Shown: positions 1 to 64,000 of the stretch, piece by piece
Position numbering within the stretch: position 1 is the first letter of the stretch
Layout of the letters: every line of letters starts with the position of its first letter
Assembly: GCA_002704915.1 (NCBI GenBank)
Contig: PAIP01000033.1
Span: 1 to 64,000 of the forward strand
Origin: Parvularcula sp.
GTDB lineage: Bacteria > Pseudomonadota > Alphaproteobacteria > Caulobacterales > Parvularculaceae
Reading direction: 5' to 3'
DNA: 64,000 nt
Made by a program: the position numbers and the translations under genes
Notes under the pieces: generated by a model
Database searches by the model: none
The model's input: the letters and a program-made list of their open reading frames with translations, nothing else
What the model was told of the DNA's origin: nothing

Positions 1-50
1 AGCCCCCTCCGTCCGCTTCGCGGCCACCTCCCCCGCAAGCGGGGGAGGAG
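1..50. repeat. Mosaic palindromic intergenic repeat (partial at window edge)
   Basis: A GC-rich block contains the perfect hairpin CCTCCCCCGC-aa-GCGGGGGAGG at 27-48. The preceding CCCCCTCCGTC plus small palindrome layout recurs at 5910-5972, so this is a dispersed repeat. It sits just after the stop of the minus-strand gene ending at 60 and could help end that transcript, although there is no T-run. Confidence 0.6.
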
Positions 51-59
51 AACCGAACG

Positions 60-1073
60 TCAAACCTTGATCACAACCTTCCCGAACGCGCCTTGTTGCT
101 GATAGCGATAAGCTTCGGCTGCGTCTTCGAACGGAAACACCTTGTCGATGGCGGGCTTCATGCCGTTGACGTCGATGGCGGCGGCGAGGTCTTGGGCCAT
201 TCGTTTGTTGCCGACGAAAATGCCGCGAATGCTGGAGCCTTTCATCATCAAGGGATGCGGGGTCGTGTCGCCTTCGCGGGTGAGGACGCCGATCAGCGCA
301 ATCTCTCCGTTGAAATTCACCGCCTGCATGGACTGGGCAAGGGTGCCCGCGCCGCCGACCTCGACGACAACGTCCGCGCCGCCCTTGTGGCTCGCCGCGG
401 CCGCGGCCGGGCCCCATTCCGGCGTCTTCTTGTAGTTGACGAAGCCGGACGCCCCGAGCTTTTTCGCGCGGTCGAGTTTTTCATCCGACGACGATGTAAC
501 GACCACATGCGCGCCCGCTGCGTGCGCGATGCCGAGCGCCAGCATGGAAACGCCGCCCGTGCCGAGGACGCACACGCAATCGCCGACCTTGATCGGGTTG
601 CGCCCGCACATGAGCGCATTCCAAGCGGTGACGCCGGCGCAGGGAAGCGTCGCGGCCTCTTCAAAGGAAAGACTTTCGGCGATCTTGACGACGCCGCGTT
701 CGGGCAAGGCTACATACTCCGCCAGCATCCCGTCGCAGCCTGAGGCGCCGAGCGCCGGTCCTGTCGCCGGGTTGGGCGGGCCGTCATGCCAGTTCTGAAA
801 AAAGAGACCGGCGACGCGGTCGCCGACTTTGAATTCCGTGACGCCGTCGCCGATTGCGGCGACTTCGCCGACGCCGTCGGACAAGGGCACCGTGTCTTCG
901 GTCAGGACGCCGCCGAAATAATTGCCGGTGACGACCGCCTGGTCGCGGAAATTGAGCGAGCAGGCATGTACACGGATCAAAACTTCGCCCGCTTTCGGCT
1001 TCGGCTCGTCCTCTTCGACAATGACGAGGCTGTCGAGCGAGGTCGAGCCGGCTTTCAAGACATATTTTTTCAT
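60..1073 (-). CDS. Medium-chain dehydrogenase/reductase, quinone-oxidoreductase-like
   Basis: A 337-residue MDR-family NAD(P)H-dependent oxidoreductase. The N-terminal GroES-like domain occupies about residues 25-130. The Rossmann domain follows, with GTGGVSMLALG near residue 170. The usual catalytic Cys-Gly-x-Cys-His zinc motif is replaced by CSLNFRDQAV and no four-cysteine structural zinc lobe is visible, so it is probably a zinc-independent reductase of the quinone/enone type. The ATG has AGGAACGG upstream. It is transcribed in the same direction as the LysR gene upstream of it, 111 nt away. Its substrate cannot be deduced. Proximity to the acetovanillone-type cluster suggests an aromatic ketone or enal, but that is inference only. 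Confidence 0.85.
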   Translation of the reverse strand: MKKYVLKAGSTSLDSLVIVEEDEPKPKAGEVLIRVHACSLNFRDQAVVTGNYFGGVLTEDTVPLSDGVGEVAAIGDGVTEFKVGDRVAGLFFQNWHDGPPNPATGPALGASGCDGMLAEYVALPERGVVKIAESLSFEEAATLPCAGVTAWNALMCGRNPIKVGDCVCVLGTGGVSMLALGIAHAAGAHVVVTSSSDEKLDRAKKLGASGFVNYKKTPEWGPAAAAASHKGGADVVVEVGGAGTLAQSMQAVNFNGEIALIGVLTREGDTTPHPLMMKGSSIRGIFVGNKRMAQDLAAAIDVNGMKPAIDKVFPFEDAAEAYRYQQQGAFGKVVIKV

Positions 1074-1184
1074 GGGTGACGTCCGTTCCTGTTGCCCTAA
1101 CGATGCGCATCATAAACACGGCCTCGCGCAAAATCGAGGAAAGGCGGGCGATTTCGCTTTAAGCAAGACTTTGATGCAGTCCTG

Positions 1185-2111
1185 CTACGCCGGCGATTGT
1201 TTCGAGGCGCCGGACTTTTTGCCTGGCGTTTCGCAATCCTTGCGCAGCCAGTCGAGAAACAGATCGCGGGAGGCGGAATGCCGGTCTTCGTCCCAGCACA
1301 GGAAAATCGGCGAATGCGTGTCCATGCCTTCGAGCGGGCAGGAGGTTACATCCGCCAGAACCGGCGCGCCCGGCATGTCGAGAGTGATGGTGATCCCGAA
1401 GCCCGCGCGCACGAAGCCGAGCACCGTGTACCATTCTTCCGCTTCCTGCACGATTTTCGGCGAGAACCCGGCGCGAATGCAGAGCGCATTGATCTGGTGG
1501 TGAAGGCCCGGCGCAATCACCGGCTGGAACAGAACGAAAGATTCGTCTTTCAGTTCTTCGGGCGCGATTTTCTTGCGTTTCGCAAGCGGGTGGTTCGACG
1601 GCATAAGCACCACAAAGCGCTGGCGGCCGATGATTTCGCTGCGCAATGATTTTCCGACGCCGATCTCGCGCGTGATGGCGACATCGATCTGTCCGGCGCC
1701 CAAAGCCTCCCATTGCTGGCGCGAATGCATGTCGCGCAGGGTCAGGCCCACATCGGGATATTCCTTGCGAAAGCGCTGGATCGATTGCGGAATGTTGGTG
1801 AGCATCACGCTCGATCCGATAGCGGTGACGATGGCGCCGATCTGGCCGCGCTCCACTAGTCGCGCCTGTTCCACGGCGGTTTCGAAATCGTTGAGCGCCC
1901 GGCGCCCGGCGTCGACGATCATCCGGCCCGCGGGGGTGAGGCTCACTTTCGGCCGGCGCACGAACAACTCAACGCCGACTGCGCGTTCGATCTGGGCGAG
2001 GCGGGTCGAGAGCTGCGGCTGGCGCATGCCGAGCGTATCGGCGGCGCGTCCGAAATGTAATTCGTTCGCCAGCACCGTCAGAAGGTGAAAATCGCGCGTG
2101 CCGAGGTTCAT
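1185..2111 (-). CDS. LysR-family transcriptional regulator
   Basis: A 308-residue LysR-type regulator. The winged helix-turn-helix covers residues 1-62, with a typical recognition helix (RQPQLSTRLAQIERAVG) and LTPAGR at its end. A periplasmic-binding-protein-like effector domain covers about 90-295. It is divergent from the phosphorylation-dependent carboxylase genes starting at 2284, with 172 nt between the start codons, the classic arrangement for a LysR activator of the neighbouring catabolic operon. The effector is probably the substrate or an intermediate of that pathway (inference). Confidence 0.92.
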   Translation of the reverse strand: MNLGTRDFHLLTVLANELHFGRAADTLGMRQPQLSTRLAQIERAVGVELFVRRPKVSLTPAGRMIVDAGRRALNDFETAVEQARLVERGQIGAIVTAIGSSVMLTNIPQSIQRFRKEYPDVGLTLRDMHSRQQWEALGAGQIDVAITREIGVGKSLRSEIIGRQRFVVLMPSNHPLAKRKKIAPEELKDESFVLFQPVIAPGLHHQINALCIRAGFSPKIVQEAEEWYTVLGFVRAGFGITITLDMPGAPVLADVTSCPLEGMDTHSPIFLCWDEDRHSASRDLFLDWLRKDCETPGKKSGASKQSPA

Positions 2112-2283
2112 AACAAAAATCGAATGACGTGATCCGAATATTCCGCTTTTCGAGAAGATATGGGCGCCTTATGCTTCTGTCCAGCAGCGCGTGAAACCGC
2201 CGGAACACGGCGCGAAGCCGCGTTTTAAGGCGCATAAGAGCCCGCAAGAGGCCCGCCGCGTCTTGGGAGGAAAAGAGGACCCC
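2112..2283. promoter_or_regulatory. Divergent promoter region, LysR / carboxylase operon
   Basis: A 172-nt region between divergent start codons, AT-rich at 2108-2160 compared with the flanks. A loose TTC-N10-GAA dyad at 2141-2156 is of the kind LysR proteins bind, but it does not meet a strict T-N11-A box. No convincing -35/-10 pair was found. The ribosome site GGGAGGAAAAGAGGAC precedes the ATG at 2284. Confidence 0.4.
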
Positions 2284-4098
2284 ATGTCAGACAAGCCCGC
2301 CGGCTTTCCCAAACCCAGCTCCGTCAAGGTCGCCGAAGGGACCGAAGCGGCCCAGGCCGCCTATCCCTATTACATGCAGTTCGAACCGGAAGACGATGAT
2401 CGCTTCTGGTTTTACAATTCCATGCACTTCCCGGAGCCCATGCATCATTTCGACATGGTGACGGCGGAGGCGGCCTATTGCGCGCTCGGTTCCTCCAATA
2501 CGCGCGTGCATTCTCTGCCGACGACGCTGGGCATCGATTATCGCGTCATCAATGGCCGCGTTTATATCGGCGGCAATGCGGTGACGGACCCCGCGGAAAT
2601 CGAGCGGCGCACAAAAGAGTTCGAACAGCGCGCGTTTTATTATTACGAACACTGGGAGCGTCTTTACGACCAATGGAAAGACAAGATGAAGACGCTCATC
2701 AAGGATGCGCAGGAGCTGCCGTCGCTTGAACTTCCCGAATTCGAGCCGCTGGAAAACGTGCATGCGGGCAAGGGCGTCGCCTCTAACCATTATCTCCTCG
2801 AGACCTATCAGAAGACGCTCGAGGGTTATTTCCGGATGTGGCACCACCATTTCGAGTTTCTGCTGCTCGGCTATGGCGCCTATATGGTGTTCTTCGATTT
2901 CTGCAAAAAAGCCTTTCCGGAAATCACCGACCAGACCATTGCGCGCATGGTGGCGGGCTTCGAGGCGGAAATCTTCAAGCCCGATGATGAGGTGAAGCGC
3001 CTTGCGCGCAAGGCGGTGGAGCTGGGCCTTGAAGGCAAGTTCGGCGACAATGTTTCCGCCGACGATGTCATCGCGTCACTGGAACAGATGGGCGCGCCGG
3101 GCAAGGAATGGCTCGACGAACTCGAAGAATCCCGCAATCCCTGGTTCAACGTCAATGTGGGCGACGGGTTCTATCACTATCACCGCTCCTGGAATGACGA
3201 TCTATCGCTCCCGTTCTCGGCGATCCCGGGTTACGCCGCGAAGATCAAGGCGGGCGAAAATCTCGACCGGCCCATGGAGCAGCTTCAGGCCGAGCGGCAG
3301 GAATTGATCGAGGGCTATCGCGATCTTCTGTCTACGGATGAAGAGCGCGCCGCCTATGACCAGATGATCGGGCTCGCCTGCCGCGTCTTTCCTTATGTGG
3401 AAGGCCACAAATTCTATTGCGAACACTGGTACACTAATCTCTTCTTCAACAAGATCCGCGAATTCGGGGATCTCCTCGTTAAGAACGACATTATCGACGA
3501 ACAGGAGGACGTATTCCACCTGACCCGCTATGAAGTGGAGCAGGGGATCGTCGATGTGATGACGAGCTGGTCCAACGGCTCCCCGACGCGCGGCGGAAAA
3601 CGTTTCCGCGCCATGGTCGAGGAACGCAAAAAAGCGATTGAGGTCTGGGCCGGCATGGATTCAGCGCCGGCGCTCGGCCCTGTCCCGGACATCATCGACG
3701 ACCCGGCCATCGTCATGCTGTGGGGCATCACCCGGGAAAATCTCGACATCTGGATGAAGGGACCGGCCGACGCTGACTCCAACGAGATCCGCGGGTTTGC
3801 GGCCTCAAGCGGCGTCGTTGAAGGCACGGCCCGCGTCATCAAATCGGTCAAGGAAATCGACCGTCTGAAGGAAGGCGACATCCTAGTCTGTCAGGTGACA
3901 AATCCCACATGGGCGCCGGTCTTCCAGAAAATCGCCGCCGCAGTTTCGGATATTGGCGGGTCCATGAGCCACGCGGCGATTGTCGCGCGCGAATATGGTC
4001 TTCCCGCCGTGGTCGGTACGGGCCAGGCGACGTCGCGCATTGAAGACGGCCAGCGCGTGCGCGTCGACGGCGCGCGCGGCGTCGTGACATTGTTGTAG
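2284..4098 (+). CDS. PEP-synthase-like phosphotransfer subunit, AcvA / phenylphosphate synthase subunit 1 type
   Basis: 604 residues from the ATG at 2284, which has a strong ribosome site; the upstream in-frame ATG at 2191 has none. The C-terminal 90 residues form the mobile PEP-utilising phosphohistidine domain: GGSMSHAAIVAREYGLPAVV places the catalytic histidine at residue 563. The middle and N-terminal parts lack both the ATP-grasp and the PEP-binding barrel of PEP synthase. Length and histidine position match subunit 1 (70 kDa) of Thauera phenylphosphate synthase, and the gene company matches the acetovanillone-activating kinase of SYK-6 (Acv) and Rhodococcus (Hpe). The expected role is transfer of a phosphoryl group from phosphohistidine to the phenol hydroxyl of acetovanillone or 4-hydroxyacetophenone. 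The letter within acvABCDEF is assumed from gene order. Confidence 0.82.
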   Translation: MSDKPAGFPKPSSVKVAEGTEAAQAAYPYYMQFEPEDDDRFWFYNSMHFPEPMHHFDMVTAEAAYCALGSSNTRVHSLPTTLGIDYRVINGRVYIGGNAVTDPAEIERRTKEFEQRAFYYYEHWERLYDQWKDKMKTLIKDAQELPSLELPEFEPLENVHAGKGVASNHYLLETYQKTLEGYFRMWHHHFEFLLLGYGAYMVFFDFCKKAFPEITDQTIARMVAGFEAEIFKPDDEVKRLARKAVELGLEGKFGDNVSADDVIASLEQMGAPGKEWLDELEESRNPWFNVNVGDGFYHYHRSWNDDLSLPFSAIPGYAAKIKAGENLDRPMEQLQAERQELIEGYRDLLSTDEERAAYDQMIGLACRVFPYVEGHKFYCEHWYTNLFFNKIREFGDLLVKNDIIDEQEDVFHLTRYEVEQGIVDVMTSWSNGSPTRGGKRFRAMVEERKKAIEVWAGMDSAPALGPVPDIIDDPAIVMLWGITRENLDIWMKGPADADSNEIRGFAASSGVVEGTARVIKSVKEIDRLKEGDILVCQVTNPTWAPVFQKIAAAVSDIGGSMSHAAIVAREYGLPAVVGTGQATSRIEDGQRVRVDGARGVVTLL

Positions 4099-4135
4099 AA
4101 GGCGATGCAGACTTTCCCAAACACAATCCCCGATT

Positions 4136-4247
4136 ATCCCGGCGAAGGCCGGGATCCAGCGAAGGATAATGACGGGCGAAGCCCGACTTTGTTTCATGGA
4201 CTGGACCCCGGCCTTCGCCAGGGTGATCGGAGAGAAATCCAGTCATA
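4136..4247. repeat. Mosaic palindromic intergenic repeat
   Basis: The hairpin ATCCCGGCGAAGGCCGGGAT at 4136-4155 is followed by a second half-copy, CCCCGGCCTTCGCCAGGG, near 4205-4223. This is a common dispersed alphaproteobacterial repeat type. It sits inside the operon between the two kinase subunit genes, so it may stabilise or attenuate the transcript. Confidence 0.6.
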
Positions 4248-4285
4248 GTCGCAATGAGCAGAATTCAAGCGTGTCGCTAAAGCAT

Positions 4286-5341
4286 ATGAGCAAAGAAGAA
4301 AACATTTCATGGTTCGCCGATATCGGCCTTTCCGACCGTCCCAGCGTCGGCGGCAAGGGCGGCAGCCTCGGCGAGCTGACCAAAGCCGGCATCGATGTGC
4401 CGCCGGGTTTTGTCGTCAGGACCGAGGCTTTCGAGCGCTTCATCCGGAAACTCGACAAGGAAGAGCCCTTGCGCGCGCCTGTGGAAGCGCTCGATCCGGA
4501 CGATCTTGAAAAGGTCGGCGCGGTAACGAAAGCGATCCGTGAGCGGATTGAAAACGAACCCATGCCGGCGGAAGTCGAAAACGATATCAAGGCGGCCTAC
4601 AAGGAACTTTGCGGCGACGATGCGAAATCGCCCGTAGCGGTGCGGTCGTCGGCGACCACCGAAGACGCCGAGGATGCGTCCTTCGCCGGGCTTCAGGACA
4701 CTTATCTCTGGGTTCTAGGCGCCGATGAAACGTTGAACATGGTGCGAAGCTGTTGGGCGTCGCTCTATTCCGTTGAGTCCGTCTGCTATCGCCGCCGTCA
4801 GAATTTTCCCGAAGACGGCGTCGCCATGGGCGTTGTCGTCCAGAAGATGGTCGATGCGCGCACGGCGGGGGTCATGTTCACCAGAAGCCCCACCACGGGC
4901 GACAAATCGGTGATCACCATTGAGGGCGCCTGGGGGCTCGGCTCCGCCGTCGTTTCCGGCGAAGTGACGCCCGACCGCTGGGTTGTCGCGAAACTCACCG
5001 GCGAAATCACGACGCGCGACATCTCCAACAAACATATCAGGCAATCGCCCAAGGAGGGCGGAGGCATTGAGGATGTTGAACTGCCGGAGGCCGAGCGCAC
5101 GGCGCCGTGCCTCAGTGATGACGAACTCATCCAACTGAAAGACATCGGCCGCAAAACCGAAAAACATTACGGAAAGCCGCAGGACATTGAATGGGCCGTC
5201 GAGAACGGCTCGGGCAAGATCCTGCTTTTGCAAAGCCGGCCGGAAACGGTCTGGTCGGCCAAAGACAAGGCGCCGGTGGCCGAGGCGCAGGACAATCCCA
5301 TGAAGCATGTGATGAATATTTTCGGCGGGAAGCGGTCGTAA
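4286..5341 (+). CDS. PEP/pyruvate-binding ATP-grasp subunit, AcvB / phenylphosphate synthase subunit 2 type
   Basis: 351 residues, corresponding only to the N-terminal ATP-binding part of PEP synthase/PPDK: GGKGGSLGELTKAG near residue 20, RSSATTEDAEDASFAGLQ near residue 125, GVMFTRSPTTGD near 195, and a terminal LLLQSRPETVW. It should phosphorylate the histidine of the preceding protein using ATP. Together the two genes reconstitute a split dikinase, with the same size split as phenylphosphate synthase (about 40 kDa for subunit 2). Start choice is uncertain: ATG 4286 has a weak ribosome site and an in-frame GTG at 4271 is possible. The biotin carrier gene starts 4 nt after its stop. Confidence 0.82.
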   Translation: MSKEENISWFADIGLSDRPSVGGKGGSLGELTKAGIDVPPGFVVRTEAFERFIRKLDKEEPLRAPVEALDPDDLEKVGAVTKAIRERIENEPMPAEVENDIKAAYKELCGDDAKSPVAVRSSATTEDAEDASFAGLQDTYLWVLGADETLNMVRSCWASLYSVESVCYRRRQNFPEDGVAMGVVVQKMVDARTAGVMFTRSPTTGDKSVITIEGAWGLGSAVVSGEVTPDRWVVAKLTGEITTRDISNKHIRQSPKEGGGIEDVELPEAERTAPCLSDDELIQLKDIGRKTEKHYGKPQDIEWAVENGSGKILLLQSRPETVWSAKDKAPVAEAQDNPMKHVMNIFGGKRS

Positions 5342-5345
5342 GACG

Positions 5346-5804
5346 ATGAGCAATGATCTTCCGCTAAGCCCCGAAGACGTCGAGGAAATCGCCTCGATTC
5401 TTTCGAAGTCGTCTTATGATGTTCTCGACATCGAAACGGCGCGGTTCCGCCTTCGCGTGAAACGGTCCGGCGACGGCTTCACCCAGGAATGGACGCCCAT
5501 TGGCGGGGACGCGAAGGAAGTCGCCTCCGCCGTCGAACCGGAAGTCGCGGCGGAAGAGGACGGCTTGCTCGTCATCAAGCCGCCGCTGCCGGGGACGTTC
5601 TATCGCGCGCCGCAGCCGGGCGCGCCGCCCTTTGTGGAAGTCGGCTCGAAAGTCAAAGCCGACACGGTGGTCGCCATCATCGAAACCATGAAGCTGATGA
5701 ACCCGGTCCATGCGGGCGTCGAGGGCGAGATCGTGGAGATCATTCCCGAAAACGCCGAGGCCATCGAGGCGACGACGGTGTTGATGAAGGTGAAACCGGC
5801 GTGA
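5346..5804 (+). CDS. Biotin carboxyl carrier protein
   Basis: 152 residues. The C-terminal biotinyl domain (about 75-152) carries ETMKLMNPVHAG, with the biotin acceptor lysine at residue 116 (Thr replaces the usual Ala of A-M-K-M). The N-terminal part and an acidic, alanine-rich linker (about residues 57-72) resemble AccB. Its location between kinase and biotin carboxylase genes indicates that it is dedicated to this pathway and not to acetyl-CoA carboxylase. It should shuttle carboxybiotin between the biotin carboxylase and the carboxyltransferase that follow. Confidence 0.92.
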   Translation: MSNDLPLSPEDVEEIASILSKSSYDVLDIETARFRLRVKRSGDGFTQEWTPIGGDAKEVASAVEPEVAAEEDGLLVIKPPLPGTFYRAPQPGAPPFVEVGSKVKADTVVAIIETMKLMNPVHAGVEGEIVEIIPENAEAIEATTVLMKVKPA

Positions 5805-5828
5805 CTTTTGTTGTCTATGGTTTCTTCT

Positions 5829-5972
5829 CTTCCCCCGCGTGCGGGGGAAGTGCCGAGCCCTGGAGGGGCGAGGCGATGGGGGTGTTTTGGTGTTTGAAAG
5901 TCACCCCCTCCGTCGTTCCGGTCGCTGAGCGACCGGCCCGACACCTCCCCCGCGCAAGCGCAGGGGAGGAGA
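5829..5972. repeat. Composite palindromic intergenic repeat
   Basis: Three hairpins: CTTCCCCCGC-gt-GCGGGGGAAG (5829-5850), CCGGTCGCT-g-AGCGACCGG (about 5920-5938), and CCTCCCCCGCGC...GGGGAGG (about 5944-5969). The second half matches the layout at 1-50. Its terminal GGGGAGGAGAAG overlaps the ribosome-binding position of the next gene, so the repeat may supply that gene's Shine-Dalgarno. Confidence 0.65.
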
Positions 5973-5985
5973 AGTGAGCGCATCA

Positions 5986-7344
5986 ATGCCAGATCTCACG
6001 CGCCGCCATATCAACACCCTCTTCATCGCCAATCGCGGCGAGATCGCGCTGCGCGTTATTCGCACGGCGAAGCGGCTCGGCATGAAGACGGCGCTGGGCG
6101 TCTCCGATGCGGATGCAAATTCTCGCGGCGCGGCGGAGGCCGATCACGTGGTGCGGCTCGGTCCGGCGCCGTCATCGCAATCCTATCTCAATATCGAGAA
6201 AGTCGTCGCCGCGGCGAAAGAGGCGGGCGCCGATGCGGTGCATCCGGGTTACGGCTTTCTGTCGGAGAATATCAAATTTGCGCGGGCCGTCGCGGACGCA
6301 GGGATGATTTTCGTCGGTCCCGATCCGGAGGCGCTCGACGCCATGGGCGACAAGCTGAAAGCGCGCCATGTGGCGATCGAGGCCGGCTTGCCTGTCGTCC
6401 CCGGCGGTGAGGCCGAAACGGCGGAAGACGCCGCGAAGATCGCCGACAAGACCGGCTATCCGCTGTTGATCAAGGCCGTTTCCGGCGGCGGCGGACGCGG
6501 CATGAAGCGCGTCGACAAGCCGGAAGATCTGAAAAGCCAGATCGGATACGCCATGTCGGAGGCCGAGGCCGCCTTTGGCGACCCGCGTATTTATGTGGAG
6601 CGGTTTATCGCGAGCGGGCGCCATGTGGAGGTGCAGGTGATTGGCGACGGGACGCGCGCCATCCATCTCGGCACGCGCGACTGTTCGATCCAGCGTCGGT
6701 TTCAGAAACTCGTCGAAGAAGCCCCGGCGCCGAACATTCCGGACGATAAACACCGCGCCATTGAAAATGCGGCGGTGAAACTCGCCGAGCACCTGCATTA
6801 CAAAGGCGCAGGGACGGTCGAGTTTCTTGTCGACGCCGAAACCTTCGATTTCTATTTCCTCGAAATGAATGCGCGCATTCAGGTGGAGCATCCTGTGACC
6901 GAAGAAGTGACCGGCGTCGATATTGTCGAACAGCAATTGCTGATCGCCAGCGGTGCGCCGCTTGGCTACGAACAGCGCGATATCGAATTTCTCGGCGCCG
7001 CAATTGAAGTGAGGATCAACGCCGAAGACCCGGACGCCGATTTCCGGCCCTCGCCGGGGCTCGTCGCAAAAGCCGAATGGCCGGCGGGCGAGGGCGTGCG
7101 CGTGGATACCCATATCCGCAGCGGCGATACGATCCCGCCCACCTACGACTCGCTCATGGGCAAGCTGATCGTTCACGGGGCGACGCGCGAGGAAGCGGTC
7201 GCCCGCATCGCCGCCGCACTCAATCGGTTGAATGTCGAGGGCGTCAAAACCACGGCGCCGCTGCATGCCCGGGTCATGCAGGATGCGCGCTTCAAGAAGG
7301 GCGGCGTCGACACGCGATTTTTCGAAGGACTAAAGCATGGCTGA
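5986..7344 (+). CDS. Biotin carboxylase subunit
   Basis: About 452 residues, an AccC-type biotin carboxylase that makes carboxybiotin from bicarbonate and ATP. It shows the N-terminal FIANRGEIALRVIRTAKRLG, the ATP-grasp glycine loop SGGGGRGMK near residue 165, EMNARIQVEHPVTEEVTG near 290, and the C-terminal biotin-carboxylase domain. The start is ambiguous: GTG 5974 lies only 3 nt after GGAGGA, while ATG 5986 is 15 nt away; I prefer the ATG by family comparison. The stop overlaps the carboxyltransferase start by 8 nt, indicating coupled translation. It probably works with the preceding carrier protein on the phosphorylated acetophenone. Confidence 0.9.
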   Translation: MPDLTRRHINTLFIANRGEIALRVIRTAKRLGMKTALGVSDADANSRGAAEADHVVRLGPAPSSQSYLNIEKVVAAAKEAGADAVHPGYGFLSENIKFARAVADAGMIFVGPDPEALDAMGDKLKARHVAIEAGLPVVPGGEAETAEDAAKIADKTGYPLLIKAVSGGGGRGMKRVDKPEDLKSQIGYAMSEAEAAFGDPRIYVERFIASGRHVEVQVIGDGTRAIHLGTRDCSIQRRFQKLVEEAPAPNIPDDKHRAIENAAVKLAEHLHYKGAGTVEFLVDAETFDFYFLEMNARIQVEHPVTEEVTGVDIVEQQLLIASGAPLGYEQRDIEFLGAAIEVRINAEDPDADFRPSPGLVAKAEWPAGEGVRVDTHIRSGDTIPPTYDSLMGKLIVHGATREEAVARIAAALNRLNVEGVKTTAPLHARVMQDARFKKGGVDTRFFEGLKHG

Positions 7345-8815
7345 CATCAAGCTCGTCGATGTGTCGATCCGCGACGGCAACCAGTCGCTCTGGGGCGCCA
7401 CGGGTCTCAATACCGCGCAGATTCTCGAAATCGCCGGCGCCATGGAGCGCGTCGGCTTTCACACCTGCGATTTCACGTCGTCGACGACCATGGCGGTCGC
7501 GATCCGTTATTTTAAGAACAATCCGTGGGAGCGGATCAAGCGCATGCGCGCGGCGATGCCGAGCGTGCCCTTGCAGTTCATCACCACGGGGCTGCGCTTC
7601 GTGGCGTGGCAGCAGGCGGACCCGGAATTTATGCGGCTTGCCTATCGCCGCTTGCAGATGGCGGGCATTCGCCGCTTCATCGTGCTCGACCCCATGCATG
7701 ACGCTGACGCCGTGATTGAGGCGGCGCGCATCATCAAGGAGGAGGGCGACGCGGATGTCATGGGAGCGCTCACCTTCACGCTTTCCGATATCCATACGGA
7801 TGAATTTTACGCCGAGTTTGCCGGTAAGCTCGCCAAAAGCAATCATGTCGATCTGTTTTACCTGAAAGACCCGAGCGGGCTGATGTCGCCGGACCGGGTG
7901 CGGACCCTGGCGCCGGCGGTGAAAGCCGCCATCGGCGCCAAGCCGCTGGAGATTCACGCGCACTGCACCATCGGTTATGGGCCCTTGACCTCGCTCGCCG
8001 GCGCCGATCTGGGGATCATTGACGCGGTGCATGTGGGCGTCGGTCCGCTCGGCGACGGGTCGTCCCTGCCCGAGGCGACGCGCATGGTGGCGAACCTGCG
8101 CGAGGCTGGCCACACCGTCGACGTCAATGACAAGGCGCTGGCGACGGTGAAGGACTATTGGACCCGGTTGGCGACGGCGGAAGGGCTGCCCTTCGGCAAG
8201 CCGCAGAGCTTCGACGCCAGTTTCCTCAGGCACCAGATTGCCGGCGGCGTGATGACCACGACCAAACGCCAGCTTGAGGAGCTCAATCTCGGCCATAAAT
8301 TCAATGAGGTGATAGAAGAAACAGAGCGCGTGCGCGCGGAGCTCGGCTATCCCATTATGGTGACGCCGTTCCCGCAAATGGTGATGAGCCAGGCGCTGTT
8401 TAACGTCATCGGCACGAAGCGTTACGGCCAGGTCTCCGATCAGGTGATCCGCTATGTCATGGGCAAGTTCGGACGGCCGACCAGTCCCGTCGATGACGCG
8501 GTCAAACAGACCATTCTCGACCGCCCACGCGTGAAAGAGCTGGAAGTCGAGCCCATGTTTCCGGCCTATAAGGATCTGCGCAAACAGTTCGGCGAAAACA
8601 TGGACGATGAAGAGTTCCTGTTCCGCGCGGTGATGCCGGAGGAGCAGGTGGACGCCATGCTGGCGGCTGGCCGCAGCAGGGCGACTTATACGCCGGAAGC
8701 GGCGCCCATCTTCAACTTGCTGAAACAGCTCGCGGCGCGTCCCGATGCGCCGGACATTGCCGTGGAGCGTCCCGGCTTCCGCATGGCGCTCTATAAAGGA
8801 GCGAGCCTTGCCTAA
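7337..8815 (+). CDS. Carboxyltransferase subunit, HMGL-like (pyruvate carboxylase/oxaloacetate decarboxylase family)
   Basis: 492 residues. The N-terminal TIM barrel of the HMG-CoA-lyase-like family has VSIRDGNQSLWGATG at about residues 8-22, with the metal/substrate Asp and Gln, and IHAHCTIGYGPLTSLAGAD near 212, with the metal-binding HxH. The C-terminal PYC/OADA region follows and no fused biotinyl domain is present, consistent with a separate carrier at 5346. In pyruvate carboxylase this domain carboxylates a methyl ketone, which fits carboxylation of the acetyl methyl of an acetophenone to give an aroylacetate. It overlaps both neighbours by 8 nt. Confidence 0.87.
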   Translation: MADIKLVDVSIRDGNQSLWGATGLNTAQILEIAGAMERVGFHTCDFTSSTTMAVAIRYFKNNPWERIKRMRAAMPSVPLQFITTGLRFVAWQQADPEFMRLAYRRLQMAGIRRFIVLDPMHDADAVIEAARIIKEEGDADVMGALTFTLSDIHTDEFYAEFAGKLAKSNHVDLFYLKDPSGLMSPDRVRTLAPAVKAAIGAKPLEIHAHCTIGYGPLTSLAGADLGIIDAVHVGVGPLGDGSSLPEATRMVANLREAGHTVDVNDKALATVKDYWTRLATAEGLPFGKPQSFDASFLRHQIAGGVMTTTKRQLEELNLGHKFNEVIEETERVRAELGYPIMVTPFPQMVMSQALFNVIGTKRYGQVSDQVIRYVMGKFGRPTSPVDDAVKQTILDRPRVKELEVEPMFPAYKDLRKQFGENMDDEEFLFRAVMPEEQVDAMLAAGRSRATYTPEAAPIFNLLKQLAARPDAPDIAVERPGFRMALYKGASLA

Positions 8816-9653
8816 AGAATTGATCGACGCCGAAGGCTTTGTCTTTGACATGGACGGCACGCTGGTGCTCGGCGACAAGGCGAGCGCGGGCCAGAAGGCG
8901 CTGCCCGGCGCAGTGGAAACGCTTGAGCTTTTGCGCGAGCGCGGCGTGCCCTATCAGATCTTCACGAACGGCACGGCGCGCACGCCCGAATGGTATGCGA
9001 ATGCGATGCGGGCCACAGGGCTCGATGTGCGCGACGAAGAGTTCATGACGCCGTCCACCGCCGCTGCGCACTATCTCAAAGACAAGGGCGCCGGGCGCAT
9101 TCTGGTCCTCGGCAGGGAGCCGGTTTGGAAACCGCTCGCCGATCTCGGCCTCGATGTGGTCGAATCCCCCGGTGACGGCGGCACTTATGACGCGATCTAT
9201 GTGGGCTGGTTCCGCGAATTCACCTTTCCGGATCTGGAAGCGGCGACGCATGCGATATGGGCCGGCGCGAAGCTGACGACAGCGTCTGACGTCCCGTTCT
9301 TCGCCGCGGCCGGCGCCGATAAACGCGGCATCGGCACGAGCTTCGCGATCAACGCCATGTTGAAGGCGCTGACCGGGGCCGAAGCGCATGTCCTCGGCAA
9401 GCCCTCGCTCGATGCGCTCCAGGTCGCAAAGTCCCGCATGGGGCTATCCCCAGATGCGCGCATTGTCGTTGTCGGCGACGATCCGCAGCTTGAACCGAAA
9501 ATGGCAAATCTTGGCGGCGCCTATTCCGTGGGCGTGACCACCGGCATTTATGACGAGGCGGCGTTCGCTTCCCGCGAAGATCCGTCGGAACGCCCGGCCC
9601 TCTTGCTTTCCGGGATCGACAAGCTAGCGGCGCTGCTTCGCGAAGGGGCGTGA
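8808..9653 (+). CDS. acvF: HAD-family phosphatase (NagD-like), AcvF type
   Basis: 281 residues starting at TTG 8808, chosen because AAGGAG lies 6 nt upstream; the only in-frame ATG (8745) is deep inside the previous gene. HAD motif I is FDMDGTLV (Asp14 and Asp16), motif II is FTNGT, a GKPSLD lysine lies near residue 205, and VVGDDPQLE is motif IV. The TIGR01460/NagD cap type is likely. In the acetovanillone pathway AcvF removes the phosphate from the aryl phosphate intermediate, and the gene's position directly after the carboxyltransferase with an 8-nt overlap supports that role. Exact substrate is inferred. Confidence 0.8.
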   Translation: MPKELIDAEGFVFDMDGTLVLGDKASAGQKALPGAVETLELLRERGVPYQIFTNGTARTPEWYANAMRATGLDVRDEEFMTPSTAAAHYLKDKGAGRILVLGREPVWKPLADLGLDVVESPGDGGTYDAIYVGWFREFTFPDLEAATHAIWAGAKLTTASDVPFFAAAGADKRGIGTSFAINAMLKALTGAEAHVLGKPSLDALQVAKSRMGLSPDARIVVVGDDPQLEPKMANLGGAYSVGVTTGIYDEAAFASREDPSERPALLLSGIDKLAALLREGA

Positions 9654-9711
9654 AACTTTTCTCATCGGGCTGTCCTTTGGGGGCGGAATTGGCGTAAACA
9701 AAGTGAGAAGT

Positions 9712-9811
9712 ATCGCTTCATCCTGAGGAGCAGATTTCCTTCGCCCTTCGAGACAGGCCTGTCGGCCTTCCTCAGGATGAAGGAAATCTGCGTCTCGAAG
9801 GACGAAGCGAT
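9712..9811. repeat. Shuffled inverted repeat, intergenic
   Basis: A long imperfect inverted repeat: TCGCTTC pairs with GAAGCGA, TCATCCTGAGGA with TCCTCAGGATGA, CAGATTTCCTTC with GAAGGAAATCTG, and CCTTCGAGAC with GTCTCGAAGG. This type of dispersed repeat (CTTCGAGAC / CTCAGGATGA words) is common in Alphaproteobacteria. It separates the carboxylase operon from the amidohydrolase operon. Confidence 0.7.
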
Positions 9812-9844
9812 TGTAGCTTTAGGGACTGAAAGCGAGGCAGCATC

Positions 9845-10714
9845 ATGATCGATCTCGACAAGATCAAAGCCATCGACATTCACACCCATGCGGAGGTCTC
9901 GTGCAACGATCCCGAAGACCCGATCATGGGCAAGTTCCTCGACGCTGCGTCGACTTATTTCAAGGCGGACCGCAAGCGTCCTACCATTCCTGAAACCATC
10001 GAATATTACCGCGAACAGCAGATCGCCTTCGTGATGTTTACGGTGGACATGGAGTCCGGCACGGGCATCAAGCGCATCCGCAATGAAGAGATCGCCGAGT
10101 TTGCAAACGACAACAGCGACATCATGATGGCTTTCGCGTCCATCGACCCGCACAAGTCGAAATTCGGCGCCATCGAGGCGCGGCGCATGATCGAGGATTA
10201 CGGCGTCAAGGGCTTCAAGTTCCATCCGCCGATCCAGAACTTCCACCCCTATGATCCCATGGCCTGGCCGATCTATGAAGTGATCGCGGAGTACAAATTG
10301 CCGGCGATCTTTCACACCGGCCATTCGGGCATGGGCACGGGCATGAAAGGCGGCGGCGGCATCCGTCTCAAATACGGCCAGCCCATGATGGTGGACGATG
10401 TGGCGGTCGATTTCCCCGATATGAAAATCATTCTCGCGCACCCGTCCTGGCCGTGGACGGATGAATCGCTTTCCATGGCGCTCCATAAGGAGAATGTTTA
10501 CATCGACCTCTCCGGCTGGTCGCCGAAATATTTCCCGAAACAGGTGATCGCCGATGCGAATACGCGGCTGAAACACAAAATGCTGTTCGGCTCCGACTTC
10601 CCGCTGATCAAGCCGGACAAATGGATGGCGGCGGCTGAAACCGCCGGTTTCCGCGAAGAAGTGATGCCGCTCATCATGAAAGAAAACGCGGCGAAGCTTC
10701 TCGGACTGAAATGA
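9845..10714 (+). CDS. Amidohydrolase-2 family protein (hydrolase or decarboxylase)
   Basis: 289 residues of the ACMSD/amidohydrolase-2 TIM-barrel family. Metal-site motifs visible are DIHTHAE near residue 11, FKFHPP near 119, IFHTGHSG near 155, HPSWPW near 199 and GSDFPLI near 247. Members of this family decarboxylate or hydrolyse aromatic acids and lactones. It is clearly more distant from LigW than the amidohydrolases at 34005 and 40461, so a hydrolase role is equally possible. It overlaps the following SDR by ATGA and thus shares its operon with a LigF-like GST. Confidence 0.8.
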   Translation: MIDLDKIKAIDIHTHAEVSCNDPEDPIMGKFLDAASTYFKADRKRPTIPETIEYYREQQIAFVMFTVDMESGTGIKRIRNEEIAEFANDNSDIMMAFASIDPHKSKFGAIEARRMIEDYGVKGFKFHPPIQNFHPYDPMAWPIYEVIAEYKLPAIFHTGHSGMGTGMKGGGGIRLKYGQPMMVDDVAVDFPDMKIILAHPSWPWTDESLSMALHKENVYIDLSGWSPKYFPKQVIADANTRLKHKMLFGSDFPLIKPDKWMAAAETAGFREEVMPLIMKENAAKLLGLK

Positions 10715-11499
10715 CCGGCGTCAGCCTGAAAGACAAACGCATCATCGTCACCGGCGCCTCGACCGGAATCGGCGCGGCGGCGGCGGAGATCATGGGCTCT
10801 CTGGGCGGGAAAGTGCTCGTCGCGGCGCGCTCCGAAGACAAGCTGAAAGCCGTCGCAGAAAAGGTGACGAACGCCGGCGGGGAGGGCCAGTCTTTCGCCG
10901 CCGATATGGCGAAAGAAGAAGACATCAACGCGCTTGTCGACAAGGCCAATGAGTTATGGGGCGGTGTCGATGGAGTGTTCGCCAATGCGGGCATCGGCGG
11001 CGCGGGCGCGCCCTTCGCCGACTATCCCCTTGAAACTTTCGATCACATGATGAACGTCAATCTCAGATCGATGTTCATTTTATTGAAGCGCGTCCTGCCG
11101 GGCATGATTGCGCAAGGCGCAGGATCGATCGTCTGCACCGGCTCCCTTGCATCTGAACAGGGGTTTCCCATGAACCCGGCCTATGTGGTCTCGAAGCATG
11201 GCGTTCTCGGTCTTGTCCGGGCCATCGCGGCTGAACATGCGCAAAATAATATCCGGGCCAATTGCCTGCTGCCGGGGCTGATCCACACCCCCATGTTCGA
11301 TGCGCTCGCCGACGCTGTGGCCGGCGGCGACATCGAGGCGGCGCTGAAAGGCATGGCGCGGCTCGTGCCCCAGGGCCGGGTGGGAACGCCGGAAGAAGCG
11401 GGATGGATGGCCGCTTTCCTGCTGACCGACGCGGCGCGCTATGTGAATGCGCAGGGAATCGCCGTCGATGGCGGCGTCCTCGGCGTGCAGCCAGTATGA
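10711..11499 (+). CDS. Short-chain dehydrogenase/reductase (SDR)
   Basis: 262 residues, classical SDR: GASTGIGAAAAEIMG cofactor loop near residue 12, NAGIGGAG near 90, catalytic Ser near 140, Y-x-x-x-K in PAYVVSKHG near 158, and a typical C-terminal NAQGIAVDGG. It is translationally coupled (ATGA) to the amidohydrolase and 7 nt before the LigF-like GST gene. In lignin ether catabolism an SDR oxidises the alpha-carbinol before the GST cleaves the ether. Here the sequence is FabG-like and not LigD-like, so the substrate is open. Confidence 0.85.
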   Translation: MTGVSLKDKRIIVTGASTGIGAAAAEIMGSLGGKVLVAARSEDKLKAVAEKVTNAGGEGQSFAADMAKEEDINALVDKANELWGGVDGVFANAGIGGAGAPFADYPLETFDHMMNVNLRSMFILLKRVLPGMIAQGAGSIVCTGSLASEQGFPMNPAYVVSKHGVLGLVRAIAAEHAQNNIRANCLLPGLIHTPMFDALADAVAGGDIEAALKGMARLVPQGRVGTPEEAGWMAAFLLTDAARYVNAQGIAVDGGVLGVQPV

Positions 11500-11506
11500 G
11501 AATGAT

Positions 11507-12271
11507 ATGACGCTCAAGCTCTATCACGCCGAACCGGTCGCCAATTCGCTGAAATCGGTCATCCCGTTGCATCAGCGCGGCATCCCGTTCGAAAGCGTTT
11601 ACGTCGATCTTCACAAATTCGAACAGCATGAGCCGTGGTTCGTCGCCCTCAATCCGGAAGGACAGGTGCCGGTTCTCGATCATGACGGGACGATCATCAC
11701 GCATTCGACGGTGATCAACGAATATCTCGAAGACGCCTTTCCCGATTATCCGCCGCTGCGCCCCGCAGACCCGGTTGGCCGCGCGCGGATGCGCTACTGG
11801 AACAAGTTCGTCGACGAGCATGTCATGAACTATGTCTCCATGCATGGCTGGAACCGGCTCATCTCGGTGATCGCACGCAATATCGAAAGCGGCGATTTTG
11901 AGAAACTGATGGAGCGCATTCCGCTGCCCGATCAGCGCAGGAAATGGATGAATGCGCGCTCGGGCTTCACCGAAGAACAGCTCGCCCATGCGACAGAGAA
12001 AGTCGCATACGCCGTCGACAAGGTAGAGAAGCATTTAAGCGAGAACGAATGGTTCGCCGGCGGCATGTTCTCGCTCGCCGACATCAATTTCTATTCCCAT
12101 TGCGGGGTCATGGTGGAGCGCATGTTCCCCGATATGGATGTCGCCAATCGCGCGCCTAACCTGGTCGCATGGCGCGACCGGGTGACGGCGCTGCCCGGCG
12201 TTGCGAAAGCGCTTGCCGGACCGGACAAGACCGACCCGCGCCTGCGGACCTTTACAGGCGAGGCGCGATAG
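11507..12271 (+). CDS. LigF-like glutathione S-transferase (probable beta-etherase)
   Basis: 254 residues. The thioredoxin-like N-domain begins MTLKLYHAEPVANSL, followed by KFEQHEPWF, NPEGQVPVLDHDG and STVINEYLEDAFP (GSH gamma-Glu binding). This series closely parallels remembered LigF of SYK-6. The helical C-domain runs from about 90 to 245. LigF enzymes use glutathione to break the beta-O-4 aryl ether of alpha-keto lignin dimers, releasing guaiacol-type phenols and a GSH adduct. It ends an operon with an amidohydrolase and an SDR. LigF-family identity is fairly secure; stereospecificity and true activity are not readable. Confidence 0.82.
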   Translation: MTLKLYHAEPVANSLKSVIPLHQRGIPFESVYVDLHKFEQHEPWFVALNPEGQVPVLDHDGTIITHSTVINEYLEDAFPDYPPLRPADPVGRARMRYWNKFVDEHVMNYVSMHGWNRLISVIARNIESGDFEKLMERIPLPDQRRKWMNARSGFTEEQLAHATEKVAYAVDKVEKHLSENEWFAGGMFSLADINFYSHCGVMVERMFPDMDVANRAPNLVAWRDRVTALPGVAKALAGPDKTDPRLRTFTGEAR

Positions 12272-12620
12272 GGATGCATTTCTCTTCCCCCCGCAAGCGG
12301 GGGAAGTCCCGGCGACGCCGGGGATGGCGGCCCTCCGAAAACGGTGGGAGGAGAGCGCCCCTATAGCGGGAAAAACACCTCAAAACTGTTGAATTCTTCA
12401 ATATTTCCCAGTGTTGGTGCAAAGTTATCCACCAGTGCCGGGGCCGCCTTATACTTCCTCTCGATGGGTCAATCCGGAGCGCGCCGCAAGACGCGAACCG
12501 GAACCCGTGACGCCGGAAAGCGAGATCAAAAAATGCGGAGCAGAAAATGTTAAATGGCGCCAGACTCCTCCGCAGGCCAGAAAACATGCGGATAAAAAAG
12601 AACGCGCGAGCCCCGAAGGA
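12272..12620. other. Intergenic region between convergent genes, with palindromic repeat
   Basis: A 349-nt gap. It opens with a mosaic repeat at about 12284-12355 (CTTCCCCCCGCaagCGGGGGAAG and CCCGGCGacGCCGGG hairpins). An AT-rich stretch follows at 12365-12430 containing one DnaA-box-like TTATCCACC. No credible coding frame with a ribosome site was found. Confidence 0.55.
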
Positions 12621-13505
12621 CTACTCTTCCCAGCGCGGCTCTTCGCCCATGGCGACTTTTGAGGAATTCACCAAGAGGAAGCCGTCAAGGACGTCAATGC
12701 TGTCGGGATAGGCTTCTTCGACCATGGCGCGCAGCTCTTCACTGTTCTTCGCCTTTCGGGTTGCGTCCAGCCAGAAATCGATGAACCCGCCCGTATAGGC
12801 GAGGCTTGAGGCGTCATTGGGCATGCCGGGTTTCGCATGACCGGGAACGACAATTTCAGGCTCCAGGGCGGTGAGGTCGTCAACGGCCTCGCCCCAGGCG
12901 CGGGTTTCTTTTCGTCCGTGCTCGCCGAGCCAGAGATACATTTCGTTGAAGAGAAGATCGCCCGCGAAAAGGGCGCCGATGGAAGGAGCGTAAAGCGCCG
13001 TCGCATGAACATGATCGCCCTGCATGGGGCCTAGCACTTTCAATTCATGGCCTTCGAGCATGATCACATCACCGTCGAGCGCCGCCGGCGCGGTGGGCGT
13101 TTTCGGGCCGTTGTCGCCCAGCATCGGGCTCCAGCGTTTCACCTTGAAGGGCAGGGAACGCCAGATGTCTTCGACGACCGTCGGATGCGCAACGACTTTT
13201 GCATTGGGGAAGGCGTTAGTGAGCACCTCCATCGCAAAGAAATGGTCGGGATGGTCATGCGTGACGAAGATGGTCTCGAGTTCCTTGCCGCTGTCGAGCA
13301 CCATGGCCGCGGCGCGATGGGCGTCGGCCATGGTGAAAGGCGGATCGACCAGCACGGCTTTTTCCTCGCCCTTGATCAGGACCACATTGGCGTAAAGGGA
13401 GCCGGCGCTGGTCTGAAGGACTTCAACTTCAAGCGGCGCATCCTGCGCGAAGGCAGGCGATGCAAAAAAGACAAGCGCGGCGAGCGCGCGGGTGAAAAGT
13501 TTCAT
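12621..13505 (-). CDS. Exported metallo-beta-lactamase-fold hydrolase
   Basis: 294 residues from ATG 13505, preceded by GGGAGGACATC. A signal peptide of about 20 residues (MKLFTRALAALVFFASPAFA) implies export to the periplasm. The zinc-site motif THDHPDH gives His83, His85, Asp87 and His88; a further His lies in VPGHAKPGM. The fold is generic (esterase, lactonase, lactamase). It is the last gene of a minus-strand run of alcohol dehydrogenases and cupins, so an ester or lactone of a lignin-derived compound is plausible but unproven. It starts 51 nt after the SDR stop. Confidence 0.82.
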   Translation of the reverse strand: MKLFTRALAALVFFASPAFAQDAPLEVEVLQTSAGSLYANVVLIKGEEKAVLVDPPFTMADAHRAAAMVLDSGKELETIFVTHDHPDHFFAMEVLTNAFPNAKVVAHPTVVEDIWRSLPFKVKRWSPMLGDNGPKTPTAPAALDGDVIMLEGHELKVLGPMQGDHVHATALYAPSIGALFAGDLLFNEMYLWLGEHGRKETRAWGEAVDDLTALEPEIVVPGHAKPGMPNDASSLAYTGGFIDFWLDATRKAKNSEELRAMVEEAYPDSIDVLDGFLLVNSSKVAMGEEPRWEE

Positions 13506-13556
13506 GATGTCCTCCCTCTCTGCGGTCATCGCCGCAGTCTTTTTGGCAATGGCCAA

Positions 13557-14306
13557 TCAGATGGCCGTTTGGCCCCCGTCGACGACAATGACAGCGCCAT
13601 TGGTGAAGCTTGCTTCGTCGGAACAAAGATGCAGAACCGGGCCCGCCATTTCCTCCGGCGCCGCGGGGCGGCCGATGGGCGAGGTGGGCAGGAAGGCTTC
13701 CAGAAAACCTTCGCGATGAAACCACGGTTCTGTCATGGGCGTGCGGACGAAGCCGGGGCAAAGCGCGTTCACGCGCACGCCCTGTTTCGCATATTCGATG
13801 GCCGCCGTGCGGGTCAGCCCGATTACGCCATGTTTGGAGGCGATGTAAGGGGCCATGCCCGGATTGGCGATCACGCCGCCCACGGAGGACGTGTTGAGGA
13901 TCGCGCCTTTGCCCTGTTTCACCATGACGGGCAGTTCCGCCTTCATGCACAGGAACACGCCTTTGAGGTTGATGGCGATGGTGCGGTCGAACGTCTCCTC
14001 GTCGAAATCCGCGAACATCTGTTCGGGCGGAAAGACGCCGGCATTGTTGAAGGCGGCGTCGAGCCCGCCATGGGCTTTCACCGCGGCGTCCACAAGCGCA
14101 TTCACCTCGTCGCTTTTGGAAACGTCGCAAGGACGGAACGCGGCGGTTCCGCCGTCGCCCTTGATTTCGGCGACGACCTCTTCGGCGGCGTCATTGTAAT
14201 CGCCGATCATCACCTTCGCGCCTTCCCGGGCGAAAGCGAGGGCGGCGGCGCGGCCGATGCCTGTCGCGGCGCCGGTGACCAGAACGGATTTGCCTTCATA
14301 GCGCAT
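13557..14306 (-). CDS. SDR family oxidoreductase
   Basis: 249 residues, classical SDR: VTGAATGIGRAAALAFAREG near residue 8, NNAGVFPPE near 88, APYIASKHGVIGL with the Y-x-x-x-K active site near 154, and a C-terminal NGAVIVVDGG. It follows the zinc alcohol dehydrogenase gene by 3 nt, as part of the cupin/alcohol dehydrogenase operon reading leftward from 18761. It probably oxidises a secondary alcohol or reduces a ketone among side-chain intermediates (inference from context). Confidence 0.88.
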   Translation of the reverse strand: MRYEGKSVLVTGAATGIGRAAALAFAREGAKVMIGDYNDAAEEVVAEIKGDGGTAAFRPCDVSKSDEVNALVDAAVKAHGGLDAAFNNAGVFPPEQMFADFDEETFDRTIAINLKGVFLCMKAELPVMVKQGKGAILNTSSVGGVIANPGMAPYIASKHGVIGLTRTAAIEYAKQGVRVNALCPGFVRTPMTEPWFHREGFLEAFLPTSPIGRPAAPEEMAGPVLHLCSDEASFTNGAVIVVDGGQTAI

Positions 14307-14309
14307 GGA

Positions 14310-15317
14310 TCAGCCTTTCGGGTTGATCAGCACCTTGCATTGATGGGTGCGTTTTTTGAGCGATTCAAAAACCTCCGGCACCGCGTCGAGGCTGATCGTG
14401 TCGGTAATAAGCGCGCGCGGCTCGGCCGCCCCGGCGTCGAGCGCGTCGAGCGCCGCTTCATATTCCTGGCGCTTGAAAAAGGCGGAAGTCTGGATGCGGA
14501 CCTCTTTCGAGAGCGCCACGAACGGAACGAAGGTTTCGGGCCGCGTGCACAGGCCGAGCACGAGCACCGTGCCTTTGACGCGCACCTGATTGACCGCCTG
14601 CGGAATAAGGCCAGGAACGCCGACACATTCATAGACAATGTCCGCCTTGCCGCCGAGCGCGTGTTCGGCGGCGCCGACAGGGTCTTCTATGTCGACGATG
14701 AAGTCGGTGGCGCCCATCCGGCGGGCGCGTTCTTCCTGATAGCGGTTGATGTCCTGCACCACGACCCGCGAGGCGCCGAAGCGGCGCGCCCAGAAGGCGA
14801 CGCCGAGGCCGATGGGGCCGGCGCCGAGGATCAGCACGTTGTCGCCGGGTTTTTGCTCGCCCATCATCACGCCATGAAGGGCGACGGCGAGGGGCTCTAT
14901 GATGGCGCCGTCGGCCATGCTCGCGGATTTCGGCAAGGCGACGCACTGATTTTCATTGGTGACGGCGAACTCGCCATAGCCGCCGCCCTGCAGATACATT
15001 TTCTCGCACCAGGCGGGCTCGCCTGCGAGACAGCTCGGGCATTTGCCGCAGCTTGCGATGGGGACGACGGAAACGAGGTCGCCTTTTTTAAGGCGCTCGA
15101 CGCCCTTGCCGAGATCGATCACTTCGCCGGCGAATTCATGGCCAAGGACGGCGCCCTTGTCGACGCCGAAGGCGGGATCTTCGGTCATGTGAAGATCGGA
15201 GCCGCAAATCCCGCAGCGCCCGACCGAGAGCACAACCTCGCCGGCGCCGGGCGCAGGATCGGCGATGTTCTCAATCGCGAGCTTTTGATGAAGCCCCTGG
15301 TGAACGACCGCGCGCAT
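14310..15317 (-). CDS. Zinc-dependent alcohol dehydrogenase (MDR), sorbitol/threonine-DH-like
   Basis: 335 residues. Catalytic zinc ligands: Cys35 in GRCGICGSD and His60-Glu61 in LGHEFAG. The structural zinc lobe is complete, with four cysteines in ASCGKCPSCLAGEPAWC. The Rossmann loop is ILGAGPIGLGVAFWARRFG. It is a zinc-dependent NAD(P) dehydrogenase acting on polyol-like or secondary alcohols. It starts 3 nt after the previous gene's stop and so is cotranscribed with it and with the cupins. Confidence 0.88.
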   Translation of the reverse strand: MRAVVHQGLHQKLAIENIADPAPGAGEVVLSVGRCGICGSDLHMTEDPAFGVDKGAVLGHEFAGEVIDLGKGVERLKKGDLVSVVPIASCGKCPSCLAGEPAWCEKMYLQGGGYGEFAVTNENQCVALPKSASMADGAIIEPLAVALHGVMMGEQKPGDNVLILGAGPIGLGVAFWARRFGASRVVVQDINRYQEERARRMGATDFIVDIEDPVGAAEHALGGKADIVYECVGVPGLIPQAVNQVRVKGTVLVLGLCTRPETFVPFVALSKEVRIQTSAFFKRQEYEAALDALDAGAAEPRALITDTISLDAVPEVFESLKKRTHQCKVLINPKG

Positions 15318-15320
15318 GTG

Positions 15321-16442
15321 TCAGCCTTCCGCGCCGATCCGCAGGACGGGTTTTACGACGGACCCGTTTTCGCTTGCGGCCACGGCCTCATTGATTTGAT
15401 GGAAGTCGAAATAGCCGATCAATTTTTCGAACGGGAATTTTCCTTCGAGGTGATAGCCGATCAGCTCCGGCAGAAAGGTTTTAAGATCGCTGTCCCCGCC
15501 GAGAATGCCCATCACCCGGCGCCCGCCGCCCATAAAGGCCGCTTCATTGAAAGTGAGATCGTCTTCCGGGTCGGAGGCGCCGACAATGCCGCAAACGCCT
15601 TTCGGCGCCAGCAGGCTCCATGCGTCTTCGATCACCTTGTTGAGGCCAGTCGTATCGAGCACGTAGCCCAGCCCTTCGGGACACAGCTCCTGAATTTTGG
15701 CGTTTGCGTCATTCTTAGCGTTAAACGCATGAGTTGCGCCCAGCTCTTTCGCCATCGCCAGGCGGTCGTCATTAACGTCGACGGCGATGATCGGATCGGC
15801 GCCGGCGATTTTCGCCGCCATGATCGCGGCCATGCCCACAGTTCCGGCGCCGAAGACGCCGATGGGCAGGCCGGCTCGCACCTTCATGCTGCGCAACACG
15901 GCGCCCGCGCCGGTCATGAGGCCGCAGCCGAGCGGGCAAAGCCGCTCCAGCGGCAGATCGGCCGCTTCGTCCGGCACGCGGACCGTATTGCGTTCGTGAG
16001 AAATCACCTGTGTCGCAAAACTCGACTGGCCGAAGAAATTGGCGTTCAGTTTTTCGCCATTGCGCCTCAGCGTCGGCGAGCCGTCCGCGCGCACGCCCGT
16101 CCAGTTATGCGGGAAGAAATTATAGCAATAGGTCGGCGCATCGATCTCGCAGTTCGGGCAGTCGCCGCAACTGTTGAAGCTGAGGATCACCCGGTCGCCC
16201 GGTTTCGCTGTCGTCACCGCCGAGCCGACCGCTTCGACAATTCCGGCGCCTTCATGACCGAGAACGGCGGGAAGGGGGACCGGCAATTGCTGGTCGCGCA
16301 CCGCCATATCCGTATGACAGACGCCGCACGCGACAATGCGCACCTGCAATTCGTCGGGCCGCAACGCATCGAGCGTCACGTCCTCGATGGTGAAGGGCTC
16401 GTCGGACCCGCGGCAGATGGCGGCTTTCGCATGAACGGACAT
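15321..16442 (-). CDS. Aryl-alcohol-type zinc dehydrogenase
   Basis: 373 residues. Catalytic zinc ligands Cys39 (ACGVCHTD) and His63 (LGHEGAG); structural lobe cysteines in NSCGDCPNCEIDAPTYC; Rossmann loop GVFGAGTVGMAAIMAAK. Architecture and motifs resemble benzyl/aryl-alcohol dehydrogenases (XylB-like, class III-like length). A role in oxidising a lignin-derived benzylic or allylic alcohol to the aldehyde is likely. Its ATG abuts the stop of the upstream SDR (TAA then ATG with no gap), so translation is probably coupled. Confidence 0.87.
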   Translation of the reverse strand: MSVHAKAAICRGSDEPFTIEDVTLDALRPDELQVRIVACGVCHTDMAVRDQQLPVPLPAVLGHEGAGIVEAVGSAVTTAKPGDRVILSFNSCGDCPNCEIDAPTYCYNFFPHNWTGVRADGSPTLRRNGEKLNANFFGQSSFATQVISHERNTVRVPDEAADLPLERLCPLGCGLMTGAGAVLRSMKVRAGLPIGVFGAGTVGMAAIMAAKIAGADPIIAVDVNDDRLAMAKELGATHAFNAKNDANAKIQELCPEGLGYVLDTTGLNKVIEDAWSLLAPKGVCGIVGASDPEDDLTFNEAAFMGGGRRVMGILGGDSDLKTFLPELIGYHLEGKFPFEKLIGYFDFHQINEAVAASENGSVVKPVLRIGAEG

Positions 16443-17267
16443 TTACTGTTTGAACCCTCCAAGGGCCATGCCGCCATCGATCAGCATCTGCGAGCCGGTG
16501 ACATAGTTCGACGCGTCCGACGCGAGATAAAGCGCCAGCGGTTTCATCTGATAGGTCTCGGCGATGCGGCCCAAAGGCACGACCGAGTCCCAGGCTTCGC
16601 GCACCACGGGGTCCTGCAGCCAGCCGCCGCCGATATTGGTGACGAAGGGGCCGGGCGCGATGGCGTTTACGCGGATGCGGTATTCGGCAAGCTCCATGGC
16701 GAGGTAATGCACCATATGCGTGACGCCCGCTTTCGCGGGGTGATAGGGCATGCCGACAATCGGTTCGACCACGAGCCCCGCATTCGACGACGTCGCGATG
16801 ATCGACCCCGGCTTGCCGCCGGCTTTCATCACCCGCGCCGCTTCGCGCATGGTGTTGTAAACGCCGGTGAGATTGATGGCGATGCAGCGGTCCCAGGCTT
16901 CCGGGTTGTAAGTGTCGACCTGGCCTTCCGGATTGCGCCCGCCTTCCGGCGCCTGAAAGCCTGCGCCCGGATCGATGCCGGCATTGGCGAAGGCGACGTC
17001 GAGCCCGCCATAATGGTTCATATGATCGTCGAAGACCTTCGTCATGGTTTCACGGTCGACAACGTCGAGTTTCGCGGCGCGCGCGTCATAGCCTTCATTG
17101 CGAAGCCGCTCCGCCTCGCGTTCGGCGCCGTCGAGGTCAATGTCGGTGAGCGTGACGCCGGCGCCGGCTTCGGCCATGGCCTCCGCATAGCAAAGACCGA
17201 TCCCCGAAGCTGCGCCCGTCACGATGGCGGAACGGCCTTTGATGTCGAATTGATCGAGTGCTTTCAT
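16443..17267 (-). CDS. SDR family oxidoreductase
   Basis: 274 residues, classical SDR: VTGAASGIGLCYAEAMAEAG near residue 17, ANAGIDPGAG near 98, active-site Tyr/Lys in MPYHPAKAGVTHM near 180, and GSQMLIDGG at the C-terminus. It has a roughly 25-residue insertion after the NAG motif (PEGGRNPEGQVDTYNPEAW) compared with FabG. It lies 3 nt after the cupin gene in the same operon. Substrate unknown; probably an aryl-propanoid alcohol or ketone. Confidence 0.87.
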   Translation of the reverse strand: MKALDQFDIKGRSAIVTGAASGIGLCYAEAMAEAGAGVTLTDIDLDGAEREAERLRNEGYDARAAKLDVVDRETMTKVFDDHMNHYGGLDVAFANAGIDPGAGFQAPEGGRNPEGQVDTYNPEAWDRCIAINLTGVYNTMREAARVMKAGGKPGSIIATSSNAGLVVEPIVGMPYHPAKAGVTHMVHYLAMELAEYRIRVNAIAPGPFVTNIGGGWLQDPVVREAWDSVVPLGRIAETYQMKPLALYLASDASNYVTGSQMLIDGGMALGGFKQ

Positions 17268-17270
17268 GGC

Positions 17271-17804
17271 TTACAGATAAAGTTGTTTGTTGATGGGAAG
17301 GCCCTTTTCCTTGCAGTAGCTTTCATAGTGATTCATGAACCACCACACATCGAGGGTTTCGACGAAATTGCCCTGTTCGTCGTAAAACTCGTTGGCGCCT
17401 TGCATCCAGAACAACGCCTTCATGCCGTTCGGATCGTCGGTGACGAGCGTATGCGCCGTGCCCGGCATTTCGGTGATGAACTCGCCGGGCCCGCAGACCC
17501 AGTCATATTCAAGATAACGGAACGATCCTTCGAGGCCGACCGCCCAGACGGGGCCGCGATGTTTGTGCGTGCCGATGACGCCGGGCGACTTGATCCACAG
17601 AATGTTGCAATAGACGTTCTGGCGCACATCGAAGGCGAGGTGACGAATGGCGGCGTTGTCGCCGAAGGGCACCCACGGGCTTTCCTCCTCGGACTTGCCC
17701 ACATAAGTGCCCTCAAGACCGCGTTGTTTGATGAGCTCGCCATAGAGCTCCTCGACCTCGACGATTTTATACGCGCCGGAAGGCGGTGCTTTCATGCCGG
17801 ACAT
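17271..17804 (-). CDS. Cupin, 2,4'-dihydroxyacetophenone dioxygenase family
   Basis: 177 residues, the same length as Alcaligenes 2,4'-dihydroxyacetophenone dioxygenase (DAD), a mononuclear iron cupin that cleaves the side chain to 4-hydroxybenzoate and formate. The metal site is visible as THKH (His80, His82), Glu99 in YLEYD and His118 in PGTAHTL. The ribosome site GGAGGACCGCAA precedes the ATG. The operon pairs it with a VOC protein and a second paralogous cupin, fitting oxidative cleavage of alpha-hydroxyketone side chains. The exact substrate, and whether it is an oxygenase or an isomerase-like cupin, is not shown. Confidence 0.75.
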   Translation of the reverse strand: MSGMKAPPSGAYKIVEVEELYGELIKQRGLEGTYVGKSEEESPWVPFGDNAAIRHLAFDVRQNVYCNILWIKSPGVIGTHKHRGPVWAVGLEGSFRYLEYDWVCGPGEFITEMPGTAHTLVTDDPNGMKALFWMQGANEFYDEQGNFVETLDVWWFMNHYESYCKEKGLPINKQLYL

Positions 17805-17816
17805 TTGCGGTCCTCC

Positions 17817-18224
17817 TTAATGATTTCCCGTAAAGTAGTTGAGCTCAAGAAGGACGCCATTCGGATCGCGCACAAAGATCTGCTTCAGATCGATGGCCGT
17901 CACATGGTTGAGCGTGTGATCGAGGCCCAAAGAGGCGAGACGTTTCACCATGGCGTCATGGCCGGAACAATTGAGCGCCACATGATGCACGGGGCCGGTG
18001 TCTCGCGGCAACTCGCGCCGGCCTCCGTCGCCCATGATCGATCCCGGCGTCGTCAGATGAAAAATCGCGCGGTCTTCGGCGTCATACATCCACTGCACCA
18101 GCTTCGGGTCGAGCGGCGGCGGGGGATCGCGCGCGTCGAGATCGAGAACATCGGTGTAAAAGTCGACCGTTTCCTTCAGCTTGAGCGTCTGAATATTGAC
18201 GTGATCGAGGGCGTTGATGCGCAT
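17817..18224 (-). CDS. VOC/glyoxalase-superfamily protein
   Basis: 135 residues, one vicinal-oxygen-chelate module pair. It starts INALDHVNIQTLKL with metal ligand His8, has GPVHHVALNC near residue 77 and ends DPNGVLLELNYF with a likely Glu ligand near 128. Such proteins are extradiol dioxygenases, glyoxalases or isomerases, and this one is too short for a ring-cleavage dioxygenase of the two-module type. Its place between two dioxygenase-type cupins suggests an accessory reaction on the same hydroxyketone substrate. Confidence 0.82.
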   Translation of the reverse strand: MRINALDHVNIQTLKLKETVDFYTDVLDLDARDPPPPLDPKLVQWMYDAEDRAIFHLTTPGSIMGDGGRRELPRDTGPVHHVALNCSGHDAMVKRLASLGLDHTLNHVTAIDLKQIFVRDPNGVLLELNYFTGNH

Positions 18225-18227
18225 GGC

Positions 18228-18761
18228 TTACCGGAAAAGCGTTTTTACGTAATCGGCGCCGATGCCGACCTTGTCGTAATGTTCGCGCGCGGCGGCGATG
18301 TAATCATGCACATCGTAATAGCCGACGCCATTGCCGTCATCGTCGAGCCAGATCAGGGGGCCGGTGACAACGAAAAAGACCTTCATGGGGTCGGGACTGT
18401 CATAGGCGATGAGCGTGTGACCCTCGCCCGGCGATTCATAAACGAAGTCGCCCGCCGTGGCCGTCCAGTCATGTTCGAGATATCCCCACTTGCCGGAAAT
18501 GGTGTAGGCGAAAATCTGCTGCGGGTGATAATGGCGGTTCACCAGTCCCGCTTCTTTCGACATCAGGACATCAGCCCACATGTTCCGCTGCGGCGAAATC
18601 CAGACCGGTTTCGAAGAGACGGTTTCGGAAATCGGCACGAAGTAGCGTTCATCGCCCTCGGCGATTTTCGACATGTAAGCGTCGCCCAGGGACTCTGGCT
18701 TGAAGACGTCCTTGATCGGCTTGATGTCTTTCCAGAATTCTGTGGTTGCGGCTTCGGGCAT
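18228..18761 (-). CDS. Cupin, 2,4'-dihydroxyacetophenone dioxygenase family (paralogue)
   Basis: 177 residues from ATG 18761, preceded by GAGGAGAAGCTCC; the frame extends upstream but without a ribosome site. The metal site is RHYH (His77, His79), Glu96 in YLEHD and His115 in GEGHTL, one to three residues from the equivalent positions in the neighbouring cupin. The two cupins are full-length paralogues with divergent sequence, so they may form a heteromer or act on two substrates. It is the first gene of the leftward catabolic operon, 84 nt downstream of the receptor terminator. Confidence 0.75.
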   Translation of the reverse strand: MPEAATTEFWKDIKPIKDVFKPESLGDAYMSKIAEGDERYFVPISETVSSKPVWISPQRNMWADVLMSKEAGLVNRHYHPQQIFAYTISGKWGYLEHDWTATAGDFVYESPGEGHTLIAYDSPDPMKVFFVVTGPLIWLDDDGNGVGYYDVHDYIAAAREHYDKVGIGADYVKTLFR

Positions 18762-18844
18762 GGAGCTTCTCCTCAAATTTACCGAAAACGCGCCTTTCCG
18801 CTTTTTACGGCATGGCGGGGCGAAAGACACGCGTCAAACAGAAA

Positions 18845-18868
18845 TGGCGGGACCCGAAGGTCCCGCCA
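18845..18868 (-). terminator. Rho-independent terminator of the TonB receptor gene
   Basis: A perfect 10-bp stem TGGCGGGACC / GGTCCCGCCA around the stable CGAA (TTCG on the minus strand) tetraloop. It is followed on the minus strand by ATTTCTGTTT. It lies 19 nt after the receptor stop and before the cupin operon. Confidence 0.8.
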
Positions 18869-18886
18869 GGGGCGTTCATGGGAAGG

Positions 18887-21376
18887 TTAGAAATCAACGC
18901 CCAATCGTGCATACCATTCGGCCGGCCGGCTATAGGTGCCGTAAATCTGACCGCCGGCGATCTGCGCCTGGCCCGTGATCAGGTAGCGCTCGTCGGTGAG
19001 GTTGGTGGCGCCGACAGTCACGTGCCAGCGGCCGTTCGGCTCCTCATAGGTTGCATTGAGATTGAGAATGTCCGTGGAAGGACGTTCGAGCAGGAAGGTG
19101 CGCTCCGTATCGTTCCACATGGACGAGGTGTGCGTGTAGTCCGCAAGCAGGATCACCGTTGCGCCGTTGCCCGGATCGAATTCGAAACGCGGGCTGACAT
19201 TGAACTGGAAGTCGGGCGTTTTCGGCAGATCGGCGCCGGGGAAGATGCCGCCCTGAAGCGGATTCGCCGCCACCTGCGCGGGGCCGAGGACGTCGGTGTA
19301 TTCGGCGTCGATCAGGCCGACCGATGCGTTCACCGAGAAACCGTTTCCGGGCGCCCAGACGGTCTCCGCCTCAAGGCCCTTGATGCGCGCATCGCCGGCG
19401 TTCTGCACGGTCGGCGAAACGCCCTGCTGGAAGTTGAGCTGGATGCCTTCATATTTCGTCGTGAAGGCGGCCACGTTCAACAGGATGCGGCTGTCCGCGA
19501 AAGTCGATTTGAAACCGACTTCCCAGCTTGTTGCTTCTTCTTCGTCGAAATCAGGCGCCGTCGGCAGCGGGTTCGACAGGCGCGTCGTCCAGCCGCCGGT
19601 GCGATAGCCCTGCGAATAGCTGCCATAGACCATCACGCCGTCCGTCGGTTTCACCTGAACGCTGACTTTCGGAGAGAAGTCGTCGAAGCTCTTTTCCTGA
19701 ATGCCCGCCACGTAATAACGCAACGGTTCGCCCGGCACGGGGAAGCCTTGCGCGATGCGGCAGGTTTCCGAGATCGTCGGTACGAGGGTCATGCAATTCG
19801 GATCGCCGAATTGCTGAGCGATCTTGTAATTCAGACCGTTCCGGTCGGACTGCGCCCCTTCGAATTGTTTCTTTTCGTGGGTGTAGCGTCCGCCTGCGGT
19901 GACGGTCAGCCAGTCGGTGAGATCGAAATCGATCTGGCCGAAGGCCGCATAGTTTTTCGTCTTCAGATAGTTCGGGCCGTCAACCTGCAGCAGGCCTTCG
20001 GCGAAGGTGACATAGTCGTGAAGATCGCCTTCCTCGATGAAATAGTAACCGCCGAACACATAACGCACGCGGTCTTCGAGGAACGAACCGGTGAATTGAA
20101 GTTCCTGACTGAACTGCCACTGGTCGGTGGTGAAGCTGGTGTGCAGGAAGTTCAGGGGCGAGCCGTCGAGATCCATGCCCACATCCCAGTCGAGATGACG
20201 ATAGGCGGATATGGCCTTGACCGCGGCGTTATCGGCGAGTTCGAAATCGAGCGTCAGATGCACGCCGTAATTTTCAAGACGCGCGACGTTATTTCCGTTC
20301 GCGTAGGACGTATCGATATCGCCGGTCAGGAACCGGTCGTCATAGGGCAGGCGGTCGTTGTAAGGGTCCATATCCGTGTTGACCCCGAAAAGCGGCGGCA
20401 GATCCGCCACCCAGTCAAGGCCGCCAATGCCGCCTGCATAAGCGATAGGCGGCGGGCCGCCGCCGCAGGACATGTCGCCCGCCGGCGGCTGGATGCCTTC
20501 GATGGCGCAATTATAGGTGCCGGCGAAAACGGCGCCGTTCGTGGCGATCACCTTATTGGCGAGCTGGCTTTGTTTCGAGAAGGAGTAGTCGCCCGACAAT
20601 GTCGCTTTGAACGGCCCGCCATTGTCGTAGAGCAGTTTGACGCGCGCATTCTTGGCGTCGATGCCTCCTTCATAATCGCCCTGATTGCCGTAAATCGCGG
20701 CCCGCATCGACTGGATGGGCTCCACATTATAGTCTTCGAAACCCGGATAGGGGATGCGCTTCAGATATCCGCGGCTGTCTTTCATGGAAAAGCTGACCGA
20801 GGACTTCAGGGAGTCGGATATTGGAATATCGACCGTGCCGCGCACCTGAAGCAGCTCGAAACTGCCGGTGGTGACGTCGCCCGAAAACGAGAATTCGTCG
20901 CCTGGCTCATGGGTCACGATGGAGATGGCGCCGCCGATCGTGTTCCGCCCGAAGAGCGTGCCTTGCGGGCCTTTCAACACCTCGATGCGTTCGACATCGA
21001 GCAGGTCCTGGTTGGCGCCGATGGAACGGGCGAGATAGACCCCGTCGAGATAAACGCCGACGCCCGGATCAATGTTGAAAGCAAAGTCATTGGCGCCGAT
21101 GCCTCGAATATAGGCGGAAATCACCGCCGGGTCGCCGGAGAACGGCGTGCCGCCATCGAGCGAAACGTTCGGCGTAATGTTCGACAGGCCGGCGACGCTG
21201 GTAATCGCCCGTTCCTGAAGTGACTGGCCGTCAAACGCCGAAATCGCGATGGGGACGTCCTGCACGTTTTCTTCGCGTTTCTGGGCCGTCACCGTGATCG
21301 TGTCGACCTGCGCCTTGGCGACGCCCGTCAGGGCGACGGCCATGGCGCCGATACTAGCAGATAGTTTGTATTTCAT
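18887..21376 (-). CDS. TonB-dependent outer-membrane receptor
   Basis: 829 residues from ATG 21376 (GGGAGGAAGGAAA upstream). Signal peptide of about 22-23 residues ending near GVAKA, then a TonB-box-like DTITVTAQKREENVQDVP, plug domain (about 45-160, with LKGPQGTLFGRNTIGG), a 22-strand-type barrel, and a C-terminal aromatic residue (LGVDF). It belongs to the Caulobacter/sphingomonad-type receptor group used for carbon compounds, not obviously a siderophore receptor. Placed next to dimer-catabolism genes, uptake of lignin-derived oligomers is the likely role. A terminator separates it from the cupin operon. Confidence 0.93.
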   Translation of the reverse strand: MKYKLSASIGAMAVALTGVAKAQVDTITVTAQKREENVQDVPIAISAFDGQSLQERAITSVAGLSNITPNVSLDGGTPFSGDPAVISAYIRGIGANDFAFNIDPGVGVYLDGVYLARSIGANQDLLDVERIEVLKGPQGTLFGRNTIGGAISIVTHEPGDEFSFSGDVTTGSFELLQVRGTVDIPISDSLKSSVSFSMKDSRGYLKRIPYPGFEDYNVEPIQSMRAAIYGNQGDYEGGIDAKNARVKLLYDNGGPFKATLSGDYSFSKQSQLANKVIATNGAVFAGTYNCAIEGIQPPAGDMSCGGGPPPIAYAGGIGGLDWVADLPPLFGVNTDMDPYNDRLPYDDRFLTGDIDTSYANGNNVARLENYGVHLTLDFELADNAAVKAISAYRHLDWDVGMDLDGSPLNFLHTSFTTDQWQFSQELQFTGSFLEDRVRYVFGGYYFIEEGDLHDYVTFAEGLLQVDGPNYLKTKNYAAFGQIDFDLTDWLTVTAGGRYTHEKKQFEGAQSDRNGLNYKIAQQFGDPNCMTLVPTISETCRIAQGFPVPGEPLRYYVAGIQEKSFDDFSPKVSVQVKPTDGVMVYGSYSQGYRTGGWTTRLSNPLPTAPDFDEEEATSWEVGFKSTFADSRILLNVAAFTTKYEGIQLNFQQGVSPTVQNAGDARIKGLEAETVWAPGNGFSVNASVGLIDAEYTDVLGPAQVAANPLQGGIFPGADLPKTPDFQFNVSPRFEFDPGNGATVILLADYTHTSSMWNDTERTFLLERPSTDILNLNATYEEPNGRWHVTVGATNLTDERYLITGQAQIAGGQIYGTYSRPAEWYARLGVDF

Positions 21377-21791
21377 TTTCCTTCCTCCCGGCATGTTTTG
21401 CCTGTTTTCCGCCTGAACTCGCGGAGACTGTGTTAGCCATTTCAGGTATCTACAGGCTCTGGCGCCGGCTGCGCGCTCTTGCGGCGAGCTGAGCCGAATG
21501 GCCTGTAAATTCTTTCAGGGAAAAGTTGTCCGATCGATCGCTGCGTCTTCGCGCGACCTGCACGCGCACATATTTTATGCGCTGGCGAGGCAATCAAGCC
21601 TTTGGACAAGCGTTCCCTCCACCCCGCTCATGTTTTTATTATAGTGCGGGTTCTGACTTTATTGATCATAGACTCGCCCTATTTGCGGACGCCGTCTTGG
21701 ACAATGGCGAAAGCTGCGAGGAGTTTTGCGCAAAGAACGCAATTGTTGTGGCGCAGACACAGCATGATCTGCAATTCAGCCGCGAGAACTC
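21377..21791. other. Long upstream region of the TonB receptor
   Basis: 415 nt without a supported gene. On the minus strand a perfect TATAAT lies at 21638-21643, but no matching -35 was found. The region includes AT-rich stretches at 21625-21680. It probably holds the receptor promoter and regulatory sites. Confidence 0.4.
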
Positions 21792-22730
21792 TTAGTGTGC
21801 GGCGCGGTATGAGGTCGGAGAAACGCCGTATTTTTGCTTAAAGCATCGTGTAAAATAGCTGCAGTCATTAAAACCGGATTCGTAGGCAACGCTCGTCACG
21901 CTTAAATGCGGCGCCGCAACAAGGCGATCGGCGGCCATCTGCAATCGCTGATTGAGGATATAGGCTGACGGGGTTTCGCCGATAGTGGCGAAGGCGTTCT
22001 GCACGGTGCGGATCGATACGCCGAGCTCCTCGGCGAGCTTGGATGTGCGAAGCTCCGGATCGCAAAGCTGCGCTTTGACGAGGGCTTTCAGGCGGTTGAT
22101 CAGCCGCGCATCGCTTTGCACATGTACATTGCGGTCGGTGAGCGCCATGGCCAGAAGATTGTAAAAGACATCGGTTATGCCTTGCGCCCAGACCGGGTCT
22201 GCATTGCTCTGGTCGCCTTGGCGCCAGAGAGAGAGAATAAAGTCGTGCAGCACGCGGCTGGACGGGGTTTCACCGGATATCCGATAAGAGGACAACACTT
22301 CCTGCAGATTCGGCATGCGCTCGATAACGGCGAGCCGGGGCATTTCAACGACCAGCATGTCGTTATCGCTCGACAAATCGACCCGGTAGTCTTCGTTGCT
22401 GTCGGTGAGGATGGAATCGCCGGCTCTGAGATGAAGGACTTTATCCGCCTGCGCATGCAGGCAGCTTCCGGCATGCTGGAAATGCAGCATGACGCGATCG
22501 CCGCCGCTGCGCGCGAGGCGGGCGTTGCGCTGGACCACGGCGTTCGGAGAGCGCGGCCGGATCATGGTGAGATCGCCAAGGCTCCAGCGCCACATTTCGG
22601 CGTCGAAGGTGTCCCGTTCGGAATCGACGGTAAGTCCGCAAAAGGTCTCGCTTGCAATGCGATTCCAGAATTCAAGGCGCTCAGGCTGGGGGACCTGTCT
22701 GGTGAGTATATGCTCGATCTCTTGCGCCAT
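21792..22730 (-). CDS. AraC-family transcriptional regulator
   Basis: 312 residues from ATG 22730; a GTG at 22769 would add 13 residues. The N-terminal cupin-like AraC_binding_2 domain covers about 20-190, as in FeaR/XylS-type regulators of aromatic pathways. Two C-terminal HTH motifs cover about 205-312, ending FNDCSYFTRCFKQKYGVSP. It is placed between the receptor and an aldehyde dehydrogenase on the opposite strand, so control of either is plausible. Confidence 0.9.
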   Translation of the reverse strand: MAQEIEHILTRQVPQPERLEFWNRIASETFCGLTVDSERDTFDAEMWRWSLGDLTMIRPRSPNAVVQRNARLARSGGDRVMLHFQHAGSCLHAQADKVLHLRAGDSILTDSNEDYRVDLSSDNDMLVVEMPRLAVIERMPNLQEVLSSYRISGETPSSRVLHDFILSLWRQGDQSNADPVWAQGITDVFYNLLAMALTDRNVHVQSDARLINRLKALVKAQLCDPELRTSKLAEELGVSIRTVQNAFATIGETPSAYILNQRLQMAADRLVAAPHLSVTSVAYESGFNDCSYFTRCFKQKYGVSPTSYRAAH

Positions 22731-23145
22731 TCCGACGTTCCATTCCCCACGACGCACAGGCGGCGTCACCGAATAATTTTATGAGTATTTTCTTTCAGCA
22801 TACACTAAAGCGACTTAACTTTCACTCTCTTGTGGCGTGTCGGGGCAGCTTCGTCGCCATGCGAATTTATGGCTGCAACACGCAAGATTTTGCTAGAGGC
22901 GGCCTGCCTATTTTGCAACGCACAATCAGGCGCCGGTTCTTGAACAGCCGACGCCACCACAAGGGCGCCAATTTCGCTCCAGAACAGCAAAACCGCGAGG
23001 CGGCTTTCCCGAATTTTGTGGTCTGTGATATTAGGGCGGCGATTTTATCGCTGAAAATCTCTCCTCACGGTCGTTTGCGGGACTTCTGCAACAACAAGGC
23101 GCATGCGCCCGTCAGGAAGCCGAGCAAAAGGAAAGAGCCGCTCCA
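22731..23145. other. Divergent intergenic region, AraC / aldehyde dehydrogenase
   Basis: 415 nt between divergent genes, AT-rich near 22775-22830. Short open frames here lack ribosome sites and homology I can recognise. It probably contains both promoters. The only strong signal is AAAAGGAAAGAGCC just before the ATG at 23146. Confidence 0.4.
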
Positions 23146-24657
23146 ATGAATGTGATGCCGAAAAACTCAATGGTTCAGCCCGAATATTCAAGCGCCGCGA
23201 AAAAGGCGCTAGCGCGAAAGCCGTCGCTTTTTATCAATAATGAATGGGTCGAATCGACGACGGGTAAAACGGTCGATGTCATCGACCCGTCGACCGGCAA
23301 AATCGTGAGTCAGATCGCCGACGCGTCGGACCAGGAAATCGATCGCGCCGTGGCCGCCGCGCGCCAGGCGTTTGATGACGGGCGCTGGACCGGCCTGCCG
23401 CCGATTGCGCGCGAGCAGATGATCCACAAACTCGCCGATCTCATCACTGACCACGCAGAGGAACTGGCCGAGCTTGAAGCCATCGACAATGGCAAGAACG
23501 CCGCCGTGGCCAAGGGCATGGATATTCCGGCTTCGGCCGGCATGCTGCACTACATGGCCGGGTGGGCGACCAAGGTCAGCGGTTCCCAGATCGATCCTAT
23601 GGCGGCCCCCTCGGGCGCTTTCCATGCTTATGTGCGCAAGGAGCCCATCGGCGTCGCGGCGCAGATCGTGCCGTGGAATTTCCCGCTCATCATGGCCACC
23701 GGGAAAATCGCCCCAGCGCTCGCGGCGGGCTGCACCATTGTCCTGAAGCCTGCGGAGCAGACCTCGCTGACGGCTTTGCGTCTCGCCGACTTTGTGGAAC
23801 AGGCCGGATTTCCGCCGGGCGTCATCAATGTCGTCACAGGGCTTGGCGAAACGGCGGGCGCGCGCCTGTCTACCCATCCGGATGTGGACAAGGTCGCGTT
23901 CACCGGCTCGACCGAAGTCGGCAAGATCATCAACCGCGCGGCGACCGATTCGCTCAAACGCGTGACGCTCGAACTTGGCGGCAAATCGCCGGTCGTGGTC
24001 ATGCCTGATGTTGATGTTGAGGAAGTTTCGGCCGGCGCCGCCGGGGCGATCTTTTTCAATGCAGGGCAAATTTGCGTCGCCGGATCGCGTCTCTTCGCGC
24101 ATAAATCCGTCTTCGACAAAGTTGTTGAGGGGGTCGCCAAACATGCCGATGACTGGGCGCCGGGGCCGTCCTTATGTCCCGAATACCGCATGGGCCCGCT
24201 TGTCTCAGATGAGCAGCAAAAGCGCGTCATGGGCTTTATCGAATCCGGCAAGAACGAAGGCGCCTCCATCGTGAAGGGCGGGGACTCGCCGTCGGATCAA
24301 GGCTACTTCGTCAATCCCACCATCATGGTTGACGTCAATCCGAACATGAAAGTCGTACGCGAGGAAATCTTCGGTCCGGTCCTTGTCGCCCAGCGTTTCG
24401 ACGACATTGATGAAGTGGCGAAGGCCGCGAACGACACCCTCTATGGTCTCGGCGCCAGCGTCTGGACCAAAGACCTCTCGACCATGCACCGGCTCGCCGC
24501 CAAGATTAAGTCTGGCTCCGTCTGGGGCAACTGCCATTCCATGATCGATCCGGCCTTGCCTTTCGGCGGTTACAAGCAGTCCGGCATCGGCCGCGAGCAT
24601 TCAAGCACCGGCGTCGAAGCCTATATGGAGACCAAGTCGGTCATCATCGCCCTCTAA
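23146..24657 (+). CDS. Aldehyde dehydrogenase (NAD(P)-dependent), aromatic aldehyde type
   Basis: 503 residues, a full ALDH-superfamily protein. VPWNFPL lies near residue 178, GCTIVLKPAEQT near 197, ELGGKSPVVV (catalytic Glu) near 275, and the nucleophile Cys310 sits in FFNAGQICVAGS. It resembles phenylacetaldehyde/betaine aldehyde dehydrogenases. In this setting oxidation of vanillin-type or aryl-propanal aldehydes is likely. The ribosome site is AAAAGGAAAG. It is a single gene followed by a good terminator, and it is divergent from an AraC regulator that may control it. Confidence 0.9.
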   Translation: MNVMPKNSMVQPEYSSAAKKALARKPSLFINNEWVESTTGKTVDVIDPSTGKIVSQIADASDQEIDRAVAAARQAFDDGRWTGLPPIAREQMIHKLADLITDHAEELAELEAIDNGKNAAVAKGMDIPASAGMLHYMAGWATKVSGSQIDPMAAPSGAFHAYVRKEPIGVAAQIVPWNFPLIMATGKIAPALAAGCTIVLKPAEQTSLTALRLADFVEQAGFPPGVINVVTGLGETAGARLSTHPDVDKVAFTGSTEVGKIINRAATDSLKRVTLELGGKSPVVVMPDVDVEEVSAGAAGAIFFNAGQICVAGSRLFAHKSVFDKVVEGVAKHADDWAPGPSLCPEYRMGPLVSDEQQKRVMGFIESGKNEGASIVKGGDSPSDQGYFVNPTIMVDVNPNMKVVREEIFGPVLVAQRFDDIDEVAKAANDTLYGLGASVWTKDLSTMHRLAAKIKSGSVWGNCHSMIDPALPFGGYKQSGIGREHSSTGVEAYMETKSVIIAL

Positions 24658-24682
24658 GGGACTGTATTTGCAGGTTTAATGT

Positions 24683-24715
24683 AAAGGCGCACTCCTCCGT
24701 GGCGTGCGCTTTTTT
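24683..24715 (+). terminator. Rho-independent terminator after the aldehyde dehydrogenase
   Basis: The stem AAAGGCGCAC / GTGCGCTTT (one bulged G) with an 11-nt loop is followed directly by TTTTTTC. It lies 26 nt after the stop codon. Confidence 0.8.
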
Positions 24716-24771
24716 CTGTTTTGTTCGCAAAAAAGCGCAAATTGTCGCGCCGAAAGCGCGTCAGGCGGGCT

Positions 24772-24814
24772 TTGCCATTGGGTCAGTCGGAGATAGTAAT
24801 GAGACATAACTATC
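24772..24814 (+). promoter_or_regulatory. Promoter with overlapping MarR-type operator palindrome
   Basis: TTGCCA (24772-24777), a 17-nt spacer and AGTAAT (24795-24800) form a plausible sigma-70 promoter. Overlapping the -10 is a nearly perfect 23-bp palindrome at 24792-24814: arms GATAGT / ACTATC, extended to 8 of 9 matched positions. This is the expected place for repression by the MarR protein encoded downstream at 26506, as with FerC/CouR repressors of hydroxycinnamate genes. Confidence 0.6.
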
Positions 24815-24863
24815 AGCGTCCGGCAGGAAATGCCGGAGCGATGTAAAACCATAGGGATTCGTC

Positions 24864-25703
24864 ATGGCGGAAGTACGCAAAGAAGAAGACACAGTCGCAT
24901 ATGAAATCGTGGACCGCATTGCGTGGGTGAAATTCAACCGCCCGGAAAAGCGCAACTGCATGAGCCCCAAGCTCAACCGCCAGATGAAACGGGTTATCGA
25001 TGAGCTGGAATTTCGTGATGATGTGGGGGTCCTGGTGCTGACAGGCGAGGGGACCGCCTGGTCCGCCGGCATGGACCTTCAGGAATATTTCCGCGATAGC
25101 GCCGCTGAGGGACTGAAAGGCGTGCGCCATTCGCAACGTGAGGCTTACACTTGGTGGGAGCGTCTTCGCTGGTATCAAAAGCCGACCATCGCCATGGTCA
25201 ATGGCTGGTGTTTTGGCGGCGGCTATGGCCCGCTATTTTCCTGCGATCTTGCCTATGCAGCAGAAGAAGCCCAGTTCGGCCTTTCCGAAATTAACTGGGG
25301 CATACTGCCGGGCGGCGGCGCAACCAAAGTTGCGCAGCTTTTGATGCCGTTCCGCAAAGCCATGTATCACGCTATTACAGGAGAGAACCTGACCGGCAAG
25401 GAAGCGGCCGAATGGGGCCTCGTCAATGAAGCCGTGCCGGCGGACGAGTTGAAAGCCCGCGTGACGGAAGTCGCGAATAAATTGCTGGAGAAAAACCCCT
25501 TCGCGATCAAAGCCACGAAGGACGCCGTGCGCCGCGTTGGCGAAATGACTTACGACAATGCGGAAGACTATCTGATCCGGGCGCAGGAATCCCTGGATCA
25601 CTTCGACAGTGAGGCGCGCAAGGAAGGCACGCGGCAATTCCTCGACGAAAAGAGCTATAAGCCGGGCCTTGGCTCTTACGATGTCAACAAACAGAAAAGA
25701 TAG
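24864..25703 (+). CDS. ech: p-Hydroxycinnamoyl-CoA hydratase-lyase (feruloyl-CoA hydratase/vanillin synthase)
   Basis: 279 residues, crotonase family. It closely follows remembered Pseudomonas HCHL: RPEKRNCMSP near residue 26, SAGMDLQEYF near 67, AMVNGWCFGGGYGPL near 110, and GLSEINWGI with the catalytic Glu142. It ends FLDEKSYKPGL. The reaction converts feruloyl-, caffeoyl- or coumaroyl-CoA to vanillin, protocatechualdehyde or 4-hydroxybenzaldehyde plus acetyl-CoA. It heads an operon with an alpha/beta hydrolase, a MarR regulator and an aromatic-acid symporter. A CoA ligase for the substrate is not adjacent; the candidate is at 51889. Confidence 0.9.
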   Translation: MAEVRKEEDTVAYEIVDRIAWVKFNRPEKRNCMSPKLNRQMKRVIDELEFRDDVGVLVLTGEGTAWSAGMDLQEYFRDSAAEGLKGVRHSQREAYTWWERLRWYQKPTIAMVNGWCFGGGYGPLFSCDLAYAAEEAQFGLSEINWGILPGGGATKVAQLLMPFRKAMYHAITGENLTGKEAAEWGLVNEAVPADELKARVTEVANKLLEKNPFAIKATKDAVRRVGEMTYDNAEDYLIRAQESLDHFDSEARKEGTRQFLDEKSYKPGLGSYDVNKQKR

Positions 25704-25718
25704 CGGCAGGGCGGCGGG

Positions 25719-26447
25719 ATGAATGCGGCGAAACCGGCGCTGGTCCTTCTGCCAGGTCTCTTATGCGATGAGACCGTCTGGCGCGCGCAGGTTCGGTCTT
25801 TTTCCGGAAAGGCTGGTGTCTTCGTCGCGGACTATGGAGATGCGGACAGCATTTCCCTGATGGCGGAGCGGGCGCTTGACGCCGCGCCTGACCGCTTTGC
25901 GCTTGTCGGCCATTCCATGGGCGCGCGCGTCGCGCTTGAAGTGATGCGCATGGCCCCTGAGAAAGTGGAGCGTCTGGCGCTCCTCGATACAGGCGTGCAT
26001 CGCGTTCAATCCGGCGAACATGAGAAGCGCCAGCGGCTCGTAGATCTGGCGCAGGATGAAGGCATGGAGGCGCTGTGCAACGCCTGGCTGCCGCCCATGG
26101 TGCATCCCAAATTCAGGGAAGATGACGTCTTCATGCGCCCGCTGCGTGAAATGGTGACGCGCTTCACGCCGGACCTCTTCGCCAGGCAGATCCGGGCTTT
26201 GCTGACGCGGCCGGATACGGGGCCCGCCCTTGACGCCATTGATTGTCCGGTTCTGGTTGGCGTCGGCCGTCAGGATGAGTGGAGCCCGGTTCGTCAGCAC
26301 GAAGACATATTCGCCCGTATTGGCGGCAATGCGAAAATGGTTGTTTTCGAGGAAGCCGGACATATGGCGCCCTATGAAGCCCCTCAGTCCGTAAATGCTG
26401 CGCTTTCGGAGTGGTTTTCAGGAATGTCAGTGGGGGGCGGTCGTTGA
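25719..26447 (+). CDS. Alpha/beta-fold hydrolase
   Basis: 242 residues. The nucleophile elbow GHSMGARVAL gives the catalytic Ser near residue 66; the acid is likely Asp in the VGRQDEWSP loop and the base His in EEAGHMAPYE near the C-terminus. It starts 16 nt after the hydratase-lyase gene. In this operon it may hydrolyse feruloyl-type esters or an acyl-CoA/thioester, a common partner of hydroxycinnamate genes. The small size and absence of a signal peptide place it in the cytoplasm. Confidence 0.85.
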   Translation: MNAAKPALVLLPGLLCDETVWRAQVRSFSGKAGVFVADYGDADSISLMAERALDAAPDRFALVGHSMGARVALEVMRMAPEKVERLALLDTGVHRVQSGEHEKRQRLVDLAQDEGMEALCNAWLPPMVHPKFREDDVFMRPLREMVTRFTPDLFARQIRALLTRPDTGPALDAIDCPVLVGVGRQDEWSPVRQHEDIFARIGGNAKMVVFEEAGHMAPYEAPQSVNAALSEWFSGMSVGGGR

Positions 26448-26505
26448 GGGCGGCAATCGGAGCTGTTAGGGTTTCGGCACTGGCCGGCAAGCCGGGGGAA
26501 GCGAC

Positions 26506-26982
26506 ATGTCTGTCATCAGCGTAGAGAACAAGCCGGTTCTGCAGCTTCTCGATGATCGGTCCCCGGACGTTCGCACGGAATTTTTGAACAATCTCGCCGG
26601 CTATCGTCTGCGCCAGGTCTCCAACGCCTTCATGTCGGATTTCGCCGCCGCCATGACCGGCACCGGCATGCGGCCTGTTCAGGTTTCTATTCTGTCTGTC
26701 GTCGACGAGAATCCCGGCGTGCGCCAGGGCGAAATCGGGCGGGCGCTTGGGGTCGCGCGCGCCAATATGGCGCCGCTGATGGCCGAACTGGAGGGCATGA
26801 AGCTCCTTGAGCGTATCCCGGATGAAGCCGACCGCCGGGCCGTTTCGGTGTTTCTCACAAAATCGGGGCAGGCAATGCTCAAGAATTGCAAGGCGCGCAT
26901 TCGCGCGCATGAGCACCGGACCCTGGGCAGATTGACGGAAAGCGAGCGCAAAACATTGCTGCGCCTGCTGAACAAGATATAA
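26506..26982 (+). CDS. MarR-family regulator (FerC/CouR-like candidate)
   Basis: 158 residues with a central winged helix: VRQGEIGRALGVARANMAPLM recognition region near residue 80 and the wing with DEADRRAVSVFLT near 108. The ribosome-site area is GGGGGAAGCGAC. Position downstream of hydroxycinnamoyl-CoA hydratase-lyase strongly suggests a repressor relieved by hydroxycinnamoyl-CoA thioesters, acting at the palindrome at 24792-24814 (inference). It is followed by the MFS gene. Confidence 0.88.
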   Translation: MSVISVENKPVLQLLDDRSPDVRTEFLNNLAGYRLRQVSNAFMSDFAAAMTGTGMRPVQVSILSVVDENPGVRQGEIGRALGVARANMAPLMAELEGMKLLERIPDEADRRAVSVFLTKSGQAMLKNCKARIRAHEHRTLGRLTESERKTLLRLLNKI

Positions 26983-27012
26983 CTGTAAAAAAGTCTCACA
27001 GGGATGAAATCG

Positions 27013-28335
27013 ATGAGCTCAAAAGACCCGCGCGAGATTCTCGCGAACTCGCCCATGGGAACCTTTCAGGTGATCGCCGTGGGCATGTGCGTGCTCCTCA
27101 ATGCCCTTGACGGCTTTGACGTGCTCTCCATTAGTTTCGCCGCGCCGGGCATCGCCAGCGAGTGGGGTGTCGACCGCGCCGCGCTCGGCATTGTCCTTTC
27201 CATGGAGCTGATCGGCATGGCCGTCGGATCGGTGGTGATCGGCAGCGTCGCCGATGTGATCGGGCGCCGACCCACGATCCTGATCTGCCTTACGGCCATG
27301 GCTATCGGCATGGGTCTCGCTGCAACTGCGAACGGGATTGAAATCCTGTCCGTCTATCGCTTCGCCACCGGGCTCGGCATAGGCGGCGTTCTGGCGGCCA
27401 CAAACGCCATGGTCGCCGAATACGCCAACGCCAAACGAAAAAGTCTCGCCGTAACGACAATGGCGGCCGGTTATCCCATCGGCGCGATTATCGGCGGAAC
27501 CATCGCCTCCATGTTGCTGGCTTATTACGACTGGCGGGCCGTGTTTATTTTCGGCGCTGTCATGACGGTGATTTTCATCCCGCTCATCTGGTACTTCCTC
27601 CCGGAGTCGATTGAATTTCTGTCTCAGAAGAGACCTGCCGGCGCGCTTGAAAAGATCAATTCGACGCTGAAGCGCATGGGGCATGAAACCGTCTCCGAGA
27701 TGCCGGTTGTCGTGGAGGAGCCGAAGAAAATCGGCGTGGGCCGTCTGTTCGGTCCGGAGCTGGCGCGGACAACGACAATCCTCACCTTCGCCTATTTCGC
27801 GCATATCATGACCTTCTATTTCTATTTGAAATGGATTCCGAAAATCGTCGTCGATCTTGGTTTCGAGCCGTCGCTCGCCGGCAGCGTTCTGGTCTGGGCC
27901 AATGTGGGCGGAGCGAGCGGGGCCATCTTGCTTGGTCTTCTCGCCATGAAATACGGAATCCGCGCGCTGGTGATCGGCGCCATGCTTGTTGGCGGGGCCA
28001 TGGTGACCTTGTTTGGCCAGGCGCCCTCAGACCTCGCCAAGCTGTCCGTCATCGCCTGTGTGGCCGGCTTCTTCACCAATGCCGCGATTGTCGGCCTCTA
28101 TGCGATTTTCGCTCATTCCTTCCCGACGGAAGTGCGCGCCGGCGGCACCGGCTTTGTGATTGGCGTCGGCCGCGGCGGCGCGGCCCTGGGGCCGGTGATT
28201 GCGGGCTTCCTGTTCGAAAGCGGCTATGGCCTTTCCATGGTCGCGGTTTTCATGGCGATGGGCTCCATATGTGCTGCGCTGGCGTTGGTGCTGCTTGGGC
28301 GCCCTCGTAATTCCGCCGCTCAGCCTGCGGAGTAA
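27013..28335 (+). CDS. MFS transporter, aromatic acid:H+ symporter (AAHS) family
   Basis: 440 residues from ATG 27013, favoured over ATG 27004 because AGGGA lies 8-9 nt upstream. Twelve membrane segments are apparent. The AAHS hallmark DGFD occurs in TM1 (NALDGFDVLSISF), and the MFS loop GSVADVIGRRPT follows TM2. PcaK, VanK and related symporters import 4-hydroxybenzoate, vanillate or protocatechuate. Here it most likely imports ferulate or p-coumarate for the adjacent hydratase-lyase. Confidence 0.9.
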   Translation: MSSKDPREILANSPMGTFQVIAVGMCVLLNALDGFDVLSISFAAPGIASEWGVDRAALGIVLSMELIGMAVGSVVIGSVADVIGRRPTILICLTAMAIGMGLAATANGIEILSVYRFATGLGIGGVLAATNAMVAEYANAKRKSLAVTTMAAGYPIGAIIGGTIASMLLAYYDWRAVFIFGAVMTVIFIPLIWYFLPESIEFLSQKRPAGALEKINSTLKRMGHETVSEMPVVVEEPKKIGVGRLFGPELARTTTILTFAYFAHIMTFYFYLKWIPKIVVDLGFEPSLAGSVLVWANVGGASGAILLGLLAMKYGIRALVIGAMLVGGAMVTLFGQAPSDLAKLSVIACVAGFFTNAAIVGLYAIFAHSFPTEVRAGGTGFVIGVGRGGAALGPVIAGFLFESGYGLSMVAVFMAMGSICAALALVLLGRPRNSAAQPAE

Positions 28336-28367
28336 AACCGCCTCTAAAAGCCACGGAGCCCCCGTGC

Positions 28368-29021
28368 ATGACGATCGATCTGCATATGTGGCCGACCGGA
28401 AACGGCTACAAAATCCTCATCATGCTTGAGGAGTGCGATCTCGATTATAAAATCAAATGGGTGAATATCTTTGAGGGCGATCAGTTCAAGAAAGATTTCC
28501 TCAAGATTTCGCCAAACAACAAGATGCCGGCGATCGTCGATCATGATGCGGCCGACGGCAAGCCGCTGTCGATTTTTGAATCCGGCGCCATTCTGCAATA
28601 TCTGGGGCGCAAGACCGGCAAGTTCTATCCGGAAGAGGAGCGCCGTCGCGCCGAGACGGATCAATGGCTGTTCTGGCAGGTGGGCGGTCTCGGTCCCATG
28701 GCCGGCCAGGCGCATCATTTCGTGCATTATGCGGAAAATAAAATTCCTTATGCTGTTGAGCGATTTTCAAAGGAAACGAACCGTCTCTACGGGGTCATGA
28801 ACAAGCGGCTGCAAGCCTATGACTTCCTTGCGGGCGATTATTCCATTGCGGATATGGCGGCGTTCCCGTGGGTGCGCCGTTATGCGTGGCAGGGCGTTGA
28901 CATTGACCACTATCCAAATGTCAAAAGCTGGTATGCCCGCATTGAGGAGCGCCCGGCTGTGCAACGCGCGCTCGCCATCGGCGCGGAGAAAATGCCGCCA
29001 GTCGAGTCTGCAAAAGATTAA
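28368..29021 (+). CDS. Nu-class glutathione S-transferase
   Basis: 217 residues with Nu-class (YfcG-like) features: the N-terminal WPTGNGYKI, with Thr10 and Asn12 replacing catalytic Tyr/Ser, NNKMPAIVDHD, FESGAILQYLGRK, and the C-domain GGLGPMAGQAHHF. Nu-class enzymes bind two GSH molecules and reduce disulfides. In Novosphingobium aromaticivorans a Nu-class GST releases glutathione from beta-etherase products. With three LigF-like proteins in the window, that glutathione-lyase role is a good hypothesis here. It is 32 nt downstream of the symporter gene. Confidence 0.87.
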   Translation: MTIDLHMWPTGNGYKILIMLEECDLDYKIKWVNIFEGDQFKKDFLKISPNNKMPAIVDHDAADGKPLSIFESGAILQYLGRKTGKFYPEEERRRAETDQWLFWQVGGLGPMAGQAHHFVHYAENKIPYAVERFSKETNRLYGVMNKRLQAYDFLAGDYSIADMAAFPWVRRYAWQGVDIDHYPNVKSWYARIEERPAVQRALAIGAEKMPPVESAKD

Positions 29022-29031
29022 GCTTCGCGCG

Positions 29032-29520
29032 CTAGTCGTGAATGCGCCGCAGATAGTCGATCAGCGTGCGGGTTTCCTGTTTTGTAAAACGGCTTTTCAA
29101 CCATTCTTCGTGTTCGCGCACTGCTTCTTTCGCTTCCTTCAGAACCTTTTGTCCTGTGGGCGTCAGTTTCAACGTTTGCTTTCGGCCGTCGCTGGCGGAT
29201 TGACCGCGGCGCAACAGGCGCCGGCCTTCGAGACGATTGATGATGGCCATGACCGTTGCGCGATCCATCCGCAGCCGCTTGGCGAGATCGGTCTGCGCAA
29301 TTCCCGGATGATCGTCCACCAGCCACAAAACCGACACTTGCTTTTGCGTCATGTCCAGTTCGGAAAACGTGTCCATGAAATGGCGGTAGACAGCCGTATA
29401 GGCGAGGCGAATATGGAACCCGACAATATCGTCGATTTCGCCGATATCGGCTGTTTCGCCCTCTTGATGTTGATCAATTACGGACTGCGCTTTTTTCTTA
29501 TTCTGATTGCGTTTTGTCAC
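29032..29520 (-). CDS. MarR-family regulator
   Basis: About 162 residues from GTG 29520, which has AGGGACAGGGGC upstream; ATG 29553 would add 11 residues but falls inside the divergent promoter. The winged helix covers about 60-130: IAQTDLAKRLRMDRATVMAII and a wing ending SDGRKQTLKLT. The C-terminal helix is basic. It is divergent from the lignostilbene dioxygenase gene, and its gene start lies about 35 nt from that promoter's -10, so it is the probable local repressor. Confidence 0.87.
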   Translation of the reverse strand: MTKRNQNKKKAQSVIDQHQEGETADIGEIDDIVGFHIRLAYTAVYRHFMDTFSELDMTQKQVSVLWLVDDHPGIAQTDLAKRLRMDRATVMAIINRLEGRRLLRRGQSASDGRKQTLKLTPTGQKVLKEAKEAVREHEEWLKSRFTKQETRTLIDYLRRIHD

Positions 29521-29531
29521 GCCCCTGTCCC

Positions 29532-29560
29532 TTGGCTCCCTGAGGGCTACCATATACAAT
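29532..29560 (+). promoter_or_regulatory. Promoter for the lignostilbene dioxygenase operon
   Basis: TTGGCT (29532-29537), a 17-nt spacer and TACAAT (29555-29560). The ribosome site CAGGAGAAAG and ATG 29580 follow at once, giving a leader of about 12-15 nt. A weak dyad, TATACAATTCTGATA, overlaps the -10 and could bind the divergent MarR protein. Confidence 0.5.
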
Positions 29561-29579
29561 TCTGATACAGGAGAAAGCC

Positions 29580-31046
29580 ATGGTTCACTTCCCCGATACA
29601 ATGAGTTTTACTGGCTTCAACACCCCTTCGCGGGTGGAAGCGGATATATACGATCTGGATGTTGAGGGGGAAGTCCCCAAGGGAATGCATGGGGCGTTTT
29701 ATCGCGTTCAGCCTGATCCGCAGTTTCCCCCGCTGCTCGGCGATGACATCGCCTTTAACGGCGATGGAATGATCACGCAGTTTCGCTTCTCTGACGGAAA
29801 AGTCAGCTTTCGCCAACGCTGGGCGAAAACCGACAAATGGAACCTCGAAAACCAAGCCGGCAAGGCGCTTTTCGGCGCCTATCGCAATCCGCTCACCGAC
29901 GATCCGTCCGTAAAAGGACAGATTCGCGGCACGGCGAACACCAATGCCTGGATCCATGGCGGAAAGTTGTACGCCCTGAAGGAGGATTCGCCGGCATTGG
30001 TGATGGACCCGGTAACGCTGGAGACGGATGGCTACACCAAGTTCGGCGGCATGACGGGCGAGACTTTTACCGCACATCCGAAGATCGATCCCAAAACAGG
30101 GAACATGGCGGCGTTCGGCTATGCCTCTAAGGGGGTCTTGACCCTCGATATGACCTATTACGAGATCGGACCAGACGGGAAGCTTCTCTATGAAATCTGG
30201 TTCGAAAATCCTTATTACGCGATGATGCACGATTTCGCGATTACGGAGGATTACGCGCTGTTTCACGTGGTGCCGTCCACATCGAATTGGGAACGCCTTG
30301 AAAAGGGGCTGCCGCATTTCGGTTTCGATACGACCATGCCGGTTTATTTCGGCGTTCTGCCCCGGCGCAAAGACGCGACCAAAGACGATATTCGCTGGTT
30401 CAAGACCGATAACTGCTTCGCCAGCCATGTGATGAACGCCTATCAGGAAGGCGACCGGATTCACTTTGATACGCCGCAGGCGAAGAACAACATGTTCCCG
30501 TTCTTCCCGGACGTGCATGGGGCGCCGTTCAACCCTGTGGAGGCGTCAAGCTATTTGACGCGCTGGACCGTCAACATGTCGTCGAACTCGGAAGAGTTCG
30601 AGAGCCAGAAGAAGCTGACCGACATGTTCGGAGAGTTCCCGCGCATCGACGACCGCTTCACCGGCAAGAAATACCGCCATGGCTGGATGCTGGTCGTGGA
30701 CATGGAGCAGCCTTGCGAGCTCAAGGGCGGCAGCGCCGGCGGCTTTCTGATGAACACGCTCGGCAAAGTGGATCACGAAACCGGCGAGGAGCAGAAATGG
30801 TGGGCGGGGCCCGTCTCTACGCTGCAGGAACCCTGTTTCATTCCGCGCTCGAAGGACGCGCCGGAAGGCGACGGCTGGATCGTCATGGTCTGCAACCGGC
30901 TCGAAGAGCATCGCAGCGATCTCCTCGTTTTCGATGCGCTCGACATCAAGAAAGGCCCTATCGCCACCGTGAAAATTCCGATCCGTCTTCGCTTCGGCCT
31001 GCATGGCAATTGGGCGGACGCCGACGACATCGGCATGGCGGCGTGA
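29580..31046 (+). CDS. lsdD: Lignostilbene alpha,beta-dioxygenase (carotenoid-oxygenase family)
   Basis: 488 residues, a seven-bladed propeller Fe(II) oxygenase. The four iron-binding histidines are His166 (TAHPKID), His217 (MMHDFA), His283 (ASHVMN) and His475 (GLHGNW), almost the same numbers as in sphingomonad LSD. The residues that recognise the 4-hydroxystilbene in LSD are also kept: Phe59, Tyr101 and Lys134. It should split lignostilbenes to two aldehydes such as vanillin and 5-formylferulate. Its stop overlaps the next gene start by one base (TGATG). The LsdD letter is assumed from the DUF3237 partner. Confidence 0.87.
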
Positions 31047-31504
31047 TGATTAAACCGGAACTTGAATTCGTCTATGAGGCCGGTGGCGATCTGGGGGAGC
31101 CGATCCCGATCGGCGATACGCCCGATGGAACGCGCCGCATCATTCCGATTTTTTCGGGCCCCGTCGAGGGCCCGAAGATCAAAGGCGAACTTCTCGGCAA
31201 CGCAGCCGACTGGCAATTGACCCGGCATGACGGCGTCACCGTCGCCGACGCCATCTACGCCATGAAGACCGATGACGGCGTCGTTATTCAGATCCGCAAT
31301 CGCGGTCTGCGCCACGGACCGCCGGAGGTGATGAAACGCCTCATGTCAGGCGAAGAGGTGGACCCGGCGGAATATTATTTCCGCACGATCCCGGAGTTCA
31401 TTGCGCCAACTGGCAAATATGACTGGCTCAACAAGTCGGTCTTTATTTGCGCCGGCGCGCGGTACAAGCTTGGCATCAAGCTGTGGGTGTGGCGCGTGGT
31501 CTAA
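31046..31504 (+). CDS. DUF3237 protein, PhcF/PhcG-like decarboxylase candidate
   Basis: 152 residues starting in the TGATG overlap with the dioxygenase stop. The DUF3237 beta-barrel signature is visible: PELEFVYEAGGDLGEPIPIG, GPVEGPKIKGELLGNAADW, and a C-terminal YKLGIKLWVWRVV. As I recall, in SYK-6 the cofactor-free decarboxylases PhcF and PhcG, which turn the phenylcoumaran acid DCA-CC into a lignostilbene, belong to this family. Coupling to a lignostilbene dioxygenase gives a two-step make-and-cleave unit. No cofactor motif is seen. Confidence 0.8.
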   Translation: MIKPELEFVYEAGGDLGEPIPIGDTPDGTRRIIPIFSGPVEGPKIKGELLGNAADWQLTRHDGVTVADAIYAMKTDDGVVIQIRNRGLRHGPPEVMKRLMSGEEVDPAEYYFRTIPEFIAPTGKYDWLNKSVFICAGARYKLGIKLWVWRVV

Positions 31505-31506
31505 GG

Positions 31507-32265
31507 CTAAAGTTTTGTGATGGCGTTTCCGCCATCAACGAACATGGCCGATCCCGTTACGAAGCTCGCTTCATCCGAGGCGAGGAACAAAGCGCTTCTG
31601 GCGATTTCTTCAGGTTCGGCCATGCGTTTCAGGGCATGGAGAGATGCAATCATCTCGGCGGCGTCCGGATCGTCCGAGAAATCCCCTGCCATATCGGTCC
31701 GTGTGCCCCCAGGCAAGAGTGCGTTGACGCGGATGTTTTGAGCGCCGTATTCCGCCGCCAGACACTGCGCCATCCCGATCAATCCGGCTTTGCTGGCGGC
31801 GTAAGCGGTCATGCCCGGCAAACCCACGCCATGCCCGACAAAGCTTGATGTGAATATGATGGAGCCGCCTTGTGAAAGCATGAGCGGTATCTGACGCCGT
31901 GCGCAGAAAAAGGCGCCGGTAAGATTGGTCTCTATGGTTTCGCGCCAGACTTCCGGGGTGATCGATGTGCTGTTCGGTTCCATGCGGAGTATGCCTGCAT
32001 TGTTAAAGGCAATGTCGAGGCGGCCAAAATAACGTATCGCCGTCTCAGCGAGTTCTTCGCCAAAACCGGAGTCGCAGACGTCGCCGCAGACCGCGGCGGC
32101 CGTTCCACCCATGGCGGTTATTTCGTCCACAAGGTCGTCGAGCAGGAGTTTTCTGCGCGCACCGAGAACGAGCGCTGCGCCTTCCCTCGCAAACAACCGC
32201 GCGGTTGCCGCTCCGATACCGGAACTGGCGCCGGTAATAATCGCTGTTTTGCCTTTAAGCCGCAT
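31507..32265 (-). CDS. SDR family oxidoreductase
   Basis: 252 residues from ATG 32265 (GAGGCGACTC upstream). TGASSGIGAATARLFAREG near residue 10, NNAGILRME near 88, active-site Tyr/Lys in MTAYAASKAGLIG near 153, and VTGSAMFVDGG at the C-terminus. It is convergent with the DUF3237 gene, with only 2 nt between stops. It is 82 nt downstream of the MFS gene on the same strand, so it may end the ALDH-LigW-MFS operon. Substrate unknown. Confidence 0.87.
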   Translation of the reverse strand: MRLKGKTAIITGASSGIGAATARLFAREGAALVLGARRKLLLDDLVDEITAMGGTAAAVCGDVCDSGFGEELAETAIRYFGRLDIAFNNAGILRMEPNSTSITPEVWRETIETNLTGAFFCARRQIPLMLSQGGSIIFTSSFVGHGVGLPGMTAYAASKAGLIGMAQCLAAEYGAQNIRVNALLPGGTRTDMAGDFSDDPDAAEMIASLHALKRMAEPEEIARSALFLASDEASFVTGSAMFVDGGNAITKL

Positions 32266-32347
32266 GAGTCGCCTCGCTTTGATCCGACAAAGAAAGGCTA
32301 GGAGCGCGGCTCTTGAGGCGACACCCGAAAATTGCGATCGATTTGGA

Positions 32348-33982
32348 TTAGTCGGCTTCGCCCGCCGCCCTTGCGCGTTCAAGCAATTGCGGCTCGTCTT
32401 TCGGGATGCGCCAGACAAGGATCGCAAGTAAAGCGACAATGGCCGGCGCCACCCAGTAAACGCTCAAGATGGCGTCGCCGAGATTGCCTTCATTCACATC
32501 GCTGATCATGCCGACGGCGTATGGCCCCATGCCCATCCCCGTGATGGTCATCATGAGGATATAATAACTCATGACTGCGCCGCGCATGCGCGGCAGGACA
32601 AGATCGAGAAGCGAGGCGTAAATCGGCGGCAGCCACATGGTCAGGACTAATGAGTAGAAAACAAACCAGGTGAAAAAACCGCCGAGGGTCGGCGCCTTGT
32701 AAACTGCGAAGGCGAGAAACGGCGACACGCCCAGAGCGAACAGGGCGAGATACATGCGCCCGCCCTTGAACCGCTGGTTCATATAGTCGGACAGGGGGCC
32801 TGCGATTAGCGGGCCGACAATGCCGAGCAGGGTGATGAGGATGCTGAACTGAACGGCGATGGTTGTCTGCGAGCCTTCGAAATTCTGGATCGCATAGACC
32901 GCCGACCAGGACATGATGCCGTAATTGATAACCGATTGAAGTGCGGCGACAGCGATCAGCATGGCGACGGAAGGCTGTTTTATGATGACGGCGAAAGCCG
33001 GCCGGTCGCGAAGCGCGAGAGACTGCATCCAGCAGATGACGATATAGGCGCCGACGCCTGTAATGGACCATTGAAGCGCATTGCCGGTGAGCTCCAGCCC
33101 GCCGAGCCGCAGCGCGGTCGGGTTCACCGGGCGAAGACTATTGGTCCAGTGGGTCAAAAAGATAGAAAGGGCGGTGATCGCGATCGCTGCACCGATATTG
33201 ATGATCCAGATATTCGCCGGCGCTTTGCGGCGAACGAATTCGAACCACACAAAACCTGGCAGAATGCCCAGCAGCGTGTCGAGGCTGGCGCGAAAGGGCG
33301 CGGGGTCCGGTTTCGTGAGAACGCCGTCCGAGGCGCCGCGCAAGGGCTCGGGCAGTTTCAACAGAAGAAAGCTGAGGAGAATGCCGGGCGATGCGGCGAT
33401 CAGAAAGGCCGCCTGCCAGCCTTTAAGGCCAAGAGGGGCGTTGCCCTCCGCAAAGGCGCTTTCCCAGACGTCGGCGATGACGGCGCCGAGGCCGATGGCG
33501 CCGCCGAGGCCGAGCGCTACGGCGATCGCCATTGCGGCGCTCACCATGCCGCGCTGTTTTTTCGGAAAGAGATCGGAGAGCAGCGACATGCCTGCGGGCT
33601 GGGAACTCGCCTCGCCCACGCCCACGCCCAGCCGCGACAGGGCAAGCATGCCGAAACCGTTGGCGAAGCCGGCGAGGGCGGTCATGAGCGACCAGCCGAA
33701 GATGGAGATGCTCAAAAGCCTGGTGCGCACCCAGCCATCGGCAAGCCGGCCCAGGGGCAGGGAGAAGACGGAATAGAACAGTCCGAAGACGGCGCCGTAA
33801 AGCACGCCCATCTCCGCGTCGCCGATATTGAGATCCGCTTTGATGCGCGGCGCCAGGATCGCGAGAATCTGACGGTCCACCATGGACATGGCCGTCGTCA
33901 TCACCACAAGGAAAAGCCCATACCAGGCCATGGGCCCGCCGAGCTTTATTGGGCTCGCGCTCGCTTGGTCTTTCGCCGCCAT
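32348..33982 (-). CDS. MFS transporter, spinster-like
   Basis: 544 residues with about 12 membrane segments and an extra cytoplasmic/loop region near 220-260. TM1 contains MSMVDRQILAILAPRIK, followed by GRLADGWVRTRLL and GVGVGEASSQPAG. This Spns-like group is widely used by sphingomonads for aromatic acids, including biphenyl-type dimers. It lies 22 nt after ligW, so import of 5-carboxyvanillate or a precursor dimer acid is likely (inference). Confidence 0.87.
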   Translation of the reverse strand: MAAKDQASASPIKLGGPMAWYGLFLVVMTTAMSMVDRQILAILAPRIKADLNIGDAEMGVLYGAVFGLFYSVFSLPLGRLADGWVRTRLLSISIFGWSLMTALAGFANGFGMLALSRLGVGVGEASSQPAGMSLLSDLFPKKQRGMVSAAMAIAVALGLGGAIGLGAVIADVWESAFAEGNAPLGLKGWQAAFLIAASPGILLSFLLLKLPEPLRGASDGVLTKPDPAPFRASLDTLLGILPGFVWFEFVRRKAPANIWIINIGAAIAITALSIFLTHWTNSLRPVNPTALRLGGLELTGNALQWSITGVGAYIVICWMQSLALRDRPAFAVIIKQPSVAMLIAVAALQSVINYGIMSWSAVYAIQNFEGSQTTIAVQFSILITLLGIVGPLIAGPLSDYMNQRFKGGRMYLALFALGVSPFLAFAVYKAPTLGGFFTWFVFYSLVLTMWLPPIYASLLDLVLPRMRGAVMSYYILMMTITGMGMGPYAVGMISDVNEGNLGDAILSVYWVAPAIVALLAILVWRIPKDEPQLLERARAAGEAD

Positions 33983-34004
33983 GGTCCGCTTTTTCCTGTT
34001 CAGA

Positions 34005-35057
34005 TCATTTAAGGTTGAACGCGCGTTCCGCGTTCGTTTGCATCAGCTTTTTCTTTGTCTCGGGAGATATGTCGAGAAGGTCGTGCGTGCGCACCTCGTC
34101 CGCGACGAACTGATAGGGATAATCCATCGCATACATGACCCTGTCTTCACCGAGAACGGATTGCGCGAATTTGATCGCCGGCTCCCACGCCATGCCGCTT
34201 GAGGTGACATAGATGTTCGACCGCATATATTCCGCGATGGTTTTCTTCAGCGGCTTCATGCGCTCATAGCGTTTCGACCGGACGCCCGCCTGATGCATGT
34301 AGTCGAGACGATAGAGCCAATAGGGCAGGGCCTCGCCCATATGGCCGACGATGATCTGCAAATTCGGATAGCGGTCGAAAATCCCGATGGTGATGAGGCG
34401 CAAAAGATGCATGCCCGTCTCGACGCCGAAGCCGAAAATCGCGCCGTCAAGGCCCGCTTCCAGCATGGGATCGATCATCGAATCCGGCGGTGTTTGCGGA
34501 TGGATGTAAAGCGGCTGACCGGTCGCTTCGAGCGCCTTGAAGATTGGGTCGAATTTGTTGTCGTCGAGATATTCCCCTTGCGTATGACTGTTCACCATGA
34601 CGCCCTTGAACCCCATCTCGGCGCCGCGATGAATTTCCTTTGCGCTCCATTCGGGGTCTTGGGGAGCAATGCTGGTCATGCCGACAAAGCGTGTTGGATG
34701 CCGGGCCACGGCTTCCTGAAGATAGTCATTGGCGCGCGACACCATGGGCTTTGCTTCGTCCGCCGGCAAAGGCTGAACGCCCGGCGAAGTGAGTGACAGG
34801 ATCGCAATGTCGATCCCGGTCTCGTCCATGTGTTTCAGGCGCAGATTGTCGAGATCGAGCAGGCATTCCATGATATGGGTCGCCCGCTCCGACGGCGAGG
34901 TTGCGTAAAAACCCCAGAGCGACACCATGCCCTTGTCGGCCGCGCCATCCTTGACCATGCGCAGATAGGCGTCGATTTGCTCGCGCGTCGCGAAGGCTTC
35001 TTCGGTGGCGATACGCAGATAACCGCGATCGCCGCCCGTCTTCAGCTCATGAGTCAT
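34005..35057 (-). CDS. ligW: 5-Carboxyvanillate decarboxylase
   Basis: 350 residues, amidohydrolase-2 family. The sequence follows remembered sphingomonad LigW almost along its whole length, including GYLRIATEEAFATRE, GMVSLWGFYATSPSERAT, MIDPMLEAGLDGAIFGFG and MGEALPYWLYRLDYMHQAG. Metal-site residues are Glu19, the His in YIHPQTPP, the His in VGHMGE, and the Asp in AMDYPYQ. It removes the 5-carboxyl of 5-carboxyvanillate to give vanillate, a step in biphenyl (DDVA) and phenylcoumaran catabolism, using Mn(II). It starts 3 nt after the aldehyde dehydrogenase stop. Confidence 0.92.
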   Translation of the reverse strand: MTHELKTGGDRGYLRIATEEAFATREQIDAYLRMVKDGAADKGMVSLWGFYATSPSERATHIMECLLDLDNLRLKHMDETGIDIAILSLTSPGVQPLPADEAKPMVSRANDYLQEAVARHPTRFVGMTSIAPQDPEWSAKEIHRGAEMGFKGVMVNSHTQGEYLDDNKFDPIFKALEATGQPLYIHPQTPPDSMIDPMLEAGLDGAIFGFGVETGMHLLRLITIGIFDRYPNLQIIVGHMGEALPYWLYRLDYMHQAGVRSKRYERMKPLKKTIAEYMRSNIYVTSSGMAWEPAIKFAQSVLGEDRVMYAMDYPYQFVADEVRTHDLLDISPETKKKLMQTNAERAFNLK

Positions 35058-35060
35058 GGA

Positions 35061-36491
35061 TTATCCTTCGTGAACGACTTTTGTGACAAGACAGGCCTCG
35101 ACGCCCTCAGGGCCGTCTTCAGCTCCGTGTCCTGACCATTTGACGCCGCCGAAAGGCGAATCCGCGCCGCCGATCATCACCGTATTGATGCCGAGCATGC
35201 CGGTTTCAATCTGGTGCGACAGGCGTTTCTGCCGCGCTGAATCTTGCGTCCATGCGTATGCCGCCAGGCCATAGGGAAGCCGGTTCGCCTCGGTGATCGC
35301 GTCTTCTTCGGACTTGAAAGAGTTGCACAGCGCCACAGGGCCGAACGGCTCCACATTCATGATTTCCGAGTCGCGCGGAACATCGGAAAGAACGGTTGGC
35401 GCATAATAGAAGCCCTGATTGCCGATACGCTCGCCGCCTGTTTGGAGTTTGGCGCCGTGGGAAACGGCGTCGCCAATCAGTTTCTCCATGGCGTCGGGAC
35501 GGCGCGGATTGGCCATGGGGCCCATCTGCACGCCATCTTCGAGACCGTTGCCGACCTTGAGCGCCTGGGCGCGCTTCGTATAGCCGGAGACGAAATCGTC
35601 ATAGATCTCTTCTTCGATCATGAAACGCGTCGGAGAGACGCAGACCTGCCCGGCGTTGCGGAATTTCTGCGGCACCACAGTGTCGAGCACTTTGTCGAGA
35701 TCGATATCCTTGAAGACGAGCACGGGGCCATGGCCGCCAAGCTCCATCGTTGTGCGTTTCATGTCTTCCGCGGCGAGCTTCGCAAGGTGTTTGCCGATCA
35801 CAGTTGACCCGGTGAAAGACAGCTTACGGATGATTGGCGAAGCGAGGAGATGGCGCGACACCTCATCGGGCACGCCGAAAACCGCTTGGGCGACTTCTTT
35901 GGGAAGACCTGCATCGAGCAACGCCTGTAACACGGCGAGGGCGGAGGCGGGGGTTTCCTCCGCGGATTTCATGATGACGGAACAGCCTGCTGCGATGGGC
36001 GCGCCTAGCTTGCGGCCGGGATTGCCGATCGGGAAGTTCCAGGGCGAGAAAGCCGCGACGGGGCCGACCGGCTCCTTGGTGACCGTGGAGCGCATGCCTT
36101 CGGGCCGGACCAGGGTCCGGCCATAAATGCGATGGCATTCGCCGGCGTAAAAATTGAAGAGACCCACATTCATCATCACCTCGATGCGGGCTTCCTGGAA
36201 GGGCTTTCCTTCCTCCATGGTGGCGATGCGCGCCATATCGTCCGCGCGCTCCATCATCAGCCGCGCGGCGCCCTGAAGCACATTCGCGCGCTCCTGCGGG
36301 GTCGATTTGCGCCAGATTTTGAACCCTTTTTCTGCGGTCTCCAGCGCGCGGTCGAGATCGGCGGCGTCGGCGAGCGGCAATTCGCCCAGCGTTTCCTCTG
36401 TGGCGGGGTTCACTACCGGGTGGGTGCGCCGCGAGCCTTTACTGATGCGCTCGCCGTCGATGATCATGTATAATTCGGGATAGGCAGTCAT
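35061..36491 (-). CDS. Aldehyde dehydrogenase, succinate-semialdehyde-DH type
   Basis: 476 residues from ATG 36491. AFSPWNFPIGNPGRKLG near residue 145, GCSVIMKSAEETP, MELGGHGPVLV with the catalytic Glu, and nucleophile Cys284 in FRNAGQVCVSP. It heads the operon with ligW, so the logical substrate is 5-formylvanillate (product 5-carboxyvanillate) or a related formyl-aromatic; this is inferred from order alone. It belongs to the GabD-like branch, distinct from the enzyme at 23146. Confidence 0.87.
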   Translation of the reverse strand: MTAYPELYMIIDGERISKGSRRTHPVVNPATEETLGELPLADAADLDRALETAEKGFKIWRKSTPQERANVLQGAARLMMERADDMARIATMEEGKPFQEARIEVMMNVGLFNFYAGECHRIYGRTLVRPEGMRSTVTKEPVGPVAAFSPWNFPIGNPGRKLGAPIAAGCSVIMKSAEETPASALAVLQALLDAGLPKEVAQAVFGVPDEVSRHLLASPIIRKLSFTGSTVIGKHLAKLAAEDMKRTTMELGGHGPVLVFKDIDLDKVLDTVVPQKFRNAGQVCVSPTRFMIEEEIYDDFVSGYTKRAQALKVGNGLEDGVQMGPMANPRRPDAMEKLIGDAVSHGAKLQTGGERIGNQGFYYAPTVLSDVPRDSEIMNVEPFGPVALCNSFKSEEDAITEANRLPYGLAAYAWTQDSARQKRLSHQIETGMLGINTVMIGGADSPFGGVKWSGHGAEDGPEGVEACLVTKVVHEG

Positions 36492-36710
36492 TTTACTTCG
36501 CTTTCCGTTTGCGTTCACTCTTGCTGCGCCAGCGTCACTTATAGGTGGTAATTCGTTTCCGCAGGCGAAATCTAGTCGAATGTCCATGGGCAAGAGCTGC
36601 CGATATGGTAGTGAATATCACATCAATCGTGAAGCGGCGTCGAAAGATGGCGCGTCACGAAAGCCTCTAGATGGCTCAAGAAATCCGGTATCACGGATTC
36701 AGGAGGAACA
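36492..36710. promoter_or_regulatory. Divergent promoter region, ALDH-ligW operon / LigD-type SDR
   Basis: 219 nt between divergent genes. Two inverted repeats are visible: GTGA-ATA-TCAC at 36611-36621 and AATCCG-gtatca-CGGATT at 36682-36699. The second ends just before the SDR ribosome site AGGAGGAAC, where a bound protein or hairpin could control translation or initiation. No local regulator gene is present. Confidence 0.4.
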
Positions 36711-37601
36711 ATGAAAGACTTCGCCGGGCGGACAGCCTTTATCACGGGCGGCGCCAATGGCATCGGGCTCGGGCTGGCGCGCGCATTGCTCGCCGAAGGC
36801 GTGAAAGTCGCCATCGCCGATATAAGGCAGGAGGCCCTCGAAACCGCGCTTGAAACGCTGGATAACCAGGAAGTGATCGGCCTGCGCCTGGATGTCGCGT
36901 CACGCAAGGAATTCGCCGACGCCGCAGACGAGGCGGAATCCCGCCTCGGGCCGGTGTCACTGCTTTTCAACAATGCCGGGATCAATCTGTTTCAGACGAT
37001 CGATGAAAGCACCTATGACGACTGGGACTGGGTGCTTGGCGTTAATCTTCACGGCGTCATCAACGGGGTGCAGACCTTTGTGTCGCGCATGAAAGACCGC
37101 GGCGAGGGCGGACATATCGTCAACACCGCCTCGATGTCGAGCTTTCTCGCCGGACCTGTGCCCGGCATTTACAACACCGCCAAATTCGCAGTTCGCGGCT
37201 TGTCGGAATCCCTGCGCTATTCCCTTGCGCCGCACCGCATCGGCGTTTCCGTACTCTGCCCCGGCCTCGTCAAAAGCCATATCTACGCCAGCGACGATGT
37301 TCGGCCGGAAGCATTGGCGGCGCGGGGCAAGCCTGTGGACGCGGCCTTCAACACGCAATTGGCGAAAGTGCATGAAGCGGGTATGGAGCCCGATGAAGTT
37401 GCGGCGAAAACGCTCGAGGCCATTCGCGAGAATAAATTCTACATCTTTCCGCATCCGGAATTCAGGGACGAACTCCGGGAAGTCTTTGACGAAATCATTG
37501 CCGATTACCCGAAAGGCGACGCCCCGGTGGAGCGCCTCGCTTTCGAGCGGGGACGGCGGGAGAATTACCGCAAGGCTCGCGCGGCGGCGCGCGGCAAATA
37601 A
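36711..37601 (+). CDS. SDR, LigD/LigL-type C-alpha-dehydrogenase family
   Basis: 296 residues. TGGANGIGLGLARALLAEG near residue 11, NNAGINLFQTIDESTYDDWDW near 86, SMSSFLAGPVPGIYNTAKFAVRG with Y-x-x-x-K near 158, and an about 50-residue C-terminal extension (FIFPHPEF-like motif YIFPHPEFRDELREVFDEI) typical of LigD, LigL, LigN and LigO. Those enzymes oxidise the alpha-carbinol of beta-aryl ether dimers. It is immediately convergent with a LigF-like GST pair, which would use the ketone product. Stereospecificity cannot be assigned. Confidence 0.83.
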   Translation: MKDFAGRTAFITGGANGIGLGLARALLAEGVKVAIADIRQEALETALETLDNQEVIGLRLDVASRKEFADAADEAESRLGPVSLLFNNAGINLFQTIDESTYDDWDWVLGVNLHGVINGVQTFVSRMKDRGEGGHIVNTASMSSFLAGPVPGIYNTAKFAVRGLSESLRYSLAPHRIGVSVLCPGLVKSHIYASDDVRPEALAARGKPVDAAFNTQLAKVHEAGMEPDEVAAKTLEAIRENKFYIFPHPEFRDELREVFDEIIADYPKGDAPVERLAFERGRRENYRKARAAARGK

Positions 37602-37611
37602 GCCGGCGCAA

Positions 37612-38394
37612 TCAGCCCCAGCGATTGATTTCCGGACCCGGCGCCCAGATATCCTGCGGCGTCGCCGTCCTGGCGAGGGACAAGGCGCGCGAAACCGACG
37701 GTCTCGCCTTCACGCGGTCAAGCCAGCCCGCGGTGCGGCTGGCGCCGTCGAACGCGCCCGGTTCGAGATCGCGCATGCCGGCGAGCCAGGCGTAAGTCTC
37801 AAGATCGGCGATGGAAAAATCCCCCAAGAGCCAGTCGCGACCGTCCGAGAGTTGCGTTTCCACTTTATCGACCGCCGCTTTGATCTTCGCTTTTGAATCG
37901 TCGACCTTTGCGTCATCGAAAGCGCCGGCGCGGATATCCGCCCAACGCGTTTTCAGATCCTCGCTTTTGATCGGCGCGATGAGTTTTTCGAATGCAGCGT
38001 CATCGAGCGCCGACAGCTTATCCGCAAGGTGCGCCTTGACGCCGAGATAAGCGGCGGCGGGCGCCACGCGTTCGATAATCTGCCGGCACCATGTCATCAT
38101 TTGCCAGCGCGCAAAGGGATCTTGCGGCGCAATCGGCGAGATGGATGCGCTGTCATTGAGATAGCAGGCGATAAACACCGAATCCGCCATGGGTTCGCCG
38201 TCGGCAACGAGAACCGGCCCTTCGCCCTCAATGCTCATATGGACTTCAACGCCGCTCGGCACATTGTCTTGATGGCGCTCGCCCATGGTCAGATCGATGT
38301 TGCGCAGTTCCGCATCGTGTCCGGTTTCGAAAAGCGCCGCCAGGACGGTGAGCGACGGGCCATTGGGTTCGCCGTGATAAAGCACCAAAGCCAT
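37612..38394 (-). CDS. Glutathione S-transferase, LigF-like, second subunit of coupled pair
   Basis: 260 residues. The ATG at 38394 overlaps the upstream GST stop by one base (TAATG). The N-domain begins MALVLYHGEPNGPSL but is degenerate compared with LigF: the gamma-Glu-binding motif reads DSVFIACYLN instead of T-E-S-T-x-I-x-E-Y. The helical C-domain has DWLLGDFSIADLETYAWLAG. It may be a non-catalytic or altered partner of the GST encoded just upstream, as in the heterodimeric BaeA/BaeB etherase of Novosphingobium. That pairing is inference from coupling. Confidence 0.82.
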   Translation of the reverse strand: MALVLYHGEPNGPSLTVLAALFETGHDAELRNIDLTMGERHQDNVPSGVEVHMSIEGEGPVLVADGEPMADSVFIACYLNDSASISPIAPQDPFARWQMMTWCRQIIERVAPAAAYLGVKAHLADKLSALDDAAFEKLIAPIKSEDLKTRWADIRAGAFDDAKVDDSKAKIKAAVDKVETQLSDGRDWLLGDFSIADLETYAWLAGMRDLEPGAFDGASRTAGWLDRVKARPSVSRALSLARTATPQDIWAPGPEINRWG

Positions 38395-39155
38395 TATGAA
38401 CGCTCCAGGATTTTTATGCGCGTCGCCAGATCGGTCTTGCCCATGGCCCAGGTCTTTTTCGCCGCCGGGCGCTCGTAAATCTTGCGCAGCCATTCGAGGA
38501 TATGCGGCGTTTTTTCGTCATTCGACAATTCAGGCTGCGACAGGGGCAGGGCGTAGGCGATATTGAAACCGTTTACATCCGCGAGACTGTACTGGTCGCT
38601 GGCGAGCCATTCGCGTTTTGACAATTCCTCTTCGAGCATGCGGATGCCGAACGCGACGCGGCGCTGGGACTCTTTCATTTCCTCTTCGCCGAAGGTTCCG
38701 TAGATCGCCTTGCGCCAGGCGACGCGCCGTTCGGGCAGGGGAATGCGGTCGATGGCGGCTTTCAGCATGTCCGGGTCTTTGCTGCGCACCATCGGGCCTA
38801 TGAACACCGACCAGCCGATCATGGAGAAGGACGGGGCCAGCCACTGGTCCATGAATTTCATCCACCAGCGGATGCGCCATTGGTCTTTCGGATCGTCCGG
38901 CATCAATTTCGGGCCGGGAAAGGCCGCGTCCACATATTCCATCATGGCGGTCGATTCCGTCAGCACCCGGTCGCCATGGGTCATGGCCGGGATCGTGCCT
39001 TCGGGATTGATGGCGAGATAGTCCGGCTTGTGCTGATCGAAATTCAAAAGATCGACATAATGGCTGTTGAAGTCGACGCCTTTTTCCATCAAGGCCAGCA
39101 TGGGTTTGCCGGAATTGGCGTTTGGCTCCCAATGATAAAGCGTGACATCGCTCAT
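38394..39155 (-). CDS. Glutathione S-transferase, LigF-like (probable beta-etherase)
   Basis: 253 residues from ATG 39155 (GAGAG upstream). VTLYHWEPNANSGKP near the N-terminus, NFDQHKPDYLAINPEGTIPAM and TESTAMMEYVDAAFPGP match the LigF pattern of GSH-binding loops. The C-domain carries the LPERRVAWRKAIYG segment, equivalent to the PIPEQQLKWRRARNG region of LigF. It should cleave the beta-O-4 ether of alpha-keto dimers with glutathione. It is coupled by TAATG overlap to the second GST and faces a LigD-type SDR. Confidence 0.83.
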   Translation of the reverse strand: MSDVTLYHWEPNANSGKPMLALMEKGVDFNSHYVDLLNFDQHKPDYLAINPEGTIPAMTHGDRVLTESTAMMEYVDAAFPGPKLMPDDPKDQWRIRWWMKFMDQWLAPSFSMIGWSVFIGPMVRSKDPDMLKAAIDRIPLPERRVAWRKAIYGTFGEEEMKESQRRVAFGIRMLEEELSKREWLASDQYSLADVNGFNIAYALPLSQPELSNDEKTPHILEWLRKIYERPAAKKTWAMGKTDLATRIKILERS

Positions 39156-39413
39156 GCGCTTCTCTCGTCTTTGCCGCTGTCGCAGGCTGAGGGACCAGCC
39201 GGTCTGTCGCATAGTCATAGTCAAAAACATTCTGCGCCGATTGCCGGATAGCGAAAGAAAACGAGACCCGGCCCGAGATGAATTCCCCGCTGGTTATTGT
39301 GCGGCGCACACTTCTCCGTGACCGATTTCCTGCATTTGATCCTTCTCATTTGGCGTCGCCCGCAATAGCGCAGAATGGTCAAAAGAAGGCCGCGAACAAA
39401 AGGAGCAGGGCGC

Positions 39414-40250
39414 ATGACGGATCAGCATATCGAAGACTGGAATGGCGAAGTCGGTGAGCGCTGGCTGAAATATCTCGTTCCGTTCGAGTCGATGATCTCA
39501 CCCATCAATGCGTCCCTGATGAAAGCGGCGGCGTTCAAGCCCGGCGAGCAGGTGGTGGAGGTCGGCTCTGGCGGCGGCAAGAACGTCATCGAGATCGCAA
39601 AAGCGGTCGCGCCGTCGGGCCGCGTCCTCGGCGTCGATGTCGCGGAAATCCTGATCGCGCACTCGAAAAAGCGCGCAGCGGAAGCTGGCGTTGACAATGT
39701 TGAGTTGAAATGCGCCGACGCCCAGACGGCGAGCCTCGATGCGCCGCGCGACCGCGCCTTTTCGAGCTTTGGCGTGATGTTTTTCGAGGATCCCGACAAG
39801 GCCTTCGCCAATATCAGAAGCTGGGTGAAGCCGGGCGGCGATTTCACCTTTTCCTGCTGGGGCCCGCCAGATCATAATCCCTGGATAGGCATGGTCGGGG
39901 CCATCGCCGGCAAATATGTGGACATGCCCGAACGAGACCCGGACGGACCGGGCCCTTTTCGCATGGCGGACCCGGAAGCGACCAAGGCGCTCCTCGAACG
40001 CGCCGGATGGAAAGATGTAGAGTGCAACTTATGGCGCGGCGAGCAATTGCTTGGCGGGGAGGGCGCGACGCCGGAAAGCGCCGCCGATTTCGTCATGAAT
40101 GCGCTCGCCATCGGCGAACCGCTGGATGAGGCGGGCCCAGGTGTGAAAGACAAAGCGCGCGGGGAAATCGTCGAGGCGCTGAAACCCTATTACAAGGATG
40201 GGTCGGTGCGCCTCGACGCCGCCGCCTGGATTGTCACGGCGGTAGCTTGA
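39414..40250 (+). CDS. Class I SAM-dependent methyltransferase
   Basis: 278 residues from ATG 39414, chosen for AAAGGAGCAGGG just upstream. SAM-binding motif I is VVEVGSGGGKNVIEIAK near residue 43, and the acidic loop VLGVDVAEI follows. Motif post-I/II reads FSSFGVMFFEDPDKAFANI. It resembles UbiE/arsenite-type small-molecule methyltransferases. No partner gene is evident: it is divergent from the GST pair and followed by a repeat region. Methyl acceptor unknown; methylation or transmethylation of aromatic hydroxyls is one possibility. Confidence 0.82.
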   Translation: MTDQHIEDWNGEVGERWLKYLVPFESMISPINASLMKAAAFKPGEQVVEVGSGGGKNVIEIAKAVAPSGRVLGVDVAEILIAHSKKRAAEAGVDNVELKCADAQTASLDAPRDRAFSSFGVMFFEDPDKAFANIRSWVKPGGDFTFSCWGPPDHNPWIGMVGAIAGKYVDMPERDPDGPGPFRMADPEATKALLERAGWKDVECNLWRGEQLLGGEGATPESAADFVMNALAIGEPLDEAGPGVKDKARGEIVEALKPYYKDGSVRLDAAAWIVTAVA

Positions 40251-40277
40251 AGACTTCTGTAAATGCTGAGGTGCGTT

Positions 40278-40455
40278 CTTCCTCCCTCTCCCCCTTGGGG
40301 GAGAGGGCTGGGGTGAGGGGGTAGCCTCTGCCTTACATTACCGCGCATGAAATACGCGACACTCAATGTTCAATCTTAACTTAGACACCGTTTCAGACCG
40401 AAATGTTGCTCACCCTCACCCCAACCCCTCTCCCTCAAAGAGGGAGAGGGGCTTT
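40278..40455. repeat. Pair of inverted repeat blocks
   Basis: A block at 40278-40322 (CCTCTCCCCCTTGGGGGAGAGG then GGGTGAGGGGGT) is repeated in inverted orientation at 40410-40455 (ACCCTCACCCC then CCTCTCCCTCAAAGAGGGAGAGG). The two copies flank 87 nt of unique AT-richer sequence and lie between convergent genes. Such repeat pairs are common in Alphaproteobacteria and may act as transcription ends. Confidence 0.7.
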
Positions 40456-40460
40456 TAGTA

Positions 40461-41597
40461 TTAGGCCGGCAGGCGGAAGACGCGTTCGGCGTTTTCCTGC
40501 ATCAGCATTTTCTTGTGGGCGGGCGGAATATCCATCCGGTCATAGGCGGCGACTTCGTCCGATGACTGCTGATAGGGGTAGTCCATGGCGTAGAGAACGC
40601 GTTCCGGCCCCATCACGTCCATGCAGAATTTGATGGCCGGCTCCCAGCCCACGCCGCTCGTCGTGATCCAGATATTATTCTGGAAATAGTGGCTCATGGG
40701 ATGTTTCAGCGTCACCGCGGGCTGCCCGCCGCGAAGGCCCGGCACGCCGTCGGCGTTCGACTGCATCCAGTCGAAGCGATAAATATGCAAAGGCATGCAC
40801 TCGCCGAGATGGCCGATCACGAGACGCAGCTTCGGATATTTATCGAAGGCGCCGGAAAGAATAAGGCCCATCGTGTGGTTCCACACATCATGCGGGAAAC
40901 CGCCGAGCGCGCCGAGCGTGCCGCGCGCCGTATAAACCCTGTCATCGAATGGCGCAGTCGGATGGATGTAGAGCGCGGCGTCGTTTTCCTCGAGCGCGGC
41001 AAGAATCGGATCGCATTGCGGCTCGTCGAGAAAATGCCCGCGGAAATGCGAGTTCAGGACCGCGCCGTTAAGCTTCAACTCTTTCATGGCGCGTTCGATT
41101 TCCCGCGCGGCTGCGTCTGGGTCCTGCGGCTGAAAAGCGGCGAGGGCGGAAAAGCGATCAGGGCGTTTGGCGCAGGCTTCGGCGGCGATGTCGTTCGACT
41201 TTGCTGCGAGGCGCGTTCCTTCCTCCGGCTCCAGCACTTGCGGGCCCGGCGCCGTTAACAGGAGAAGCTGACGGTCGATGCCATATTCATCCATATGCGA
41301 AATGCGCAGATCGCCGAGATCGCAGAGCATTTTCTGGAGTTCCGGCATGGAGGCGAACATGCCGCCCATCTTGAGCGCCGGATCGTTGGGCGCATTTGCA
41401 CTTTTCAGGAGTTTGACCTGAGCCTCGACAAGGTCTGGAAACGTCCAGGCTTCTTCGGTGGCGATGCGCTTGTAGGGCGCGTTGCGGTCGATCTCGCCGG
41501 CGGGCGGCGCCATTCCGATGCGCCGCCTTACGCCGCGCTCCACCATATGGCCGCGAAGGCCTTTCTCGCTGCCGTCGGGAAGTTTTTCATTCGCCAT
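40461..41597 (-). CDS. LigW-like amidohydrolase, probable aromatic-acid decarboxylase
   Basis: 378 residues, amidohydrolase-2 family close to LigW/gamma-resorcylate decarboxylase. RIATEEAWTFPDL contains the metal-binding Glu, ALYIHPTAP and VIGHLGE provide His, and ERVLYAMDYPYQ provides Asp. Compared with LigW it has about 25 extra N-terminal residues and an insert near 225-240 (TARGTLGALGGFPHD). The ATG lies inside the upstream SnoaL-like gene (11-nt overlap), so the two products are coupled. It is a paralogue, not a copy, of the LigW at 34005, so a different carboxylated aromatic is expected. Confidence 0.83.
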   Translation of the reverse strand: MANEKLPDGSEKGLRGHMVERGVRRRIGMAPPAGEIDRNAPYKRIATEEAWTFPDLVEAQVKLLKSANAPNDPALKMGGMFASMPELQKMLCDLGDLRISHMDEYGIDRQLLLLTAPGPQVLEPEEGTRLAAKSNDIAAEACAKRPDRFSALAAFQPQDPDAAAREIERAMKELKLNGAVLNSHFRGHFLDEPQCDPILAALEENDAALYIHPTAPFDDRVYTARGTLGALGGFPHDVWNHTMGLILSGAFDKYPKLRLVIGHLGECMPLHIYRFDWMQSNADGVPGLRGGQPAVTLKHPMSHYFQNNIWITTSGVGWEPAIKFCMDVMGPERVLYAMDYPYQQSSDEVAAYDRMDIPPAHKKMLMQENAERVFRLPA

Positions 41598-42276
41598 TGA
41601 GTTTCGCTCCCATCACCGGATGCGCATAATGATATGGCACGTCATGACGGTGCGGCCAGGTCTGGCGCGGCTCCGGCAGAAGTTCATCCGGCCCCAGCGG
41701 ATTTTTCGGATAGGTTTCGACGGCCGGCTGTAAATGCGCCTCCGTATGCGCCCAGCCTTTTTCATATTCGGCCTGCCACTGCACCATATAGTCGAGACGC
41801 TTGATCTTCCAGACGCCATCCTCGCAGACATAGTCGTTTTCATAGACGCCCGCTTCATAGAATTGTTCGGGCAGACCTTCCGGTTTATAGTCGCGGCTCT
41901 CATGGTTCCCGCCCATGAGGACGGCGCGGAACCGGCCTTTCGCGGTTTTGCGATCATCGGCGACCGTGATGATGTCCTGCATCTGAAAGTGATCGAGCAG
42001 GAACCCGTATTCCGGGCCCGGCTTTCCTTTCGTGAAAAAATTTTGGAACCAGGTCTTGTAGAGCCGGGCAATGCCTTCATGACCTTTATAAATGCCTGAA
42101 AGGAAAACGACCTCGCCGTCCTCGGAAAAGAGCTGCACGACTTCATCATACTGGCAGAAATCAATGTAATAGCCGTAAGCGTAATGAAGCTTTCGGATCG
42201 CGTTCAGATCTTCGATCTTGCCGACGCGATTTTTCAGCTCAGCAAGCTCTGACTTCATATCGTCAAGTTCACTCAC
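41587..42276 (-). CDS. SnoaL/NTF2-like protein
   Basis: 229 residues from GTG 42276, chosen because GGGAGGACGCC lies directly upstream. A short N-terminal coiled-coil (MKSELAELKNRVGKIEDL) precedes the NTF2-like barrel: RKLHYAYGYYIDFCQYDEV, LFSEDGEVVFLSG, LLDHFQM, and WKIKRLDYMVQWQ. NTF2-like barrels serve as small hydrolases, isomerases or dehydratases (scytalone dehydratase fold). The same protein type occurs at 55974, also beside an SDR and a CmcJ-type oxygenase. It is divergent from an SDR with 82 nt between them. Confidence 0.82.
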   Translation of the reverse strand: MSELDDMKSELAELKNRVGKIEDLNAIRKLHYAYGYYIDFCQYDEVVQLFSEDGEVVFLSGIYKGHEGIARLYKTWFQNFFTKGKPGPEYGFLLDHFQMQDIITVADDRKTAKGRFRAVLMGGNHESRDYKPEGLPEQFYEAGVYENDYVCEDGVWKIKRLDYMVQWQAEYEKGWAHTEAHLQPAVETYPKNPLGPDELLPEPRQTWPHRHDVPYHYAHPVMGAKLNGE

Positions 42277-42358
42277 GGCGTCCTCCCGGTTATCATTCTT
42301 GCTACCCCGATGGATAACATGCGGGGCGCGGCAAACCACTATCGCCGGGGAGGCATTC

Positions 42359-43273
42359 ATGGACTGGCAGGGAAAAACGGCGTTCATTACCGGCGGGGTG
42401 TCGGGCATTGGTTTCGGCGTGGCGCGCGCCTTTTCAAATGCGGGCATGCAGCTTGCGCTGAGCTATCGCAATGAGGATTACAGGAGCGAGGCCGCCAAAT
42501 GGTTTGAGGAACAGGGGCGTGAGGCGCCGCTCTTCGTCAAGCTGGATGTGACCGACCGGAAACGCTTTGCAGCGGCCGCCGACGAAGTAGAAAGCTATTT
42601 CGGCAAGGTGCATGTGCTCGTCAACAATGCCGGCGTCAGCGTCTTCGGGCCGGCGGACGAGGCGACCTATGACGATTACGACTGGATCATGGGCGTTAAT
42701 TTCGGCGGGAATGTGAACGGGCTGGTTAGCTTCATCCCGAAGCTCAAGGCCCATGGCGAAGGCGGGCATATCGTCAATGTGGCGAGCATGGCGGCGTTCA
42801 TTGCAGGCCCTCAGGCTGGCATCTATACCGCGAGCAAATATGCCGTGCGCGGTCTCACCGAATGCCTTCGCTACAACCTCGCGCCTTACAATATCGGCGT
42901 GTCGTTATGCTGCCCTGGACTCACCAAAACCAATGCCTGGGATTCGGCGCTCAAACGCCCGGACAAATTCAAGGACAGCGGCCTCGGGGAAGTGAACAAG
43001 GCGGAGCTTGAGAAATTCGGCGGCGCTTTCGATCTCGGCATGGACCCGCTTGAAGTGGGCGAGAAAATCCTGAAGGGCATGACGGAAAATCGCGGCCTGA
43101 TTTTGACCCATCCAGAGCATGGGCCGGATATTCAGGAAATCTATGAGACCACAATGGCGGCCTTGCCGGACGAACCGGCGCCGGAAGGGCGGCTCGAAAT
43201 CGAACGACTGCGCCGCGAAGCGAACAGGGCCGCTGCGGCGGGTTCGAAGATCGGGCTCGGCGATCTGACCTAG
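42359..43273 (+). CDS. SDR, LigD/LigL-type family
   Basis: 304 residues from ATG 42359 with GGGGAGGCATTC upstream. TGGVSGIGFGVARAFSNAG near residue 11, NNAGVSVFGPADEATYDDYDW near 87, SMAAFIAGPQAGIYTASKYAVRG with Y-x-x-x-K near 160, and the LigD-like C-terminal extension (LILTHPEHGPDIQEIYE). These enzymes oxidise benzylic alcohols of lignin dimers with NAD+. Its stop overlaps that of the second lignostilbene dioxygenase in CTAG (convergent). Confidence 0.85.
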   Translation: MDWQGKTAFITGGVSGIGFGVARAFSNAGMQLALSYRNEDYRSEAAKWFEEQGREAPLFVKLDVTDRKRFAAAADEVESYFGKVHVLVNNAGVSVFGPADEATYDDYDWIMGVNFGGNVNGLVSFIPKLKAHGEGGHIVNVASMAAFIAGPQAGIYTASKYAVRGLTECLRYNLAPYNIGVSLCCPGLTKTNAWDSALKRPDKFKDSGLGEVNKAELEKFGGAFDLGMDPLEVGEKILKGMTENRGLILTHPEHGPDIQEIYETTMAALPDEPAPEGRLEIERLRREANRAAAAGSKIGLGDLT

Positions 43274-44739
43274 GCTGCGGCCGCCTTATCGAGCTGATCC
43301 TGCGGCGCCCACCATCCATGCACTTGCGGGCGCAAGCGGTGAGGGATTTTCACTTTCGCCACGGGACCTTTCTCAATGTCGCCCGCATTTACGATCCAGG
43401 CTTCATACTCGAAATCATTCTCGCCGGTTTGCCGGTCGATGATGAACAAAAGCCAGCCCGGATGATCTTCCTCGGATGAAACGATATGCGCCGGCTCGCT
43501 GATGGCGTGGCCGGGCGGCAGAGCAAGCATTTCGATGGCGCCGGTCTGGGGATTTATGGAAATCAGCGCATTGAAGGCCGCGCCCACGGGGCCGCCGAGG
43601 AGCGGCGGGCCTTTCATTTCCGGGTTCATGGAAAGGTACCACCCCTGATTGTAAGGCCGGCCCTGATCGGCGTCGCGAATACGGCAGAGATCGCCCGGAG
43701 GTCCGAGCGGCGTTTCGGTAATCTCGTCGCCTTTCGGATCGAAGGACCAGCGCACCAGACCGCCTTTAATCTCCGACTGTGGAATATCGATGCCGGAGGG
43801 GCGGCGGATGAATTCGAAGGCATTCGTCTCGGTGAGATGTTGATCGAGATGAATGCGGCCGTCCTCATCCTCGAAGCAGTTCATGAAGTGAAACACCGAA
43901 ACGCCTTTCGGGCCCTTGATCCAGTGCATCTCCTTCACATCGCCATAACGGGGCATCACGCCGATCCAGCTTTCAAGATCCGGTTCATGCACCCAGTGAA
44001 CGCCGCCGTCTTTCAGCCGGGTGAGATCCGCCGTGGTCGGAAAGACGGGGAAGATCGCGTAGTTCTCTGTAATGACGAAGTCATGCATCAGCCCGCAATA
44101 GGGCGCGTCGAACCATTGTTCGCTGATCAGCTCGCCATTCTTGTCGGCGATGCAGTAAGCGATCTTGGTGGAGGCAAGGCCGTCCGCTTCGTAGCCAAAA
44201 AAGAACAGCTCTCCGGTTTCAGGATCGACGCGCGCATGGGCGGTCATGGTTTGCGATTTTAGCTTGCCCCCGAAATCGTAGGAGCCGATGGTTTCAAGGG
44301 TGATCGGATTGATGCGATGGGCGCGTCCATCCTCTTTCGCCATCAACAGTTTGCCTGCATGCCAGATCGGCGTGGTGTTGGAGACGGTCCGGTCGACGCC
44401 CTTCACCGACGGATCGTCCGTATAAGGATTGCGATAGCGGCCGAAAAGCGCCTTGCCGGCATTGACTTCGGCCTTGTGACGCGGCGTTTGAACGTATTTG
44501 ATATCGAAATCGACCGTGCCGTCCTTTTTGAACCACAGTCGCGAAATCATGCCGTCGCCGGAGATCGCCGTGTCGTCCTCATAAAGTGGAGGGAAGGCGG
44601 GGTCCGGCACCGCCCGAAAAAACGCGCCGCGCATATCGGCGGGAATCTCGCCTTCTACTTCCAGCCCTTTAAGGGAATATTCCTCCCCGATCGGCGTGTT
44701 GAGAAACATGAAGTCGATGGTTTTGGGAAATTCCTGCAT
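43270..44739 (-). CDS. Lignostilbene-dioxygenase-like carotenoid oxygenase, second copy
   Basis: 489 residues from ATG 44739 (AAGGACCTTCGAC upstream). Iron-binding histidines: His168 (TAHARVD), His219 (LMHDFV), the His in VFHFMNCF, and the C-terminal His in PQVHGWW. The phenol-binding Tyr102 and Lys135 of LSD are conserved, but the Phe59 equivalent is Ile59, unlike the enzyme at 29580. It should cleave a 4-hydroxystilbene-like double bond but with a different pocket. It is 23 nt downstream of a CmcJ-type oxygenase gene in the same operon. Confidence 0.84.
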   Translation of the reverse strand: MQEFPKTIDFMFLNTPIGEEYSLKGLEVEGEIPADMRGAFFRAVPDPAFPPLYEDDTAISGDGMISRLWFKKDGTVDFDIKYVQTPRHKAEVNAGKALFGRYRNPYTDDPSVKGVDRTVSNTTPIWHAGKLLMAKEDGRAHRINPITLETIGSYDFGGKLKSQTMTAHARVDPETGELFFFGYEADGLASTKIAYCIADKNGELISEQWFDAPYCGLMHDFVITENYAIFPVFPTTADLTRLKDGGVHWVHEPDLESWIGVMPRYGDVKEMHWIKGPKGVSVFHFMNCFEDEDGRIHLDQHLTETNAFEFIRRPSGIDIPQSEIKGGLVRWSFDPKGDEITETPLGPPGDLCRIRDADQGRPYNQGWYLSMNPEMKGPPLLGGPVGAAFNALISINPQTGAIEMLALPPGHAISEPAHIVSSEEDHPGWLLFIIDRQTGENDFEYEAWIVNAGDIEKGPVAKVKIPHRLRPQVHGWWAPQDQLDKAAAA

Positions 44740-44762
44740 GTCGAAGGTCCTTGAGCGAGCAA

Positions 44763-45563
44763 TTATTCGAACCAGTAGGCGATGGCGCGCATCTCGATGC
44801 TGGCGCGAGGCGGCGCGTTCGCGGGACAAAGGGGATTGTCGAACGCGCTGTGCGGGACATGATGAGGCTGCGTCGGGTCGCTGTCATTGGTGATGAAGAC
44901 AATGGCTTCCTCCGGCGTCATATCCGGAAACCACATCCAGCGATGGCGCGGCGACGGTTTCACCATCAACGCCGTGAAAGACCAGTCGGGCTGGCCCTTC
45001 ATGTCGAAGATGGCGTCCGCTTCGATGAGGTCTTCCGGCGCGAGCGTGCGCGCGTCGCAGATCGTCAGCGGCACATCCTGCGGCGGCGGCGTCAAGACGC
45101 GCCAGATATTATATTGCGCTGCGCGCTTTACCCTGGCGCCTTCCGGGGCTGAGCGTTCGGCAAACTCGGCGGCGGTTCCGTCATTGATGTCGATATGAAT
45201 AAAACGCGCAGGCCGGGAATTATTTAACTGGCCGCTCTCCGAGGATTTTTCGCCAAAGCGCAGGACTCCAGGCGAGTTGACGACAGCCATATCGGCGCCG
45301 GTCAGTTTGACGATCAGCTCTTCGATTTCCTGTTTGTGCTGGTCGTGAAACTGCGGATCGCGAAAATCGGATACGTTGCTGCGGTGCGAAACGAGCGCGA
45401 ATCCCTCGCGATCAAGCGATGGCGGCGTGGTGCGTCCGTCGACTATTTCTACTATGCGAGGGTCGAGATTAAGGATGTCCCGCGACTGGTCATTGGCGTG
45501 AAAGCGCGGCCGCTTCGCCATGGGCTGCGCATAGTTGATCTCAGCTTTGACCGAAGCGTTCAT
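44763..45563 (-). CDS. CmcJ/NvfI-type Fe(II)/2-oxoglutarate oxygenase-like protein
   Basis: 266 residues from ATG 45563. This start lines up with that of the paralogue at 56723, although the ribosome site is weak. Iron-binding H-x-D is His123/Asp125 (FIHIDINDG); a distal His lies in the PHHVPHSAFDN loop and a 2-oxoglutarate-type Arg in IEMRAIAYWF. RWMWFPDMTPEEA is a family hallmark. CmcJ, NvfI, AsaB and GA4-desaturase relatives hydroxylate, desaturate or form peroxides. Bacterial lignin-locus members have no assigned reaction that I know of. The gene precedes the lignostilbene dioxygenase by 23 nt. Confidence 0.78.
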   Translation of the reverse strand: MNASVKAEINYAQPMAKRPRFHANDQSRDILNLDPRIVEIVDGRTTPPSLDREGFALVSHRSNVSDFRDPQFHDQHKQEIEELIVKLTGADMAVVNSPGVLRFGEKSSESGQLNNSRPARFIHIDINDGTAAEFAERSAPEGARVKRAAQYNIWRVLTPPPQDVPLTICDARTLAPEDLIEADAIFDMKGQPDWSFTALMVKPSPRHRWMWFPDMTPEEAIVFITNDSDPTQPHHVPHSAFDNPLCPANAPPRASIEMRAIAYWFE

Positions 45564-45726
45564 GCCAAGCAGTTTGGTGTCGGCGCGAGCTTTTGGAAAG
45601 GCGTCTAATCGTCCATGAGCTTGTGTTTTCACCGCCTGTCGCCACAAGCTTCGCCATGGGTGGCGATTGCCCATAGGGGGCTCTGCGAACGCTTCACAAT
45701 GAAACTTGGAAAGGATGCGCGCGAGC

Positions 45727-46614
45727 ATGAAAGACGTTAAAGGCAAGACAGCATTCATCACCGGCGGCGCCAGCGGGATCGGGCTCGGTATCGCCAAGGC
45801 TTTTTACAACGCCGGCGCCAATCTGGTTCTGGCCGATATTCGCGATGACCACCTGAAGAGCACGGAAGAATTTTTCAACGATCCCGATCGGGTCTTGTGT
45901 CTCAAGCTCGATGTTACAGATCGCGAAGCCTATGCCGCGGCTGCGAACAAGGCGGAAGAGAAATTCGGCAAGATCCACATGCTCTTCAACAATGCCGGGA
46001 TGGGCGTTGGCGGCCCGCTCGCCAAGCTTGGTTTCGACGATTGGGACTGGGGCCTTGGCGTCATGATCGGCGGCGTCATCAATGGCATCCAGATCGTTCT
46101 TCCTCTTATCCGCAAACATGGCGAGGGCGGGCATGTGGTGAACACAGCGTCCAAGGCCGCACTCGTTCCGGTGACGGCGTTCTCCATTTACGGCACGGCG
46201 AAAGCGGCGATGCTCGGGCTATCGGAGTCCATTCGCGGAGAGCTTGCGCCGGAAAATATCGGGGTCTCTGCTTTCTGTCCGGGGCCGGTTCAGTCGAATA
46301 TCGCGGAAACCGGAAAAATCAGGCCCGACAAATATAAAAAGGACACGGGGCTCGTGGAGACCGAGCAGCAGCTTTCGGAGCGGCCTGTCTCCGATCTGTG
46401 GATGAGCTCGGAGGAATGCGGCGAACGCGTATTAAAGGGCGTTCTCAACAACGATCTTTATATTCTTACCCATCCGGAGTTCAAAAAAGGGACGGAAGAA
46501 AAGTTCAACGCGATCCTGAACTCGTTCCCCGACGAGCCGATCAATGAGGAGCGCGCAAAGGCCATTGCATTTCTTTTGCACAATCCGATTTTTGACGAGA
46601 TCAACGACAAATAA
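45727..46614 (+). CDS. SDR, LigL/LigN-type C-alpha-dehydrogenase
   Basis: 295 residues from ATG 45727 (AAGGA upstream). TGGASGIGLGIAKAFYNAG near residue 12, NNAGMGVGGPLAKLGFDDWDW, active-site Tyr/Lys in FSIYGTAKAAMLG near 158. The tail GLVETEQQLSERPVSDLWM...NNDLYILTHPEF closely parallels remembered LigL/LigN of SYK-6, which oxidise one enantiomer of the alpha-carbinol of guaiacylglycerol-beta-guaiacyl ether. It ends at a strong bidirectional terminator. Confidence 0.85.
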   Translation: MKDVKGKTAFITGGASGIGLGIAKAFYNAGANLVLADIRDDHLKSTEEFFNDPDRVLCLKLDVTDREAYAAAANKAEEKFGKIHMLFNNAGMGVGGPLAKLGFDDWDWGLGVMIGGVINGIQIVLPLIRKHGEGGHVVNTASKAALVPVTAFSIYGTAKAAMLGLSESIRGELAPENIGVSAFCPGPVQSNIAETGKIRPDKYKKDTGLVETEQQLSERPVSDLWMSSEECGERVLKGVLNNDLYILTHPEFKKGTEEKFNAILNSFPDEPINEERAKAIAFLLHNPIFDEINDK

Positions 46615-46641
46615 CTTCTTCGACTGTCTGCGATGAACAGA

Positions 46642-46669
46642 AAACGCGCCGGCTTTAACCGGCGCGTTT
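46642..46669. terminator. Bidirectional rho-independent terminator
   Basis: A perfect 11-bp stem AAACGCGCCGG / CCGGCGCGTTT around CTTTAA. It sits between the convergent SDR (stop 46614) and PQQ dehydrogenase (stop 46695). T-rich flanks occur on both strands. Confidence 0.85.
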
Positions 46670-46694
46670 ACTTTTAAGACGTTAAACGCTCCGC

Positions 46695-48887
46695 CTACTG
46701 CCCGTAGATTTCCTGATCTTCATTGGCGCGGGCGATAATGTAAGCGCGCAGCTTTTCGAGGCTTTCTTCGTCCAAAACGCTGTTGAAAGAGACCATGCCT
46801 TTTTCTGAGAGCGCGCCGCCGAGAACCACATTGGCGAATTGCTCCTCGTCGTGAGGAATGGTCGAATAGCGCAAGTCCGGCAAAACGCCCGCGCTATGGA
46901 CGGCGTCGCCATGACAGACGCCGCAATAACGCCCATAGAGATATCTGCCTTCTTCCACATCTTCTGCTGAGGCGGTAAGCGGCGGCGGAGCGAGGCGTTT
47001 TTCCGCAAGCTGAGGCTTGGGCGGCAGGCTGTCGGTACCGCCGATTTTAAAAACCAGAATGCGGCTGTAATTCGGCGTGGTCGCGCCGATGGCGGCGAGT
47101 TCGCCGGGCGCAAGGGCCTCAACGCCGCCCCAGCCGACGAGGACCGCCACATATTGTTCGCCGTCGATTTCATATGTCACAGGCGCCGCGACGATGCCGG
47201 TCTGTGCGTCCATGGACCATAATTTGTCGCCGGTCGCAGCGTCATAGGCGGCGAATTCGCCGTATTTCGTGCCTTCAAACACAAGGCCCCCGGCGGTGGT
47301 CAGCGTGCCGCCATTGCCGGCGCCCGGATAGGGAACGCCCCAGACTTCCTTTTGCGCGACCGGGTCCCATGCGACGAGGCGCCCGGCCACTGTCGCCTTC
47401 ACCGCCGCCTTGACCTCCGGGTCCGCGGGCAGCTCTGCGGCCGCGAAGTTCACGCCGTTGTTGAAACCGCGCGGCTCCGGCTCGAAATCCGGGTCGGGCG
47501 CATAAGGAAAGCCGCTGATATTGACGGGAATGTAAACAAGGCCCGTCTGCGGATTATAGCTCATGGGGTGCCAGCTATGGGCCCCGCCGGGGCCTGGAAC
47601 GACCACAAAAGGCTCGCCGGTTTTGTCGAAGCGCGCCTGCGGGTTTTCGACCGGCCTTCCGGTTTCCGGGTCGATCCCCGTGGCCCAGTTTACATGCGTG
47701 AAATTGTTCGCAGAGATGAACTCGCCGGTTTCGGCGTCGATCACATAAAAAAAGCCGTTTTTCGGCGCCTGCATGACGACCTTGCGCGGCGCGCCTTCGA
47801 TCTCAAGCGTGGCGACGATAATCTGCTGGGTGGCGGTGAAGTCCCAGGTTTCGCCGGGCGTCGTCTGGAAGTGCCAGACATAGTCGCCATTGTCGGGATC
47901 GAGCGCGACGATGGACGAGAGGAACAGATTGTCGCCGCCCCCGGGGCTGCGGAAGGCCTGATTCCAAGGCGAACCGTTGCCGACCCCGATATAGAGCAGG
48001 TCGAGCTCCGGGTCATAGGCCATGGAGTCCCATACGGTGCCGCCGCCGCCGAGCTTCCACCATTCGCCGTTCCAGGTTTGCGCGGCTATGGCCATGGCGT
48101 CGTTTTCAAAGCCCTTCGCCGGGTCGCCGGGCACCGTGTAAAACCGCCAATCGATATCGCCGGTTTCGGCGTCATAGGCAGTCACATAACCGCGCACGCC
48201 GAATTCGGCGCCGCCATTGCCGATAATCACCTTGCCTTTGACGATCCGCGGCGCGCCGGTGATGGTGTAGGGCTTGGATCGGTCGATGGTGAACTTGCTC
48301 CAGACTTCCTCGCCGGTTTCGGCGTCAAGCGCGACGAGACGGCCGTCAAGCGTGCCGAGATAGAGCTTGCCGTTCCAGGCGGCGAGACCGCGATTGACGA
48401 CGTCGCAACAAGCATGCACGGCCCATTCGCCGGGCACTTGCGGATCGTACGCCCAAAGCTCTTCGCCCGTCGCCGCGTCATAGGCTTTCACCTTGGACCA
48501 GGCGGTGGTGAGGTACATGACGCCGTCGATCACAAGCGGCGTCGCCTCCTGGCCGCGATTGGTGTCGAGGTCCTGATGCCAGGCAAGGGAGAGCTCCCCG
48601 ACGGTCTCGCGGTTGATCTCAGTCAGCGGGCTGAAACGTTGTTCGCTGTAGGTGCGGCCATGGGACATCCACTGGCCGGGCTCCCGATCCGCCTCAAGGA
48701 GGCGCGACGTGTTCACATTTGCGTGCTCTGCTTGAGGGCTCGGGGGCGTTTCTTTCACCGTGGTTTCGAGAGGCGCCTCGGTTTCCGGCTCGCCGGACCC
48801 GCCGCAACCGGCCAGAGCGAGCCCTGCGGTTATCGCCATAACGGCGGAAAGGCTCCGCGCCGAAAGCGGAAACACGCGCTGAATCAT
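46695..48887 (-). CDS. PQQ-dependent alcohol dehydrogenase with C-terminal cytochrome c (quinohemoprotein, lipoprotein)
   Basis: 730 residues. A lipobox LALAGC (Cys28) suggests periplasmic membrane anchoring. An eight-bladed PQQ propeller spans about 60-610 with repeated W-docking motifs (AYDAATGEELWAYD, ALDAETGEEVWSKF) and the vicinal disulfide HACCDVVNRG characteristic of PQQ alcohol dehydrogenases. The C-terminal cytochrome c has CGVCH at 655-659 and a likely Met ligand in KGMVSF. It oxidises primary or aryl alcohols in the periplasm and passes electrons to the respiratory chain. Substrate in this locus is probably a lignin dimer's gamma- or benzylic alcohol. PQQ synthesis genes are not in the window. 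Confidence 0.92.
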   Translation of the reverse strand: MIQRVFPLSARSLSAVMAITAGLALAGCGGSGEPETEAPLETTVKETPPSPQAEHANVNTSRLLEADREPGQWMSHGRTYSEQRFSPLTEINRETVGELSLAWHQDLDTNRGQEATPLVIDGVMYLTTAWSKVKAYDAATGEELWAYDPQVPGEWAVHACCDVVNRGLAAWNGKLYLGTLDGRLVALDAETGEEVWSKFTIDRSKPYTITGAPRIVKGKVIIGNGGAEFGVRGYVTAYDAETGDIDWRFYTVPGDPAKGFENDAMAIAAQTWNGEWWKLGGGGTVWDSMAYDPELDLLYIGVGNGSPWNQAFRSPGGGDNLFLSSIVALDPDNGDYVWHFQTTPGETWDFTATQQIIVATLEIEGAPRKVVMQAPKNGFFYVIDAETGEFISANNFTHVNWATGIDPETGRPVENPQARFDKTGEPFVVVPGPGGAHSWHPMSYNPQTGLVYIPVNISGFPYAPDPDFEPEPRGFNNGVNFAAAELPADPEVKAAVKATVAGRLVAWDPVAQKEVWGVPYPGAGNGGTLTTAGGLVFEGTKYGEFAAYDAATGDKLWSMDAQTGIVAAPVTYEIDGEQYVAVLVGWGGVEALAPGELAAIGATTPNYSRILVFKIGGTDSLPPKPQLAEKRLAPPPLTASAEDVEEGRYLYGRYCGVCHGDAVHSAGVLPDLRYSTIPHDEEQFANVVLGGALSEKGMVSFNSVLDEESLEKLRAYIIARANEDQEIYGQ

Positions 48888-49056
48888 GGTGAAAGCTCCT
48901 TAACCCCGAAAGCGTTATGAGAAGAGGGATATCGCCTTCACCGGCCTTGGCAAGCGCCACCTACGCCGAAGAAACCTGCCTTCTCCGGGGATGCTGCGGC
49001 GCAGCATCACGTTGCGGTGCAGCAACGAATTCGCTCGCATCCCGCGCCAAATTATG

Positions 49057-49110
49057 TTTGTCTTACATACAAAATTGCCTGTCGCTGAAAAATGTGATAG
49101 GACATAACAA
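49057..49110 (+). promoter_or_regulatory. Upstream regulatory region of the AraC gene
   Basis: An AT-rich patch between divergent genes. It holds the inverted repeat TTTGT-N7-ACAAA (49057-49073) and two similar direct words, CATACAAAA and CATAACAAAA, about 36 nt apart. These could be AraC half-sites controlling this gene and the divergent PQQ dehydrogenase. No firm -35/-10 pair was identified. Confidence 0.35.
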
Positions 49111-49145
49111 AAAACCAAAAAATTATCCTCGGGAGGAGTCGTACT

Positions 49146-50114
49146 ATGCTGCACCTGTCGACCAAAGATTTCGCCGGCGCTTCGAAAGTGACGCGGTGGA
49201 ATGATATCGTCGCCGAAGTTTTCACACCCCTAGAGACCAAGCCCTTCAGTCCTGAGGAATTCGAAGGTGCGGTGGACAGCGTTCAGCTTGGCGATATCTA
49301 TCTCGCCAATGTCATCGCCAGTCCCGCCGTGGTGACGCGCACCGCCCGTCACGCCGCTTCCAGCCGGGAGCGCCACTATTTTTTCCATCTTCAACTTGAA
49401 GGCGATATTCGCGTCGCCCAGGACGGCCGCGAGGCTTTTCTCAAGCAGGGCGACATGGTGCTTTGCGACAGCGCGCTTCCTTATACGCTGGAATACGAAA
49501 CCAACGCCTCAACGCTGGTGATGATCGCCTCGCCGAATGACGTGAAACGCCGCTTGCCGGCGCCGGAAATCGCGCTCGGTCAGCGCCTCAGCGGAAGCGA
49601 TGGTTTGTCGGCCACCTTGTCTGGCATGTTGTCGAGCGTCTGGCATCAGGTCAAAAACGGCATGGACACCGAAATCGGCGAGCGCGTCGGCAACAACCTG
49701 CTCGATATGTTTGCAACCTCCTGCATGGAGGCTTTCGGATCGCGCATCGCCGACAGCGCCGTCGCGTCTGCGCGCCGCAGCCACATCCGCTGTTACATCG
49801 AATCGAACCTGAAAGATCCGGAACTCACGGTCGCGTCCATCGCCGCCGCCTTCCGCATCTCGCCGCGCTATCTGCATATGCTGTTTGCGGAAGAAGACGA
49901 AACCATCTCAGGCTTTATCCGCCGCCGGCGTCTTGAAGAATGCAAGAAGCGTCTTGCGGACCCCATGTGGCGTCATCGCTCCATCACGGAGCTGGCCTAT
50001 GCCTGGGGCTTTAACAACACCACGCATTTTGCGCGTGTCTTCCGCGAACGTTACGGCGTTTCCCCGCGCGAATATCGCAACGCCAGCATCGCCGACAAAC
50101 AGCCGCTGCACTAA
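49146..50114 (+). CDS. AraC-family transcriptional regulator
   Basis: 322 residues from ATG 49146 with GGGAGGAGTC upstream. The N-terminal AraC_binding_2/cupin-like domain covers about 30-190 (HYFFHLQLEGDIRVAQDGREA), as in XylS/FeaR-type regulators. The C-terminal double HTH covers about 215-315, including TVASIAAAFRISPRYLHMLF and YAWGFNNTTHFARVFRERYG. It is divergent from the PQQ dehydrogenase (258 nt) and convergent with benzoylformate decarboxylase, so it is a good candidate activator of the PQQ dehydrogenase gene. Confidence 0.9.
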   Translation: MLHLSTKDFAGASKVTRWNDIVAEVFTPLETKPFSPEEFEGAVDSVQLGDIYLANVIASPAVVTRTARHAASSRERHYFFHLQLEGDIRVAQDGREAFLKQGDMVLCDSALPYTLEYETNASTLVMIASPNDVKRRLPAPEIALGQRLSGSDGLSATLSGMLSSVWHQVKNGMDTEIGERVGNNLLDMFATSCMEAFGSRIADSAVASARRSHIRCYIESNLKDPELTVASIAAAFRISPRYLHMLFAEEDETISGFIRRRRLEECKKRLADPMWRHRSITELAYAWGFNNTTHFARVFRERYGVSPREYRNASIADKQPLH

Positions 50115-50121
50115 AGGATCT

Positions 50122-50142
50122 CGTTGAGGTCAGTCCTCAACG
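50122..50142. terminator. Hairpin between convergent genes
   Basis: A perfect 8-bp inverted repeat CGTTGAGG-tcagt-CCTCAACG. It overlaps the stop codon of the minus-strand gene and lies just after the AraC stop. There is no T-run, so it is at most a weak bidirectional terminator. Confidence 0.4.
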
Positions 50143-51683
50143 ACCGCATCGATAAGGAATGGCCCTTGGCTGGCGAATGCATGGCCAAGGGCTTTTTCCA
50201 TTTCACGAATAGTGGTCGCGCGCTCAGCCTTCATACCAAAGCCGTTTGCGAGATTGACAAAGTCGAGGCCGGAAAGATCGGTGCCGACCGACGGCGTCTG
50301 CCACTGGCGGGCTATACCGATCAGCGCCTCGTAACCGCCATTATTGAGAATAATGTAGGTGACGGGGAGGTTTTCTTTCGCAGCAGTCCATAACGCCTGT
50401 ATGGTGTAAAGCGCGGAGCCGTCGCCAAGAAGCGCGATGACGCGCCGATCCGGTTTGCCAAGCGCCAGTCCCACAGCCGCGCTGCCGGCAAAGCCGAGAC
50501 CGCCGGAGGCGGTGGCGAAAAAACTTTCCGGCGCGTCGATGCGCAGGTGCCGTTGCATGAGGGGACGCGCACTCGGCGCTTCTTCCGCGAGGAGCGCATT
50601 TACCGGCCACATCTCCTGCAACAGATCCAGGATTGCGGCGGTGGAAAGCGGCGACGTCGGCGCCGGTTCTGGCGGCGTTCGTATCGGCTCTCCAATCTCC
50701 GGTCTTTTCTCAACCCGCGGCGTCAACATCTCCATCGCCCTGGCGACATCGCCTAACATGACGGCGCCTTTCTTGGCGTAAGACGCTGTGCAAGCGTCGC
50801 TGGTGACCTGCAAAATGTCCGCCTCCAGCGGGCGCGGCGCCGGATTTTCGAAATGATAGGTGAAAGCCGGCGCGCCGATCACGAGAACCAGATCGTGACC
50901 GGCAAGCGTCTCGAAAATGCTCGCTTCATTCGACTGCAAAAAGCCGGCGAATTGAACATGGTTTTCGGGAAAGGAGCAGCGGCTCGCCATGGGGCTGGTC
51001 CAGACCGGGCAGGCGAGCTTTTTCGCCAGCGCCACAGCGGCGTCCCAGCCGCCAAGACGATCAATCTCCGGGCCGACGACCATCACTGGATTGCTCGATG
51101 CGTTGATGCGTTTGGCCGCGCCGGCAATGGCGTCGTCCGAGGGGACCGGGTCGTCCATGAACTTAAGGGGTGAGACCGGCTCCGCAGGCCGGTCCCAGTC
51201 ATCGACAGGAAGCGAGACGAAAACCGGTCCTCGCGGGGCGGTCATGGCGATGGCGTAGGCGCGGGCGAGGGCGCGGGGCGTTTCCGCCGCGCTGGCGGGC
51301 TCGCAGGACCATTTGACATAGGGTTTCGGCATCGCCGTCGCATCGATGGCGCCGAGAAAAGGTTCGGCGAGGAGGAGGCTTCGCGCCTGCTGCCCGGCGG
51401 TGACAACCATGGGAGTCTGGTTCTTATAGGCCGAGACCAGCGAGCCCATGGCGTGGCCGAGCCCCGCCGCCGAATGAAGATTAACGATCGCGGCATTCCC
51501 CGTCGCCTGCGCATAGCCGTCGGCCATGGAGAGGACCGCCGATTCTTGCAGGCCGAGGATATAGCGGAAATCCTCCGGCCATTCCCGGTAGAGCGGCAGT
51601 TCGGTCGACCCTGGATTGCCGAACATCACAGTCATGCCGGTTTCCCGGAGGAAGGCGATAACGCTGTCGCGGACGGTGCTCAT
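50130..51683 (-). CDS. mdlC: Benzoylformate decarboxylase (ThDP-dependent)
   Basis: 517 residues. It follows Pseudomonas benzoylformate decarboxylase closely and keeps all four catalytic residues at nearly the same numbers: Ser26 (FGNPGSTELP), Glu47 (LQESAV), His70 (NLHSAAG) and the His281 equivalent (FTYHFENP). The ThDP-binding GDGSALY...NN motif lies near 425-455. The reaction is arylglyoxylate to aryl aldehyde plus CO2, so a 4-hydroxy-3-methoxyphenylglyoxylate would give vanillin. It is divergent from the acyl-CoA ligase (205 nt). No mandelate dehydrogenase is adjacent. Confidence 0.9.
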   Translation of the reverse strand: MSTVRDSVIAFLRETGMTVMFGNPGSTELPLYREWPEDFRYILGLQESAVLSMADGYAQATGNAAIVNLHSAAGLGHAMGSLVSAYKNQTPMVVTAGQQARSLLLAEPFLGAIDATAMPKPYVKWSCEPASAAETPRALARAYAIAMTAPRGPVFVSLPVDDWDRPAEPVSPLKFMDDPVPSDDAIAGAAKRINASSNPVMVVGPEIDRLGGWDAAVALAKKLACPVWTSPMASRCSFPENHVQFAGFLQSNEASIFETLAGHDLVLVIGAPAFTYHFENPAPRPLEADILQVTSDACTASYAKKGAVMLGDVARAMEMLTPRVEKRPEIGEPIRTPPEPAPTSPLSTAAILDLLQEMWPVNALLAEEAPSARPLMQRHLRIDAPESFFATASGGLGFAGSAAVGLALGKPDRRVIALLGDGSALYTIQALWTAAKENLPVTYIILNNGGYEALIGIARQWQTPSVGTDLSGLDFVNLANGFGMKAERATTIREMEKALGHAFASQGPFLIDAVVED

Positions 51684-51888
51684 GGATGTCGCCTTTGATG
51701 GATTGCGCCGATGCTAGTCCACGGCTGACGCCAGCTTCAAGCACGCGTCGCTTGATTTCCGTGAAGGACGGCAATTCATTCCTCTGCGGACAGTGCATGG
51801 AATGACGCTGGTAGCGAAAATACGCGCTGAAATTGAAGGTGATTTGTGCTAAGCGCCGGAGCAAGCACGATTATCGGAGACGCTCTTC

Positions 51889-53403
51889 ATGCATGATCTT
51901 ATTCATTTTCACGCCCAGGCGACGCCGGCGAAAAAGGCGATCGTCGATCTTCATACGGGCGAGGCTTATGATTATCGGCATACGGATCAGCGTATATCGC
52001 AGATCGCGTCTTATCTTCTGAAAGCGACTGATGGTGAGCGCGGCGGCCGCGTCGCCATGATCTCGCGCAACAGTGCGTTTATGCTTTTGATGCACTTTGC
52101 CTGCGCCCGGGCGGGGCTGATTTTCGTGCCGCTGAACTGGCGCCTTGCGCCGCCCGAGATCGGCGCCCTGATCGAGGACGCGCAGCCCTCGCTTCTGGTC
52201 TGGCAGCCGGATTTCGACGCCCTGGCGGCGCCGGGTTTTGACATTATGGAGGAAGCCAGAAGATTTCGCATTGAAGACGCCGGAGAAAGTTTCGCGAAAG
52301 AGGAATCGGATGCTTTTATGGAGAATGCAGACGCGGGCGAGGATGATCCTATCACGCTGCTCTACACGTCCGGCACGTCGGGAAAGTCCAAAGGAGTGAT
52401 CCTCACGCACAAGACCGTGCTTTATTCGGCGCTCAATTTTGCGCAGTCATCGGGTGTGGATAGGAACACGGTTTTTCTTTGCGACATGCCGCTGTTTCAT
52501 GTGGCGGGCCTTCTTGCCGTTGCCCGCACGCCGCTCTTTTTTGGCGGTGCGGTGCTCGTTTCACAGAAATTCGATCCGGTGAACACCTTCAAAAATCTCA
52601 CCGATCCCGCTCTCGGCGTCACGCACTATTTTTGCGTCACGCAAATGGCGGCCTTGATGCGCGAGAAAAATCCGCCGGGCGCTATGAAGAAGCTCTCTCA
52701 TCTGACGGCCATGCAAACCGGCGGCGCGCCGAATCCGCCGGCGGCGGTGCGCGCCTGGGCCGAAGACGGTGTCGCGCAAGTTGACGGCTTCGGCATGACG
52801 GAGATCGGCTCGGCCTTCAGCATGTCGCCCTATGACGTCTCGATCATTCGGGAAAAGGCGGGATCGGTCGGCATGCCGTCGCCCTTTACCGAGGGCAAGG
52901 TCATGACCGCCGAAGGGCGCGAAGCTGCTCCCGATGAAATTGGCGAACTCTGGGTGCGCGGTCCCAATGTGACGCCCGGCTATTGGAACAAACCTGCGGA
53001 AACTGTAGCCGCCTTTGAAGGCGAATGGCTGAAGACCGGCGATTCCGCGCGCAAGGACGCAGATGGTTTTTATTACATCGTGGACCGCACCAAGGACATG
53101 TTCATATCGGGGGGCGAAAATGTTTACCCGGTGGAGATCGAGGCTGTGCTCACGGAAATGCCGGAGGTGCTAGATTGTGCTGTCATCGGCGTTCCCGATC
53201 AGAAGTGGGGAGAGGTGGGCGCCGCCCTCATCTTGTTGAAGGACGGCAAGGACAGTTTGACGGCGGAAGAGGTGATCAGTTTCGTAAAGAGCCGTCTTGC
53301 ATCCTTCAAAGCGCCCAAACATGTACGCTTCGTGGATGACCTGCCGCGCACGCCTTCGGGCAAGGTGCAAAAACACAAGCTCCGCGACGCTTGGACAGCT
53401 TAA
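51889..53403 (+). CDS. AMP-forming acyl-CoA ligase (feruloyl/hydroxycinnamoyl-CoA ligase candidate)
   Basis: 504 residues, ANL superfamily. P-loop-like YTSGTSGKSKGVILTHK near residue 160, GFGMTEIGSAF near 300, GDSARKDADGFYYIVDRTKDM near 385, and the C-terminal lysine motif TPSGKVQKHKLR. Start ATG with GGAGA upstream. The family includes feruloyl-CoA synthetase; the hydratase-lyase at 24864 needs such an activity and no other CoA ligase is in the window. The adjacent benzoylformate decarboxylase suggests aromatic substrates, but chain specificity cannot be read. Confidence 0.87.
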   Translation: MHDLIHFHAQATPAKKAIVDLHTGEAYDYRHTDQRISQIASYLLKATDGERGGRVAMISRNSAFMLLMHFACARAGLIFVPLNWRLAPPEIGALIEDAQPSLLVWQPDFDALAAPGFDIMEEARRFRIEDAGESFAKEESDAFMENADAGEDDPITLLYTSGTSGKSKGVILTHKTVLYSALNFAQSSGVDRNTVFLCDMPLFHVAGLLAVARTPLFFGGAVLVSQKFDPVNTFKNLTDPALGVTHYFCVTQMAALMREKNPPGAMKKLSHLTAMQTGGAPNPPAAVRAWAEDGVAQVDGFGMTEIGSAFSMSPYDVSIIREKAGSVGMPSPFTEGKVMTAEGREAAPDEIGELWVRGPNVTPGYWNKPAETVAAFEGEWLKTGDSARKDADGFYYIVDRTKDMFISGGENVYPVEIEAVLTEMPEVLDCAVIGVPDQKWGEVGAALILLKDGKDSLTAEEVISFVKSRLASFKAPKHVRFVDDLPRTPSGKVQKHKLRDAWTA

Positions 53404-53510
53404 AAGTCGATCCCGGACGAATTTGCGAACTCAGATTATCCTGATGAGGAATAATCCACGACCGCGCCATACCCGGTTCGATTGCCAAGGCGACAGAGCG
53501 CGGTTAGCGT

Positions 53511-54836
53511 ATGCGCAAAATAATAATGCCTGGCGAGGAACATGTGACAACAGAACAAGAAGCGTCTTCCGAGGTGAGGACAAAGCCGCTCCGCACAGTA
53601 AAACGCGGTCCGGTCTATCAGTTCGTGCTCGTTGGGCTCTTAAGCCTTAATTTCGGCATCGTCTTCTTCGATCGCAATGCGCTTAACTTCCTGATGCCGT
53701 ATGTGCAGCCGGACCTCAATCTCACCAACACGCATATCGGCATTCTGGCTTCGGCGTTGTCCTTGACCTGGGCCATCGCAGGGCTGTTGATCAGCGCGGC
53801 GTCCGACAAGGCGGCGAACCGCAAGGGCTTTCTTCTGGTGTCGATTGTGGTCTTTTCGTTGTGTTCGGTCCTGTCCGGTCTCGCCACGTCTTTTCTCATG
53901 CTGCTTGGCGCAAGGCTGTTGATGGGCGCGGCGGAAGGCCCCATCAATCCGATTTCGCAAACGCTTGTGGTTCGCGAAGTCGATCCTCGCCATCGCGGGC
54001 TCGCCATGGGCGTGATGCAGAATTTCGGATCGAACTTTTTCGGTTCCTTTGTGGCCCCGGTCGTGCTCGTGGCGATCGCCGCGGCCTGGGGGTGGCGCAA
54101 TGCGTTTTTCCTCGCCGGCATACCGGGCATCGTCACGGCGCTGCTGATCTGGAAGTTCATTGACGAGCCGCCCGAGGAGCCCAAGCCCGAAGGCGGGCCG
54201 GACCGGCTGACGCTCAAGGAGGCGTTTTCCTATAAGAATATCGTCGTGTGTTCCGTCGTCTCGGTGCTGCTTGTTTCCTATCTCGTCATCACCTGGGCGT
54301 TCATGCCGCTTTATCTGACCCAGGTGAAAGGCGTCGATCCCGGCGTCATGAGCTGGCTCATGGGCACGCTGGGCATCTCCGCAACCATCGGCAGCTTTGT
54401 GGTCGCCGGGCTTTCCGATCGCATCGGGCGCAAGCCGGTGCTGGTCGCCATACCGTTCCTGGGAGTCATCCTGCCGCTCGGCGCCATGTTCTTCGATGGC
54501 TCGCCCTGGGTGCTCGCCGTGATCTTTTTCTTCGGTTGGGCGCTCAACGGATGCTTTCCGCTTTTCATGGCGACAGTGCCGTCTGAGACGATACAGTCAG
54601 CGCATGTGGCGACGGCGCTCGCCCTGGTCATGGCCACCGGCGAGGTGTTCGGCGGGGTCCTATCTCCGTTTTTCGCCGGCGTCGCAGCGGATCTATGGGG
54701 GCTCTCGGCGCCGCTCTGGATCATTTTCGGTTTCGCCATAGCCGCCGGAACATGCGCCACGGCGCTGACCGAAACGGCGCCGATCAAACGGGCGCAGGCC
54801 CAGGCATCGACAACAGAGCCGACGCCCGGGCTCTAA
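53511..54836 (+). CDS. MFS transporter (anion:cation symporter-like)
   Basis: About 441 residues with 12 membrane segments. TM1 has LNFGIVFFDRNALNFLMPYV, loop 2-3 SAASDKAANRKG, and RLLMGAAEGPINPISQ. It resembles the ACS/phthalate-permease-like group, often used for aromatic acids. The start is uncertain: ATG 53511 and 53526 lack good ribosome sites, and GTG 53544 has GGCGAGGAACAT upstream. It is 107 nt downstream of the CoA ligase on the same strand and may supply its acid substrate. Confidence 0.87.
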   Translation: MRKIIMPGEEHVTTEQEASSEVRTKPLRTVKRGPVYQFVLVGLLSLNFGIVFFDRNALNFLMPYVQPDLNLTNTHIGILASALSLTWAIAGLLISAASDKAANRKGFLLVSIVVFSLCSVLSGLATSFLMLLGARLLMGAAEGPINPISQTLVVREVDPRHRGLAMGVMQNFGSNFFGSFVAPVVLVAIAAAWGWRNAFFLAGIPGIVTALLIWKFIDEPPEEPKPEGGPDRLTLKEAFSYKNIVVCSVVSVLLVSYLVITWAFMPLYLTQVKGVDPGVMSWLMGTLGISATIGSFVVAGLSDRIGRKPVLVAIPFLGVILPLGAMFFDGSPWVLAVIFFFGWALNGCFPLFMATVPSETIQSAHVATALALVMATGEVFGGVLSPFFAGVAADLWGLSAPLWIIFGFAIAAGTCATALTETAPIKRAQAQASTTEPTPGL

Positions 54837-54839
54837 GCC

Positions 54840-55751
54840 TTACTTCTTGCCGTAGCGCTTGGCGTCCATTTCAGCGCGCGCCTGCTGATAGCGCATCATC
54901 GCCTTGTGGCGTTTTTCCTGACCTTCCTTGTCGGTGTCGATGGGGGGCAGGGCGTCGAGCACCTGTTTGAAAGCCATTTCTAGCATAGGCCGCGCTTCCG
55001 GATAGGGGATGATGTAAAACTGGTCTTTTTCCATGGCGGCCTTGGTGTGCTGCGCCAGTTCTTCAGGTTCCATCCCTTGCGAATAGATTTCGCGCAAGGC
55101 GTTCAACTCGTCTTCATTGACCTCATAACCTGAATTCGACAGATGCGCCGGCCGCGTATCGATGGATTCGGCGATGTTGGTTTTGATGTTGGCCGGGCAG
55201 AGGACTGATACGCCGATATTGTGCGGCGCCAGCGCATCGCGCATGGCCATAGTGATGCCATGCACGGCGAATTTCGAGGCGGAGTAAATCCCCGCGACGC
55301 TGGCGGCGACAAAACAGCCGAGCGAAGCAGTGTTGGTGATATAGCCGCCCTTGCCGCGCTCGATCATCCGCGGGACGAAAGTCTGCATGCCATTGACGAC
55401 GCCATTGAAATTGACGTCCATGATCCAGTCATAGTCGTCATAGGTCGCCTTTTCGAGAGGCCCGAAGATGGAAACGCCCGCCGTATTGAACAAAAGGTCC
55501 ACGGGGCCCATTGCCTTTTCCGCTTCATCGGCGGCGGCGGCGTAGGCTTTACGGTCCGTAATGTTGAGCTCGACGCCATAGGCCTCAATGCCGCGCGCCT
55601 TCAGTTTTTCAAGCGCTGCGTCGATCGCGGGCCGGCGAATGTCGGCGATGACGATTTTGCAGCCGGCCTCGCCGAAAACGCAAGCCTGACCGAAGCCGGC
55701 GCCTGAGGCGCCCCCGGTGATGAAAGCGGTTTTACCCTTGAAATCTCGCAT
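54840..55751 (-). CDS. ligD: C-alpha-dehydrogenase (SDR), LigD-type
   Basis: 303 residues. The sequence parallels SYK-6 LigD over its whole length as remembered: TAFITGGASGAGFGQA, TAGVSIFGPLEKATYDDYDWI, NGVVNGMQTFVPRMI, active-site Tyr/Lys in AGIYSASKFAVHG near 158, SVLCPANIKTNIAES, and YIIPYPEARPMLEMAF. LigD oxidises the alpha-hydroxyl of the (alphaR) beta-aryl ether dimer to the ketone, which LigE/F-type GSTs then cleave. It is convergent with the MFS gene (4 nt apart) and divergent from a SnoaL/CmcJ/MetE-like operon. Confidence 0.85.
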   Translation of the reverse strand: MRDFKGKTAFITGGASGAGFGQACVFGEAGCKIVIADIRRPAIDAALEKLKARGIEAYGVELNITDRKAYAAAADEAEKAMGPVDLLFNTAGVSIFGPLEKATYDDYDWIMDVNFNGVVNGMQTFVPRMIERGKGGYITNTASLGCFVAASVAGIYSASKFAVHGITMAMRDALAPHNIGVSVLCPANIKTNIAESIDTRPAHLSNSGYEVNEDELNALREIYSQGMEPEELAQHTKAAMEKDQFYIIPYPEARPMLEMAFKQVLDALPPIDTDKEGQEKRHKAMMRYQQARAEMDAKRYGKK

Positions 55752-55973
55752 TGCGCCATGCTCCCTGTCCTGATCGGGCTAACTCTGTAATTGCGCGATC
55801 ATAAGCATGAGAAAATCGATCTCACCCTCCTGACATGCAAGCTTCGCGGATTGGCGCATGATGCTGCGCTTAAAGGCGTTCAACCGTCGCTGGAGGCTGT
55901 TGGATTTCGTTCTGAAAACTGGAATTGGAAGGACGGCGCCCTATAATTCCGGGGCCGTGCAAGGGAGGATCGA

Positions 55974-56693
55974 ATGACGGACAGCGACAAACTGGCGAAG
56001 CTGGAAAAGCGTATTGACACGCTTGAGCATGAACTTGGCATACAGCAGGACATCAATGATGTGCGCAAGCTGCAATATGCCTATGGCTATTTCATCGACA
56101 AGTCGCAATATGACGAAGTCGTCGATCTTTTTTCCGACGATGGCGAGGTCTGGTTCCTCGGCGGCATTTACAAAACCAAGGAAGGCGTCAAGCGTCTTTA
56201 CGTCGACCGCTTCCGCACGCATTTTACCGACAATCACAACGGTCCCCGCTACGGCTGGCTCCTTGACCATCCGCAATTGCAGATGATTGTCGATGTCGCT
56301 CCGGACCGGAAGACCGCGAAAGTTCGCGGCCGCTCCATGATGCAGGCCGGCACCCACGAAACCGCGAGCGGCGACCAGCGCCAGTGGTGGGAAGGCGGCA
56401 TCTACGAGAACGAATATGTTCGCGAGGACGGCGTCTGGAAGATCAAGCGCCTTGGTTATTTCCCGCACTGGCATGGCACCTTCCAGGAAGGCTGGGGCAA
56501 GACCCCGATTGACTTCATTCCCATGGCCAAGGTCACTTATCCGGAAGATCCGCTGGGCCCTGACGAGTTGATCGATCCGGCCCCGCGGCTCTGGCCGGCG
56601 ACGGACGTCGTTCCGTTCCATTATGTGCATCCGGTGACGGGAAAGCCGATCAAGATCGACAACAGCCGCGCCCGGGAGGGGTTCAAGTACTGA
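55974..56693 (+). CDS. SnoaL/NTF2-like protein (paralogue)
   Basis: 239 residues from ATG 55974 (GGGAGGATCGA). An N-terminal coiled-coil (DKLAKLEKRIDTLEHELG) precedes an NTF2-like barrel with RKLQYAYGYFIDKSQYDEV, LFSDDGEVWFLGG, LLDHPQLQM and WKIKRLGYFPHWHG. It is clearly paralogous to 41587-42276. It begins an operon with a CmcJ-type oxygenase and a MetE-like protein. Catalytic role unknown; hydratase, isomerase or substrate-binding functions are all possible in this fold. Confidence 0.83.
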   Translation: MTDSDKLAKLEKRIDTLEHELGIQQDINDVRKLQYAYGYFIDKSQYDEVVDLFSDDGEVWFLGGIYKTKEGVKRLYVDRFRTHFTDNHNGPRYGWLLDHPQLQMIVDVAPDRKTAKVRGRSMMQAGTHETASGDQRQWWEGGIYENEYVREDGVWKIKRLGYFPHWHGTFQEGWGKTPIDFIPMAKVTYPEDPLGPDELIDPAPRLWPATDVVPFHYVHPVTGKPIKIDNSRAREGFKY

Positions 56694-56722
56694 CGCCCGC
56701 ATATTTTCGAAGGGAAGCTGTC

Positions 56723-57577
56723 ATGAGCGAAAGCGTTGACGCGCAAATTTCCTATTTGAAACCGACCTCGCTCATCAACCGGCGCTTCTGGGCGCCGGGC
56801 GAAGAGGTCAACACCGGCGAGTATGAGCCGTATCCGGTGGTGATCAAAAATGCGCGCGAAGCGGCGAAGCCTTTCACGCTGGACGAGCACGGCTTCGCCA
56901 TCGCCTGCTATCCGACAAAGCTCGATGATTTCGAAGACACGGAAAAAATCGCGTCGGTTTATAACGAGGAAGTCAAAGCTATCGTCAAGGAAATGACGGG
57001 CGCCGATCATGTGACGCTCATGGGCGGACAATTGCGCACCAGCGGACAAACGAGTGAAATCGTTCAGCCGCCCGCCGCCGAGGCCCATGTGGATTTCAAT
57101 GAATTTACGTCAAAAAAGATTGCAAAGGGACTCTACGAAAAGTCGGCGCCTGACGGGCCCGGCTTTGACCGGTTCATTCTCTTCAGCCTGTGGCGGGTCC
57201 TCAGCGATCCGCCGCAGGACTGGCCGCTCGCCTTATGCGAAGCGTCCAGCGTCGACGATAGCGAAGGGGTGTCGAACGTAAAAGTCGATGTGAGCGAAAT
57301 ACCGCCTTATGAACGGCGCTTCGATCCGATTCCGGGGGAAGAAGAGATGGTTGCCGCCACGATTTTCTTTCATAACCCGAAGCACCGCTGGTGGTATTTT
57401 CCGGACATGACTAAAGATGAGGTCGTCTTCATCAAGTTTCACGATTCAGATCACTCGCGGCCGTGGCGAACGCCGCATACCGCTTTTCATGACGCCAGCC
57501 GGAAGGACGCCGTTACGCGCGTCAGCTACGAAGTGCGCGGCGTCGCCTATTTCCAAAAGAAAGAGGATTCTTGGTGA
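56723..57577 (+). CDS. CmcJ/NvfI-type Fe(II)/2-oxoglutarate oxygenase-like protein (paralogue)
   Basis: 284 residues. H-x-D iron ligands His122/Asp124 in EAHVDFNEF; a distal His in RTPHTAFHDAS; an Arg in SYEVRGVAYF; family hallmark RWWYFPDMTKDEVVF. It is the counterpart of 44763-45563, with about 20 extra residues, mostly in an internal loop near 205-225. Its stop overlaps the next start as GTGA, so it is coupled to the MetE-like zinc methyltransferase. Oxidative O-demethylation or hydroxylation of a methoxy-aromatic is a testable idea and not established. Confidence 0.78.
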   Translation: MSESVDAQISYLKPTSLINRRFWAPGEEVNTGEYEPYPVVIKNAREAAKPFTLDEHGFAIACYPTKLDDFEDTEKIASVYNEEVKAIVKEMTGADHVTLMGGQLRTSGQTSEIVQPPAAEAHVDFNEFTSKKIAKGLYEKSAPDGPGFDRFILFSLWRVLSDPPQDWPLALCEASSVDDSEGVSNVKVDVSEIPPYERRFDPIPGEEEMVAATIFFHNPKHRWWYFPDMTKDEVVFIKFHDSDHSRPWRTPHTAFHDASRKDAVTRVSYEVRGVAYFQKKEDSW

Positions 57578-58701
57578 GTAAAATAGATGTGACCCATGTG
57601 GGCAGTCTGCCCCGCGGGCCCGAACTCGTAAAACCCTTGCTCGCCCGCGATCACGGCGAGGAGTACGACGTTGATGAATTCGACCGGCTGGTGCAGGCAG
57701 CCATAGACGATGCTGTCGCAAAACAGGTCGAGGCGGGCGTTACGATTGTCAGCGATGGCGAACTCGGAAAGGTTGGCTATTCCACTTATATGACCGAACG
57801 GCTCGAAGGCTTTGGCGGTCATGTGGACCGGCTGCCTGCGAAGGACTTGGCGGCGCATCCGGATCTTGTCAAAAAACTTTCCGCGATCATGGGCTCGCAG
57901 GAGTTTACGCGCGCATCCTGTATTGGGCCGGTCAAGCTGGTAAATCTAGAGCCCGCCCATGAAGATATTCGCCGGTTCAAAAAGGCGCTTGAGAAGAATG
58001 GCAAGGGCGTAAAAGCCTTCATGAACTCCGCTTCGCCGGGTCTTATCTCGGCATTCCAGACGAACCGTTATTATACGACGCATGAGGCTTATCTCGCGGA
58101 TCTCGGCGCCGCCATGCGCCCTGAATATGACGCGATCATTGAGGCCGGCTTTGACATTCAGTTTGACTGTCCCGATCTCGCCATGTCGCGCCATACAGGT
58201 TTTCAAAACGCCAGTGACGAGGAGTTTCTAAAAATCGCCGAGGCGAATGTTGAGGCGCTGAACGCCGCGACGGAGGGCATTCCCGCCGAGCGCATGCGCA
58301 TGCATGTCTGCTGGGGCAATTATGAAGGACCGCATGATTGCGACATCGATCTTGAAAAGGTGATCCACATTATCCTGAAAGCGCGTCCGGCCACCATTCT
58401 GTTCGAAGCGGCCAATCCGCGTCACGAACATGAATGGACGGTCTGGCGCGACGCTAAGCTGCCGGAGGAAAAGAAACTGGCGCCCGGGCTCATCGACACC
58501 TGCTCTAACTATGTTGAGCATCCGAAGCTGATCGCGCAGCGCCTTGAGCGTTTCATCGATATCGTCGGCAAAGATCGGGTCATCGCCTCGACCGATTGCG
58601 GCTTCGGCACCTTCGCCGGTTATGGCAAGATCGATCCGGATGTCACCTGGAAAAAGCTGAAGGTCCTGCGCGAAGGCGCCGATATCGCTGCTGCGCCCTG
58701 A
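57574..58701 (+). CDS. MetE-like (cobalamin-independent methionine synthase II family) zinc methyltransferase
   Basis: 375 residues, starting at GTG 57574 in a GTGA overlap with the previous stop. GAGGA lies 6 nt upstream, which favours this over TTG 57571. It matches only the C-terminal barrel of MetE: HVGSLPR at the N-terminus, VSDGELGKVGYSTYM near 70, zinc ligands H-x-C in MHVCWGNYEG, Glu in LFEAANPRHE, and Cys in STDCGFGTF. All four zinc ligands are retained, so thiolate-directed methyl or alkyl transfer is likely. It lacks the N-terminal MetE half for polyglutamyl-folate. The substrate is unknown; the neighbours suggest an aromatic methoxyl or an etherase-derived thioether. Confidence 0.8.
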   Translation: MSKIDVTHVGSLPRGPELVKPLLARDHGEEYDVDEFDRLVQAAIDDAVAKQVEAGVTIVSDGELGKVGYSTYMTERLEGFGGHVDRLPAKDLAAHPDLVKKLSAIMGSQEFTRASCIGPVKLVNLEPAHEDIRRFKKALEKNGKGVKAFMNSASPGLISAFQTNRYYTTHEAYLADLGAAMRPEYDAIIEAGFDIQFDCPDLAMSRHTGFQNASDEEFLKIAEANVEALNAATEGIPAERMRMHVCWGNYEGPHDCDIDLEKVIHIILKARPATILFEAANPRHEHEWTVWRDAKLPEEKKLAPGLIDTCSNYVEHPKLIAQRLERFIDIVGKDRVIASTDCGFGTFAGYGKIDPDVTWKKLKVLREGADIAAAP

Positions 58702-58774
58702 TCGGCATGGCAAAGCCTGAGACCATTGCCGTCCTTTTTATCGGCGCTCTCCGGCTTGTGGAAAACTTGTTCGA

Positions 58775-58814
58775 TTGTCTGAGCGGTTTTTGTTTTTGCT
58801 GAAAGCCCAGACAA
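58775..58814. promoter_or_regulatory. Inverted repeat upstream of formaldehyde dehydrogenase
   Basis: TTGTCTGAGC (58775-58784) is mirrored by GCCCAGACAA (58805-58814): 9 of 10 positions pair across a T-rich 20-nt spacer. It lies 66 nt before the ATG at 58881. It could be an operator for a formaldehyde-responsive or local regulator, or a hairpin ending the upstream transcript. Confidence 0.4.
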
Positions 58815-58880
58815 ACCAGAGAAATATGTTATGAGGCGGTCATCTGAGCCGCCTGCCACGGAAACCGAGAGAGGGAAGAG

Positions 58881-59993
<1,113 letters not shown>

Positions 59994-60018
59994 CGAGGAA
60001 AGATCGCTGGATTGAAAA

Positions 60019-61953
60019 TTACGGCGCGCCGCCAGCCTTCCCGGCAATGTCGCTGCACAGATAAAGGTAATAGGCGTCCGGCGGCGCGGCGGTTTTATCC
60101 ACGGCGCGATCGACGGCGAGGGGAAGGGCCCATTTCTCAGCCCACTTCGCATTGTATGCGAATTCCATAACGACCGCATCGGGGCCGTCAGGATGGCGGC
60201 AAACTTCGACGAGGTCTTTGAACTGAGGCTTGTTGAGCGCCCATTCCTCTGTTCTTTCTTTTGGTTCGACCCAGTAATTCAAAAAGTCCCGTCTATCCAA
60301 TGGGGCGACAATCTGAGCTCTTTGTATGTATTCGCGCGTCGTTTCCTCAGAAAAGACGATGCCGGCGCCCTGATTGACAGAAACAAAACTCGGTCTTTGC
60401 AATAAGAACCATGCCTTCTTCAGGCCTCGCCGCCAATAGACTTCGTCACTTGTGCTGAGATGACGTTGAAAAGGCGTCTCTTGGCCAACATAGCGTTCGA
60501 TAATCTGTTCTTCATTGGTCCGGCGATCCCATGACGCAATCCCGGCAATAAATATCAGACTACTGAGCGTAAGCGGCCGCCAGCCTTGTCGCGTCCAGGA
60601 AGACGATGCAAACGCAGCGCATAAGATAATCAACAAAGCAAAGTCAAAGATGACATAGCCCGGGGCGGCGACGCCGGTCCAATACAGAGCGATGTTCGGA
60701 ATAAGCAGGTAAATTCTGGGGATTCCCAGAAACACGGCGGACATAACGAAAATCATGATGCAGGCGAGTTTCGTCATCCGGCTATAGGCGGGCGAGCCTT
60801 GGCGAATTTGAAAGGTCATGAGCGCCAGAGCGCCGATCATGGCAAGCTGTCCCGCCAACAGATTGGACCAGAGCGCCCCTGCAAACAGGATTGCCGTCAG
60901 CGCCAGCGCATTGGTTTCCTGGCGCCACAGCCTGTAGAGCACCAGCCCAAGGCCGGCATTCCCGAGAACCGCAAGAAGCCAGCTTGCGCGCCAAAACTGC
61001 AATTGAAGGATGAGAACGCTTTTCAGCCATTCCCCGCCGACAAGCGCGACCACAAGGGCGGCGCCTGACATCGCCACGACGGCAAGGAATATGCGGCGCG
61101 CGGGACCGAATAAAACAAGTGCGGCGCATGCGGCCCCCGCCATATGGATAAACAGCCACCCCCAGTCAAAGACTCTCCATGCGCTCAGGAACGTAAAAGC
61201 GCTTCGCTGCCGCACGGCGTCGTACCAGCTATCGTCCATCGCCTGAAATAAACGGTCGAACGGCGAAATGCCCATAAGGGAGAGACCAAGAAAAACAAGA
61301 ACGCCGGCGACCGGAAGAACCCAGAACCGTCTATCCTGAAAAGCCAGGTAAAGACCGCTAGCGGCCAGCCCCGGAACCGCCATCAGCGGGTGAAAAAGAA
61401 TCGCGACCACAGCGACGGCTGCGGCGCGCAATAACTGCATGTTGACCACGCATGCGAGCCCATGCAGAATCAGCGCTTCGCTGAAAAGGCGCGGCGTTAC
61501 GAATCCCTCTCCGTAAAAAAGAATGGACATGCCGCTATAAAGGCTAACGCCCGCTACGACTCCCAACAGCGACGCCGCGCACTCATCCCGGTTGTGCGAT
61601 ATCTTTGAAAAGAGGCGTACAGCTCCCGTCATCCAGAGTAGCTGCCCCGCCATCACCAGGAAAAAAGACGCCTGTCCGATGCCGAAGCGGGAAATCAACC
61701 AGGCGTATATCGGCGAGAATATCGTGTAATCATCCTGGGAGCCGAAACGAAAAAACAAATCATGGCTGAATGTTTCCGGCTTCAGCTTTAAAAGAGCCTG
61801 GCCGGCGTAAAGAACGCCGTCATGGATGAGGCCGCGATAGGGATGAGCGAGCATCCATAGACCCAGGAGGCCAAGAGCGTAGGCCGCGCCTATAATGGTT
61901 TCTTGCGAGAGCGCGCTTTTCCCGGAAAATGATAGTGCTTTTAACATCGGCAT
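60019..61953 (-). CDS. Large multi-pass membrane protein of unknown function
   Basis: About 644 residues; ATG 61953 (GCGGAAG upstream) or 61962. Around a dozen hydrophobic segments cover residues about 15-490, beginning AYALGLLGLWMLAHPYRGLIHDG. A soluble C-terminal domain of about 150 residues follows, rich in Trp, Tyr and Arg (YWVEPKERTEEWALN). The first loop LIHDGVLYAGQAL with acidic residues after TM1 recalls GT-C-type glycosyltransferases, but I do not recognise the family. It is 25 nt after the FAD oxidoreductase, in the same operon as a GtrA protein, so cell-envelope glycan work is likely. Confidence 0.7.
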   Translation of the reverse strand: MPMLKALSFSGKSALSQETIIGAAYALGLLGLWMLAHPYRGLIHDGVLYAGQALLKLKPETFSHDLFFRFGSQDDYTIFSPIYAWLISRFGIGQASFFLVMAGQLLWMTGAVRLFSKISHNRDECAASLLGVVAGVSLYSGMSILFYGEGFVTPRLFSEALILHGLACVVNMQLLRAAAVAVVAILFHPLMAVPGLAASGLYLAFQDRRFWVLPVAGVLVFLGLSLMGISPFDRLFQAMDDSWYDAVRQRSAFTFLSAWRVFDWGWLFIHMAGAACAALVLFGPARRIFLAVVAMSGAALVVALVGGEWLKSVLILQLQFWRASWLLAVLGNAGLGLVLYRLWRQETNALALTAILFAGALWSNLLAGQLAMIGALALMTFQIRQGSPAYSRMTKLACIMIFVMSAVFLGIPRIYLLIPNIALYWTGVAAPGYVIFDFALLIILCAAFASSSWTRQGWRPLTLSSLIFIAGIASWDRRTNEEQIIERYVGQETPFQRHLSTSDEVYWRRGLKKAWFLLQRPSFVSVNQGAGIVFSEETTREYIQRAQIVAPLDRRDFLNYWVEPKERTEEWALNKPQFKDLVEVCRHPDGPDAVVMEFAYNAKWAEKWALPLAVDRAVDKTAAPPDAYYLYLCSDIAGKAGGAP

Positions 61954-61978
61954 CTTCCGCATCGGTGCGAGATGTTTG

Positions 61979-63559
61979 CTAAGCCGCTTTTTCTTCGTGA
62001 TAATCGTCGTCGATATTGACGTCCCAGATGGGCTGCTTGTCCCGAGTGTTTTTGAGGATGGCTTTAACGGCATAATATGCCGTCAGCATGGAATGATCCT
62101 GATTGTTGTAGCGGTGCATGCCGTTGCGGCCCACGAGATAAAGATTGGGAATGGAATCGGTGAATTCGCGAACCGTCGAAAACTCCGAATAGGCGCCGTA
62201 ATAGCCCGGATAGGCTTTCGGAACGCGCAACACCATGCCGTCCATCAGGTCTTGCTGATCGGCGAGGCCGATTTTTTCCATTTCGCTGATGCCGAGATTG
62301 ATGAGGTCGGAGTCCGACATGCTCCACAAATGATCGTTCTCCTGACAGAAATATTCCATTCCGACCCAAACAGTATTCGGGTCAGCGATCATGTAAGGGC
62401 TCCAATTGTTGAAGAATTGGAGACGCCCGACCGTCACGCCCTTGTCCTGAATGTAAATCCAGTTATCCGGCGTCAAATTGATGGGCGAGTTCGGATCGGC
62501 GCCTGAAGTTTTTTTGAGACGCTTCAGGAGAAGCCCAACCGTAATGAAGTCGCGATATTCAAGAGCGTTGGCGATGCGGCTGACGGGTTCCGGCGCCGCG
62601 GGACGCATGGCGTTGATGAGGTCCACGATCGGCATCGTTGAAATCACGTGATCGGCGGGAATGGTCGTGTGCGCGCCGCTGTTCTGGTCTTCCGCCGTGA
62701 CATGGGTGATGTTGCCGCCGATAACGCCGATATTGACCGCCTTGCAGCGCCGGCGAATGACGGCGCCTTCTTTTTGAACCTTGTCTGCCGTGGTTTCCCA
62801 CATCTGGCCGGGACCGTATTTGGGATACAGAAACTCTTCGATCAGGCTCGTATTCTCCGCGCCGCCGCCGATCAGGCCGAGCTGACGGAAAGGCGCCTTG
62901 ACCGCGTGCGCGATGGCTTTCGTTACCGAAAGCCCCTTGATGCGCTGCGCGCCCCATTCGGCGCTGATTTCGCTGCAGGGAACGCCCCAGACCTTTTCCG
63001 TATAGTCCTTGAAAAATGTCAGATAGAGTTCCTGCCCGAAGCGGTTGATCAGAAAATCTTCAAGCGATTCTTCCTGCGGGCGTGGATTGATGCGGGCGGC
63101 GCCATAGCTCGCAAGCATATGCGCCACGCGCGCGGGGCCAAGCTTCATCGCCGTATCGATATTGGCCTTCACGGGATAAGAGAAGAACTTGCCATTGTAA
63201 TAGATGCGCGAAAGACGCTGGCGGATGAGCATCACGCGCTCTGCATCGTCGGATACGCTGCCGGCGAGATCGACCGAGCGCGACTTGTTCTGATAGGCGA
63301 TGTCAACGGACTCGCGCCCACCGTCGCTGGCGATCGGCATCATGTCCCGCCACCAGTCCATGACCCAATCCGACTTGGAGAAGAAGCGGTGACCGCCAAT
63401 ATCGATACGGTTGCCGTTGTAATTCACAGTCTTGGAGATGCCGCCGACAAGGCTGTCCGCCTCCAGAACGGTGACTTCCATATTGCCCGCCCGGGCCAGC
63501 TCGTAAGCGGCAGTCAGGCCCGCGGGGCCCGCCCCGATGATAACGACGCGATTTGACAT
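61979..63559 (-). CDS. NAD(P)/FAD-dependent oxidoreductase, UDP-galactopyranose-mutase-like
   Basis: 526 residues from ATG 63559, with GGGAGGCGAAATA upstream, in a TAATG overlap with the GtrA gene stop. The N-terminal dinucleotide fold [21 protein letters not shown] is followed by [15 protein letters not shown]-binding flavin amine-oxidase/UGM-like features continue through [19 protein letters not shown] near the C-terminus. Relatives are annotated as protoporphyrinogen oxidase-like or UDP-galactopyranose mutase-like and often sit with GtrA and glycosyltransferases. A role in envelope sugar modification is the best inference. Confidence 0.85.
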
Positions 63560-64000
63560 TATTTCGCCTCCCGAGCGAACCAGGATGTTTGAAACAGAAA
63601 AATTTTCCGCATCAAGAAATTGAAGATGAAGGTGAAGAAGACCGTTGCGATTTTTGCTATCGGATAAGCAAGGCCTGCTATTGATACGAAAGAAGCCATG
63701 AGCCCTTGCGTTAGGCAAAGACCGAGAATGCCGATCACCACGAAGAGAGCGAATTCCGACTTTCGGTCCTCATACCGTCTCTCCCGGAAAATCATCTTGA
63801 TCGAGGTCAGGTAGAGAAAAACGCTGCCGGCGATGAAACCGACAGCGCTTGACACAAGATAATGCCATCCCGCCCATTCGGTCAGTCCGACAAGAAGTGA
63901 AAAGTCGATGACAAGAGCGAGCCCGCTGGCGCCCGTATAATGTGCAAATTCACGAACGGCGCCGGGGAAGCCGGCGCGCGTATTCCGCAGGGTTGCCGGC
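63559..64000 (-). CDS. GtrA-family membrane protein (5' end beyond window)
   Basis: At least 146 residues are open to the window edge; the true start lies beyond 64,000. About four membrane segments are visible, starting with [20 protein letters not shown], then [33 protein letters not shown] and [21 protein letters not shown]. The last segment plus RKIFLF is characteristic of GtrA proteins, which help flip polyprenyl-linked sugars. Its stop overlaps the FAD oxidoreductase start (TAATG). Confidence 0.87.

Follow-up and report, generated by a model that had tools for sequence, protein, structure and literature searches.

A mosaic Acv/Hpe-type operon predicted to phosphorylate and carboxylate lignin-derived aromatic ketones in Parvularcula sp.

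The stretch of DNA analysed here (the window) comprises 64,000 nucleotides of contig PAIP01000033.1 from Parvularcula sp. Six consecutive plus-strand genes at positions 2284–9653 are intact and form a genuine operon, confirming an observation made in a first-pass annotation. That annotation had described a split dikinase, a biotin carrier, a biotin carboxylase, an HMGL-type carboxyltransferase and a HAD phosphatase, and all of them were found with matching Pfam families. The first gene (2284–4098) encodes an AcvA/HpeH-like dikinase subunit of 604 residues with a swivel domain (PF00391, PEP-utilizers mobile domain, 3e-25), and the second (4286–5341) an AcvB/HpeI-like ATP-grasp subunit of 351 residues (PF01326, PPDK_N, 8e-108). 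They are followed by the genes of a biotin carboxyl carrier protein (BCCP; 152 residues, 5346–5804; PF00364, Biotin_lipoyl, 1e-15), a biotin carboxylase (BC; 456 residues, GTG start, 5974–7344; PF00289/PF02786/PF02785, Biotin_carb_N and _C) and a carboxyltransferase of the pyruvate-carboxylase type (CT; 492 residues, 7337–8815; PF02436 and PF00682, PYC_OADA and HMGL-like), the last two overlapping by 8 bases. The set closes with an HpeD/AcvF-like phosphatase of the HAD-IIA type (8808–9653), which matches PF13344 (Hydrolase_6) over the cut-off at 3e-24 and the HAD-IIA model TIGR01460 at 3e-27 and 95.9 bits, just below the cut-off of 100.15.

The catalytic residues expected of these families are in place. 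His563, the predicted phosphohistidine, is the closing residue of SDIGGSMSH, which follows the T/SXXGGXXXH motif of large dikinase subunits (PMC12167813), and it is invariant together with Met561 in 38 of 38 aligned rows, the window row included. The biotin attachment residue Lys116 lies in ETMKLMN, and Glu113, Met115, Lys116 and Leu117 are invariant in all 37 BCCP rows, again counting the window; His563 and Lys116 had both been singled out in the first-pass annotation. In CT, Asp13, Lys177, His207 and His209 are presumably the metal ligands, with Asp13 and His207 present in 39 of 39 rows and Lys177 and His209 in 38, the exception being the distant L020. Because L021 and L022, both close relatives, keep ATG 2284 and its GGAGGAAA ribosome site, the longer ORF from GTG 2191 is probably not the real acvA gene. 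The acvB-like gene most likely starts at 4286 rather than at the ORF start at 4169, and the HAD gene probably starts at TTG 8808, which is preceded by AAAGGAG. Farther along the window, a plus-strand ORF of 1947 residues (13047–18890) was rejected as a gene, as it has no Pfam match and the strand opposite carries a series of minus-strand genes whose families are clear.

Upstream of the operon, a divergent minus-strand gene (1185–2111) encodes a LysR-type regulator of 308 residues (Pfam LysR_substrate 6e-40, HTH_1 8e-16), and a homologue with 65–72% identity occupies the same divergent position in L021, L022 and L094. Between this gene and acvA, the spacer has diverged except for a block at 2122–2160, which is nearly the same in L021 and L022 and can be made out in L094; we infer that this block is a probable LysR operator/promoter, through which the regulator may control the operon.

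To place the locus among its relatives, we used the best 80 of 560 kinase matches, SYK-6 being outside the matches listed; their hosts include Sphingomonadales, other Alphaproteobacteria, Gammaproteobacteria MAGs and Acidobacteriota, among others. Of these 80 loci, 61 offer at least 5.6 kb after acvA. The operon arrangement is far beyond chance, because in 29 of these 61 roomy loci the other five genes lie downstream of acvA on the same strand and in the same order; a further 28 lack BC, so that both kinase genes, carrier, CT and phosphatase occur in 57 of the 61. According to PMC13101465, a survey cited there has kinase and carboxylase genes clustered in 52 of 836 cases, and growth on such ketones is on record for four strains or their mutants.

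The assignment to the Acv/Hpe type holds at the family level: order and families are the same as in the acv cluster of L119, a genome that we take to be Sphingobium SYK-6, and in the Rhodococcus hpe cluster L013. The top PDB match of the ATP-grasp subunit is 9goj (E 2.5e-81; 45% over 332 residues), which appears to be HpeI, judging from its chain length and from the kinase beta subunit of the plasmid-borne L013, 97% identical to the 9goj chain. As one outcome that would speak against its reading, the first-pass annotation had named best matches to pyruvate dikinases and to carboxylases of pyruvate or geranyl-CoA with no relation to Acv/Hpe; Acv/Hpe kin were found instead. It had also pointed out that the kinase pair shares its size split with phenylphosphate synthase, which is so, and the AcvA of the window shares 44% identity with its homologue in Azoarcus (L014) and 42% with the one in R. 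ruber (L016). One might thus read the pair as a phenylphosphate synthase or cresol kinase and the biotin genes as a separate, ordinary pyruvate or acyl-CoA carboxylase, adjacent by accident. We consider this highly improbable, since kinase and CT remain together in the 29 complete and 28 BC-less clusters described above, AcvA falls with its SYK-6 counterpart and well away from L014 and L016, and the 50 window ORFs scanned contain no Ppc/UbiD-type phenylphosphate carboxylase genes, which in L014 come after the kinase pair; phenylphosphate carboxylation was rejected on this last ground. CT is nearest, by general models and in the PDB, to pyruvate carboxylase subunit B, with a model score under the cut-off, and none of its listed PDB matches is an hpe/acv transferase by name. 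A pyruvate or geranyl-CoA carboxylase was nevertheless rejected: the best solved relatives of CT are pyruvate carboxylases, yet its conserved clustering with the dikinase opposes a housekeeping role. A distant CT (33%) in the same-genus genome G001 was left out as a different carboxylase.

Judged from the gene trees, the Acv/Hpe-type operon is a mosaic, in which a SYK-6-type dikinase is joined to a carboxylase-phosphatase module that is nearest, outside its own lineage, to clusters with a UPF0261 kinase (probably MarK, which PDB 9mpy appears to place in the UPF0261 family). The first-pass annotation had likened the set to SYK-6 acv; the dikinase half groups with AcvAB of SYK-6, but the carboxylase half is not closest to SYK-6. 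In the tree of CT, the lineage of the window is nested with L101 and L102, both clusters of the UPF0261 type (support 100). With groups defined post hoc, after the trees had been seen, AU tests rejected forcing all bearers of the SYK-6-type kinase together in the CT tree (p-AU 4e-66) and keeping the window lineage out of the SYK-6 type in the AcvA tree (p-AU 3e-4). The trees of BC, BCCP and HAD agree with that of CT, L023 falling outside the window lineage in the HAD tree, and the AcvB tree agrees with that of AcvA, its tie to SYK-6 having a support of only 72. All trees come from quick searches and rest on 34 shared loci, picked by hand, together with extras, drawn from 73 CT and 88 AcvA length-filtered sequences, window included. 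Because the wider CT clade (10 rows, support 99) includes L096, L097 and L100, whose dikinase belongs to another branch, kinase type maps uncleanly on the carboxylase tree. The mosaic shows that closely related carboxylases have partner kinases from two different Pfam families, and what the kinase has to recognise can therefore be tested directly by swapping.

The LysR gene had been thought to complete the unit. The divergent regulator is indeed there, but the unit runs on downstream into two plus-strand genes that are conserved in L021 and L022: an HpeF homologue of the amidohydrolase-2 family (289 residues, 9845–10714; PF04909, 2e-43) and, overlapping it, an SDR oxidoreductase (10711–11499; PF13561, 1e-57; 71–72% identity in L021 and L022). 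The amidohydrolase is a candidate for the cleavage of the beta-keto acid. It is 49% identical to its counterpart at the place of hpeF in Rhodococcus L013, 57% to the homologue in Rhizobium L012 and 66% to the one in P. putida L103, and His13, His15, His157 and Asp251 are invariant in 11 of 11 rows; among the best 80 of 560 kinase loci, it occurs in the fetched flank of only 7, many flanks ending at contig ends. Alternatively, this protein may play no part in the pathway, and cleavage of the keto acid may fall to one of three enzymes of the BKACE family encoded at other places in the genome. All three matches are over the cut-off, one of them adjoining a GCV_T gene (465 residues) and two cupins, and in pBAR1 a BKACE and a thioesterase lie upstream of the carboxylase. 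We find this rather doubtful, given that the homologue sits in the hpeF position in L013, at the cluster end in L103 and, at 93–96% identity, after the operon in L021 and L022, and that CouO, an enzyme of the amidohydrolase superfamily with 95% identity to HpeF, performs this deacetylation (PMC9618137 Table 1; PMC4737184). An HpeE-type ligase does not accompany the amidohydrolase, as the 20 ORFs scanned at 60–22769 include no AMP-binding gene; a search of the genome with the Rhizobium L012 ligase gave a single match at 29%, and at 51889–53403 there is an AMP-binding ligase of a different subfamily. SYK-6 likewise has neither HpeE nor HpeF homologues (PMC9618137).

The neighbourhood of the operon is a lignin island, with LigF-like GSTs, a Calpha-dehydrogenase-like SDR and a lignostilbene dioxygenase, and a LigAB cluster lies on the same contig. 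As part of this context rather than of the core, a beta-etherase-like GST (11447–12271, plus strand) has LigF (4xt0) as its best PDB match at 202 bits, the runner-up reaching 67; no match to it is listed in L021, L022 or L094. A ChrR-type cupin (17271–17804, minus strand), also associated, resembles 2,4'-dihydroxyacetophenone dioxygenase, with 5bpx and 4p9g as top Foldseek matches (32% identity, E 6e-14). Cupin homologues lie between acvA and acvB in 8 of the best 80 of 560 kinase loci and elsewhere in the locus in 2 more. For the lower pathway, the genome has a pobA match and five LigB-type matches, all over their cut-offs. One LigB-type gene is on the contig of the operon, adjoining a LigA gene, two amidohydrolase-2 genes, a PrpF-like gene and an RraA-like gene.

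In Rhodococcus, HpeHI phosphorylates acetovanillone and 4-hydroxyacetophenone (HAP), HpeCBA carboxylates the phosphorylated forms only and HpeD dephosphorylates, and acvABCDEF, syntenous with hpe, is needed for growth of SYK-6 on acetovanillone (PMC9618137). By analogy, this marine-type bacterium very likely uses its six-gene set to phosphorylate and then carboxylate lignin-derived aromatic ketones for catabolism. The ATP-grasp subunit would transfer the beta-phosphate of ATP onto His563 of the large subunit, and the swivel domain would deliver it to the oxygen of the phenol. Next, CO2 would be added to the acetyl methyl group by the three-part biotin enzyme, and the HAD enzyme would take the phosphate off the carboxylated product. 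The resulting aroyl-acetic acid would give vanillate or 4-hydroxybenzoate and a C2 unit, most likely with the assistance of the HpeF-like amidohydrolase, and either acid would feed the protocatechuate 4,5-cleavage pathway, whose genes lie on the contig of the operon. We hold with good confidence the whole reading, mosaic included, of an operon for the catabolism of 4-hydroxyaryl methyl ketones (acetovanillone, 4-hydroxyacetophenone or both, a choice that sequence cannot make). Between CT and its studied relatives, identity reaches only 53% for SYK-6 and 42% for hpe. It is possible, if less probable, that the true substrate is not acetovanillone but some other phenol whose side chain can be carboxylated, such as only HAP or a bulkier aryl ketone from lignin, the chemistry being unchanged. 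Relatives of the carboxylase are plasmid-borne in Sphingomonas bisphenolicum AO1, Sphingobium yanoikuyae YC-JY1 and Pseudomonas putida YC-AE1, which degrade bisphenol A, yielding HAP. The genome has pobA, and HpeCBA prefers HAP (PMC9618137); however, the guaiacyl-lignin context (LigF-like GSTs, lignostilbene dioxygenase, hydroxycinnamoyl-CoA hydratase-lyase) suits a methoxylated substrate at least equally.

A wider scenario seems to us quite unlikely as a whole. The kinase would be an exchangeable cartridge, an ancestor having traded the UPF0261 kinase of its carboxylase module for a SYK-6-type dikinase; the amidohydrolase would cleave free aroyl-acetic acid without HpeE, and the cupin would open a side branch for hydroxymethyl ketones. 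If so, the amidohydrolase would supply keto-acid cleavage for strains without VceA/VceB, and the beta-aryl-ether and acetovanillone routes would meet at vanilloyl acetic acid. According to PMC11837543, N. aromaticivorans F199 has no VceA/VceB homologues; for steps left open in published work, concrete candidates are now at hand in the amidohydrolase and the cupin.

Among known systems, acvABCDEF of Sphingobium lignivorans SYK-6 (L119) shares the six families, their order and their orientation with the window. Product by product, the identities are 73, 67, 41, 55, 53 and 42%, so the dikinase is close, whereas the carrier, carboxylase, transferase and phosphatase, at only 41–55%, belong to another clade. 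The published SYK-6 pathway appears to cleave via VceA/VceB (PMC9618137), whereas the window operon is followed by an HpeF-like gene. The hpeHICBADEF cluster of Rhodococcus rhodochrous GD02, for which Rhodococcus sp. JS3073 (L013) stood in, shares the kinase pair, the biotin enzyme, the HAD enzyme and the HpeF homologue. L013 has the gene order of the window, then a ligase and an amidohydrolase, and its identities are 45, 45, 58, 52, 42 and 37%, over most of each gene except for the carrier (58% over only 62 residues); the HpeE ligase is part of hpe but does not adjoin the window operon. In Azoarcus KH32C (L014), Pps is likewise a two-part dikinase, 44% and 46% identical to that of the window, but carboxylation proceeds via Ppc subunits and UbiD-family enzymes instead of a biotin enzyme. 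MarK-type clusters (UPF0261/Tm-1-like kinase with BCCP, BC, CT and HAD) have the carboxylase-phosphatase module in common with the window, whose CT is 75% identical to that of Novosphingobium humi (L101) and 72% to that of pBAR1 (L102), both in its closest clade, and 58% to that of P. putida YC-AE1 (L103), in the wider clade. Their kinase is a single UPF0261 protein (PF06792, 0 matches in the genome of the window) in place of the two-part dikinase. The operon is thus of an already known kind (acv/hpe), and what is new lies in its mosaic halves, the HpeF homologue without HpeE, the lignin-island context and the linked cupin.

The six genes lie on the forward strand at 2284..9653, and ORF and Pfam/NCBIfam scans returned all of them on a single strand with the families and residues described in the first-pass annotation. 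Its recognition of an acetophenone carboxylation operon was correct, and the operon is a real one of an already known kind; its main interest lies in its mosaic composition and in two linked genes, which encode an amidohydrolase and a cupin. The ATG at 2284 is backed by a ribosome site kept in two relatives, acvB most likely starts at 4286, and the phosphatase, which scores sub-threshold against the HAD-IIA model, most likely starts at TTG 8808. For the carboxyltransferase (CT), the nearest general NCBIfam model is pyruvate carboxylase subunit B, with 278 bits falling below the cut-off of 402. The dikinase carries the large-subunit motif T/SXXGGXXXH and, at the position of the regulatory threonine, a methionine, as passages of PMC12167813 describe for the HpeHI type.

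The acvA-acvB spacer of 187 bases holds an inverted pair of one 21-base G+C-rich repeat, the pair lying at 4139-4221, while the homologous spacer of Marinicaulis flavus, at approximately 20 bases, is too short for the pair. A divergently oriented LysR gene is present in the window, in its relatives L021 and L022, and in the homologous locus L094, and comparison of the four showed that 39 bases (2122-2160) are nearly invariant while the remaining LysR-acvA spacer drifts. Among the matches listed, no LysR match flanked the sphingomonad loci. An ORF of 1947 aa at 13047-18890 on the forward strand has no Pfam match and runs antisense to a series of minus-strand genes; it is most likely spurious.

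The window comes from contig 35, which is 90,322 bases long and belongs to a 4.5 Mb assembly. A search for a close CT covered 40 genomes including its own, and 23 of the 39 others belong to the same genus. Only Marinicaulis flavus SY-3-19, of that genus, has an orthologous operon with a close CT (92% identical), and genome G001 gave only a 33% match. AcvA was found at E<=1e-80 in three of 385 genomes in a class-wide sample, one of the three being the window's own, and in 8 of 94 genomes in the genus of Sphingobium xanthum. With so few positive genomes, the operon has a patchy distribution. Within the named genome collection, AcvA relatives are encoded by at least 560 of at least 592 pattern matches, and the best 80 of these were used for gene-order comparison. 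Nineteen of the 80 loci end within 5.6 kb after acvA, leaving 61 with room. In 29 of these, the other five genes all follow on the same strand within 8.5 kb; 28 (such as L032, L033, L040, L041, and L045) lack only the biotin carboxylase gene within the same distance, and four have other gene sets. The conserved loci keep the gene order of the window. The carboxylase-less form, which is recurrent in Erythrobacteraceae and Acidobacteriota MAGs, is presumably served by another biotin carboxylase.

The claimed kinship with the Acv system held in a direct comparison with L119 (genome G451), which we take to be the acv cluster of SYK-6: from AcvA to AcvF, the products are 73, 67, 41, 55, 53, and 42% identical. 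The window CT, 53% identical to that of SYK-6, reaches 75% with Novosphingobium humi and 72% with Sphingomonas bisphenolicum, both encoded by plasmid genes in clusters where the kinase is a single UPF0261 (Tm-1-like) protein. This assignment is from Pfam for L102 and L103 and from similarity for L101. PDB 9mpy, a 406-residue chain, is related to these kinases; we infer that they are MarK, which an excerpt of PMC13101465 mentions as an N. aromaticivorans kinase with a single component.

Phylogenetic trees placed the two halves of the operon differently. In the AcvA tree (38 rows), the window and its relatives L021, L022, and L023 fall within the SYK-6 type (29 rows, support 100), and the AcvB tree follows, with a support of 72 for the set including SYK-6. 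In the CT tree (39 rows), the same four loci group with L101 and L102 (6 rows, support 100), in agreement with the sets containing L101 and L102 for biotin carboxylase (support 100), the carrier (99), and the phosphatase (98); in the HAD tree, L023 lies outside the window's group. Forcing the bearers of SYK-6-type kinases together in the CT tree cost 125 log units (p-AU 4e-66), and forcing the window lineage outside the SYK-6 type in the AcvA tree cost 37 log units (p-AU 3e-4), p-AU values that are flattering because the groups were defined once the trees had been inspected. A profile search of the window's genome gave no UPF0261 match. The simplest account is that the kinase portion, upstream of the gene for the biotin carrier, was replaced. 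At 10 rows (support 99), the wider CT clade adds L103 as well as L096, L097, and L100, which carry a dikinase of another branch; therefore, kinases were probably exchanged more than once, in a direction that we infer. In L097 (10001-21438), a dikinase and a UPF0261-like protein (32%) occur in one cluster. Titles and abstract openings among the matches listed made no mention of such mixed clusters.

The amidohydrolase encoded at 9845-10714 is 93-96% identical in L021 and L022, 49% identical to the product at the hpeF position of L013, a Rhodococcus hpe-like cluster, 57% to that of L012 from Rhizobium, and 66% to that of L103. Table 1 of PMC9618137 lists HpeF as 95% identical to CouO, a member of the amidohydrolase superfamily by which, according to a passage of PMC4737184, the aromatic acid is released. 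The predicted model (pLDDT 83) resembles TIM barrels of the amidohydrolase-2 type, among them BB4693 and dihydroxybenzoate decarboxylases; the fold fits the superfamily without specifying the reaction. No HpeE-type ligase adjoins the operon, and a search of the window's genome with the L012 ligase gave one match at 29%; a family search found, at 51889-53403, an AMP-binding ligase from a different subfamily that could substitute for HpeE. The fetched flanks of the best 80 of at least 560 kinase loci, many of them cut, contain the amidohydrolase in seven loci and an HpeE-like ligase (>=35%) in six. The keto acid might instead be cleaved by a BKACE enzyme, as three BKACE genes in the genome score over the cut-off. 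On contig 70 at approximately 97-103 kb (L137), a GCV_T gene (465 aa), a BKACE gene, an SDR gene, and two genes for ChrR-type cupins lie together, and from its gene content this may be another aryl-ketone-like locus. The plasmids of L102, L103, and L104, whose hosts are presumably bisphenol A degraders, combine UPF0261 kinase, biotin carboxylase, and HAD genes with those for BKACE and thioesterase or acetoacetate-CoA ligase and amidohydrolase, likely forming a route for 4-hydroxyacetophenone.

The second linked gene, on the opposite strand to the operon at 17271-17804, encodes a ChrR-type cupin of 177 aa. Relatives with 64-69% identity lie between acvA and acvB in eight of the best 80 of at least 560 kinase loci (seven Acidobacteriota MAGs and one Hyphomonadaceae MAG) and at another place within the locus in two more. 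A guess of dihydroxyacetophenone dioxygenase, from the Pfam match and the protein size, predated the fold search, which agreed: the model is likest 2,4'-dihydroxyacetophenone dioxygenase (5bpx, 4p9g; 32% identity), with modest models (best pLDDT 73, three of five below 37). Histidines 80, 82, and 118 are conserved and could be iron ligands. The cupin is a candidate enzyme for the cleavage of hydroxymethyl aryl ketones into an aromatic acid and formate.

The surrounding genes resemble those of lignin degradation. Adjoining the amidohydrolase and SDR genes is a GST gene (11447-12271); among solved structures its product best matches the beta-etherase LigF (202 bits, next 67), and no match to it was listed in L021 or L022. 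Within 36711-39230 (entries 36711-37601 and 38394-39230) are a second LigF-like GST (156 bits, next 81) and a Calpha-dehydrogenase-like SDR, which best matches the uncharacterised SDR 3ioy (402 bits, against at most 240 for Calpha-dehydrogenases). The three are probable beta-aryl ether cleavage genes of a Marinicaulis-type genome. Passages of PMC7617285 describe the characterisation of a vanillyl-alcohol dehydrogenase from the nearest named relative. Further genes encode a p-hydroxycinnamoyl-CoA hydratase/lyase (24864-25703; 451 bits, cut-off 276) and a lignostilbene dioxygenase (43270-44829; NF053780, 857 bits, cut-off 650). Past the window end at approximately 68-78 kb of contig 35 (L138) are LigB, LigA, PrpF-like, and RraA-like genes and two amidohydrolase-2 genes, which by position appear to be LigI and LigJ; this set encodes protocatechuate 4,5-cleavage. 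The genome has pobA; a search of it for intradiol dioxygenases (PF00775) gave no match. According to excerpts, the beta-aryl ether route of SYK-6 leads to vanilloyl acetic acid (PMC7691349) and AcvABCDEF forms the analogous keto acid from acetosyringone (PMC12911418); the two routes therefore converge on what would have to be the substrate of the amidohydrolase.

Passages of PMC9618137 and PMC12167813 describe HpeHI as a two-part dikinase, HpeCBA as carboxylating phospho-ketones only, and HpeD as removing the phosphate. The order by homology in L013 (carrier, biotin carboxylase, carboxyltransferase; 13262-16436) is at odds with Table 1 of PMC9618137, where hpeB is given as the carboxyltransferase gene and hpeA as that for biotin carboxylase. 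The ATP-grasp subunit of L013, from Rhodococcus sp. JS3073, is 97% identical to PDB 9goj, taken as HpeI. The resemblance to Hpe in the first-pass annotation was likewise borne out, with the six window products 45, 45, 58 (over 62 residues only), 52, 42, and 37% identical to those of L013, where a ligase and an amidohydrolase gene follow the core genes, as hpeEF do.
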